Part shown: positions 1-39,652 of the stretch, one piece after another | Layout: each line of letters starts with the position of its first letter | Numbering within the stretch: position 1 is the first letter of the stretch | NCBI GenBank assembly: GCA_002068435.1 | Contig: MVZQ01000005.1 | Coordinates: 1-39,652, forward strand | DNA from: Euryarchaeota archaeon ADurb.BinA087 | Lineage (GTDB): Archaea; Halobacteriota; Methanomicrobia; Methanomicrobiales; Methanospirillaceae | Reading direction: 5' to 3' | DNA: 39,652 bases | The notes under the pieces: generated by a model | Told to the model about the DNA's origin: nothing | Databases searched by the model: none | Seen by the model: only the letters and a program-made list of their open reading frames with translations | Program-made: the position numbers and the translations under genes

Positions 1-52
1 ACTTGTTCATCTTCGCCTTGATTACGGTACCCATGCGGTTTAAAAGACCCAT
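1..52 (-). CDS. pspA: PspA/IM30 family protein, N-terminal fragment
   Basis: Only the first 17 codons are inside the window. They read MGLLNRMGTVIKAKMNK, which is the characteristic start of PspA/Vipp1/IM30: an amphipathic membrane-binding helix followed by the long coiled coil. The family binds stressed membranes from the cytoplasmic side and forms ESCRT-III-like assemblies. The start is supported by a GGGAGATGAT ribosome binding site just upstream. A TATA element lies near 111-126, and a 7-bp inverted repeat (67-86) sits between it and the start codon, suggesting regulated expression. The family call rests on this short stretch alone. Confidence 0.8.
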   Translation of the reverse strand, partial: MGLLNRMGTVIKAKMNK

Positions 53-66
53 TGTATCATCTCCCT

Positions 67-86
67 GTCTTCATTGTGGTGAAGAC
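67..86. promoter_or_regulatory. Inverted repeat in the pspA leader
   Basis: GTCTTCA (67-73) and TGAAGAC (80-86) are perfect 7-bp arms around a 6-base spacer. The repeat lies between the predicted TATA box and the pspA start codon, close to the expected transcription start. It could be a repressor operator or a hairpin in the RNA leader; the sequence does not decide which. Confidence 0.45.
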
Positions 87-110
87 GGTTACTTGTTATG
101 AGCAACAGAT

Positions 111-126
111 GCAAGATATAACTTTT
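111..126 (-). promoter_or_regulatory. Predicted TATA box of pspA
   Basis: Read on the minus strand the site is AAAAGTTATATCTTGC. A start about 25 bases downstream would fall near position 90, giving a leader of roughly 40 bases that contains the 67-86 inverted repeat and the ribosome binding site. Confidence 0.5.
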
Positions 127-218
127 GACCTGGGAACCCCCAATAAAAGGGAAATGATTACCTGACCACCTTATTCTATCCATAGCTTTAATCCCAACCC
201 CTCCCATCCCTATGTGTT

Positions 219-794
219 ATGGACATTGTTGCAGATTTGATGAAACAGGTCGCGACGGGAGACAATCTCTCCCAGATCACCAAAGCTGTTGGCGGCGATG
301 AAAAAGGAGTCTCATCAGCCCTTGGCATGGCGCTTCCGATGATCCTCGGTTCCATGTCGAATACTGCGTCGAAACAAGGTGGAGCGGATATGATCACCGG
401 GATGCTCGGACAGATGGGCGGGCAGAATCCGATGGACAACCTGGGAGGCTTTCTCGGAGGTTCTGCTGCAGCGGGTGGATCGAGCATGGTCAGCGGCCTT
501 CTTGGGAGCCAGATGGGCACAATCCAGAATGCAATTGCCAAGAAGACCGGGCTCCCGCCGGAGATTGTCGGCAAGGTTCTGGCTATTGCAGCCCCGATGG
601 TCATTGGCTATATCGGCAAGATGTTTGCCGGAAAGAAAGTTGAGCCTCAGGCACTCACGAACATGCTCGGCGAGCAGTCAAAGCTCGCCATGAAGGCTTC
701 ACCCGAAGTGGCAAGTATGGCCCAGGAGCTGATGGGTGCACAAAAAGAAGCAAGCGGTATCTCGGGCTTTTTCAAAAAATTGTTTGGGAAATAA
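219..794 (+). CDS. DUF937 (YidB-like) family protein
   Basis: A 191-residue protein rich in glycine, methionine and alanine, with the DUF937 layout: an N-terminal region MDIVADLMKQVATGDNLSQI, a run of short helical segments (ALPMILGSM, MITGMLGQMGG), then a hydrophobic helix near residues 120-140 and a lysine-rich end (FFKKLFGK). The biochemical function of DUF937 proteins is unknown. There is no signal peptide. No convincing ribosome binding site precedes the ATG, so a leaderless message is possible. It is transcribed away from pspA, and a T6 run follows it. Confidence 0.7.
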   Translation: MDIVADLMKQVATGDNLSQITKAVGGDEKGVSSALGMALPMILGSMSNTASKQGGADMITGMLGQMGGQNPMDNLGGFLGGSAAAGGSSMVSGLLGSQMGTIQNAIAKKTGLPPEIVGKVLAIAAPMVIGYIGKMFAGKKVEPQALTNMLGEQSKLAMKASPEVASMAQELMGAQKEASGISGFFKKLFGK

Positions 795-808
795 AACGGT
801 TCTTACCC

Positions 809-821
809 TCTCTCTTTTTTA
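809..821 (+). terminator. Poly-T terminator after the DUF937 gene
   Basis: A pyrimidine stretch ending in six T residues (815-820) lies about 20 bases after the stop codon, as in archaeal oligo-U termination. There is no stem-loop. Confidence 0.4.
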
Positions 822-880
822 TTCCAGCCATGCCCTGACTGGCAGGATTTCTGTCAGGAAATGAGATCCGGCTTCTAGAG

Positions 881-900
881 CACTCCTCTTTAAAGGAGTG
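881..900. promoter_or_regulatory. Inverted repeat upstream of the first HdeD-like gene
   Basis: CACTCCT (881-887) and AGGAGTG (894-900) form perfect 7-bp arms with a 6-base centre. The repeat lies about 50 bases upstream of the TATA-like run at 944-957, where an activator or repressor could bind. Confidence 0.35.
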
Positions 901-943
901 TGGTATTTCCTCCCCGGATTGAATAAACGACAATTGTTACAGA

Positions 944-957
944 AAAGATATATATAG
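944..957 (+). promoter_or_regulatory. Predicted TATA box of the first HdeD-like gene
   Basis: The sequence AAAGATATATATA precedes the ATG at 990 by about 35-45 bases. A start near 978 would leave a short leader carrying the GAGGT ribosome binding site. Confidence 0.55.
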
Positions 958-989
958 CAAGAATTTTCAGCATGTACTGAGGTTTTCGT

Positions 990-1562
990 ATGACTGATAT
1001 CATTGTGTATGAAGAACGGATTTGTACCGTGAAATGGGGTACCTTCATCATTCTTGGGCTGCTCTCACTGATCTTCGGCATCCTGATATTCTTCTATCCT
1101 GGCGTTACTGCTGCAGTACTTGTCATGCTCTTTGGCGTACTGATCATCGTGCTTGCGCTCCTCGCCCTGGTGGCAGCCCTGATGAGTCCGGGGGGATCGG
1201 GTCGTCCATCGCTGTTGCTGTTTGCGGCACTTCTTGGGTTCATCGTAGGAGCAGCGGCTCTTGTCGCCCCCCAGATCTTTGGGGCGATCCTGACCATCAT
1301 TATCGCAGTGGTCCTGTTCGTGATCGGTATCATGAATGTGGCACTCGCTTTGTCAGAGAAGGATTACCCCCATCGCTGGCTGGTGTTCCTCCTTGGGATC
1401 CTCTCAATCATCTTCGCAATCCTGATCATGATCTACCCGCTTATCGGTTCGATCATCCTCTTCGGATATCTTATCGGCCTGTATTTCGTTATTTACGGGA
1501 TACTCTCCCTCATTGCCGGATTTGCACTGAGGAGCGTCCAGAAAGAATACTGTAAAGCATAA
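990..1562 (+). CDS. HdeD/DUF308 family membrane protein
   Basis: A 190-residue, very hydrophobic protein with about six membrane helices arranged as three pairs. It carries the repeated DUF308 pattern of a glycine-rich helix followed by a YP turn (ILIFFYPGVTAAVLVMLFGV and LIMIYPLIGSIILFGYLIGL). E. coli HdeD belongs to this family and is linked to acid resistance, but the molecular activity is unknown. The start follows GAGGTTTTCGT at ribosome-binding distance. A second copy of the family lies at 14660-15223, and a related helical region ends the protein at 17204-18085. Confidence 0.8.
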   Translation: MTDIIVYEERICTVKWGTFIILGLLSLIFGILIFFYPGVTAAVLVMLFGVLIIVLALLALVAALMSPGGSGRPSLLLFAALLGFIVGAAALVAPQIFGAILTIIIAVVLFVIGIMNVALALSEKDYPHRWLVFLLGILSIIFAILIMIYPLIGSIILFGYLIGLYFVIYGILSLIAGFALRSVQKEYCKA

Positions 1563-1708
1563 CTCCATCACCTTTTTCTCCTGCCAAAAAATCGCATTTT
1601 CCACAAAGGAGTTGCTGAAGAGTAATTCAGTATGAATCCTGTTTACCAGGGTACTCCAACGGTTCAAACAGAATTCTGCTCCCAGAAGGTAAGGTAATGT
1701 GGGGAGGA

Positions 1709-3133
1709 TCACCCCAGCGGAGAGAAGAGCCTTGATACCGACTCCTTTGCCTTGATCCAGCGTGAACGGCTCTTATACTTCTCCAGAGTTAATTCAGTGC
1801 ATTTCGGGAGATCATCCAGGAATGCCTTCTTCATCTGATTCCCATATTCCTGATCGTAGAAGAAGGCATTTGCTTCGAAGTTCAGCCTGAAGCTCCGGAC
1901 ATCGAAATTGGCGCTCCCCACCGAGGCAGCGACACCATCCACAACGATCGTCTTTGCATGGATAAACCCATTGTCATAGGTATATGCTCTAACTCCTGAC
2001 TCCAGCAGCTCACCAATAAAGGAGAGGGTTGACCAGTATACGAATGGATGATCAGGTTTACAGGGTATCATGATTCTGACATCCACACCGGAATGCGCCG
2101 CTATCCGGAGGGCGTCAGATATGCTCTCATCGGGGATAAAATAGGGGGTCTGGATGTATACCGATTCCATGGCGCTCTGGATCAGTTTCACGTACCCTTC
2201 CTTGATCTGGTTCCAGCGGCCATCCGGGCCGCTCGAGACGATCTGGAGTGGACAGGCCCCGTGTCCTGTCTTTTCAGGGAAATAAACAGGATCGTAGGTG
2301 AGGTCTTGTTTTGCTGCGTAGTTCCAGTCCATGAAGAATCGGAGCTGCAGGCCGATTACCCCTGTCCCTTCAATCCGTATCGCTGCATCACGCCAGTACC
2401 CGAGCGGCCCTTTCCCAAGATACTCCTCACCGATATTGTATCCCCCGATAAATCCGGTAGTGCCATCGATCACTGCTATCTTCCGGTGATTCCGGTAATT
2501 CAGGGTGTATAAGCGGGGGAAAAATGCCGCATATGTTCCGCCCGCCTGGAGGAACTCCTCCAGGCCCTTCTTCTTCACTTTCATACCCAGTGAATCGGCA
2601 AGGAGCCTGACTTCCACCCCTTCCCGAGCTTTCGCCGCGAGGGCAGAGATCAGGTCCCGTGAGAGCGGGTCATCCCGTATGATGTAATATTGGAGATGGA
2701 TATGATGCCTGGCCCCGCGGATGGCATCAAAGAGGGCATTGAACTTCTCTTTTCCGTCAGTGTAAATAGTGAGCGTGTTGTCATTCGTGATGATTGCCTG
2801 GTTGCTCTCCAGGAGCATTCTGGCGATACTCACAAGCCGTTCGTGAGCGCTACCCCGCTGTTCCATCCCGATACGCTTGAGCTCCTTCTTCTGGGATGTT
2901 ACTGTCTCTCTGATACTCTGGTCAACCTCTGCTTTTCTCGAGAACAGGCGGCGTCTTGTCCAGTCCTGGCCGAGAAAAAGGTAAGCGAAAAAGCCGAGTC
3001 CTGGGAGGAGAATCAGGACAAGGATCCAACCTACCGTTGCAGTGGGATTCTTTCTCTTATCAAAAATGATGACCAGGATCAATATGATATCAAGGATGAG
3101 GAAAATCTCGCGGATCGTAAGAAGGAGAGCCAA
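1709..3133 (-). CDS. cls: Cardiolipin synthase-type phospholipase D enzyme
   Basis: A 474-residue protein with two N-terminal membrane helices (about residues 5-25 and 32-54), then two phospholipase D domains. Both HKD motifs are intact: HRKIAVIDG at residue 216 and HAKTIVVDG at residue 392, each followed by the usual G.NIG or GSANFD segment. This is the bacterial-type cardiolipin synthase plan, which joins two phosphatidylglycerol-type lipids. Methanospirillum has an archaeal enzyme of this type that makes dimeric ether phospholipids, so an archaeal cardiolipin analogue is the likely product. The start is TTG, chosen because AGAGGTATCAC lies at good spacing. It fits the nearby envelope genes. 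Confidence 0.87.
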   Translation of the reverse strand: MALLLTIREIFLILDIILILVIIFDKRKNPTATVGWILVLILLPGLGFFAYLFLGQDWTRRRLFSRKAEVDQSIRETVTSQKKELKRIGMEQRGSAHERLVSIARMLLESNQAIITNDNTLTIYTDGKEKFNALFDAIRGARHHIHLQYYIIRDDPLSRDLISALAAKAREGVEVRLLADSLGMKVKKKGLEEFLQAGGTYAAFFPRLYTLNYRNHRKIAVIDGTTGFIGGYNIGEEYLGKGPLGYWRDAAIRIEGTGVIGLQLRFFMDWNYAAKQDLTYDPVYFPEKTGHGACPLQIVSSGPDGRWNQIKEGYVKLIQSAMESVYIQTPYFIPDESISDALRIAAHSGVDVRIMIPCKPDHPFVYWSTLSFIGELLESGVRAYTYDNGFIHAKTIVVDGVAASVGSANFDVRSFRLNFEANAFFYDQEYGNQMKKAFLDDLPKCTELTLEKYKSRSRWIKAKESVSRLFSPLG

Positions 3134-3177
3134 GAGTGATACCTCTATCCTGTTCTCACGGGCAGAGATGATAAGAG

Positions 3178-3591
3178 TTACCGGTCGGTCGTGGGCTTCC
3201 CGGGGATATCATCTTCGAGTGCGCGAAGGATTGCCTTCCGGAAGAGGATCTCGGGGGCTTCACCACAGAGGATCCCGTCAGGTCCCGGCAGTGAAAGGTA
3301 GAGGTTCCGGATCGGCATACATCGGGAGGCATGACAGTATTCCTCCCCTTCAGCGGCAGCAGAGAGAAGAGATGAGAGCGGGATGCCATTGAGCGTTACC
3401 CTATTTACCCTGGCTCCCTTCTCCTGATCCACCCTCTCCTCCTGGAATGCGAACTGGATCCCCTCGTCCTGGAACGTGGGGAGAAGTTCTTCCAGTAATT
3501 CCATGAAGGTTTTCCTGGTATCCGTGCAGAAGAGACAGGGCTCAATCTGGTCTGCCGAGTGCTTCCAGAGCACCGTCAGTGACCTTTTCAT
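3178..3591 (-). CDS. DUF2703 domain protein, thioredoxin-like
   Basis: About 137 residues. The middle carries CLFCTDTRKTFMELLEEL, then an amphipathic strand region and NRVTLNGIPLSSLL, which match the DUF2703 pattern: a CxxC near the start, a helix, then an acidic strand and an N.V.LNG.PL segment. The function is unknown; the CxxC suggests a redox or metal role by inference. The longest ORF starts with GTG at 3600, but GTGATC there looks like part of a ribosome binding site, so I prefer the ATG at 3591. It is oriented with, and close to, the genes that follow. Confidence 0.6.
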   Translation of the reverse strand: MKRSLTVLWKHSADQIEPCLFCTDTRKTFMELLEELLPTFQDEGIQFAFQEERVDQEKGARVNRVTLNGIPLSSLLSAAAEGEEYCHASRCMPIRNLYLSLPGPDGILCGEAPEILFRKAILRALEDDIPGKPTTDR

Positions 3592-3646
3592 GGGGATCAC
3601 TGTAATGATAGGAAAGGGAGGGGATAAGGAATTCGGCCATATCCAC

Positions 3647-4099
3647 CTATTGTTCGATCAACCCGATATGCTCTATCGCGGATTGCTCAAGCTCGGTCCT
3701 CTTCATGAGTGTGGCAACATCCCGTATCGCTTCAAGCACATGAACGGATTCCTCAAGAAAACTGAGGATATCTGCAGGATAGAGGTCGATCCCATACTCA
3801 TCCTGGATAACAAGGGCGATCTGCCGGTGATCCAGCCCAGTCTCCCGAAGTTCTATGATCTCGCGGGCAAATTTCTTCTCAGGGCAGCCGCAGTGGGGAT
3901 TGTCCCGGCAGTTGCACCGGAGAAACGTGTTGAAGAAGGAGAGGATTTGTTCTTTGAGGACATGATCAAGGCGTTCGGTGTTGAGACGGGAAGAGAGGGC
4001 GTCTAGCGTCGCCCCGTGAAATGCAAGATCAGGAATCCGATACCCTACCGCCCGTTCGATCTTCCGTGCATGCCTGAACCGGGCCCTGCCGGCAATCAC
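3647..4099 (-). CDS. Unknown protein with a cysteine cluster, DUF5814-like
   Basis: A 150-residue protein, not firmly recognised. The centre holds CNCRDNPHCGCPEKK, a compact group of four cysteines and a histidine that looks zinc-binding. It is followed by helical segments (FAREIIELRETGLDHRQIAL and a glycine-poor helix with DILSFLEE) that read like a small helix-turn-helix. The cluster resembles the C-terminal metal-binding tail of archaeal Ski2-like helicases, but no helicase motifs are present. Its GTG start overlaps the stop of the DUF2150 gene as GTGA, so the two are translationally coupled. A GGAGAGGCGTC ribosome binding site precedes it. Confidence 0.45.
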   Translation of the reverse strand: MIAGRARFRHARKIERAVGYRIPDLAFHGATLDALSSRLNTERLDHVLKEQILSFFNTFLRCNCRDNPHCGCPEKKFAREIIELRETGLDHRQIALVIQDEYGIDLYPADILSFLEESVHVLEAIRDVATLMKRTELEQSAIEHIGLIEQ

Positions 4100-4731
4100 G
4101 ACGCCTCTCCAGCCTCCTCGTCGAAATTCTTGAGTGAGCCCATGGCTTCGTGCATGCTCTCAATCTCGATCAGCCACTCATCGAATAGTCCCGGCTGCTC
4201 GATGTCGTCCTTGATATACTTGCTGCAGCAGGCTGCGCCGTTGATAACATTGGCAGCTATCTCAGCGGCGATACCAAGTGCGGTCTCGAGATCCTCCTCA
4301 CCTGCCTTCTTTCCATCCTTGACAAGGGTTTTGATGTCAGTGGAGTACTGGCCTTCAAGGAACCGCTTGCACCCTGCGAAGAGGACGAGCATGGAAAGCT
4401 GGAGCGATTCCACATACTCCTCGATATTCTCATCTTTGACATCTGACATCACGATGGCCTCGACATGGTTCAGCTTCTGGAGGGCCTCCTCCCTGGTGAA
4501 CCTGTCATTCTGGAAGAGCCGGATGATCTTCAGGACCTCGATCGTCACGTCCATGGAAAAATTATAGAGGGTGGTATAGCCTTCGGGCAGCTCCTCGGAA
4601 TCGTCTTTAGGGGTGAAATCCGAATCCCTGAGTGTATTGATCCAGTTGTCCCAGCGCTCCTGGTTGTAAAAAATATAGAACAATTTGAGGGGTTCTTCCT
4701 CTTTGACTCTCTTTTCCTTCTTTTTTGCCAT
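4096..4731 (-). CDS. DUF2150 family archaeal protein
   Basis: A 211-residue soluble acidic protein with a lysine-rich start (MAKKKEKRVKEEE) followed by FYIFYNQERWDNWINTL and a long helical body. The length and the W-N-W-I pattern match DUF2150, a family largely confined to methanogens and of unknown function. It is the first gene of a three-gene minus-strand run (this gene, the cysteine-cluster protein, then the DUF2703 protein). A strong TATA-like stretch at 4804-4815 lies upstream and leaves a leader of roughly 50 bases. Confidence 0.7.
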   Translation of the reverse strand: MAKKKEKRVKEEEPLKLFYIFYNQERWDNWINTLRDSDFTPKDDSEELPEGYTTLYNFSMDVTIEVLKIIRLFQNDRFTREEALQKLNHVEAIVMSDVKDENIEEYVESLQLSMLVLFAGCKRFLEGQYSTDIKTLVKDGKKAGEEDLETALGIAAEIAANVINGAACCSKYIKDDIEQPGLFDEWLIEIESMHEAMGSLKNFDEEAGEAS

Positions 4732-4870
4732 CAGTACCTGATGTATTCTTAAATCTTAAAGATTTTTGGTTTTCATACCGAAAGGAGCCCGGATATGGGT
4801 TAGTTTTATATATATCGTGAGGAACGCATACAAAAGGATTATTCTGGGTTCGCCACGGGTCTCATGCTTT

Positions 4871-4890
4871 GAGATTCTTTTAAGAATCTC
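4871..4890. promoter_or_regulatory. Perfect inverted repeat between the DUF2150 and ClC genes
   Basis: GAGATTCTT (4871-4879) and AAGAATCTC (4882-4890) are exact 9-bp arms with a 2-base centre. The repeat lies about 140 bases upstream of the DUF2150 start and 190 upstream of the ClC start. A related palindrome with the same GATTCTT/AAGAATC core lies at 17066-17082. It could be an operator; no hairpin-terminator context is seen. Confidence 0.4.
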
Positions 4891-5056
4891 TCAGACATTT
4901 CACGACACCGCTCCATGTGTGAATTTTCAGGGTGAGCGTATCAGTTACGACAAATATGCCATGACAATTTAGCTCTCGCCGGGTCATCCCCTTAAAAGAC
5001 CGAGAATCGCTGTATGAGCCTGAAACAAACCGATGAAATTTAATACTCCATGGTTT

Positions 5057-5069
5057 TTCACACTGTGAA
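5057..5069. promoter_or_regulatory. Short palindrome at the ClC start region
   Basis: TTCACA (5057-5062), C, TGTGAA (5064-5069). It sits about 20 bases downstream of the predicted TATA box and 9 bases before the ATG, where a bound protein would block transcription initiation. Confidence 0.35.
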
Positions 5070-5078
5070 GGATGAGCA

Positions 5079-6395
5079 ATGCCAGAAGATGTGAGCAGTA
5101 CACGGATTGACGAGGCTACCGAATCGTTAAACACGAAAAAATTCTACCTTCTCCTTCTTTTCGTCTCAATAGTCGGTATCATCGGTGCTCTGATGATGAT
5201 CGTGTTCTTTTTCCTGGAGGATTTTTTTACTGCGTTGCTATGGAACGATATTCCGATAGAGTCACTCACTCCCGTTTTTAATCCCTGGATCCTTGTCATC
5301 TGCATCCTTGGCGGGCTCATTGTCGGGATCATACGCTGGTATTTCAAAGGTGAGATCGCCATCATGGCAGAGGATCTTCTCGAGTTCGAAAAGGAAGGAA
5401 GGTTTGGTCTCAAGAGGGGGATTGAGCTCTTTTTCCGGGGCCTCGTCTCACTCGTGTGTGGAGCGCCCCTTGGCCCGGAGGCCCCCCTGACCGTCTCCTC
5501 GGGGGCTGTGGGAACACTGGTTGCTGAGAAAGCACGAATGCCACCGCCTCTGGTCACGCTCTCTTCCCTCTCTGCATTCAGTGGTTTCTTTGGAGCATTC
5601 CTCACATCTCCGTTCGGAGGGGCACTCATCCTCATAGAAATTACTCTTGAAAAGGGCAGGATGACCTGGAAGGCTATACTCCCCTCAATTGTTGCTGCTA
5701 CGGCAGGATTTGCGGTCTATTTCCTGTTAACAAATTCGTTCCTTGGTGGCATGTTCACCCTGCCTGTGTATGAGGAGTTCAGGAACATCGATCTCCTGTA
5801 TGCAATCTTCCTTGGCCTCATTGGCGGGGCATGCGGGATTTTTTTTATTGTCCTTTATAAGAAAATGCGGGAAGTATTCGAGCCGTGGGAGAACCGGCCT
5901 GTGCTTCTTGGATTGCTTGGGGGTCTTGGATTGGGAATTGCCGGAATACTCCTTCCCCTCACTCTGTTCATGGGGAGCGAAGAGCTCCAGTTCCTTATCA
6001 ACAATTACCTTGAGGTCAGCCTCATCCTTCTGGCCGTTCTTGTCGTAGTGAAGATTATCCTGATTACCTTTTCATTCTCAACGGGGTTTGCCGGTGGGTA
6101 TATCTTCCCTGGCTTCTTCATCGGGGGGACCCTCGGGATACTGGTATTCCGGCTCTTTCCGTTCATCCCCCTTGCGGTATGCCTCGTTTGTGTCATCTCC
6201 GGGGTTAGTGTTGCACTGCTCAGAAGCCCCATCGCTCTTGCCATGATAATTGCCATGGTCTTTGTCCCCGAGCTCATTCCGGCAATGGCCATAGCCCTGG
6301 TGATGGGCTTTGTCGTGAGCTACCGGTATTCTCTTCCTTACACCAGGAAGATACGCAGGACAGAGAGGCAAGACAGTTCTTCCGAAAACACATAA
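5079..6395 (+). CDS. ClC-family chloride channel/antiporter, short form
   Basis: A 438-residue integral membrane protein with the ClC fold but no C-terminal CBS domains. The gating-glutamate segment reads GPEAP (canonical GREGP), so the glutamate is kept while its neighbours differ. The later GG.F.PG.FIGG element is present as GGYIFPGFFIGGTLG. The usual GSGIP segment near residue 80 is not recognisable and is replaced by RWYFKGEIAIMAED. ClC proteins move chloride through the membrane, some coupled to protons; which applies here cannot be read from the sequence. The start has a GGATG-type ribosome binding site. A second, CBS-bearing ClC is at 33699-35489. Confidence 0.82.
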   Translation: MPEDVSSTRIDEATESLNTKKFYLLLLFVSIVGIIGALMMIVFFFLEDFFTALLWNDIPIESLTPVFNPWILVICILGGLIVGIIRWYFKGEIAIMAEDLLEFEKEGRFGLKRGIELFFRGLVSLVCGAPLGPEAPLTVSSGAVGTLVAEKARMPPPLVTLSSLSAFSGFFGAFLTSPFGGALILIEITLEKGRMTWKAILPSIVAATAGFAVYFLLTNSFLGGMFTLPVYEEFRNIDLLYAIFLGLIGGACGIFFIVLYKKMREVFEPWENRPVLLGLLGGLGLGIAGILLPLTLFMGSEELQFLINNYLEVSLILLAVLVVVKIILITFSFSTGFAGGYIFPGFFIGGTLGILVFRLFPFIPLAVCLVCVISGVSVALLRSPIALAMIIAMVFVPELIPAMAIALVMGFVVSYRYSLPYTRKIRRTERQDSSSENT

Positions 6396-6487
6396 TAACC
6401 AGGACAATGAAAAATGTGGATTGATTTGAGGAACAGACTCCCTTTCTCCAATTCCTCACCTTATATGTAAACAATGGCTATAATCTA

Positions 6488-7378
6488 TTGAAACGTATGT
6501 CCCATCCTCCTCGTTTGAAAAAAACCTGGTATCCCGTGATAATTCTGTTTTTTATTCCGTTGATTCTGCTCCCTGGTTATATGGCATGGGAGGCAGGCAA
6601 TCCAACAATAACACACCTGCACATAGATGCTGCACCGGATGGAATCGTGTTTATCGCAGATCCCCATATCAAGAGTGAAAATGAAGAAACGGTTCGGGAA
6701 GTGATCAGCAAGATCAATCATATGCAGCCCAGCATTGTTCTGATCGGGGGAGATTTTTACGGCCCGGGTGAAGAAACGCTCTCGTTCCAGGAGATCTGGA
6801 AAGGTATTGATGCTCCTGTCTATGCGGTGCTCGGAAACCATGACTATAAGGTCGGGATCCAGGGATCAGGGGCCGAAGGGAGGATGGCATGGGTGATCGA
6901 ATCGATCCTCCGTTCACAGGGATATAATACAAGTCCTCTCTATTCGGATCCTGATATTGCTTCTGCGGATATTCTTGAAGATGTGCTCGAAAGGAACGGT
7001 GTAACGGTTCTCCGGAATGAATGGATATCACTGGACATGAACGGACAGCGCCTCAACCTGTGCGGATTAGATGATATCTGGGCTGGAAAGGCAGATCCAC
7101 CAGATCTCCCTGATAATGGAGCATATCGAATCTACCTTCTCCATGAGCCGTATTACCAGGAGGAATGGGATGCCGACCTTATCCTGTCAGGTCATACCCA
7201 TGGAGGGCAGATAGGGAATGGTATATTCATGGTTCTTGATACTGCCGGGATTGTTGATATTCGGGGACGTTCAATGAAGGATGATACCATCATGTACGTT
7301 ACTCGTGGTATTGGAACCTCGAAGGGTGACAATGATTACCGCCTCTTTAGCTCACCGGAGATTGTAGTGATCAACTAA
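6488..7378 (+). CDS. Membrane-anchored metallophosphoesterase
   Basis: About 296 residues: one N-terminal membrane helix (about residues 13-33), then a calcineurin-like phosphoesterase domain. The metal-binding motifs are in order: IADPHI, GGDFYG, LGNHD and GHTHGGQ. The closest known plan is the YkuE/YaeI group, which acts at the membrane, including on lipid phosphates; the substrate here is unknown. The first in-frame start is TTG at 6488; an ATG lies at 6497. A TATA-like CTTATATG about 25 bases upstream means the message may begin almost at the start codon, and no ribosome binding site is visible. Confidence 0.82.
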   Translation: MKRMSHPPRLKKTWYPVIILFFIPLILLPGYMAWEAGNPTITHLHIDAAPDGIVFIADPHIKSENEETVREVISKINHMQPSIVLIGGDFYGPGEETLSFQEIWKGIDAPVYAVLGNHDYKVGIQGSGAEGRMAWVIESILRSQGYNTSPLYSDPDIASADILEDVLERNGVTVLRNEWISLDMNGQRLNLCGLDDIWAGKADPPDLPDNGAYRIYLLHEPYYQEEWDADLILSGHTHGGQIGNGIFMVLDTAGIVDIRGRSMKDDTIMYVTRGIGTSKGDNDYRLFSSPEIVVIN

Positions 7379-7481
7379 AGTGAGGAGCAAAAATACGAAA
7401 TATTTGAAAGGTCCGGAAAAAATAGGTTATTAGATATTCGGGGGTCCTACACCCGGTCGTTTGATAAGGCACAATCTCCTA

Positions 7482-7823
7482 TCATTTCATGCCTGCCTGT
7501 TTTTCCAGTGTTTCCAGCCGGGTCTCCAGCTCCTTCAGATTCTGATCCATCGTCTCTGAGAAGCTCTTGAGCGATGCCACTTTTGCCTCATCTGCTTCAA
7601 GAGTCTGGTCCTTGGAGTTCCTGAAAGACTGAAGCCTGGCCCGGCTGACGAGCGACCATTCATCGATCATCAGCTCGAACCTGCGGTCGAGATACTCGTC
7701 AACCCTGCTCTCCATGGGTCGTGTGAGCGACAATCCTCCTTTCGTCCCTTTCCAGTAATAATAAATCACGAATGCCACAATGGCAATGATAATGATGATC
7801 AGGGCAGCTTCGAGAGGAGTCAT
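7482..7823 (-). CDS. Small membrane-anchored protein of the three-paralogue operon (copy 3)
   Basis: A 113-residue protein with one N-terminal membrane helix (about residues 5-24, isoleucine-rich), then a 30-residue segment (38-67) containing YLDRRFELMIDEWSLVS that aligns without gaps with segments in the two preceding genes. A C-terminal coiled-coil stretch follows (heptad-like leucines in MDQNLKELETRLETLE). I do not recognise the family. Its start overlaps the previous stop as ATGA and has a strong GGGAGGTGAAGCG ribosome binding site. It is the last gene of a five-gene run and is probably tail-anchored to the same complex as its neighbours. Confidence 0.72.
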   Translation of the reverse strand: MTPLEAALIIIIIAIVAFVIYYYWKGTKGGLSLTRPMESRVDEYLDRRFELMIDEWSLVSRARLQSFRNSKDQTLEADEAKVASLKSFSETMDQNLKELETRLETLEKQAGMK

Positions 7824-8047
7824 CGCTTCACCTCCCTTAAATGGAGGAGACGATGTTCGAGTTCTTCCAGCTTGATCTCTGCGCTCGTCTCAAATGAGGC
7901 AATATCCCCTGAGGTTTCTTCGATGGCCTGGAGCCGTGTTTCAAAATCACTGATGTCATTCCGGGTAGCGAGGTCCCAGTCTTGGATCAGGTTCTTCATC
8001 CTCCGGTCCAGGTAGGCATTCATGTAGCTGTCCATGCCAACCATCAT
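7820..8047 (-). CDS. Small soluble protein of the three-paralogue operon (copy 2)
   Basis: A 75-residue protein consisting almost only of the shared segment (residues 6-35, with AYLDRRMKNLIQDWDLATR) and an acidic coiled coil after it. There is no membrane helix. The shared residues with copies 1 and 3 are the aspartate of the DR pair, an isoleucine, a tryptophan and a leucine (pattern D-x6-I-x2-W-x-L), plus many conservative matches. GGAGGTG lies directly before two adjacent ATG codons (8047, 8044). The end and start overlap both neighbours as ATGA. The function is unknown; the layout implies assembly with its paralogues. Confidence 0.72.
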   Translation of the reverse strand: MMVGMDSYMNAYLDRRMKNLIQDWDLATRNDISDFETRLQAIEETSGDIASFETSAEIKLEELEHRLLHLREVKR

Positions 8048-8358
8048 TGCACCTCCAGCTCGCGGATCCCTGCTTCAAGGGCAGCTGCACGCTTCTCGAT
8101 CTCATCTCTGCCTCTCTCAAGGTTCCGAATCTCGGTCGTTACCATCTCCAGACGGTCATCAAGATCATCGAGCGTATGCATTGTGATGAGCCCCCACTCG
8201 CTGATGATGGCGGACATGTGGGCGTCAAAGAACCGGTCGAGGCTCTTGTCCATTGTGGGCATCTTCGAATCGATGGTCCCGGGGATTGCAATCAGTGATT
8301 CTTTGAACGAGGATTTCTTGGCCGTCTCTGCAGGTGCGTTTTCATACATCATGATCAT
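8044..8358 (-). CDS. Small protein of the three-paralogue operon (copy 1)
   Basis: A 104-residue protein. An N-terminal region of about 35 residues without clear structure is followed by the shared segment (37-66, including RFFDAHMSAIISEWGLIT) and then a coiled coil (NLERGRDEIEKRAAALEAG). There is no membrane helix. It is the most diverged of the three copies: the RR pair is AH here. The start may be at 8358 or at either following ATG (8352, 8349); GGGATGATC would serve the later ones. It overlaps both neighbours by four bases. Confidence 0.68.
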   Translation of the reverse strand: MIMMYENAPAETAKKSSFKESLIAIPGTIDSKMPTMDKSLDRFFDAHMSAIISEWGLITMHTLDDLDDRLEMVTTEIRNLERGRDEIEKRAAALEAGIRELEVQ

Positions 8359-8771
8359 CCCAGTTTCTTCTCTTCATCTTTGATCTTTTCCACCATGCGG
8401 TCAAGTTTGGTGAGGGTCACCTTGTTCTCGAGCCGCTCTATCCGTTTGTCGATAGCGCTGTGTTTTGCGAAGATATCGGTTGAGAGTGCAGTATTATCCT
8501 CGTCGAGCTTACGGATCTCTTCCATCTTGTCCGGTGCAACGCGGAAGAACGGGGTCCCCCGCTGGACCATCTCAGCTTGCATCAGGCCGAGTTTCTCCTT
8601 CTCAAGATCGATCTCTGCAAGGCGCCGGGTGTTTCTCATCAGCCGTATCTCTTTGATGATGAAATAGGCAATAATGAGGATGATGACAAGGATGATGATC
8701 CAGAAGACCGATTCGAACCACGCCCAGTGGGGAGAAACCGGTTCAATAACGAGCATCGTCTGATTTACCAC
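8355..8771 (-). CDS. Membrane-anchored coiled-coil protein of the same operon
   Basis: A 138-residue protein with one membrane helix (about residues 21-43, WIIILVIILIIAYFII) followed by a charged helical domain. The C-terminal half is strongly coiled-coil (SAIDKRIERLENKVTLTKL). It lacks the 30-residue motif of the three downstream genes. The GTG start is supported by GGAGATGATTT at proper spacing. It lies 17 bases after the barrel-protein gene and overlaps the next gene by four bases. The family is not recognised; a membrane scaffold is an inference from the architecture. Confidence 0.68.
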   Translation of the reverse strand: MVNQTMLVIEPVSPHWAWFESVFWIIILVIILIIAYFIIKEIRLMRNTRRLAEIDLEKEKLGLMQAEMVQRGTPFFRVAPDKMEEIRKLDEDNTALSTDIFAKHSAIDKRIERLENKVTLTKLDRMVEKIKDEEKKLG

Positions 8772-8788
8772 AAATCATCTCCCCCGGG

Positions 8789-9247
8789 TTATAACTCCTT
8801 ATCTTCTTTTTTAGGGGTGACTTTCCCGACAACGTCCTTTGCCCCTTTCTCAACGGTCTTCCCTGCTTTTGTTGCGCCTTCCTTTAGTGTCCCCCCGGCC
8901 TTGACGGCACCTTCTTTTACTGCACCACCGGCTTTTGCAGCACCCTTCGTGACCATCTCAGTCCAGGTGACTTTCCGAATCACTGAGATGGTGTCTCCTT
9001 CGGCCACGCCAAGCGCTGCAATATCTTCCGGAGAGAGCATGATGAGCGATTTATCCACCATCGTGTCTCCGTATCCGGTGACAGCGACAGTTTTGGTCTT
9101 CTTGTCCCATTCGGTCGGGTATTGTGCAAGGAGCAGAGCCTCTCCCTCCTTTGCACCGATCATCGGCAGGACTGTTTCATGAACCCTGGCCCGGCCCTTG
9201 CTTGGAAACGTCCGTACTTTCACCTTTAATGTAACTGTTCCTTCCAT
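8789..9247 (-). CDS. Beta-barrel protein with an 11-residue-repeat tail
   Basis: A 152-residue protein and first gene of the operon. Residues 1-95 are strand-rich and contain SPEDIAALGVAEGDTISVI, typical of the double-psi beta barrels found in Cdc48 N-domains and AbrB-like folds. From about residue 102 the tail has three consecutive 11-residue units: KAGGAVKEGAV, KAGGTLKEGAT, KAGKTVEKGAK. Such 11-mer amphipathic repeats occur in LEA proteins and synucleins, which bind membranes as helices. No ribosome binding site is visible; the transcript may be leaderless. A role at the membrane surface with the downstream anchored proteins is inferred. Confidence 0.62.
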   Translation of the reverse strand: MEGTVTLKVKVRTFPSKGRARVHETVLPMIGAKEGEALLLAQYPTEWDKKTKTVAVTGYGDTMVDKSLIMLSPEDIAALGVAEGDTISVIRKVTWTEMVTKGAAKAGGAVKEGAVKAGGTLKEGATKAGKTVEKGAKDVVGKVTPKKEDKEL

Positions 9248-9382
9248 AGCAAATACACATATTTTCTTCTTCTATTAATCACTTGTTCACGAAAAAATCA
9301 GAATCCTTGAAGTGGTAAAAGCAAACAGAATGAACATACTTGGCATTGTATAACACAGAGGAGTATCCCGACCTTTTAAGGC

Positions 9383-9705
9383 AGGTGTCGCAAAACTGTT
9401 GGAAATCAGCCTGGTTATCCTGGTTCTGATGGGATTCTTATCCTTGTAGTGGGTGCTTTCATTGTCCTTCAGCCTGAAGGTGTGTCATAATCAGTGAATA
9501 TCCAGTCCGCTGGAGATGTTGTCTGGTTGGCGTTTTGTTCCAATCATCTCGTGCTAAATTCGATTCCCTATACCCACCTGGGGCAGGCTATCTTGCTGAG
9601 CTGAAACAACAGATGCACGAAAGGGAGATGATCGAGACAGAGATCACCTGCCGCTATAAAAAGTTCGAACACCTCCCAATTAGAATATCTATAAATACGA
9701 ATTAA
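9383..9705 (+). pseudogene. Possible decayed small membrane protein gene
   Basis: Plus-strand pieces in different frames read as parts of one small protein. AGVAKLLEISLVILVLMGFL is interrupted by a stop after one further codon pair. GILILVVGAFIVLQPEGVS continues the membrane helix in the next frame. A third piece, YLAELKQQMHEREMIETEI followed by a KK pair, resembles a C-terminal SHOCT-type helical hairpin. At least two frame changes would be needed. This could be chance hydrophobic reading, so the call is tentative. Confidence 0.3.
9687..9698 (+). promoter_or_regulatory. Predicted TATA box of the gene at 9721
   Basis: ATCTATAAATAC is centred about 27 bases before the ATG at 9721. With the absence of a ribosome binding site this indicates a leaderless message. 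Confidence 0.55.
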
Positions 9706-9720
9706 AGTGCAGCAAATAGT

Positions 9721-10359
9721 ATGACATCTCGGTTTCGCTCGCCTGGCATGTATCTTGCCTATCTCCTTCAGGCTGCTGTTGCTTTCAATGTTCTTCTCGC
9801 TGTGATTTTTAAGCCCCAGGATGTGCTAATTGGGTTAGTTCTCTTCCTGATAGCACTGCTTATCTACCTGTTCTCATGGAAGACGAAGATCATGTTTCCC
9901 TGGTTTGTTTATGCCCTTGTCTCCCTGGCAGTGCTTATCCATATCTCAGGCTATATCCAGGGGAGATACCTTGCCTTCGTAAACTGGGATGTGCTCGCCC
10001 ATACGGTCTCGGGAACTATTGTAGCCCTGATTGGTTTCCTTGTCATCCTCTTCTGGGACAAGATTAAAAATTACCATCTTGATGCTGCGTTCATCGGGAT
10101 CTTCATCGTCTTCTTCGGATGTGTCTTCGAATATTTCTGGGAGATCTGGGAGTTTTGCGTCGACACATTCCTAGGGGGATCTGCTGCCGGACTGATGCAG
10201 GCGAACAATGCCGATACCATGACCGACATGATCTTTGTCCTGATCGCTTCCCTCATCGTGGGGATTGGATGCTATTACTACCTGAAACACTATGGAAAGG
10301 AAACGATCTTCCAAAATATGGTGAGGGACAGCACCTACCTGAAAAAATTTAATTTATAA
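9721..10359 (+). CDS. Polytopic membrane protein, YjdF/DUF2238-like (copy 1)
   Basis: A 212-residue protein with about six membrane helices. Conserved polar residues lie within or beside the helices: H-x2-G near residue 80, D-x2-AH near residue 97, WEIWEFCVD near residue 140, and NN-x-D-T-M-T-D near residue 160. The same pattern with WEISEYVID and D-S-I-G-D occurs in the gene at 16319-16927, so the two are diverged paralogues. The arrangement resembles the YjdF/DUF2238 families, whose function is unknown. The buried acidic and histidine residues suggest metal binding or an enzymatic role, which is inference. A T7 run at 10403-10409 follows. Confidence 0.65.
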   Translation: MTSRFRSPGMYLAYLLQAAVAFNVLLAVIFKPQDVLIGLVLFLIALLIYLFSWKTKIMFPWFVYALVSLAVLIHISGYIQGRYLAFVNWDVLAHTVSGTIVALIGFLVILFWDKIKNYHLDAAFIGIFIVFFGCVFEYFWEIWEFCVDTFLGGSAAGLMQANNADTMTDMIFVLIASLIVGIGCYYYLKHYGKETIFQNMVRDSTYLKKFNL

Positions 10360-10400
10360 TTATCCTTTTCCAGAAAGACTTGAGAATGATCCATAATTAC

Positions 10401-10410
10401 TCTTTTTTTG
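10401..10410 (+). terminator. Poly-T terminator after the gene at 9721
   Basis: Seven consecutive T residues (10403-10409) about 45 bases after the stop codon, without a stem-loop, as for archaeal oligo-U terminators. Confidence 0.4.
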
Positions 10411-10613
10411 CAATCCCCTGATCGATGCCACCAATTCTGGGAATAGGGATAGTAATGTCGTCAAAGGGGAGATATTATAACAAGCAAGAAGGGGTCAGAG
10501 TCCTGCATGGATCTCTTCATCACTACACCAAATTTTCTCCTTTCTGCCCTTCACCCAGCTTTTTAGTTGTTATCTCTCGATGTTTGGCCGGAAGCGGCAC
10601 TCCAAACATGGTA

Positions 10614-11183
10614 TCAGTATGAATTTACTGCAATAGGGATAGTGGTGATCTTCCGATATATTCTCCGTTTCCTGGCAAGATTTCGGTAATCGTACAGGAA
10701 ATGTTCGTAGGTATCCCATATGGTTGCCCAGTTCATGATGGTGAGAAATGCCAGGATAATACCTGCTTTCAATGACTGTGGCGGGATTTCGCTGACCCCG
10801 ACATAAGCGATGAAGAGCAACAGAAGTCCAATATTGACGAGCATAAGGATGAGACTGTATATCCCTTCTCTCAATGCAATCTTGAGGTCGTGGGTCAGGT
10901 CGTCCTGCCGGAACCCGAAGTGATGGCGTATGGATTCGGCGATATGTGGAATGATACCATCTGTAAGATCTTTTCCCGGCAATTCAATGACCAGACGAGC
11001 TGGCTTGCTGACCCGGTATTCATCGAGGTGCCCTGAAATTGCATCCTCAGCCTCTTCGGTCAGCTCCTTTTCGGGAAGCGAGGAAGGATCGTCCTCCTCA
11101 AGGAGCTGCCCAAGCGACTTGAATCTGAAGGTAATCTGAACGCTTTTATCTTGCTCTTCCTTCTTTACGACAATTTTTTTCAT
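10614..11183 (-). CDS. Unknown membrane protein with two central helices
   Basis: A 189-residue protein, not recognised. Residues 1-100 are soluble and charged, with strand-like VQITFRFKSL and ARLVIELPGKDL segments and a histidine pair in IRHHFGF. Two membrane helices follow (about 110-130 and 140-158), then a basic tail (YRNLARKRRIYRKI). The N-terminal domain probably sits in the cytoplasm. The ATG has only a weak AGGATAGTG site. It lies downstream of the antiporter gene in the same direction with a 114-base gap, so it may or may not be co-transcribed. Confidence 0.6.
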   Translation of the reverse strand: MKKIVVKKEEQDKSVQITFRFKSLGQLLEEDDPSSLPEKELTEEAEDAISGHLDEYRVSKPARLVIELPGKDLTDGIIPHIAESIRHHFGFRQDDLTHDLKIALREGIYSLILMLVNIGLLLLFIAYVGVSEIPPQSLKAGIILAFLTIMNWATIWDTYEHFLYDYRNLARKRRIYRKITTIPIAVNSY

Positions 11184-11297
11184 TTCACTATCCTACTAGG
11201 GATTGATCTGCCGGGATATAACCCTGCTTTTTATATCGAATGCCCGGGGGGGTGCCCGGCGGTGAATTTTTACCAAATATTTTCTGGAAACGCTATT

Positions 11298-12578
11298 TCA
11301 ATCCCTCACTGTCACCTGCATACGTGTTGGTGATTCCACGACTTCCTTTAACTCCGCTGCATCTGAAGGCAGCGAAGCAATTTTCTTTACATACCAGGTG
11401 ATAGCCGGATTTGCCGAAATGCCGTGCGCAAAGACACTTATCAGAATGGTAGTACTCACTGCTACCGCAATTGTCTGCAGACCAGGCAAGTCTGGCGCTT
11501 CGTTGAGGGTAATAAGCAAAAGAACAATCGAGGCAAGCCCTCGTGGACCAAACCATCCGATGAAGAGGATTGAATTCGGTTTCAATCCTGTTTTAATCAA
11601 AGACAGAGCGACCGGTAGTATTCGTATGAGGGTAAGACTCAGTACAGCATAAACGATTATCGCAGCAGTGACCCCGGACAGGAGACTCGCTGCGATCATC
11701 CCAAAAACGAAGAATACGACAAGACTGAACACTTCTCCCCAGGTTGAGGTAAATTCGATGATCGATTCCCCTATTCCCCCGGCAGTGAGAGTGGTTGCTA
11801 ATCCCCCCACAAATGCTGCAATAAAACCGCTCCCCCCAACAGCAATAGCCGTAACATATGAGATCACGGCAAGTGCCAGAAAACCAATCCACTGATATCT
11901 CCCTCTCATCAATCCCCGATCTATTGCTTTATTGACAAGATATGCCCCCACCAGCCCCACGATTAATCCCACAAGAACCCCGTATCCAATCTGCTCTAAC
12001 GCAAAGATGACCCATTGACTGGCGGGAATATGCGCCTCCTCCGCTGCTGAAAGGACCAGGAAGAAGGCAAAGAAAGGGATTGCACCTCCATCGTTGAGTC
12101 CGCTTTCCACATTCAGAGCCTGTCGTATTCTTGCCGGTACTTTTGGACTATTGACAATCACCTGGCCAAGTCCAGCATCTGTCGGTGAAAGGATTACTCC
12201 TATCAGGGCTGCTTCTGGTAAGGAAAGATCGGTGAAAAACAGTATTGCAATCACAGCCCCCAAAAAAATTGTGAGGGGAAGACCTATTCCGAGCAATCGG
12301 GAAGGGAAATTCCGGTTTCCTTTCAACGTAGAGACATCAATACGTGCTGCATCGGAGAAAAGGATTAATACCAGGGCAATTTCTGCAAATACCAATATTA
12401 ATTCATTGTCTGCACCGAGCGGTATAATATCAAATCCTTCAGGGCTGACAAGCATCCCAATCGCGACAAAGATCATCGGGGCGGTGATCATTGAGCTTTC
12501 AATACGATGCGACACAAGAGAATACACAAACAGGATTATGGAAAAAATTATGATGCCGACAAGGATTAACGATACCAT
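11298..12578 (-). CDS. nhaP: CPA1-type sodium/proton antiporter
   Basis: A 426-residue integral membrane protein with about twelve helices. The CPA1 signatures are present: GVILSPTDAGLGQVIVNSP, where the TD pair lies in the ion-binding unwound helix, and ALNVESGLNDGGAIPF with the ND pair of electroneutral antiporters. A later WFGPRGLASI element is the usual helix 11 pattern. It exchanges sodium (or potassium) for protons across the cell membrane. The first possible start is GTG at 12581; I use the ATG at 12578. A TTTAAATAG element about 27 bases upstream suggests a nearly leaderless transcript. There is no C-terminal TrkA or USP domain. Confidence 0.85.
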   Translation of the reverse strand: MVSLILVGIIIFSIILFVYSLVSHRIESSMITAPMIFVAIGMLVSPEGFDIIPLGADNELILVFAEIALVLILFSDAARIDVSTLKGNRNFPSRLLGIGLPLTIFLGAVIAILFFTDLSLPEAALIGVILSPTDAGLGQVIVNSPKVPARIRQALNVESGLNDGGAIPFFAFFLVLSAAEEAHIPASQWVIFALEQIGYGVLVGLIVGLVGAYLVNKAIDRGLMRGRYQWIGFLALAVISYVTAIAVGGSGFIAAFVGGLATTLTAGGIGESIIEFTSTWGEVFSLVVFFVFGMIAASLLSGVTAAIIVYAVLSLTLIRILPVALSLIKTGLKPNSILFIGWFGPRGLASIVLLLITLNEAPDLPGLQTIAVAVSTTILISVFAHGISANPAITWYVKKIASLPSDAAELKEVVESPTRMQVTVRD

Positions 12579-12738
12579 CACAACTTACTACTAGCAATGA
12601 AATCTATTTAAAAAAAAGTGTCTATCATTTTCTCTGAGGTGGTGATTACCTCTTTTTCTTTGTTCTAAAAAAAATCTTCGTAGTTCCATCAGCGTGTAGA
12701 GTCAAAGATACAATAACGTGGAATTGAAAAATGTATTT

Positions 12739-13005
12739 TTACAATCCCAAGAGCTTCTTTTTCATTGCAGCAAATTCTTCGTCAGTGAGAACTCCTTGCT
12801 TGTGGAGATCTGCCAGTTTCTGTAGTTCGGCTGTAGTATCTATCTGGGGTGCCGCAGGGGCTGTCGCAGCCTGGGCTTGTGCTGCACCCTCCGCCCTTGC
12901 CTGTTCTACCTCTGTCTGATGCTGGGCCTGCGCGGCGTATTGTTGTTGGGCCCGTGCTTCACCCGCCCTCATTCCTGCAACGAGCATTAATCCTCTTCCT
13001 CTCAT
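12739..13005 (-). CDS. SHOCT domain protein
   Basis: About 88 residues. An N-terminal glycine/methionine stretch is followed by a glutamine- and alanine-rich helix (RAQQQYAAQAQHQTEVEQAR) and a C-terminal SHOCT hairpin, LADLHKQGVLTDEEFAAMKK. SHOCT domains are short oligomerisation or membrane-targeting elements often attached to stress-related proteins. The longest ORF begins with TTG at 13011. The ATG at 13005 has AGGAGG nine bases upstream and lies two bases after the DUF6325 stop, so I chose it. It forms a two-gene operon with DUF6325. Confidence 0.75.
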   Translation of the reverse strand: MRGRGLMLVAGMRAGEARAQQQYAAQAQHQTEVEQARAEGAAQAQAATAPAAPQIDTTAELQKLADLHKQGVLTDEEFAAMKKKLLGL

Positions 13006-13007
13006 GT

Positions 13008-13457
13008 TCAAGCGCCTCCTTTTACCTTCAGGTGTTTCTCTGCTTTTGCGATGGTTTCCGGTGGGATGCGCCCCATGTCGATCAGCTCGGCATCGGCCTC
13101 AAGCAGGGCTGCCTTAAACTTGATCGCCCAGACATTCTCGAAGAGCAGGAGGGCGGCCGATGTGTTATTTGCCAGAGACGTTGCCAACGCTTCAATATCG
13201 CCTTCTGAGAACCACTCATCGGTGCGTTTTGCCAGTTCTCTGTACGCTGCACCCGCCTCTCCTTCCAGGTTCTTCGCCTCAACTATCCCCAGCTTCCCGT
13301 TCGCATCCTTCAGGATCATAACCAGATCGATGATCCGGATTATACCTTTCTTTTCCAGATCAATCAGTTCGGGTGCGATCTTCCCGGTGAACTTGTTCCC
13401 AGGGAACCTGATCATCAGGTAATCCACCGGGCCCATGATTTTTTCATGGTTGGTCAT
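13008..13457 (-). CDS. DUF6325 family protein
   Basis: A 149-residue soluble protein beginning near GPVDYLMIRFPGNKFTGKIA, followed by LIDLEKKGIIRIIDLVMILK, the hallmark of DUF6325 (related to DUF1269). The fold is expected to be ferredoxin-like alpha/beta. Members are commonly next to SHOCT genes, as here, but the function is unknown. A late segment, ALLLFENVWAIKFKAAL, is a conserved part of the family. There is no strong ribosome binding site, and an AT-rich TATA-like stretch near 13485-13495 suggests a short leader. Confidence 0.75.
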   Translation of the reverse strand: MTNHEKIMGPVDYLMIRFPGNKFTGKIAPELIDLEKKGIIRIIDLVMILKDANGKLGIVEAKNLEGEAGAAYRELAKRTDEWFSEGDIEALATSLANNTSAALLLFENVWAIKFKAALLEADAELIDMGRIPPETIAKAEKHLKVKGGA

Positions 13458-13591
13458 AATACCAACAATTGATACGTCATACCGAGATTAAAAAATATTG
13501 TATTGCCCAGGTTTTGAAATATTTTTCACTATTGGATTATTGTGGATTGAACCTTATCGGAATTTTTTCCACCAAACTAATCCGACGAAAG

Positions 13592-13630
13592 AAAAAGTCT
13601 GACCGGGATGAGGTCAGGGTTCAAGCCCTG
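13592..13630 (-). terminator. Double stem-loop and T-run after the 33-residue gene
   Basis: On the minus strand, CAGGG/CCCTG with a 6-base loop (13615-13630) overlaps CTGACC/GGTCAG with a 7-base loop (13599-13617). Five T residues follow (13596 down to 13592). The gene stop is at 13635. This arrangement fits a terminator or a 3' end stabiliser. Confidence 0.5.
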
Positions 13631-13634
13631 TACT

Positions 13635-13736
13635 TCATTTCTTCTCTTCTGTTTTCTCGGCTTCTTTCTTCTCTTTCTTATCCTCTCTGCGTCCTTTTAC
13701 TGCTTTTACTGCAGCAACCTTTCCTAATACTCCCAT
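13635..13736 (-). CDS. 33-residue lysine/glutamate-rich small protein
   Basis: An ORF of 33 codons. The start MGVLGKVAAVKAVKGRRED is followed by a tail of alternating K and E blocks ending EEKK. The glycine/valine N-terminus looks like a short amphipathic helix and the tail is strongly charged. It is very likely real because AGGAGG lies exactly at ribosome-binding distance (13745-13750) and a terminator-like stem-loop follows the stop. A TATA-like run near 13815-13823 would give a leader of about 60 bases. I do not recognise a family. Confidence 0.65.
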   Translation of the reverse strand: MGVLGKVAAVKAVKGRREDKKEKKEAEKTEEKK

Positions 13737-13984
13737 GTTGTATTCCTCCTGCCCGGTTATCTTGTTGGATTTGGAGAGAAAACGGGCACACATGGGTTCT
13801 CTTCCTGGGATTATTAATATTTATGTGGTGTGTGGCGGATTCAAGCGATATTTCAATGATCTTTTTAAAGGAGAGAACAATTGAGGGGTTGTTGTGACCG
13901 GGACTAATCAAGAATTCGAAGACTTTAAATCAATCAATGAAACCTGCGATAAGAAAGGTTTCTGGTGATTCCCCAGAAAAATAC

Positions 13985-14506
13985 TTAGATCACCTGGACT
14001 GCACCATCACCCTCAAATGATGCACCTATCTGCTGAACATCCTCGTTACCTGGGGCACCCTGAACAACAAGGACATTATCCCCACTTGTGTAGACTTCTG
14101 TGTTCAGTGTCTTCCAATTTTGATATGTGTTCCTGGCTGTCACGATGGCCGCGTTCATTGCCTCTGTGCTGGTAAATCCGACAACCAGGACCTTTACCGT
14201 GGTGGAAGAGGGGAGAGCACCACAGTCGGGGGAGAGCTGATAGAGGATGGCACTCTGCCCTCCTGGAACATTCACCGGGTAGTTTTCCTGTGTACAGATC
14301 TGCAATCCGGCAGCAGCAGCGGCGGACTCGACCATGGGGGATGCGGTGGAAACTGAAGTGTGGGAGCTCGAATCAGGGAGGCTTACCCAGATCAGAATGG
14401 GCATAACGCCAATGAAGCAGAGGATGATAATAATCGTGAACGCTTTATTCGAAGATTCAGATTTTTTTGACCCTTGATCTGATTCTGATTTGTTCTTCTT
14501 GCTCAT
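13985..14506 (-). CDS. Membrane-anchored exported protein with conserved cysteines (copy 1)
   Basis: A 173-residue protein. A basic, serine-rich N-terminus (about 22 residues) precedes one membrane helix ending in MPILIWVSLPD. The rest is probably outside the cell. Its paralogue at 23126-23641 shares AAGLQIC, AILYQ-x-x-PDC, VVGF-x-STEA-x2-AAI and the APGN motif, with two conserved cysteines that could form a disulfide. The longest frame starts at 14539. The ATG at 14506 is preferred because AGGTGTATC lies directly upstream and the helix is then at the usual distance. The family is not recognised. Confidence 0.62.
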   Translation of the reverse strand: MSKKNKSESDQGSKKSESSNKAFTIIIILCFIGVMPILIWVSLPDSSSHTSVSTASPMVESAAAAAGLQICTQENYPVNVPGGQSAILYQLSPDCGALPSSTTVKVLVVGFTSTEAMNAAIVTARNTYQNWKTLNTEVYTSGDNVLVVQGAPGNEDVQQIGASFEGDGAVQVI

Positions 14507-14610
14507 GATACACCTGCTAGGCTTAAGCAATGATCTCATTACTGCCAGGTATTGTTTTTTGCCATTCGATCCTGCCAGATAGACCGATTTTGGATCTGCA
14601 CTACCATCTC

Positions 14611-14620
14611 TTTTATATAG
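14611..14620 (+). promoter_or_regulatory. Predicted TATA box of the second HdeD-like gene
   Basis: TTTTATATAG lies about 45 bases before the ATG at 14660. A start near 14640 leaves a 20-base leader with the AAGGTGAC ribosome binding site. Confidence 0.55.
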
Positions 14621-14659
14621 AAACGTGTAATGCTGTATGAAGAAAGGTGACTTAAACCA

Positions 14660-15223
14660 ATGACTGAAATGACATCAACAACGGGAGTTTCCCACCCCCT
14701 CGGGACCTTCTTCCCATGGTGGCTCCTGCTGATACAGGGTATCATAGCCCTCATACTGGGCATATTCCTGATCATGTACCCGCTCCAGACGCTCATGGTC
14801 TTTATCGTCTTCCTTGGCGCCTATTGGTTCGTCAGTGGCATCTTTACGCTATTCAGTGCTGCAGCGGATCCTGCTGACAGAGGGATGAAGATACTCCTTG
14901 GTATACTTGGTATTATCCTTGGGCTCCTGATCCTTGCCTATCCATGGTATAGCACCTTTATTGTGCCCTTTATCTTTGTAATCATGATAGGAATTATTGC
15001 CCTGATTTACGGATTTTATGCCCTTTATGGAGCGTTCACAGGGAAGGGGTGGGGTGTCGGCATACTGGGGCTTCTCTCGATTCTCTTCGGCATCCTCATC
15101 CTTGCAAGTCCTGTTGTCTCCACCATCGCGGTACCTTTCGTCTTTGGGATTCTGGGAATCATCTTCGGATTTGCAGCGATTGTCGGTTCATTCTTCCTGA
15201 GGTCGTCACAAAAGACGGCCTGA
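14660..15223 (+). CDS. HdeD/DUF308 family membrane protein (second copy)
   Basis: A 187-residue protein with a short soluble start and six membrane helices in three pairs. It shows the YP turns typical of DUF308 (IFLIMYPLQTLMVFIVFLGAY, LILAYPWYSTFIVPF, then an SP variant LILASPVVSTIAVPF). It is similar in plan to the gene at 990-1562 but clearly diverged. The start has AAGGTGAC at about 10 bases. It is probably part of the membrane-stress set; the molecular role of the family is not known. Confidence 0.8.
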   Translation: MTEMTSTTGVSHPLGTFFPWWLLLIQGIIALILGIFLIMYPLQTLMVFIVFLGAYWFVSGIFTLFSAAADPADRGMKILLGILGIILGLLILAYPWYSTFIVPFIFVIMIGIIALIYGFYALYGAFTGKGWGVGILGLLSILFGILILASPVVSTIAVPFVFGILGIIFGFAAIVGSFFLRSSQKTA

Positions 15224-15384
15224 CCAAAATATCTCCCCTTTTGAATGTGATAGTGGTTACCCGAACGAAAAACCTTGGTAACTTTGCTATCCGGCGTTGA
15301 AAATTACCCAATTGTTGACAAATCGTAGGATTTCGCCAGTTTTAATGGTCTGAATATCACACCGACCTGTTATTTTAACCTGAT

Positions 15385-16062
15385 ATGCCCCACTTAAAAG
15401 TAATGGATCGTAAACTGGCGGGTATCCTTGCTCTGTTGCTCGTAAGCGGTACAGCCCTCACTCTTGCCGCCTATTTCTTTGGAGTATTCCATTTTGACCT
15501 GAAAGTTACGGCAGCACTCAAGGGAGCGGATAATCCCGCAGTTGCCACCCTGATGACTGCGGTAAGCTTCCTGGGTGACGGCTGGGTTCCCGTCCTCCTC
15601 GTGTTTACCGCTGCTGCGATCTGTGTATGGAAAAAAAGATGGATTGAGGTTGTCTTTATCGTTGCCACACTGAGCAGCGGGATCATTGCAGGAGTGCTGA
15701 AGATGCTTGTCAGCCGTCCCCGCCCCCCCAGCTTCATACTGAACCCAGAAGATATCTTCCATTTTTTCAACCAGTTTGCTTATCCAAGCGGGCATGTTCT
15801 TTTTTTCGTGACATTCTTCGGATTCACCGGCTACCTCGCATGGAAGTTTTTCTCGGGTTGGTTACGTGGGATCACTCTCTCGATCTGTGCCGCACTGATT
15901 CTCCTGATTGGACCATCACGAATCTATCTTGGAGAACACTGGGCAAGCGATGTGATCGGGAGCTATATCATCGGAACCTTCTGGCTGATCATCCTGATCC
16001 TCCTGTATCAACTCGTCCTGTATCGGAAATTGATAAAAGAGGGGAAAGCATGTCCGATTTAA
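15385..16062 (+). CDS. PAP2-type membrane phosphatase
   Basis: A 225-residue protein with about six membrane helices and the complete three-part phosphatase signature: KMLVSRPRP (KX6RP), YPSGH, and SRIYLGEHWASD (SRX5HX3D). PAP2 enzymes dephosphorylate lipid phosphates or isoprenyl diphosphates at the outer membrane face, so a role in archaeal isoprenoid lipid or glycan carrier recycling is likely. The substrate is unproven. Either the ATG at 15385 or the one at 15403 could be used; no clear ribosome binding site decides. Confidence 0.85.
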   Translation: MPHLKVMDRKLAGILALLLVSGTALTLAAYFFGVFHFDLKVTAALKGADNPAVATLMTAVSFLGDGWVPVLLVFTAAAICVWKKRWIEVVFIVATLSSGIIAGVLKMLVSRPRPPSFILNPEDIFHFFNQFAYPSGHVLFFVTFFGFTGYLAWKFFSGWLRGITLSICAALILLIGPSRIYLGEHWASDVIGSYIIGTFWLIILILLYQLVLYRKLIKEGKACPI

Positions 16063-16095
16063 AATAGGGCGATTATAACCATGTATCCCCTTACG

Positions 16096-16245
16096 TCACT
16101 TTTCCAGATTTCCTGATGAAGAGAGCGGGGATGAACATCCCGTGATAGCCTTGTTTATGACCAGGATGAAGAGAGCCATACTGACAACGAGGAGCACTCC
16201 CCAACGGAATGGGTTTTGCTGATCCCTACAGGACCTCTCCCCCAT
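16096..16245 (-). CDS. Possible 49-residue single-helix membrane protein
   Basis: An ORF of 49 codons beginning MGERSCRDQQNPFRWG, with one good membrane helix (VLLVVSMALFILVINKAI) and a short serine-rich tail. No strong ribosome binding site precedes its ATG. A second ORF, MPPSVRHLDIADGGEVL (16279 down to 16226), starts upstream behind an AT-rich TATA-like stretch and a GGGA element, and overlaps it in another frame. A one-base shift would join them into one protein of about 60 residues. It is either a small membrane protein or a broken one. Confidence 0.35.
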   Translation of the reverse strand: MGERSCRDQQNPFRWGVLLVVSMALFILVINKAITGCSSPLSSSGNLEK

Positions 16246-16318
16246 CGGCAATATCGAGGTGTCGAACTGATGGAGGCATTCCCTGAAAATTTATATCCAT
16301 ACTGTCCGGAATATTGAG

Positions 16319-16927
16319 TTACAGAGTAAGAATATACCCCATGGTTTTTCCCGCAGGGATGAGTGTCCGGTAATACCTGATAATGAAAAAGCCGATGATA
16401 ATTCCTATGATATTCGCGATAACATCTCCGATACTATCGACTATACCATTATTGTATGAAGTCGTTGCAATCATATCGATTACATATTCAGAGATCTCCC
16501 AGGCAATCATGAGTATCGTTACTAATACGATCGTACTGACGAGAACAGTCTGCCATCTTATCGTTGTTCCCTCGTAATCCAGGACAGCAAAGACAGAGAT
16601 GATCAGCAGGAAAAGGGCGAGGGCAGAGCAGACATGGGCTATTTTGTCATAAAAGGGGGCGAATTTCCAGTAAAATCTGCTGATTCCTCCGGCAACATGC
16701 ACGAGAAGGGCGAGTGAGAATAAAGATTTGAATCCTGGCGGAAACCTGACTTTCATCGCATATTCGAAGACAACTGGGAGAAGGGAGAGGGCGAGCGAGG
16801 GAATAAGTACATATATGAACCGGAAGGTATCTCCGATAATCAGGGCCTGAAAAGCATAGTAGATAAAGCAGAGTGAGAATAAACCAAGGATCGCGTATTC
16901 AATCCTTCGGATAACGAGCAGGTTCAT
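16319..16927 (-). CDS. Polytopic membrane protein, YjdF/DUF2238-like (copy 2)
   Basis: A 202-residue protein with about six membrane helices and the same conserved polar pattern as the gene at 9721-10359: VHVAGG, F-Y-D-K-I-AH, WEISEYVID and NN-G-I-V-D-S-I-G-D. The spacing between the motifs is nearly the same, which supports common descent. It is transcribed alone. No ribosome binding site is visible before the ATG. A palindrome at 17066-17082 lies about 140 bases upstream. The function is unknown. Confidence 0.65.
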   Translation of the reverse strand: MNLLVIRRIEYAILGLFSLCFIYYAFQALIIGDTFRFIYVLIPSLALSLLPVVFEYAMKVRFPPGFKSLFSLALLVHVAGGISRFYWKFAPFYDKIAHVCSALALFLLIISVFAVLDYEGTTIRWQTVLVSTIVLVTILMIAWEISEYVIDMIATTSYNNGIVDSIGDVIANIIGIIIGFFIIRYYRTLIPAGKTMGYILTL

Positions 16928-17065
16928 CGCTTGCTTATATCAATTATGCACAGGTGTTAAAATAGGTAATCACATGACGAATAGTATGGATGATTTTCCG
17001 CTGATAACCAATCGATAACCGCTTCATGAGTCTCAATCGTCGGCAAGCTGCACGGTCCGCCAAGA

Positions 17066-17082
17066 GATTCTTCCGAAGAATC
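17066..17082. promoter_or_regulatory. Palindrome upstream of the gene at 16319
   Basis: GATTCTTC (17066-17073) and GAAGAATC (17075-17082) are perfect 8-bp arms around one C. Its core matches the repeat at 4871-4890, and both lie about 140 bases upstream of a minus-strand start. It is a candidate binding site for a shared regulator. Confidence 0.35.
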
Positions 17083-17203
17083 CTTCAGATCACTGACCTT
17101 CAGTCTTCACATGTACAAGAGGAATTTTCAGGACTTCTCTCCGTAAAAGGAGGATTACTGAGTCACCAGGTATAATCAGTGCGGTTCAATATCCGGAATT
17201 ATC

Positions 17204-18085
17204 TCATGTCCTTTCCATCCATCTCTTCAATCTGACACCATTTACAAACAGCATAATCCCGAGTAAAAGGCCAATAACTCCCAGCACTATCATAAGAAGT
17301 CCGACAATTTCTATCGGGTAGGTGATGATCAGACCAACGAGGCAGAGCGAGAGGATGGCTATGACAACGCGGCTGACAAATCCTTCGGGGATCGCGGACC
17401 GTCCTTTGCGGGCACGCCCAAGGAGAACGATGGCTGTAGCAAGCATCCATACTGCCAGTATTCCAAGGAGACCAACGATCCAGAGGGTCAGCGGCAGGTA
17501 GAATGCAATGATTCCTGCAATAGAAATAATTATTCCCCTATACAGGCCCGCATCTTCATTGATCCTTAATGGCTGAACCCTCACCGACTTCCTGATGGTG
17601 AACATCCCAAGACCGATAATCACAAGGGGGACGAAGAGCCGTGTGATACCTTTGAATGTCAATAATGGGTTTGTGATAACGAAGATTCCAACGAGAATTA
17701 TAAAAAGGCCAATAAGGACCTGGTCTTTCCATGCCTTCGATTGTTCTTCAAGGATCTTTGCCTCATCTCCGGTCTTTTTTCGCGTAGAAGCAATCAGCGT
17801 CCCGAAAGTATCGCCGATCATCAGGAGAAGGGGAGCATCGTCAATAAGGTGGAGGATAGGATGGCGTTTTGGGTCATGATTGTCCAGGTGAACCCGCCAT
17901 TCGGTGGCCGTTTCATGGACATGGTACTGCCCTTTCCGGTAACTTGCAATGGTCCCGGGAGAGGGGACATTGATCCTGGATATCTCCCATCCCTGATCGA
18001 GTGGTTCGGTGACTGTCACTTTTGGTATCTCCACCTCCCACACTCCATGGTGAAGTGGGCCGAGGAACTCATCAAGATTCGACAT
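17204..18085 (-). CDS. Unknown protein: soluble domain fused to a DUF308-like membrane region
   Basis: A 293-residue protein. Residues 1-100 form a soluble domain with GVWEVEIPKVTVTEPLDQGW and a later HLIDDAPLLLMIGDTFGTLI. A charged linker follows, then about six membrane helices from residue 118 on, with the paired helices and YP turn of DUF308/HdeD proteins (LIITYPIEIVGLLMIVLGVI). I do not recognise the N-terminal domain. The start is the ATG at 18085; the upstream site is weak. The architecture suggests a sensor or a regulated membrane component, as inference only. Confidence 0.6.
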   Translation of the reverse strand: MSNLDEFLGPLHHGVWEVEIPKVTVTEPLDQGWEISRINVPSPGTIASYRKGQYHVHETATEWRVHLDNHDPKRHPILHLIDDAPLLLMIGDTFGTLIASTRKKTGDEAKILEEQSKAWKDQVLIGLFIILVGIFVITNPLLTFKGITRLFVPLVIIGLGMFTIRKSVRVQPLRINEDAGLYRGIIISIAGIIAFYLPLTLWIVGLLGILAVWMLATAIVLLGRARKGRSAIPEGFVSRVVIAILSLCLVGLIITYPIEIVGLLMIVLGVIGLLLGIMLFVNGVRLKRWMERT

Positions 18086-18259
18086 ACAGCGATTTCATTT
18101 CCACAAAGCGGGTTGGAATATACTCACTCTCAAGGTATGTGAAATGGTGTCGCATTGTTTTTGCCCCCAGAATTCCACAGGAGGTAACCGGCTGATGAGA
18201 TTCCAATAGACCCGATATGATTCAGCATAGTGTATTCCGTTTTCCCATGTGAAGGGACG

Positions 18260-18752
18260 TCAGAATGGCTGCCTCTCAAAGACAAGAAGTTTCTTTTCGT
18301 CAAAGTAGGAAAGTGTCAGGGTATTCTGATCAAGAGAAAAACGGGTGGTGTTGTTGAGGAGCTGGAAATATACTTTTTCCATTTCCATTATCTTTATAGA
18401 AGTGGTGCAATTCCTATCTGTCGATCCAATATTGCTGAGAGAGAATCTCCCCCTCAAACTGGTATGTTGCATGATATTCATTGCATATAGTACTTCCGCT
18501 AATCAGTCCGTCCGGACCGAATGCCAGGGTAATTGTGGTATTGGGTTCGGGTTTTACCATTTTATTTCCAACATTGTACGAAGTAAGCCTCCAGGATTGA
18601 CCTGGAGGTGCACGAGCGGGGGAGAGAGGAGCAAGACACCCTGCAAAAAAGACGATAAGAAAAATACAAAGCATGAGACCAACAAGTCTCGTGAACATCA
18701 TCAATCTGATAAAATTATTACTAGGTCTAATAATGGTTTTGTTTTCAGACAT
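18260..18752 (-). pseudogene. META-domain lipoprotein gene with a one-base frameshift
   Basis: From the ATG at 18752 the protein has a membrane or signal segment ending in FFAGC (a lipobox), then the META-domain start GQSWRLTSYNVG and FGPDGLISGSTICNEYHATY. The frame ends early at 18414. The remainder of the domain continues in another frame: LSNIGSTDRNC, a KVYFQLL segment and LTLSYFDEKKLLVFER. Removing one base from the C5 run at 18449-18453 restores a 163-residue protein with correct META order. META proteins such as HslJ are envelope-associated and linked to heat or antibiotic stress. The shift is either a sequencing slip in a homopolymer or a true mutation. Confidence 0.75.
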
Positions 18753-18952
18753 GCTTGCTATCGGAACTGTTTCGAAATCCTGATATTTCTCCCGGCAGTG
18801 TATCTCTGGGGATGGGATGGAGAGACATGGATTGCTATGCGGATCCGATTCGATCTTCCATAAACGAAGTGCCAGAGAACAGATATTCCATATTATCTGA
18901 TTTGAACAGACCGTTTCCGGGAACAGTACCACGTTGCCCCTAATCCCCATCT

Positions 18953-20215
18953 TCATAAAGGTTCTCGGAGGAGCGGGCAGGTCATGCAATGCCCCCCGCC
19001 GTGTCCTCGGCTGAGTTCTGATCCTTCGCATTCCAGTACTTCTATCCCGGCATCCCTGAAGTTCCGGTTGGTACAGGTATTCCGGTTATAAGCGATCACC
19101 ACTCCCGGCCTGATGGCGAGAATATTGTTTCCGTCATCCCATTGCTCCCGTGCAGCCTCATACTTATCACCCCCGGTGGGGATGATCGTAAGGCGATCGA
19201 TTCCGCGGGCGTCGGTGACCGCTGCAAGGAAACTTTCCTCCCGTGTGACGGTGAAGAGTGCATGCTCATCACCGGGCCGGAGAGAATACGCCGGCATCCG
19301 GTCAACCACGTCAGGAAACACGGTGACGGTATCCTCATCAAGCATGGTAAAGACGGTATCAAGGTGGATGTGTGCCCGGTTATGGCTCATCGGTGCAACG
19401 ATGATCCGTTCCGCGGCATCGTGGCAGAAGAGTTGCCTGGCTAGCTGCTCGATCATTCGTGGCTGCGTCCGTTCACCCATTCCGACGAGAACGGTTCTGT
19501 TCCCAATCGGCATCAGATCACCCCCCTCCATCGAGGAAAGGCCGAAATGCTCGATCCGGAGTGGGCTATCATCACCTGAGGGGGGATAGAAGGTAAAGGG
19601 GGGTGAGTCCCGGAACATAGGGTGTCCGCGGTAGATTGCAGCGACATTCATGACCTCGAGGCGTCGTACCGGCCAGAACATCGGGTTAAGGGTGACACCA
19701 TCATAGATCCATGAAGAAGAGTCACGGGTAAAGAGGGTGTTGGGAAGAGGGGGGAGGATGAATGAATCCGGCCCAGATGCCGCTGCAGTGAGGGAGAATC
19801 GTGAGAGCCCTTCCATGTAGATGCATTCGAGCTCGCCAATGGTAAGGCCCCCGATAAGGTGGTATGCAAGATCGACCGGGGGCATATCATTCAGGCAGAT
19901 CCGCACTGCATCCAGCGCCGAGATGCCAACGGTCCGCTCGTTTATCACCTGGCCAATCACCCATTCCCGTGTCTTTTCGCCGGCAGCAAGCGACTCGGAA
20001 AGGAGTTCCTGGAGGTAGTATACTTTTATGCCCTCGTCCTTCAGGAGGCGGACAAATGCATCATGCTCCTGGATTGCTCGGTCCACCCAGATGACGTCAT
20101 CAAAGAGGAACTCGTCATGGTTGGCAGGAGTAAGCCGCCGCAGGCTGAGATCGGGGCGATGGACCATCACTTTACGAAGCCTGCCCACTTCGGAATATAC
20201 TCCATACTCAGGCAT
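18953..20215 (-). CDS. arcA: Arginine deiminase
   Basis: A 420-residue enzyme that hydrolyses arginine to citrulline and ammonia. The catalytic signature is complete: FTRDSSSWI (Asp), SMEGGD (Glu), [14 protein letters not shown] (His and Asp) and the cysteine nucleophile in [10 protein letters not shown] at residue 410, near the position in known deiminases. The longest frame starts at 20263. The ATG at 20215 is used because GGGAGGACAGGG precedes it and the family start ([20 protein letters not shown]) follows. It overlaps the carbamate kinase stop by eight bases, so the two are co-translated. No ornithine carbamoyltransferase or arginine/ornithine exchanger is nearby. Confidence 0.92.
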
Positions 20216-21140
20216 GACCCTGTCCTCCCACCGGGTGTACCTGGGTCCCGGATCTCCCGGCAACGATCGCCAGGATGTCTCCCAATGCCCCGATTGCCGC
20301 CCGATTGCCGGTCATTCTGACAAACTGGCAGGCGGCTTCCACCTTCGGCCCCATAGATCCGGCCGGAAACTCATACTTGCACAACTCCTCGGGAGTTGTC
20401 TCTTCAATCACCCGGGCTTCCGAAGTCCTCCAGTCAAGGTAAACCCCCTGCACATCGGTCACCATCACAAAGAGATCGGCTGAGATCTCCTGAGCGAGGA
20501 GGGCGCTTGCAAGGTCTTTATCGATCACTGCTTCCACTCCGGTAAGAATTTGTCGTTCCCCTGGCCTGAACATCACCGGGATACCACCTCCTCCGGCACA
20601 GATGACAACCGTCCCTTTCTCAAGCAGCCACTGTATGGGCCGTATCTCTAAGATTCGTTTCGGACGGGGGGACGGGACCACCCTCCGCCAGGAATCTTCG
20701 TCTTTTTTAAAGATCCATCCTTTCTCGCGGGAGATCTTTTCAGCCTCGGATCTCTGGTAGCCGGGACCCACAAACTTGGATGGATCCAAAAATGCGGGAT
20801 CAGCAGGATCGACCTCTACCATGGTGAGGAGGGTTGCGAACGGGATGTACTCCGGAAGATTGTTTCCCAGTTCCTGCTCGATCATATAGCCGATCATTCC
20901 TTCGGTCTGTGCATCGAGCACGTCAAGAGGGTAGGGGTCGACTGCCGTGTAGCAGGCTGCCTGGAGGGCAAGGAGCCCTACCTGCGGGCCGTTCCCGTGC
21001 GAGAGCACGAGCTCGTTTCCGGAAGCCAGGGGGGCGATGGCCAATGCGGCAGCCCTCACATTCTCCCATTGCTTCTCTGCAGTCATCGGCTCACCACGTT
21101 TCAGAAGGGCATTTCCGCCAAGGGCTACCACGATCCTCAT
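20208..21140 (-). CDS. arcC: Carbamate kinase
   Basis: A 310-residue amino-acid-kinase-fold enzyme that makes ATP from carbamoyl phosphate and ADP. Diagnostic segments are [45 protein letters not shown] and [12 protein letters not shown]. The start at 21140 is chosen over 21155 because GAGGAG lies at the right distance and the family begins with this strand. It is upstream of, and overlaps, arcA. With ornithine carbamoyltransferase supplied from elsewhere in the genome the pair would allow ATP formation from arginine. In the reverse direction it could feed carbamoyl phosphate. Confidence 0.92.
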
Positions 21141-21399
21141 TCCAGGACTCCTCATATTATCTCTTCAGCTTCCATCAAGAAACGTAGCCTGCCTTGTTAT
21201 TCGGATAGTATTGGAGGTTTCGTTCAATGCCCACACAGATTCCATGGTTTGTAAAGAGAGAAGGAACTATTTAAAGAGAGTGAGGACTGGAAAAAGAGGA
21301 GAGAACTGAAGTGACCACCTTTCAGAATGGAGGTGCTGGAAGGCAAAGTCTGGGACTATTGACGATATCGTGATGCAAAAAAAATTCTCAAGAATTACA

Positions 21400-22956
21400 T
21401 CAGGGCCGGTGACGAAGGAAAAGTGCGGCCATGGCAAGGCCTCCTAGGGCGATTACCGCAACGAATCCTCCGGACTGGGTAGGTGCAGGAGAATAGGGAA
21501 GGGGAGGGGTGGGAACGGTGGATATGCTGGTTGCGGGAATCACGATTGTCAGAGTTACTGGAGGGGGAGTGGGCGGAGCGGAGGTTGTGGAGGGAATGCT
21601 CTCAGGGAGTTCTTCTTCAGGTTCAGGGGCTTTATCATTTTTTTCCGAAACGATAGTGACTGATCCTTTCTCCACACGGATATCCACTTCAGCGCTGATA
21701 TAATCAGTAACGGTGGAAAAGATATCCGGCAGGCCATTTGGACCCGGCGGTCCCCGCTCGGCACGAATAGTATAGGTCCGATCCTTCGTATCCGAGGTTG
21801 TCTGCCATCCTATGGTCCGTGAACCGGTGCTACTCAAAGAGACACGGCCGTAATAGAGGGTCCCATTACCGGGCGACAACGGAACATCTTCCTTTATTGT
21901 GCGACCGTTTCCTCCCTGGAACTGGTATCCCCCGAATGTATAGGGCCCGCTCGCCGGATCGAACCGGAGACCACTCTGGGTAGCCCGGAGGGTGGGGGGC
22001 TGATCCTTTGAAAGACCGGTCATATGCTCTGTGTTTTCGACCCAGATGATATAGACCTCGCTCGGCATCCCTCTGAGCGTGATTGAGAACTGGTTGCCCC
22101 TGACAATGGTGGATTCGCTGGCAGTGATGGACAGGGTATCGGAACCGATAGTGACAAGCTGGGGATAGGCGACTGTCTTTCCAGTGTAGTCAGCCCCTGC
22201 CGGATCCCGGTAGTTGTCTTTTATGCCGTTGAGGTTTGTTTCGACAGTGACTTCGTAGATGCCGGCTCCGTATATCAGTGTTCCCGATGAATCGGTCACC
22301 CCCGTGTTCCATCCTTTTTCATTATACGGGGGAGGTGTCGGGACCCATGTCTCGTAGGTTGAGTCAATACTTATGCCAGTAAGTGGGATCACATACGTCC
22401 GATTCTGGTGAAGCCCTGAATAGATGGTCCCTTCAGGCGACTTTACCTTGTAGGAGAGAAATCCGTCCCGGGAGGGATCATAGCCAGGCCGGGTAGAGAC
22501 CGTCCACATGTTGCTCGAGATAAAAAAGTTCAGGAAATCACCCTGCGGGACGTTCCCATAGGAGACCGAACCTCCCGTTGCCTGGGAGCGTATCCCCGTT
22601 TCCAGGTAAGGTTCAAGGACATTCACTGCAACCGGGCCTGCAGGAAGAGAACCGTACCACTGGTACCATGGCCCCGTCTTGTTAATGAAAATGCCCGGAG
22701 CTATGTAAAATGACGTGGGATCACCGATATCGATTACATAAGAAGGAGCATCGCTGGTGCTGCCGGAGCCGGGTCCAAACCACGCAAGCAGGGTCGCATT
22801 TCCTATACAACCGGTGATATCAAGGCCTTCTTCACCGATGAAGACATACCCTCCCCTGCTTATGGTATTGACTCCGGTATTGACAGCAGATACCGGGGCC
22901 AGGAATACCATCACGAAAGCGATTGTAAGCAATCCTTTGCGGAACAGCTTGCACAT
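21400..22956 (-). CDS. DUF3821 surface protein with signal peptide and C-terminal anchor
   Basis: About 518 residues. A signal peptide (FRKGLLTIAFVMVFLAPVSA) precedes the DUF3821 motif NTISRGGYVFIGEEGLDITG. Extended strand-rich domains follow, then a low-complexity proline/threonine stretch and a final helix, GGFVAVIALGGLAMAALFLR with basic end residues. That layout is typical of S-layer-associated proteins of Methanomicrobiales that are processed by archaeosortase-like enzymes or stay anchored. The long frame starts at 23031; the ATG at 22956 has a GGGTGGTC site and gives a proper signal peptide. It is extracellular. The function is presumably structural or adhesive, which is inference. Confidence 0.78.
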   Translation of the reverse strand: MCKLFRKGLLTIAFVMVFLAPVSAVNTGVNTISRGGYVFIGEEGLDITGCIGNATLLAWFGPGSGSTSDAPSYVIDIGDPTSFYIAPGIFINKTGPWYQWYGSLPAGPVAVNVLEPYLETGIRSQATGGSVSYGNVPQGDFLNFFISSNMWTVSTRPGYDPSRDGFLSYKVKSPEGTIYSGLHQNRTYVIPLTGISIDSTYETWVPTPPPYNEKGWNTGVTDSSGTLIYGAGIYEVTVETNLNGIKDNYRDPAGADYTGKTVAYPQLVTIGSDTLSITASESTIVRGNQFSITLRGMPSEVYIIWVENTEHMTGLSKDQPPTLRATQSGLRFDPASGPYTFGGYQFQGGNGRTIKEDVPLSPGNGTLYYGRVSLSSTGSRTIGWQTTSDTKDRTYTIRAERGPPGPNGLPDIFSTVTDYISAEVDIRVEKGSVTIVSEKNDKAPEPEEELPESIPSTTSAPPTPPPVTLTIVIPATSISTVPTPPLPYSPAPTQSGGFVAVIALGGLAMAALFLRHRP

Positions 22957-23125
22957 CTCGACCACCCTATCCTTAAAACGTATACAATAAGTCCCATGTA
23001 TATAATCCCGGCGGTCTTCTCTGTCGAACATGAAAGGAAAATGTTCGGCGTTCCTCCCTTCTCTTTAGACGGGCAAAGCATCTTTCGGATCCGTTCTGGG
23101 ATGAAAAATAGGATGAGAAGCGGTT

Positions 23126-23641
23126 TTAGAGGATCCTTGCTGCACTCTGTCCAATCAGCGAGGAACTGATCTGGCCGACAGCCTGGTTACCAGGGGCGGC
23201 ATGTACGACGATCGTACTGGTGCCACTCATGAAGGCAGCCGTATTGGTCGTCTGCCAAGCACTGTAGGTTCCCTGGGCTTCTGTTATGGCGGCCATCTGC
23301 GCTTCCGTGCTGTTGAATCCAACGACAAGAATGGTCACCCTGTTTTCATCGGTCGCTCTGCTGCAGTCCGGTGCAATCTGATACAGGATGGCAGTTTCTG
23401 CTCCCTGGACCTCAACGCCCATGGCTTCCTGTGAGCAGATCTGCAGCCCTGCATCCGCAGCGGCGGACTGGATCATCGCCGAAGAGGTGGTGACCCCCGC
23501 ATAGGTGCTGGTCTCCGGAAGCGAAATCCAGATCAGGAGGGGCATGATCCCGAGAAAACAGAGGATGATGATCACCATCAGTCCCTTAGAGCCGGTTGAA
23601 TGTTTTCCAGACTGTTTTTTCCTGCTGGTAGCAGTGCTCAT
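23126..23641 (-). CDS. Membrane-anchored exported protein with conserved cysteines (copy 2)
   Basis: A 171-residue paralogue of the gene at 13985-14506: a basic N-terminus, one membrane helix ending MPLLIWISLPE, and an outside domain with DAGLQICSQE, AILYQIAPDC, VGFNSTEAQMAAI and HAAPGN. The two conserved cysteines are kept. It lies just upstream of the divergent thiI, without obvious functional connection. No strong ribosome binding site is visible. The domain is unknown; fixed cysteines and the anchor suggest a secreted fold stabilised by a disulfide. Confidence 0.62.
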   Translation of the reverse strand: MSTATSRKKQSGKHSTGSKGLMVIIILCFLGIMPLLIWISLPETSTYAGVTTSSAMIQSAAADAGLQICSQEAMGVEVQGAETAILYQIAPDCSRATDENRVTILVVGFNSTEAQMAAITEAQGTYSAWQTTNTAAFMSGTSTIVVHAAPGNQAVGQISSSLIGQSAARIL

Positions 23642-23729
23642 GCTCTCGAAGAGTATTACTGGTTTCCTGGTATAAGGGTAATGGTTTTTGAATCTTGCCG
23701 TGTCATGTGTACATCACGGGAGCAAGGGT

Positions 23730-24902
23730 ATGGACGTTGTCATGATCCGGTATGGAGAACTCTTTCTCAAGAGCGAACCTGTGAAACGGCATTTCATCCA
23801 GACCCTGACACGAAATATCGGCAAAGCGCTCCAGTCCAACGGATTATCCCACCGTTTTGAATTTCACCGGGGGCGTCTCCTCATTCACGGTGACGATCCA
23901 TTGCAGATTGCAACCGTTGCAGCCAGGGTCTTTGGGATTGTTGAGGTTGCTGTCTGTCACCAGGCCTCTCTCTCTGTTGATGAGATTGCCACAGAGGCGG
24001 TGCGGATGGCCACGAAACGACTCAGCGGAGGAGCAAGGTTTGCGGTCAGGGCACGCAGGCAGGGGGTTTCCGGGATCACCAGCCAGGAGATAGCAGCCGG
24101 TGTGGGATCAGTCCTTTGTGAGGCCTACCCTCATTCCAGGGTAGATCTTTCGCATCCGGAATACGAAGTGTTCATCGAAGTGCGTGACTTCGGTGCGTTG
24201 ATCTACGATGAGCCGATACCCGCCCCGAAAGGGCTCCCATGGGGAACGCAGGGAAAGGTGCTCTCGTTGCTCTCTGCAGGGATCGACTCTCCAGTCGCCA
24301 CCTGGATCATGATGAAGCGAGGGTGTGAAGTGACATCGCTTCATGTTGACGGCGGGGCATATGCCGGCAGGGATGTCCGTGCGACTGCTGAACGCCACCA
24401 TGCAGTCCTTTCAGGCTGGTGTGCAGGCTTTCCCATGGAGTTGCTGGTGGTGGATGCAGAGCCCTTCTACGACGCAATCATGAAGAAAGGACCGGCACGG
24501 TACCGGTGCGTCCTGTGCAAACGATTCATGCTTGGCCTGGGGAGTGCGATAGTCAAGGACCGCTCTTTTGAAGCACTGGTCACCGGTGACAGCCTTGGTC
24601 AGGTTGCTTCCCAGACCCTGACCAACATTGCAACCATCTCTGAAGCGGCAACAGTGCCCCTGCTGCGACCCCTGATCGGGTTTGACAAGGAGGAGGTGGT
24701 CTGTATCGCACGGAATATCGGGACTTTTGAGTCCACCCAGGGCGATCTCGCATGCCAGGCAGTGCCGCGAACACCTGCAACGGCCGCCCGCTCCAAAGAG
24801 ATCCGGGAAGCCGAAGCACTTGTGGGAATGGATGAGCTGATATCAGGTGCCATGGACCGGCTGTCTGTCATCCGGGGGCTCAATGGGAAGATCGTCCCTT
24901 AA
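23730..24902 (+). CDS. thiI: tRNA 4-thiouridine synthase ThiI, archaeal type
   Basis: A 390-residue protein: an N-terminal ferredoxin-like and THUMP RNA-binding region (GRLLIHGDDP, ARFAVRARRQGVSG), then a PP-loop ATPase domain with LSAGIDSPVATW. It adenylates uridine 8 of tRNA and inserts sulfur. There is no C-terminal rhodanese domain. Instead CVLCKRFM carries the paired cysteines that methanogen ThiI proteins use for the sulfur step. The first in-frame start is TTG at 23688; the ATG at 23730 gives the normal family N-terminus (MIRYGELFLKSEPVKRHF) and has GGGAGCAAGGG upstream. Confidence 0.9.
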   Translation: MDVVMIRYGELFLKSEPVKRHFIQTLTRNIGKALQSNGLSHRFEFHRGRLLIHGDDPLQIATVAARVFGIVEVAVCHQASLSVDEIATEAVRMATKRLSGGARFAVRARRQGVSGITSQEIAAGVGSVLCEAYPHSRVDLSHPEYEVFIEVRDFGALIYDEPIPAPKGLPWGTQGKVLSLLSAGIDSPVATWIMMKRGCEVTSLHVDGGAYAGRDVRATAERHHAVLSGWCAGFPMELLVVDAEPFYDAIMKKGPARYRCVLCKRFMLGLGSAIVKDRSFEALVTGDSLGQVASQTLTNIATISEAATVPLLRPLIGFDKEEVVCIARNIGTFESTQGDLACQAVPRTPATAARSKEIREAEALVGMDELISGAMDRLSVIRGLNGKIVP

Positions 24903-25088
24903 ATCACTGCGGGTACCTCATTTGCCGTGGAAGCCATGGAACCCTTGATCCGGATTTCATCGAAAAAAGGGGGGGGAGATTTTTTGAGAGATTCATTCTC
25001 GCTGCGAATGCTCCCCTCACCATCTTTCGTATTTTGATTGAAGAGTTGGCGGAACATCAGGAATTACCAGATAAAATGCCGATCCCTG

Positions 25089-26378
25089 TCATTGGGCGAC
25101 AGTCCCTGTGACGTTCACTTCTGGCTGGATCTCTTTCTGCTCGACAAAAACCGGCTCCCCTTTGTCGGTCAGGGATTTTGGCTGGGGGGATATCCCAATA
25201 AAGGAGCAGTACCCGTGAGAACAGGCTATGGCTCCCCTGTCGATCGGTGAGAAGAGCCGGTCACGGTTTCCCTCATCAGTCAACCAGGCATCAATCGCAT
25301 CCTTCTCGATACCAAACGTATAGCCATTCCACTGTCCGTACGCACATTCGATGATGAGATCCCAGGGATTGATCCCGAATCTCGGTTTCATCAATATCGC
25401 CGTGCTCCCTGTCTCAGGATTCTTATAATCCAGGTATCGGTAGGTAGCCATGTCTTCTGCCCTGGCAAGAGCCAGCTGATAGGCCTGTTCATCAAAGGGA
25501 ACAGGCAGGATTCCCCCCGAGACACGGATCTGGTTCAAGTAGATCATCGCCTCCTGTGAATCTGCAGGGGTACTCTCCACCTTGATAAATTCACGGGAAC
25601 CCTGACTGATCAGCCCCCCAACAACAGTAATGATACCATTGACACTGGAAAGGAATGCGACCTTCGCACCAGGGACCAGGAAAAGAAGCAGGATGATGGC
25701 ACAGATAACAACTCCAATCACTATCGCAGCGAGCAATCCCTTGCTCAGCCCGGTGTTCTGATTCCCCTCAACAGGTGCTGGAGCGACGGAATGGCCATTG
25801 CTTAATTCATATTCCTCGAGATGGAGACCGTTTACAATTGCATCCATGTCCTGGATACGGAGCGTATAGCCGGAATCGGGAAACCGCATTGTTTCGAGGA
25901 GGGAGTCGGCAGTAACAATCCGGAACCATTTCACCCTTCGGAAATCGATCTGACCGTCAGGATAGACAGTTCCCTGAGAGAAATAAATCCAGGATCTGAG
26001 CTTCCTGAGGTTGTTGCCATTGATATGAGGGAGATGCTCCTCGTAAATGGGGATAAGGCGGTCGATCAGGTCCTGTCGCTGGAGTTTTGCCTGCACAAAA
26101 AGGTTTGGCAGGGGGATATTTCCGTCCTTTGTCATCACATCCCAGGGCCCGTTCTCCAGGCCATGGACTCTGCCGGAGAATGCTTTCAGCTCAAGAATTA
26201 TGGGTCCTGACCGTGTGAGGAGCACACAATCAAGCTGCCTGTTGGCGACTAGGACATTCGTGAGAATGTATACCGGCTCTTTCTGGTACTCTTTACTGAG
26301 TAGTTCAACAATCTCCTTCAACTGGTGATACTCATGTTCGAACCGGATCTTCTCCCCACGAAAAAAACGGATACCCAT
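25089..26378 (-). CDS. NERD nuclease-like domain, membrane helix and CAP-like domain fusion
   Basis: A 429-residue protein with three parts. Residues 1-120 match a NERD domain: NRQLDCVLLTRSGPIILELK places D50 and E63-x-K65 as in PD-(D/E)xK nucleases. A linker and one membrane helix follow (about 214-235). Residues 270-415 resemble a CAP/SCP-PR1 domain (LNQIRVSGG, ALARAEDMATYRYLDYKNPETG, then a long tail with AIACSHGYCSFIGI). NERD domains are thought to process DNA or RNA, while CAP domains usually act outside the cell. I do not know this combination. No obvious ribosome binding site; a TATA-like CAATATAGA lies about 35 bases upstream. Confidence 0.62.
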   Translation of the reverse strand: MGIRFFRGEKIRFEHEYHQLKEIVELLSKEYQKEPVYILTNVLVANRQLDCVLLTRSGPIILELKAFSGRVHGLENGPWDVMTKDGNIPLPNLFVQAKLQRQDLIDRLIPIYEEHLPHINGNNLRKLRSWIYFSQGTVYPDGQIDFRRVKWFRIVTADSLLETMRFPDSGYTLRIQDMDAIVNGLHLEEYELSNGHSVAPAPVEGNQNTGLSKGLLAAIVIGVVICAIILLLFLVPGAKVAFLSSVNGIITVVGGLISQGSREFIKVESTPADSQEAMIYLNQIRVSGGILPVPFDEQAYQLALARAEDMATYRYLDYKNPETGSTAILMKPRFGINPWDLIIECAYGQWNGYTFGIEKDAIDAWLTDEGNRDRLFSPIDRGAIACSHGYCSFIGISPQPKSLTDKGEPVFVEQKEIQPEVNVTGTVAQ

Positions 26379-26575
26379 TTGTAACTGTTCCTGCGCTCCC
26401 TTTTCCTTATGTTCTATATTGCTTCCTTTTTCATTAAACTAATCGTTTCCAACTAAAAAGGAGGCAGGGGGGCTGGTTTCCCTGGATGGCAGAAGCAATG
26501 ATGCGGATGCATGACTGGTATTATCATCCCTGAGCCGTGATCAATGAGAAAGAGCAATCAGGAGGAGAAAAACGC

Positions 26576-27625
26576 GTGAAATGGAAAGGCTGGGACCATG
26601 TGTGGCTCGATCCGGAAACCGGTGCAGTCAGGCTTCACGGCTCCCCCGCGCCACTGGTCGATGCAATTGCCCCGGTCATTGTCTCGGCAAGCCGTTCCAC
26701 CGATATCCCGGCACTGTACGGGGACTGGTTCATTGAGCGCCTTAAACGAGGATATGTGACCTGGAAGAGTCCGTTTGATGGCCGGATCGTACCCATCTCT
26801 TTCATCAACACCCGTGTGTTTGTGTTCTGGTCGAAGAATCCACGCCCGTTCTTCTCTTCGCTTGCTGATCTCACAAGAGATGGACAGCAGTGTCTCTTTC
26901 TCTTTACCCTGAACGATTATACGAGGGAAGATCTTGAACCCGGGATCCCTTCGCTCGAAGAACGGATCAGGACCTTTTCTGAGCTCTCTTCCCTTATCGG
27001 ACAAGGGAGACTCACCTGGCGGTTTGATCCGCTCCTGTTGAGTGATTCGGTAACGATTGACGAACTGCTGGAAAGGATCGGGAGCATCGGTGACCAGATT
27101 GCACGGTTCACAGAACGGCTGGTCATCAGCTTTATTGATATTGCCAGGTATCCACGAGTGCAGAGGAACCTTGCGAAGTGTGAACACTCCGGAATCAGGG
27201 AATTCTCGGCAGTAGAGATGAGGCAGTTCGCATCAGGGCTTTCGCAGCTGAACGAAGATTGGGGGCTTGAGATACTGGCCTGCGGCGAGGGAAGTGACCT
27301 TACAGAGTTTGGCATCGCTCATGGGGCGTGTATCTCATTTGACCAGCTAGCCAGAGAATTCTCAAGTGACCAGTATCTTATGGACTTCCTTTTGCCCCCG
27401 CGCGAATCTGCATCAAGAGAGAGGCGAAAACGCGAGCTGAAAGATCCTGGCCAGAGAGGCAGGTGCAGGTGTGTGGTGAGCAAGGACATCGGTTGTTATT
27501 CCACGTGTATCCATGGGTGCCGCTATTGCTACGCAACCTCATCGTCTTCCCGTGCAGAGAAGAATTACCGGAATTATTGCGAGGACAAGGGAAGGGGCAT
27601 TATTCATCCTGGCATCATCGGATAG
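26576..27625 (+). CDS. DUF1848 family protein with a radical-SAM-like cysteine cluster
   Basis: About 349 residues. It opens with a strand followed by VSASRSTDIPALYGDWF, then FVFWSKNPRPF and LFLFTLNDYTRE, which are DUF1848 hallmarks. Near the C-terminus lies GCYSTCIHGCRYCYA, a cysteine cluster (C-x3-C-x3-C-x2-C) that recalls the iron-sulfur motif of radical SAM enzymes but at the protein end. The function is unknown. The longest frame begins at 26537; the GTG at 26576 is preceded by GGAGGA eight bases upstream and is preferred. The 3' end overlaps the convergent gene by 11 bases. Confidence 0.78.
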   Translation: MKWKGWDHVWLDPETGAVRLHGSPAPLVDAIAPVIVSASRSTDIPALYGDWFIERLKRGYVTWKSPFDGRIVPISFINTRVFVFWSKNPRPFFSSLADLTRDGQQCLFLFTLNDYTREDLEPGIPSLEERIRTFSELSSLIGQGRLTWRFDPLLLSDSVTIDELLERIGSIGDQIARFTERLVISFIDIARYPRVQRNLAKCEHSGIREFSAVEMRQFASGLSQLNEDWGLEILACGEGSDLTEFGIAHGACISFDQLAREFSSDQYLMDFLLPPRESASRERRKRELKDPGQRGRCRCVVSKDIGCYSTCIHGCRYCYATSSSSRAEKNYRNYCEDKGRGIIHPGIIG

Positions 27626-28445
27626 TCTCTTCAATGCAGTCTCCTGTAGTCTCCAGACCATCCCAGAATGAACAGAGGGCGTTCCAGATACACTTACCGG
27701 TAAAATTCAGGTTTTCCTGATCGATCACCGAAAAGGCCGGATCCCCTCCGCCCCTCTCGTAAAGGTTCCGGTTCACCTCGATCTGGATCCATGGGATCCC
27801 TTTGTGCCAGAAATGTGCATTGGTGATAAATCCCCCGGAGAACGGACGGTTGATGGCAACCTCCCCCTCTCCGCTGAACTCCTCCCTGAATGCACCGGCG
27901 AGTGCCTGGATCCAACCCGAAGGGCATGTAGAGAGGCTTCCCGGCCGCTGCCTCCCCTGCGTATCTCCATTGTTACCAAGACAGATGACGGGACGCGCTA
28001 CCCCTGCGTCTCTATGGCCGGGGGGACCGTAGGGGAGCATGGAGTGGCAATCCAGAGCGAATGTAACACGGCCGGGATCCAGGAGCTGATCGATGGCAGC
28101 ATGATAAGGGAAGTAATGTTCCATCAAGAGCCGATGGATGATCCTGATATCAGGGAAAGAACCCTGCTCGTATACCGGGGTTCCAAAAACGGTCTTCTGT
28201 TTGATCACCCCATCTGGATGCTTTGGGGGAAGATGGTACGGGGCTCGGTTCAGATCCACGATCATTCTCGAGATATCCGTATCAAGAAAAGAGGCCCCCC
28301 GGTCATGGAACCGGTACAACGCCCGGGTTGCGGGATCACTGTAGAAAACGAGTTCGGCTTGTGTAAGGCATACCAGTTCGCTCACGTCTGCCGGAACTTG
28401 TATACCCCCGTGGGGTATCGAAATAAGGAACGGGTATTCTCTCAT
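27615..28445 (-). CDS. N-formylglutamate amidohydrolase family protein
   Basis: A 276-residue protein. FLISIPHGGIQVP at the start, DTDISRMIVDLNRAP, FALDCHSMLPYGPP and IQIEVNRNLYE near the end match the FGase family, which uses a zinc-dependent mechanism to cleave formyl groups from N-formylated amino acids. The true substrate in a methanogen is not known; histidine degradation genes are not nearby. The long final segment IDQENLNFTGKCIWNALCSF is typical of the family. It is convergent with DUF1848 and divergent from the small helix-turn-helix gene. Confidence 0.78.
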   Translation of the reverse strand: MREYPFLISIPHGGIQVPADVSELVCLTQAELVFYSDPATRALYRFHDRGASFLDTDISRMIVDLNRAPYHLPPKHPDGVIKQKTVFGTPVYEQGSFPDIRIIHRLLMEHYFPYHAAIDQLLDPGRVTFALDCHSMLPYGPPGHRDAGVARPVICLGNNGDTQGRQRPGSLSTCPSGWIQALAGAFREEFSGEGEVAINRPFSGGFITNAHFWHKGIPWIQIEVNRNLYERGGGDPAFSVIDQENLNFTGKCIWNALCSFWDGLETTGDCIEETIR

Positions 28446-28569
28446 CAGGGTAAGGTTATAGAATGCCTGAAGAAGAACGTTCGGATACCGGTCATCTTCT
28501 CACGATCACGAACTTTATGGCTCTTTCATGCAAAGTAAAGTATCAATCCTTCTCTGGTGAGGAATATCG

Positions 28570-28860
28570 ATGCAGGCTCCACCAAATTTCATACGGAACA
28601 ATGAGGAATGGATCATCTGGCTCCTTGAGGTCGAATTTTCAGGATCTGCAACTCCCTGGGACCTCTCTTCCCGGACGGGCATACCCCTTGATGCCATCCA
28701 TGATAATTTCCTCTACATGGAACGGGTAGGCCTGCTCTCGATCGACCGAGACCCCGCAAAGAGGTATCCGGAAGAGATAGCAAGGGTGAACCTGACTAAA
28801 AACAGCCGGAAGATCTGTGACGAACTGAAAATCCGGCCTGATCCCGGTGACCTTTTCTGA
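28570..28860 (+). CDS. Small winged-helix-like protein
   Basis: A 96-residue protein with segments WIIWLLEVEFSGSATPWDLS, HDNFLYMERVGLLSID and VNLTKNSRKICDELK. The order helix, turn, recognition helix, wing and a final V-x-LT-x2-(G/S)R-x-I element fits a winged helix-turn-helix. It could be a DNA-binding regulator of the adjacent genes, but no family could be named. GAGGAATATC lies at ribosome-binding distance from the ATG. The next gene starts 88 bases downstream in the same direction. Confidence 0.5.
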   Translation: MQAPPNFIRNNEEWIIWLLEVEFSGSATPWDLSSRTGIPLDAIHDNFLYMERVGLLSIDRDPAKRYPEEIARVNLTKNSRKICDELKIRPDPGDLF

Positions 28861-28947
28861 ACCGGCTTTCTCCAGGGGACCCTGTTGTTCTGGTGAATCC
28901 CCTTCTCTCTGGGATAAAGGAGGAGGGGAGACGATGCGGCATCGGAC

Positions 28948-29484
28948 GTGAGTGATATGCAAAGAAAGCTGCCTGTCCCCGATGAGATGCGATGGCGGAT
29001 AGCCGCGACCGTTGCAGCGGAGATCCCCCTTCTCTATGGCAAGGTCTTCCGTGAGATTGCTGGTGATCAGTATGACCGGCTGGAGCAGCAGATCTGGGTG
29101 GCCCTTGCCCATAGTGCAAGGGAGGTGGCCTGGATATATTCGCTTCCTGCAGGGGATTCCCGGGAATTGACCTCAACCCTGGAGATCCTGAACTTGCTCT
29201 TCTTCGGCCCGGAATTCAAGTCCGAGCAGATCTCGTTTGAACACGATCGTTCGGTACTGCTCATACACAAATGCCCTTTTCTGCTCAGGCAGCAGGAACT
29301 GTCCGGACCTCCCGCAGATGCATTCAACCGCTGCCTTGCCTTCTCTATCGCGCTTGTCGAGGAATTGAATCCCTTGTACACCCTCCGGTTCGTCCGGGCG
29401 ATGTGCCAGGGGGACCGGAACTGCGAGATGAAGATCGTGACAAGAAGGAATGCTGAAGAAGCAGAAAAAAGGGATAATCACTGA
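28948..29484 (+). CDS. ATC hydrolase-like (L-2-amino-thiazoline-4-carboxylate hydrolase family) protein
   Basis: A 178-residue soluble helical protein ending in LYTLRFVRAMCQGDRNCEMKIV, with HKCPFLLRQQEL in the middle and FNRCLAFSIALVEELNP between. The cysteine positions (C before a PF pair, then C-x4-NC) resemble the ATC-hydrolase family often seen in methanogens and linked to small-ligand or V4R-like domains. Its function in archaea is not known. The GTG at 28948 or the ATG at 28957 may be the start. A strong GGAGGGG site actually precedes a five-codon mini-ORF that ends over the GTG. Confidence 0.45.
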   Translation: MSDMQRKLPVPDEMRWRIAATVAAEIPLLYGKVFREIAGDQYDRLEQQIWVALAHSAREVAWIYSLPAGDSRELTSTLEILNLLFFGPEFKSEQISFEHDRSVLLIHKCPFLLRQQELSGPPADAFNRCLAFSIALVEELNPLYTLRFVRAMCQGDRNCEMKIVTRRNAEEAEKRDNH

Positions 29485-29491
29485 GAGACGA

Positions 29492-29977
29492 CTATCCGAC
29501 CCGGCAGCTCCTTCTCCCCTGTTTTTCATAGAACTGCTGGTGATACTCCTCGGCAGGGTAAAATGGGCTGGCAGGCATAATCTCCGTTACTACGGGACGT
29601 CGCCCGTAACGTCCGGATTCAGCTATCCTCTTTCGTGACTCCTCTGCAAGGATCTTCTGTGTGGGGGTATGGTAAAAAATGGCAGACCGGTAATTGGTCC
29701 CGTAATCAGGTCCCTGCCGATTGAGCTGGGTAGGATCATGGATCGACCAGAACAGGTCCAGGAGTTCCTGGTATGAAACAGCGAGAGGATCGAATACTAC
29801 CTCAACTGCCTCGGCATGGCCGGTCTTCCCCGAGCATACCTCTTCGTAGGTCGGATTTTTTGCATGTCCCCCGGTATATCCCACGCGGGTTGAGATCACG
29901 CCCTTCATCTCCCGGAATGCAGCCTCAACACCCCAGAAGCATCCGGCGGCAAAGGTGGCCTTCTCTCCACTGTCCAT
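29492..29977 (-). CDS. msrA: Peptide methionine sulfoxide reductase MsrA
   Basis: A 161-residue enzyme with the diagnostic nucleophile motif GCFWGVE near residue 13, [22 protein letters not shown] and the VVFDP segment. It repairs oxidised methionine (S-sulfoxide) in proteins. A resolving cysteine is likely in the C-terminal SCRVG tail. There is no MsrB fusion. The start is the ATG at 29977 with no clear ribosome binding site. It belongs with the stress-response genes of the window. It is convergent with the preceding plus-strand gene. Confidence 0.93.
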
Positions 29978-30129
29978 AGTATCGACTGAGCACTAGTCTG
30001 GTATCAAGGTGTGTTTGGTGGAACCTGGAAAGATTTTATGGCCGGGCACCAGGAACGCTCCTGTAACAGTGCAGATATCTTTTGGTCACGTAGCTCCCGG
30101 GAAAAAACCGCGGATGCTTTTTATATGAC

Positions 30130-30154
30130 AAAAAGGGGGATATCCTGGTCCCCC
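30130..30154 (-). terminator. Stem-loop terminator of the PEBP gene
   Basis: On the minus strand GGGGG (30154-30150) and CCCCC (30139-30135) pair across a 10-base loop and are followed by TTTTT (30134-30130). The stem-loop starts 17 bases after the PEBP stop codon. Confidence 0.5.
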
Positions 30155-30170
30155 TGTGACAACTGGACGA

Positions 30171-30635
30171 TTATCGTGAGAACAAGCCGATCAGCGATCC
30201 TTTCCCAAGAATATGCCCCTCCATTGCATGCCCGATGTCCCTCCGGGTAACTGGTGCCCGCAGCGCAAGGACCATATCCAGTGCATATGCATCGAAGTGA
30301 TAATGGTGGGTAGTCCCTGGTGGACAGGCGGGGCCGCTGTATTCCATTCGTCCGTAGCTGTTAGTACCATGCCGGCTTCCGTCAATCAGCACCGGTTTTT
30401 TGGGCACTCCTTTTGGTATATGCTCTGTTCCGGCAGGGATGTTGTACAGGATCCAGTGCGTAAAGAGTCCGGAAGGGGCATCTGGATCATCGCAGATGAC
30501 CACGATGCTCTTTGTCCCCGGGGGCATCGGGCCAAATGATATCGGGGGTGAGAGGTTCGCCCCTTTGCAGGTAAATTCATCCGGGATCCGCTCCCCCTCC
30601 CTGAAAGCGTCCGAAGTGATTTCGATCGGGGTCAT
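30171..30635 (-). CDS. YbhB/YbcL-type PEBP (Raf kinase inhibitor-like) protein
   Basis: A 154-residue protein with the PEBP signature: DDPDAPSGLFTHWILYNIP and the later GYS-type segment MEYSGPACPPGTTHHYHF. PEBP proteins bind anions or phospholipid headgroups in a shallow pocket. Bacterial and archaeal members have no established physiological role. It is predicted to be cytoplasmic. The ATG follows TAGGTATC at a good distance. It is divergent from the Dph6 gene, with a stem-loop terminator at its end. Confidence 0.88.
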   Translation of the reverse strand: MTPIEITSDAFREGERIPDEFTCKGANLSPPISFGPMPPGTKSIVVICDDPDAPSGLFTHWILYNIPAGTEHIPKGVPKKPVLIDGSRHGTNSYGRMEYSGPACPPGTTHHYHFDAYALDMVLALRAPVTRRDIGHAMEGHILGKGSLIGLFSR

Positions 30636-30737
30636 GATAGATACCTATAGTGAGGGTTACAGGTACTCTGACCACTAAAATGTTATGGCCCTCACACGCC
30701 CACAGGTTAAGTGAAGCATGGGAGCGATGGCGAAGCG

Positions 30738-31418
30738 ATGAGGCTCGGGGTCCTCTGTTCGGGTGGCAAAGACTCACTCTTCGCGTGCATGATGGCAATG
30801 GAGAAAGAAGAGGTGGTCTGCCTCATTGCACTCACGCCTCGGAACGAGGAGAGTTACATGTTCCATACTCCGAACGTATCCCTCGTCTCGCTCCAGGCAG
30901 AAGCTGCAGAACTCCCGCTGGTTGAGATGCCGACAGCAGGAATGGAGGAGAAGGAGCTCGAAGATCTCAGGGCTGCCCTTGTGTGCGCACGGGAGAAGCA
31001 TCAAATTGAAGGGGTGGTGACCGGTGCAATCCTCTCGGTATACCAGGCCGTCCGGATCCAGCGGATCTGCTGCGCCCTTGGGCTATGGTGCTTCAATCCC
31101 CTCTGGCACACCGATCAGGATGCCTATCTTGACACCCTCATAAAGAAAGGATTCAGGGTGATTATTTCTGGGGTATTCGCCGAGCCTTTTGATGAAAAGT
31201 GGCTTGGAATACCTCTCGATCACGCCTCTGTTGCCCTGCTGAACGAGTACAGGGAACGATACGGTATCACTCTGTCTGGCGAAGGAGGAGAATACGAGAC
31301 ATTCGTCCTGGACGCACCATTTTTCAGGAAGAGAATTGAGATCATGGAAGCATCATCAGAATACCACAATTATCGCGGATTTTATCGTATTACCCGAGCC
31401 AGGCTGGTGGGCAAGTGA
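30738..31418 (+). CDS. dph6: Diphthine-ammonia ligase Dph6, archaeal type
   Basis: A 226-residue PP-loop enzyme beginning MRLGVLCSGGKDSLFACMMA. It carries the family segments GVVTGAILSVYQ, LWHTDQDAYLDTLI and GEGGEYETFVLDAPFF. It amidates diphthine on translation elongation factor 2, the last step of diphthamide formation. The ATG at 30738 is preferred to an earlier GTG because the family starts with this strand. It is translationally coupled by GTGA to the following amidotransferase-like gene, which might supply ammonia for the reaction; that link is an inference. Confidence 0.85.
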   Translation: MRLGVLCSGGKDSLFACMMAMEKEEVVCLIALTPRNEESYMFHTPNVSLVSLQAEAAELPLVEMPTAGMEEKELEDLRAALVCAREKHQIEGVVTGAILSVYQAVRIQRICCALGLWCFNPLWHTDQDAYLDTLIKKGFRVIISGVFAEPFDEKWLGIPLDHASVALLNEYRERYGITLSGEGGEYETFVLDAPFFRKRIEIMEASSEYHNYRGFYRITRARLVGK

Positions 31419-31990
31419 TCCTTTTGATCGATCTCTGTTTTCGGAATGGTTCGCTGGGATTTGACGAGTTTGTCAGGCCGGTTGCCCGCATTGTGCACCA
31501 TTTGGGAAATGACGCTATATCCGTGCATTTCCGTTCCGTGACCGACCATTTCCTCTCACAGGCTGAAGCCGTCATCCTCTGTGGGACACCCCTTGCTGAT
31601 ACCGCCTTTCTTGCAGAAACCGGTGCTTTTTCCTGGCTGAAGAAGACCCGTCTGCCGGTCCTTGGAATCTGTGCAGGCATGGAGGCGATCTGCACCATCT
31701 TTGGAGGAACTATCAGGCCATGTATTGAGATAGGCATGACTGAAGTTACCGTGATCGGGAACGATCCTATTTTCCAGGAATCCGGGTCATTTTCTGCGTA
31801 CGAGCTCCATACTCTCGCGTGTAACAACCTGCGGGACCTGGAAGTTCTCGCCGTATCAAATCAGTGTATCCAGGTCGTCAGGCATCAGGGGAAAAAAATA
31901 TACGGGGTGATGTTTCACCCGGAGGTGAGAAACGAGTGGGTGATCGAACGGTTCGTCACCCTTTCAGGTGAGGAGGGCATCAGTCAGTGA
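31415..31990 (+). CDS. Class I glutamine amidotransferase-like protein
   Basis: A 191-residue protein with the triad of class I glutamine amidotransferases: the nucleophile cysteine in LPVLGICAGMEAI, and the histidine and glutamate in MFHPEVRNEW. The family is close to GuaA-type GATase domains, but no partner synthetase domain is fused. The GTG start overlaps the Dph6 stop (GTGA), so both are made together. The end overlaps the convergent pscS gene by 11 bases. It may deliver ammonia to Dph6, or act on its own. Confidence 0.82.
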   Translation: MILLIDLCFRNGSLGFDEFVRPVARIVHHLGNDAISVHFRSVTDHFLSQAEAVILCGTPLADTAFLAETGAFSWLKKTRLPVLGICAGMEAICTIFGGTIRPCIEIGMTEVTVIGNDPIFQESGSFSAYELHTLACNNLRDLEVLAVSNQCIQVVRHQGKKIYGVMFHPEVRNEWVIERFVTLSGEEGISQ

Positions 31991-33161
31991 CAGCAAGACC
32001 ATTCTCTCTTGCGATATCCCTGAAGGCAGCAGCAAGATATTCTGCCTGGGAACCGGTCATTCCATAGGTGTTGAACTTCCAGACCTTCGTTGCTCCCGGG
32101 ATGATTCCCGCTATTCCCTTTCCTTTCAGGGCGCTTGAGAAGAAGAACCCACGTTTCTTGTGAACCTGTGCCACCCGGTCAAATGAACCGGTAGTGTCAA
32201 CCCGGGTCAGGGTATGGTTCCTCGGGTACTCACTTTTAATCACCGTCCCCTCGATTGCCATGAGCGCATCGACCACCTTCTGGCCATTTGCAAGCTCCCG
32301 CTCCCAACAGTTCACCCGTTCCCTGACATGGGGAAACGATGCCATCATCCCCATCAGGGTGACGCCCATTAATGTGCAGCCCATCATGCCGATCTCCTTA
32401 ATCCCGAACGTTCTGCCGGTCACATCGGTCGTGACACCCGTGGTCCGGAATACCCGTCCCGCCCATTCAGAGGTCGTGGCAAGCATGCCCGATGGTGCAG
32501 GTGCCGCCATGCTCTTATGCCCGGATCCAACCACAAAGTCGGCTCCGATCTTCTTCCCATCCACAGGCATGATCCCGACCGTGTAGGCACCGTTGTAGAG
32601 GACAGGGACGTCATACTGGTGGGCAATCCTGATGATCCCCTCGACCTCGTGGCAGTTCCCATACTGGTAATCGAAATGGTCGAGGAAGAGGAGAGTTGGT
32701 GAATGACGAAACTCCCTTGTCACCTCCTCAATCTTCTGGGCGGCCAGATCGGAGGTGATGATATTTGACTCGTTTTTTGGGATCTCCCTGATCACTCCCC
32801 CCCTCCCTTCGATTGCAAGCACTTCGGTGTAATGGGAAAGGGCTGTGATCAGGACCGGATCGCCTGCAGAGATGAATGCATCGGCTACAGCCTGGAACCC
32901 TCTCCGGGCCCCCGGAACCACCCTTGCAGTATCCATGTTGACAAAGGAGGCCAGGTCACGGTGGAATTGATCGATTGGCGGAGTCCTGATATAGTCCAGC
33001 CTGAATGGTTTCCTGCACTGGTCACAGACCGAATACCCGTCACCATACGCGATCATTGCTTTCATTGCATCGGCAGTGAGTCGCCCCCCTACCTGGATCG
33101 GGTCGATGTTGATGCTGGATTCATCAACATCCCTCACATCGATGGTCCCTGCGCATTTCAT
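31980..33161 (-). CDS. pscS: Sep-tRNA:Cys-tRNA synthase (SepCysS)
   Basis: A 393-residue PLP enzyme that converts O-phosphoseryl-tRNA(Cys) to cysteinyl-tRNA(Cys) in methanogens lacking a normal cysteinyl-tRNA synthetase. It begins NIDPIQVGGRLTADAM. The catalytic cysteines are in YSVCDQCRKPF, and the PLP lysine is in VGSGHKSMAAPAPSG. Its ATG overlaps the stop of a 59-codon ORF upstream, so the two are coupled. A TATA-like stretch at 33371-33380 lies upstream of that ORF. It is transcribed toward, and overlaps by 11 bases, the amidotransferase gene. The partner SepRS is not in the window. Confidence 0.93.
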   Translation of the reverse strand: MKCAGTIDVRDVDESSINIDPIQVGGRLTADAMKAMIAYGDGYSVCDQCRKPFRLDYIRTPPIDQFHRDLASFVNMDTARVVPGARRGFQAVADAFISAGDPVLITALSHYTEVLAIEGRGGVIREIPKNESNIITSDLAAQKIEEVTREFRHSPTLLFLDHFDYQYGNCHEVEGIIRIAHQYDVPVLYNGAYTVGIMPVDGKKIGADFVVGSGHKSMAAPAPSGMLATTSEWAGRVFRTTGVTTDVTGRTFGIKEIGMMGCTLMGVTLMGMMASFPHVRERVNCWERELANGQKVVDALMAIEGTVIKSEYPRNHTLTRVDTTGSFDRVAQVHKKRGFFFSSALKGKGIAGIIPGATKVWKFNTYGMTGSQAEYLAAAFRDIARENGLAVTD

Positions 33162-33340
33162 CAGGCAAGCTCCTCCCGCAATACTGCCATCTCTTTTTCC
33201 AGTGCATCGAAGAGGGAGCGGACCTTCTCCTGCTGGCTCTCGTCCAGATTGTGCTGCGGCGCAGTCTCCCTGAGCATGACCCTGATATCGGTCAGGAGGA
33301 AGAGACCCTGAAAAACAGCATCAATGGCCCGTTTTGACAT
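33161..33340 (-). CDS. 59-residue helical protein coupled to pscS
   Basis: An ORF of 59 codons, MSKRAIDAVFQGLFLLTDIR at the start and EKVRSLFDALEKEMAVLREE near the end. It is predicted to be entirely helical. Its stop TGA overlaps the pscS start (TGATG), and its own start follows GGTGAT. That genetic coupling suggests a partner of SepCysS, for instance a reduced SepCysE-like scaffold that holds SepRS and SepCysS together in other methanogens. I cannot confirm homology by eye. Confidence 0.6.
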   Translation of the reverse strand: MSKRAIDAVFQGLFLLTDIRVMLRETAPQHNLDESQQEKVRSLFDALEKEMAVLREELA

Positions 33341-33370
33341 GAAATCACCATAGTAATAGTGAGAAGTGGA

Positions 33371-33380
33371 TTATAAGATA
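33371..33380 (-). promoter_or_regulatory. Predicted TATA box of the 59-residue ORF and pscS
   Basis: TATCTTATAA on the minus strand lies about 30 bases upstream of the start at 33340, leaving a leader of only a few bases. Confidence 0.45.
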
Positions 33381-33400
33381 GATGTCATCAGGTTATTATT

Positions 33401-33496
33401 TCATCTGTTCAGAATGAATACCGGAATTGAGCATTCGTTGTATTGTCTTTGAACGGTGTCTCTGAAGAAAAGAGTTCTGTGATCATTGAATTTCAT
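33401..33496 (-). pseudogene. Possible remnant of a USP- or transporter-type C-terminus
   Basis: A 31-codon frame reads FFRDTVQRQYNECSIPVFIL near its end. The final CSIPVFIL element resembles the last strand of universal-stress-like domains (usually PVLVV). An in-frame stop lies just upstream of the ATG. It could equally be a chance small ORF, and no ribosome binding site is clear. Confidence 0.2.
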
Positions 33497-33698
33497 ATTT
33501 CAGGCCTATTATCGGGCGTTTTATGTATGTTTTTGTTCACTCATAGGTAAACAGAACTCATAACATATACCTTCTTGATCATGGCTCCAATTTTCCTGAA
33601 TTGGCGGTCCTCCAGCAGGTTTTTTCAATAATGTACAATAAATTAGAAAATCCCAGTTTTAATCCTCATTTTTTCTCTCTCTCCACTCTCTCCCTCTG

Positions 33699-35489
33699 TC
33701 ACTGGGAATTATTCCCGGAATACTGGGCATATGCCTGCATAATGTCAGTACGGGTGAGAAAACCAACCATTCTCCCCCGATTCTCGGCATCTACAACAGG
33801 AAGGTGATTAAAATCATGCTCAATCATCATTTCAAGCGCCTTTTCCAGAGTGGTATCGGCTGTAATAGTGAAGGGTTCTCTGGTCATACCCTCCTTTACC
33901 GGGACGTCAAGATCTCTCTTCTCCCGCATCCGCTCCACGTCACGGATTGTCATGATACCAATCAGCTGCCCTCCATCTTCCACCGGGAATCCGGTGTGCC
34001 CATGACTCCGGATCAGCTTCAGTACTTTTTCACATCTGTCATCGGGGTGGAGTATGACTACCTCATCAATCGGAGTCATGCTGCCCGCGACCTGGATATT
34101 TTTAAGGATACTGATCTCATATTCTCCCCGGTGGGCTCCAGAGTCTGCTTTTGTCGCGACCTGGGCACGGTAAATCCCGCTACCTTTGGTGAACAGGCAG
34201 GCTATTGCCACAGCACCCATTGCAGGGACCAGCAATGAAAAATTGGCAGTCATTTCAACTACCATAATCATTACTGCAATAGGAGCATAGGACACACTCC
34301 CAAAAAGAGCAACCATCCCGCAAATAATAAAGGCAGGAATAGTTTCTGGAGGGAAATATGTTGGAAAGGCCAGATTAAAAATAACCCCGCACATTCCTCC
34401 GATCATACCCCCTATCACGAGGCCGGGTGCAAACACCCCTCCACTACCACCAGAACCAATAGTCAGTGATGTTGTAAGAATTTTAAGAAATGGAAGAGCG
34501 ATCAGCACCGCAAGCGGGAGCATGGAATACATGGCTAACTGAAGAAATCCATAGCCCGATCCAAGGCTTCCAAGGCCGATCTCCTCTCCTGAAGGGACGA
34601 AGAGGAAAATGATGATTACCATAATCCCTGTGAGAAATGCACCAATTACCGGTTTTATAAAACGCGGAATGCCGTACTTCGTAACTAGGTATGCAAAGAT
34701 ATCGTTGGTTTTGTAAAAGGAGGTAACATAGAGCCAGCCATATCCCGCACAGATCAAACCGAGAAGGAGAAAGAATGGTATCTGAGACACGGTCCAAATG
34801 AGAGAGGTCTCTGCGAATACTGGTTTGAAACCTTCGAAAAGCCCGAATATTGAATAACCGATGATAGTAGCAAGGAAGGCCGGCACAATCACCTCTGACT
34901 CGAAATCTCTCCTGTAGGGTATCTCTGCAGCAAGAATGGCTCCTCCGAGAGGAGCCATGAAAATAGTCCCAATCCCTGCTCCAATACCGATATTGAGGGC
35001 CATTCTCCGTTCATGCGGGGTAAGTTTGAGCATATCGGCAACCATTGAACCAATACCTGCCGCAATCTGTGCAGTGGGCCCTTCCCGTCCTGCACTGCCG
35101 CCGGTCGATATCGTCAGAATTGCCGTGATCGCCTTCACAAAAGGGACCCGCCTCCTTATCGTTCCTTCTCCATGGAACGCCTTGATGGCAGCATCAGTGC
35201 CATGCCCCTCGGTTTCAGGTGCAAGGTAAGAAACAAGGATTCCTGAGATGAGCGCTCCAAAACAGATAATCGGGAGGAGATACCAAATGACAGGGGGAGG
35301 ATACCAACCGGCAATCTCTTCAGGAGACTGACCTTCAATGGGATAGTTATACCCCAGACATGTGCCCATGAAAAAGTCGGTTGCGATAGTCAGACCTTTG
35401 AAAAAAAGCAGGGACCCAAATCCGGCAACAACCCCAACAACAATCGCAATGATCAGCAAACGTTGAAAAGGTGTGCCACGACGATCCAT
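33699..35489 (-). CDS. ClC chloride channel with CBS domain pair
   Basis: A 596-residue protein. The N-terminal 440 residues form a ClC membrane domain with GSAGREGPTAQIA (the gating glutamate), GSGGSGGVFAPGLVIGG and a GHGTD element where GSGIP usually stands. The last 130 residues are two CBS motifs (VAGSMTPIDEVVILHPDD and VKEGMTREPFTITADTTL), which often bind adenine nucleotides and control the channel. AAAGGAAT precedes the ATG, and a TATA-like GATATAAACC lies further upstream. It is unlike the CBS-less copy at 5079 in every motif, so they are not a recent duplication. Confidence 0.9.
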   Translation of the reverse strand: MDRRGTPFQRLLIIAIVVGVVAGFGSLLFFKGLTIATDFFMGTCLGYNYPIEGQSPEEIAGWYPPPVIWYLLPIICFGALISGILVSYLAPETEGHGTDAAIKAFHGEGTIRRRVPFVKAITAILTISTGGSAGREGPTAQIAAGIGSMVADMLKLTPHERRMALNIGIGAGIGTIFMAPLGGAILAAEIPYRRDFESEVIVPAFLATIIGYSIFGLFEGFKPVFAETSLIWTVSQIPFFLLLGLICAGYGWLYVTSFYKTNDIFAYLVTKYGIPRFIKPVIGAFLTGIMVIIIFLFVPSGEEIGLGSLGSGYGFLQLAMYSMLPLAVLIALPFLKILTTSLTIGSGGSGGVFAPGLVIGGMIGGMCGVIFNLAFPTYFPPETIPAFIICGMVALFGSVSYAPIAVMIMVVEMTANFSLLVPAMGAVAIACLFTKGSGIYRAQVATKADSGAHRGEYEISILKNIQVAGSMTPIDEVVILHPDDRCEKVLKLIRSHGHTGFPVEDGGQLIGIMTIRDVERMREKRDLDVPVKEGMTREPFTITADTTLEKALEMMIEHDFNHLPVVDAENRGRMVGFLTRTDIMQAYAQYSGNNSQ

Positions 35490-35628
35490 ATTCCTTTTAA
35501 CAATTTAATGATGTAAGTATATTCTGGTTTATATCTGGAAGAATTCAACTAAAGGAATATGACAGAGCGTACTATAGTACCTATTCAGAATCGTCAAGGA
35601 GTGTTATACTGGGAATCAGGATATGACT

Positions 35629-36159
35629 TCATTTCCTATTTCCAGTATTCTTTGCGTCATTGGTCTTGTTGATTTTCTTAATAGAGATCCCATTAATGAT
35701 CGCATCTCCACTGACGATATAGCGCTTCATGACCGAACCAAGGACTTCTACGACATCACCAACATTGATTCTTTCTTCGGGCTGGGTATACATCCTGACC
35801 GAAATCTCCCCGCTACGATCTGCAATCATATACTGGGGGCGGTTCAGGAACTGAAACCGGACTTTCTCGACCAGTCCTTCAATTCGAACAGGCTCACCCA
35901 CCATATTGGTGTTTATTAATTTGATTCGTGTCGCTCGCGCTTCCCGCTCATATTGTGGCCTGAATTCAGCATACTCTCTCTGGCTCATGTAATTAAGACC
36001 AAGTGGTATCAGAAGGAGCAAGATCAGTGTCGCGATACCCCAAATAAGCATCCGGGTATCCCTGCTGATGAAGTATGCATACATTAAAAAAATGGTGAAG
36101 ATTGCAACCACCATCACATGGATGGTGGAGATCCTCACATTGGTTGTTCCTATTTTCAT
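35629..36159 (-). CDS. Membrane-anchored OB-fold protein
   Basis: A 176-residue protein. Two membrane helices (about residues 12-30 and 36-55) are followed by a soluble region (EPVRIEGLVEKVRFQFL, then ISVRMYTQPEERINVGDVVEVLGSVM). The pattern G-D-x-V-E-V-x-G near the end is a usual OB-fold feature, comparable to NfeD-like or nucleic-acid-binding OB domains. It lies 10 bases after the formate transporter gene in the same direction, so co-transcription is likely. The function is unknown. Confidence 0.6.
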   Translation of the reverse strand: MKIGTTNVRISTIHVMVVAIFTIFLMYAYFISRDTRMLIWGIATLILLLLIPLGLNYMSQREYAEFRPQYEREARATRIKLINTNMVGEPVRIEGLVEKVRFQFLNRPQYMIADRSGEISVRMYTQPEERINVGDVVEVLGSVMKRYIVSGDAIINGISIKKINKTNDAKNTGNRK

Positions 36160-36169
36160 TCAATCCCGA

Positions 36170-37054
36170 TTATTTGAGAGCTGCAATTTCTTTCCGGAAG
36201 GCTACCCAGTAGATAACACCGACGAAGATCAAACCTCCGACGATATTTCCAATGGTTACAACGATGATGTTGCTCGTCCACATGGTAACCCAGGTCAAAT
36301 GAGAGCTCGCAACGAGTGCAGCTGGGTCAGTGAGGAATCCCTTTGTGAACAATCCAGCAGGGATGAAGTACATGTTGGCAACACTGTGCTCGAAACCTGA
36401 TGAGACGAAGGCCATGATCGGGAACCAGATCCCAAAGAACTTTCCAATAAGGTCATCAGCACAGATACCGAGGAGCACAGCCAAGTTGACCAGCCAGTTA
36501 CAACCGATAGCCTTCAGGAAGCACGACCATTGGGCCATCATACTCACATAACTCGTTTTTGCAACCGCGATGGCAATTGCCCGGCTTCCGAATGCCGTTA
36601 CCGTGACCGCTCCGGTTGCATCCCAGGCACTAAAAGGCCCATAGGCCATTATGTAGGCGTACACAATGGAACCAATCAGGTTTCCTATGTATACCCAGAT
36701 CCAGAGATTGAGCACAGAGGCCCAGCTGATTTTATGGATAAAGGCCGCCATCGGGGCAAGCATTGCGTCACCAGTGAAGAGTTCTGCACCGGTAAGGACG
36801 ATGATAATAAGCCCAACAGGGAACACAGCTCCGGTTATGAGCTGGCTAAACCCAGCGCTTGCAGTTCCATATCGGAGTGCTGCATCAGTTGCCTGAATCC
36901 CGGTACTGCACACGGTGGCGAGAGCACCTCCCATCGCGATGTAAGCGCCTGCCATGAACCCACGAAGCAGCATGTTCCAGGCGGGCAGCCCTACCTTGTA
37001 CTTCCCAGCATCACCGGCTTTAGCAACGATGGCAACTGGGGGATGAAATACCAT
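36170..37054 (-). CDS. fdhC: Formate/nitrite family transporter, probably formate
   Basis: A 294-residue protein with six membrane helices of the FNT family, recognisable from NMLLRGFMAGAYIAMGGALA, VGLIIIVLTGAELFTGD and GCNWLVNLAVLLGICADDLI, plus the family AFVSSGFEHSVANMYFIP segment. In methanogens these import formate for methanogenesis or biosynthesis. Formate dehydrogenase genes are not in the window. The frame opens with GTG at 37063; the ATG at 37054 has GAGGTG eight bases upstream. It is the first gene of a pair with the OB-fold membrane protein. Confidence 0.88.
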   Translation of the reverse strand: MVFHPPVAIVAKAGDAGKYKVGLPAWNMLLRGFMAGAYIAMGGALATVCSTGIQATDAALRYGTASAGFSQLITGAVFPVGLIIIVLTGAELFTGDAMLAPMAAFIHKISWASVLNLWIWVYIGNLIGSIVYAYIMAYGPFSAWDATGAVTVTAFGSRAIAIAVAKTSYVSMMAQWSCFLKAIGCNWLVNLAVLLGICADDLIGKFFGIWFPIMAFVSSGFEHSVANMYFIPAGLFTKGFLTDPAALVASSHLTWVTMWTSNIIVVTIGNIVGGLIFVGVIYWVAFRKEIAALK

Positions 37055-37269
37055 TTTTTTCACACCTCTCGAATGTCTACCTTAACCAATAACCCCAAAC
37101 TCACTTTTCGTATAGGGTCAAAATTAAAATCTTTTCTGGTGTTATTAATAACTTTCTAATTGTTTTCAGGGGCACAATTCATGTTTTTAAAGTTTAAAAG
37201 GGAGAACTCCACTGGAAAAGAACCTTGAGGATAAAAATCTTTGTATAAATAGTTCTTGGTCAGGGTCGA

Positions 37270-38034
37270 TCAGACCGTTTTTCTCCTCCCGCTCGCATCG
37301 CGTGTGTATTTTCCGAGTTCTGAGTGAAGGAGCGAATCGCCAGAAAAAACCGGCCCATCGCGGCAGACCCTGCGCCCATCGGGATCGATACAGCAGGATC
37401 CGCAAACCCCTATGCCGCACTTCATATAACGGTGAAGACTCAGGTAACTCTTCCCCGCCATCCCTGCTGCATCAAGGGTCTGCAGTACCGCCTGCATCAT
37501 CTTCTCAGGGCCGCAGACACAGATCTGGCGGTACTCTGAGAGGGGGATCTCTTTCAGAAGTCCCGTCACGGGCCCATGAACGCCTGATGATCCGTCATCG
37601 GTTGCCACAAGGACACTCGTCTTCTGGGTCAGTTCAGGGAGGAACAGCAGTTCATCAGCGGTTCTTGCCCCAATCAAAAGACATTCGACAAGCCCGTGCA
37701 TGACCAGCGGGCGGAGCGGTGCGGCACCCACTCCCCCGGCAATGGCCAGTGTTCCTTCCTGTTCAGGAAATCCATTTCCAAACGGTCCCCGGATCCCCAG
37801 CAGGTCCCCTGGCCGGGTCTGGAAGAGCGCACCTGTCGCATCCCCCACTCTCTGTACAGTGATAGTATCAGATCGTGAAAGGGCCATCGGTATCTCATCA
37901 ACGCCCGGGATGGTCACCATCACGAACTGCCCCGGCCGGAAAGAAAATCCCGGGAAGAACGAGAATGTCCTTACCGTAGGGGTTTCCTGGGTAATCGCGG
38001 TGATCCGGACTGCCTGCAATGCCCCCTTATCCAT
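37270..38034 (-). CDS. pyrK: Dihydroorotate dehydrogenase electron transfer subunit
   Basis: A 254-residue flavoprotein subunit. The N-terminal FAD-binding barrel contains FRPGQFVMVTIPG, the NAD-binding region holds GTLAIAGGVGAAPLRPL and CVCGPEKMM, and the C-terminal 2Fe-2S site is CGIGVCGSCCIDPDGRRVC. It passes electrons from the dehydrogenase PyrD to NAD. The start at 38034 overlaps the pyrD stop by eight bases. The longer frame (38073) starts inside pyrD and is not needed. Confidence 0.92.
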   Translation of the reverse strand: MDKGALQAVRITAITQETPTVRTFSFFPGFSFRPGQFVMVTIPGVDEIPMALSRSDTITVQRVGDATGALFQTRPGDLLGIRGPFGNGFPEQEGTLAIAGGVGAAPLRPLVMHGLVECLLIGARTADELLFLPELTQKTSVLVATDDGSSGVHGPVTGLLKEIPLSEYRQICVCGPEKMMQAVLQTLDAAGMAGKSYLSLHRYMKCGIGVCGSCCIDPDGRRVCRDGPVFSGDSLLHSELGKYTRDASGRRKTV

Positions 38035-38917
38035 GGGCGCACCCCACAATGGTATCCGGAGGGACCCCATCACTACTGTAGAGGTCAGTCGCTATCGACC
38101 GGAATATGCAGGGGTAATCCTTTACCGCAGTTCCGATCTGTACAGCGGAAGCTCCTGCCATCATCATCTCAATCACATCCCCTGCGGAGGATATTCCGCC
38201 GCATCCGATGATCGGGATCCGGCATGATTCGTACAGCTCGTAGACGCACCGGACCGCTACCGGAAATATTGATTTTCCTGAAAGCCCGCCGACCCGGTTT
38301 CCGAGAACCGGGCGCTTCAGTTCGGTCGAGATCCTCATCGCTTTCACCGTATTAATGGCAACAAGTGCGGAAGCTCCGCCACGTTCCGCTGCCTTGCCGC
38401 AGAGCGTAATATCAGTCACATTTGGAGTGAGTTTCACCCAGGTTGGAAGTCCAAGGCTGCTTACGGCCTGCGTGCATGCTTCCACAAGGTCCGGATCGGT
38501 TCCCAGTGCCGCTCCGTATCCAGCAGCATGCGGACAGCTCAGGTTCAGTTCAAACGCGGCAGCCGTTCCGGCAAACCACGAGGCTACGGTCCGGAACTCA
38601 TCAGGATTGCCACCATATATGCTGAGAATCACTGGTTTCCCGGCAAGAACCTGTAATTCTCCTTCAAACTCGCGCGATGGGTTGGGCAGGCCCATGGCAT
38701 TGAGGAGTCCCCCTTCAGTCTCAACCACGCAGGGACCCGGATGGCCCTCGCAGGGATATGGGCCGATGGACTTGGTGACCACCCCGCCGGCGCCACACGC
38801 GAGTATGCGTGCAAGCGAAGAACCTGTCGTCCCCAGGACCCCTGCGGCAAGCAGGAGATGGTTTGAAAGCGCCATCCCCCCAACCAATACCGTACCTGAT
38901 GTTATCCTCACTGTCAA
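38027..38917 (-). CDS. pyrD: Dihydroorotate dehydrogenase, class 1B catalytic subunit
   Basis: About 296 residues. Typical segments are LLLAAGVLGTTG, VVTKSIGPYP, ETEGGLLNAMGLPNPS, the catalytic cysteine in LNLSCPHAAG, and GCGGISSAGDVIEMMMAGAS near the end. It oxidises dihydroorotate to orotate in pyrimidine synthesis, paired with PyrK. The frame is open to 39115, but the family start is near VRITSGTVLVGG. I use the TTG at 38917, with GGAG about 9 bases upstream; a GTG at 38911 is the alternative. It is divergent from the malate dehydrogenase gene. Confidence 0.9.
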   Translation of the reverse strand: MTVRITSGTVLVGGMALSNHLLLAAGVLGTTGSSLARILACGAGGVVTKSIGPYPCEGHPGPCVVETEGGLLNAMGLPNPSREFEGELQVLAGKPVILSIYGGNPDEFRTVASWFAGTAAAFELNLSCPHAAGYGAALGTDPDLVEACTQAVSSLGLPTWVKLTPNVTDITLCGKAAERGGASALVAINTVKAMRISTELKRPVLGNRVGGLSGKSIFPVAVRCVYELYESCRIPIIGCGGISSAGDVIEMMMAGASAVQIGTAVKDYPCIFRSIATDLYSSDGVPPDTIVGCAHG

Positions 38918-38938
38918 GGTCCGAATCTCCAGTACGAG

Positions 38939-38947
38939 TATTATATT
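38939..38947 (+). promoter_or_regulatory. Predicted TATA box of the malate dehydrogenase gene
   Basis: TATTATATT lies about 25-30 bases before the ATG codons at 38966 and 38972. Without a ribosome binding site this suggests a leaderless message. Confidence 0.45.
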
Positions 38948-38971
38948 CACGCCTCCCCAATATTGATGATT

Positions 38972-39652
38972 ATGACCAGGCTCGCAATCCTTGGCGTGGG
39001 GAGGATTGGCGGGGAGACCGCATATCTCTCGACCATACTCGGTCTTGCCGATGAGCTGGTGCTCTTCGACACGGCAAAATCCCTTCTTGATGCCCAGATA
39101 CTTGACCTCTCCCATACAGGGATCGATATTGGAATAGAGACCGATTGGAACCAGGTAAAGGACGCTGATATCTGTGTTTTCTCCGCGGGAATTCCACGCA
39201 ATCCCGGGGTCAGGACCCGGGCTGACCTGCTCTCCGCAAACCTGCCAGCTGCCAAGATATGCACCCAGGCACTCCAGGGTTTTTCAGGAGTCCTCATTAC
39301 TGTCACCAATCCGATGGATATCAATAATTATTACCTTTGCAAATCCACCGGACTGGAACCACGGCAGTGCATTGGATTTGGCGGGGATCTCGATAGTTCC
39401 CGCTTTGGTATAGCGCTCCGTACTCACGGGATAGAGGGAACCCCGTGGGTGATTGGCGAGCATGGGGAGCATCAGGTTCCCCTCTTCTCGCGTCTCTCCA
39501 CACCGGTTCAGGAACAGCTCAGGGATGAGATCCTCACAGAACTTTGTACGGCGAGCATGGAAGTGATCAAGGGGAAGGGCGGGACGGTCTTCGGCCCGGC
39601 CTGGCACCTTGCCAAACTCATCCGGATCATCGCAAGGGACGAGAGAGCGTGC
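38972..39652 (+). CDS. mdh: Malate/lactate dehydrogenase family enzyme, C-terminus missing
   Basis: 227 codons to the window edge, open to the end. It has the Rossmann start LAILGVGRIGG, the cofactor acid in ELVLFDTAKS (an aspartate, as in NAD-preferring enzymes), the substrate loop GIPRNPGVRTRADLL with its arginines, VTNPMD, and the catalytic histidine in IGEHGEH. The substrate is most likely malate/oxaloacetate, as usual in methanogens; lactate cannot be excluded. The ATG at 38966 is an alternative start two codons earlier. Confidence 0.85.
   Translation, partial: MTRLAILGVGRIGGETAYLSTILGLADELVLFDTAKSLLDAQILDLSHTGIDIGIETDWNQVKDADICVFSAGIPRNPGVRTRADLLSANLPAAKICTQALQGFSGVLITVTNPMDINNYYLCKSTGLEPRQCIGFGGDLDSSRFGIALRTHGIEGTPWVIGEHGEHQVPLFSRLSTPVQEQLRDEILTELCTASMEVIKGKGGTVFGPAWHLAKLIRIIARDERAC

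Follow-up and report, generated by a model that had tools for sequence, protein, structure and literature searches.

The described systems that come closest to the locus studied here are the Cdc48/p97 N-domain, the 11-mer repeats of alpha-synuclein and apolipoprotein A-IV, the phasins PhaF and PhaI (PF05597), the Prok-RING_2 family (PF14445) and the HdeD/DUF308 family (PF03729). In PhaF, a leucine zipper comes after an amphipathic helix (PMC3574117). The Cdc48/p97 N-domain shares, in its double-psi barrel half, the fold of residues 4-91 of protein A, the first product of the operon; however, A has no AAA+ ATPase and continues from the barrel into an amphipathic tail and, sometimes, a TrkA_C domain. 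That tail is like the 11-mer repeats in its period and profile matches, but the similarity is one of low complexity and probably reflects convergence rather than homology. Phasins share with the operon a helix-turn-helix running into a coiled coil, with a GLVTxxDL-like turn, and an amphipathic helix is encoded elsewhere in the operon; however, its matches to PF05597 fall below the cut-off and two of its subunits are integral membrane proteins. Prok-RING_2 includes protein F of the canonical operon, far above the cut-off, but covers F alone, the gene that is missing from our copy. Finally, HdeD-family genes are enriched neighbors of the operon and likely share its context, but lie outside it and have no homology to its genes. 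The folds are known individually, and no named system tested fits their combination. A search of the accessible literature returned nothing on the operon or PF14445; a 2011 study of prokaryotic RING fingers reportedly may have noted the neighborhood of F.

The window, i.e., the whole stretch of 39,652 nucleotides analyzed (contig MVZQ01000005.1 of Euryarchaeota archaeon ADurb.BinA087), carries the operon as five minus-strand open reading frames in the order A-B-C-D-E at 7482-9247 (Table 1). Adjacent genes share 4 bases (ATGA) at B/C, C/D and D/E, and A and B are spaced by 17 bases. An earlier note, made from the letters of the window, had described this five-gene layout with its three ATGA overlaps, as well as a membrane-anchored coiled-coil protein and a barrel protein with an amphipathic tail as the upstream genes. 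Both descriptions were borne out, the latter by a helix in all B orthologues and by a double-psi barrel with an 11-mer-type tail in A. The canonical place in the operon of F, which this copy lacks, the Cdc48-N likeness of A and the status of the window copy as an F-less duplicate lay beyond what that reader could see. The sequence upstream of A is conserved, with ATTAATAG kept in nearly the same place throughout the genus, and this conservation points to a single candidate promoter. In several F-bearing copies, a GC-rich imperfect palindrome (e.g., ATTCCGACGCCGGAAT in L046) occurs upstream of A, just before the TATA element (loci L028-L032 and L042-L046), and is a possible operator; it is not visible in the F-less window copy or in L040.

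Table 1. Positions of the operon genes, their parts and selected neighbors in the window.
Feature	Position	Strand	Description or basis
Gene A	8789-9247	-	Cdc48/p97-N-type double-psi beta barrel and 11-mer amphipathic tail; AlphaFold, Foldseek and PDB profile matches
A double-psi barrel domain, residues 4-91	8975-9238	-	Strand/helix pattern of model, Foldseek
A tail, residues 96-145	8813-8962	-	11-mer repeat amphipathic helix, period 3.68; model confidence low
Gene B	8355-8771	-	Predicted single-pass membrane protein, cytoplasmic coiled coil, invariant R-h-x-x-h-E
B membrane helix, ~residues 19-39	8655-8717	-	Predicted in 34/34 orthologues; K/R excess on C-terminal side
Gene C	8044-8358	-	Module, soluble copy, and coiled coil
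Shared module in C, residues 37-66	8161-8250	-	Motif-only profile comparison
Gene D	7820-8047	-	Module, minimal soluble copy; model helix 3-23, turn, helix 29-74
Shared module in D, residues 6-35	7943-8032	-	Motif-only profile comparison
Gene E	7482-7823	-	Module, membrane-anchored copy, and coiled coil with conserved R102-L-x-x-L-E107
Shared module in E, residues 38-67	7623-7712	-	Motif-only profile comparison
E membrane helix, ~residues 7-24	7752-7805	-	Predicted in 32/32 orthologues
Candidate TATA element ATTAATAG	9272-9279	-	32 to 25 bases before A start; conservation only
Gap at gene F place of canonical operons	7379-7481		F (Prok-RING_2) absent; convergent phosphoesterase next
HdeD-family gene	990-1562		
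HdeD-family gene	14660-15223		
Chloride channel	5079-6395		
Multi-pass membrane protein	11298-12581		Cation/proton antiporter look

The best ungapped 30-mer pairs among the window proteins begin at C36/D5, C36/E37 and D6/E38, and their BLOSUM scores (C/D 55, C/E 49, D/E 63) compare with maxima of 33, 27 and 37, respectively, in 60 shuffles per pair. All three pairs keep the register in which the earlier note had aligned E38-67, D6-35 and C37-66 without gaps. That note had also named profile searches with these segments as a test, and motif-only profiles of C, D and E, built from ~33 orthologues each, did retrieve each other, with probabilities of 97.8-97.9% and scores of 47-48, versus column-shuffle maxima of 16-19, none of 100 shuffles equaling any observed score. 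Full-length profiles matched at 98.5% (C-D), 97.4% (C-E) and 98.5% (D-E), while the coiled-coil protein B, a natural control, gave no profile match to C, D or E beyond its membrane helix. The match among C, D and E exceeds both chance and coiled-coil bias. The consensus of the module family is roughly D/E-S-x4-Y-L/F-D-R-R-F/M-x3-I-x-E-W-x-L-V/A-T/S, and the model of D consists of two helices joined by a turn (Table 1), for which a fold search returned no match, as expected of two helices. Since C, D and E fall into one clade apiece (split supports 0.87, 0.86 and 0.98), the duplications are older than the divergence of the operon-carrying families. Judged from their sequences, C, D and E derive from ancient duplications of a single helix-turn-long-helix module. 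Searches of Pfam and NCBIfam found no family above cut-off for B, C, D or E; the matches to A-E were sub-threshold or coiled-coil noise, and those to gas-vesicle GvpQ and archaellum FlaC were discarded as low-complexity or coiled-coil.

A membrane helix was predicted in all orthologues of B (34/34) and E (32/32) and in none of C (0/34) or D (0/33), in agreement with the earlier description of one module copy with a membrane helix and two without. An excess of K/R follows the helix on its C-terminal side in 34/34 B and 30/32 E orthologues, and by a simple charge rule both proteins are predicted to be single-pass, N-out/C-in; since the positive residues lie C-terminal of the helices, the cytoplasm is the expected location of the coiled coils. 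R-h-x-x-h-E, a trimer motif familiar from work on coiled coils, occurs in 34/34 orthologues of B, 32/33 of D, 32/32 of E and 14/34 of C, versus 6-8% in shuffles.

Sub-threshold similarity to phasins is the main alternative lead. If it were followed, the operon would encode a phasin-like coat of a hydrophobic or storage body, with the tail of A on the surface and the coiled coils of C, D and E oligomerizing as in PhaF, whose order of amphipathic helix and leucine zipper provides a precedent (PMC3574117). Pfam Phasin (PF05597) gave sub-cut-off matches to 12/27 orthologues of C, at a near-constant offset, and to 7/27 of D; a search of 61 genomes gave sub-threshold matches in 12, on gene C in all but one, and a real phasin aligns to C, D and E at one place, '(F/L)D...GL(V/I)T..DL'. 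However, all matches fall under the curated cut-off of 28.8 bits (the best ~21 in the genome search and 17.4 when members were scanned singly), and 8 of 80 heptad-block shuffles of C scored equally against the one true phasin compared, a single phasin from a plasmid collection that made up the comparison set. Moreover, that B and E are integral membrane proteins speaks against a granule coat, and no polyester synthase or granule gene occurs among the main neighbor clusters. We regard such a coat as unlikely.

Residues 4-91 of the AlphaFold model of A (152 residues in the window) match CDC48/p97 N-domains and stand-alone double-psi barrels with Foldseek E-values of ~1e-6, including one of 1.2e-6, and the TM-score to the stand-alone archaeal VCP barrel 7dg9 is 0.81. 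A profile search of PDB sequences agrees with a Cdc48-N/double-psi barrel, and Pfam CDC48_N lies below cut-off on A; the fold of A is the double-psi barrel of Cdc48/p97 N-domains. No AAA+ ATPase domain was found by Pfam in the A variants scanned. The tail, modelled with low confidence, has a period close to 11/3, and its profile matches apolipoprotein A-IV and alpha-synuclein. In several genera (loci L035, L036, L037, L038, L055 and L058), A extends at its C terminus into a fused TrkA_C (RCK_C) domain of the ligand-binding type (37.3 bits versus a cut-off of 27).

The flanks of the loci hold no fixed neighbor gene apart from F. HdeD/DUF308 (PF03729) genes, however, reach a density of 27 per Mb within 5 kb of the operon, and 12 of the 16 share its strand; the background, counted over ten complete or almost closed genomes, is ~33 genes in 26.8 Mb (~1.2 per Mb). 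This ~20-fold excess over genome density is suggestive; the loci are related, so the counts are not phylogenetically independent, and HdeD genes lie near a minority of loci only. In the window, positions 219-16062 are rich in membrane genes, including DUF937, two HdeD, a chloride channel, a possible antiporter and PAP2; this flank also encodes a phospholipase D-type (cardiolipin synthase-like) protein. The chloride channel and the antiporter-like protein, together with the TrkA_C domain on A, might suggest a regulator of ion or osmotic transport with TrkA_C as its sensor. Such a regulator appears quite improbable, since most lineages, the window's included, have an A without TrkA_C, and transporters are not recurrent neighbors of the operon.

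Across 101 loci, which include places fetched twice and correspond to 79 distinct ones, 91 read A-B-C-D-E and nine are truncated by contig ends. The remaining locus (L115, Methanogenium cariaci) has B, at 5051-5465, split into two pieces that overlap, a frameshift or sequencing error. The gene order, whose recurrence among Methanomicrobiales the earlier note had proposed to check, is intact at every uncut locus, one with a split B, and many relatives carry this set of genes in this order. A search with C matched 31 of 61 relatives, and the E profile was found in 90 of 232 Methanomicrobiales genomes; among the named carriers are Methanoregula, Methanolinea, Methanospirillum and Methanogenium, which bears out the assignment to Methanomicrobiales that the earlier note had assumed. 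Beyond Methanomicrobiales, a sample of the phylum gave chance-level matches alone to family E (E-values 0.002-0.01), discarded as short coiled-coil or membrane-helix matches. Two loci (L110 and L125) lie on contigs labelled Theionarchaea that are probably mis-binned Methanomicrobiales. Since several near-complete genomes of the same family lack the operon, it is dispensable. The order-restricted distribution and small coiled-coil subunits might also fit a Methanomicrobiales-specific element of the cell envelope, a filament or a cytoskeleton-like structure, with a purely structural role. However, Methanospirillum and Methanogenium differ in cell shape and both carry the operon, and A and F resemble binding modules rather than structural ones; we therefore give this possibility little credence.

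In 90 of the 101 loci, the end of E adjoins or is overlapped by a small sixth gene, F. Its product is Prok-RING_2 (PF14445; 90-122 bits versus a cut-off of 22.4, E-values 1e-26 to 1e-36), and the strong PF14445 matches in the phylum sample came from operon-carrying genomes. Its cysteines follow C-x2-C-x11-C-x2-CGRW-x-C-x2-C-x8-C-x2-C, i.e., FYVE-like spacing with the RING histidine missing and all-cysteine ligands in place of the classical RING C3HC4 pattern; searched against the PDB, it gave weak matches alone, to a TFIIE subunit. F is absent from the window copy and none was found in its own genome (76% complete), which holds a second operon copy (L007, G000:C159) whose C is 81% identical and whose contig ends after D. 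The closest relatives of the window copy (L040 and L041) also lack F and have the same convergent phosphoesterase next, and their genomes hold other operon copies with F. The three F-less copies make up a single clade in a B-E tree, next to two F-bearing copies from the L040 and L041 genomes, and dN/dS between the F-less copies is 0.05-0.13, indicating purifying selection. The window locus is therefore a maintained F-less duplicate of a six-gene system. The name Prok-RING_2 for F and the Cdc48-N-type barrel of A, binding parts of two types that come together when eukaryotes degrade membrane proteins, could conceivably indicate that the operon forms a membrane platform for a primitive ubiquitin-like ligase of RING-E3/Cdc48 type, but this is the least probable of the readings, given the FYVE-like cysteine spacing of F without a RING histidine, the persistence of F-less copies under purifying selection, the lack of an E1, E2 or ubiquitin-like gene among the main neighbor clusters, and the presence of a ubiquitin-conjugating (UQ_con) domain in 0 of 120 Methanomicrobiales genomes, in a search run without a positive control.

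The reading that we favor, and to which we give about an even chance, is that the operon encodes a membrane-anchored cytoplasmic hetero-coiled-coil scaffold that presents a Cdc48N-like head to clients and probably serves in membrane stress or quality control. In the assembly and function that we infer, A-E, usually with F, would form one transcription unit; C, D and E, perhaps with B, would join their long helices in a parallel hetero-oligomeric, probably trimeric, coiled coil, C, D and E pairing through the module and the trimer motif. E and B would tether this coiled coil to the cytoplasmic face of the membrane. The barrel of A may serve as a head for clients or partners, laid on the membrane by its tail, and F as a zinc-finger adaptor that the window's duplicate would have dispensed with. 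The likely job would be membrane stress or membrane-protein quality control in the vicinity of HdeD-type proteins, a role suggested because of the HdeD association and the roles of Cdc48-N domains elsewhere. The scaffold is the better supported half of this reading and the stress role the weaker half and its weakest step; the presence of the trimer motif in fewer than half of C orthologues counts against the scaffold. The earlier note had arrived at a membrane-surface complex built from one duplicated module, and of this the single module and the cytoplasmic membrane-surface location fit the data, while the physical complex, its stoichiometry and its function go beyond them.

A bolder version would make the operon an archaeal membrane quality-control or adaptor machine, with a hetero-trimeric anchored coiled coil, a Cdc48-N-like head and a RING/FYVE-like finger, that is an independent or ancestral counterpart of the RING and Cdc48-N arrangement at eukaryotic membranes; we consider it unlikely, much as we do the phasin-like coat. 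A strictly ordered operon that is widespread in one archaeal order, with four families outside the curated libraries searched, strongly suggests a cell-biological machine that has yet to be studied. This putative machine would belong to hydrogen-using methanogens, and its parts, i.e., a Cdc48-N barrel, a synuclein-like tail, a RING-like finger and anchored coiled coils, are of the kinds that organize membranes and protein quality control in eukaryotes.
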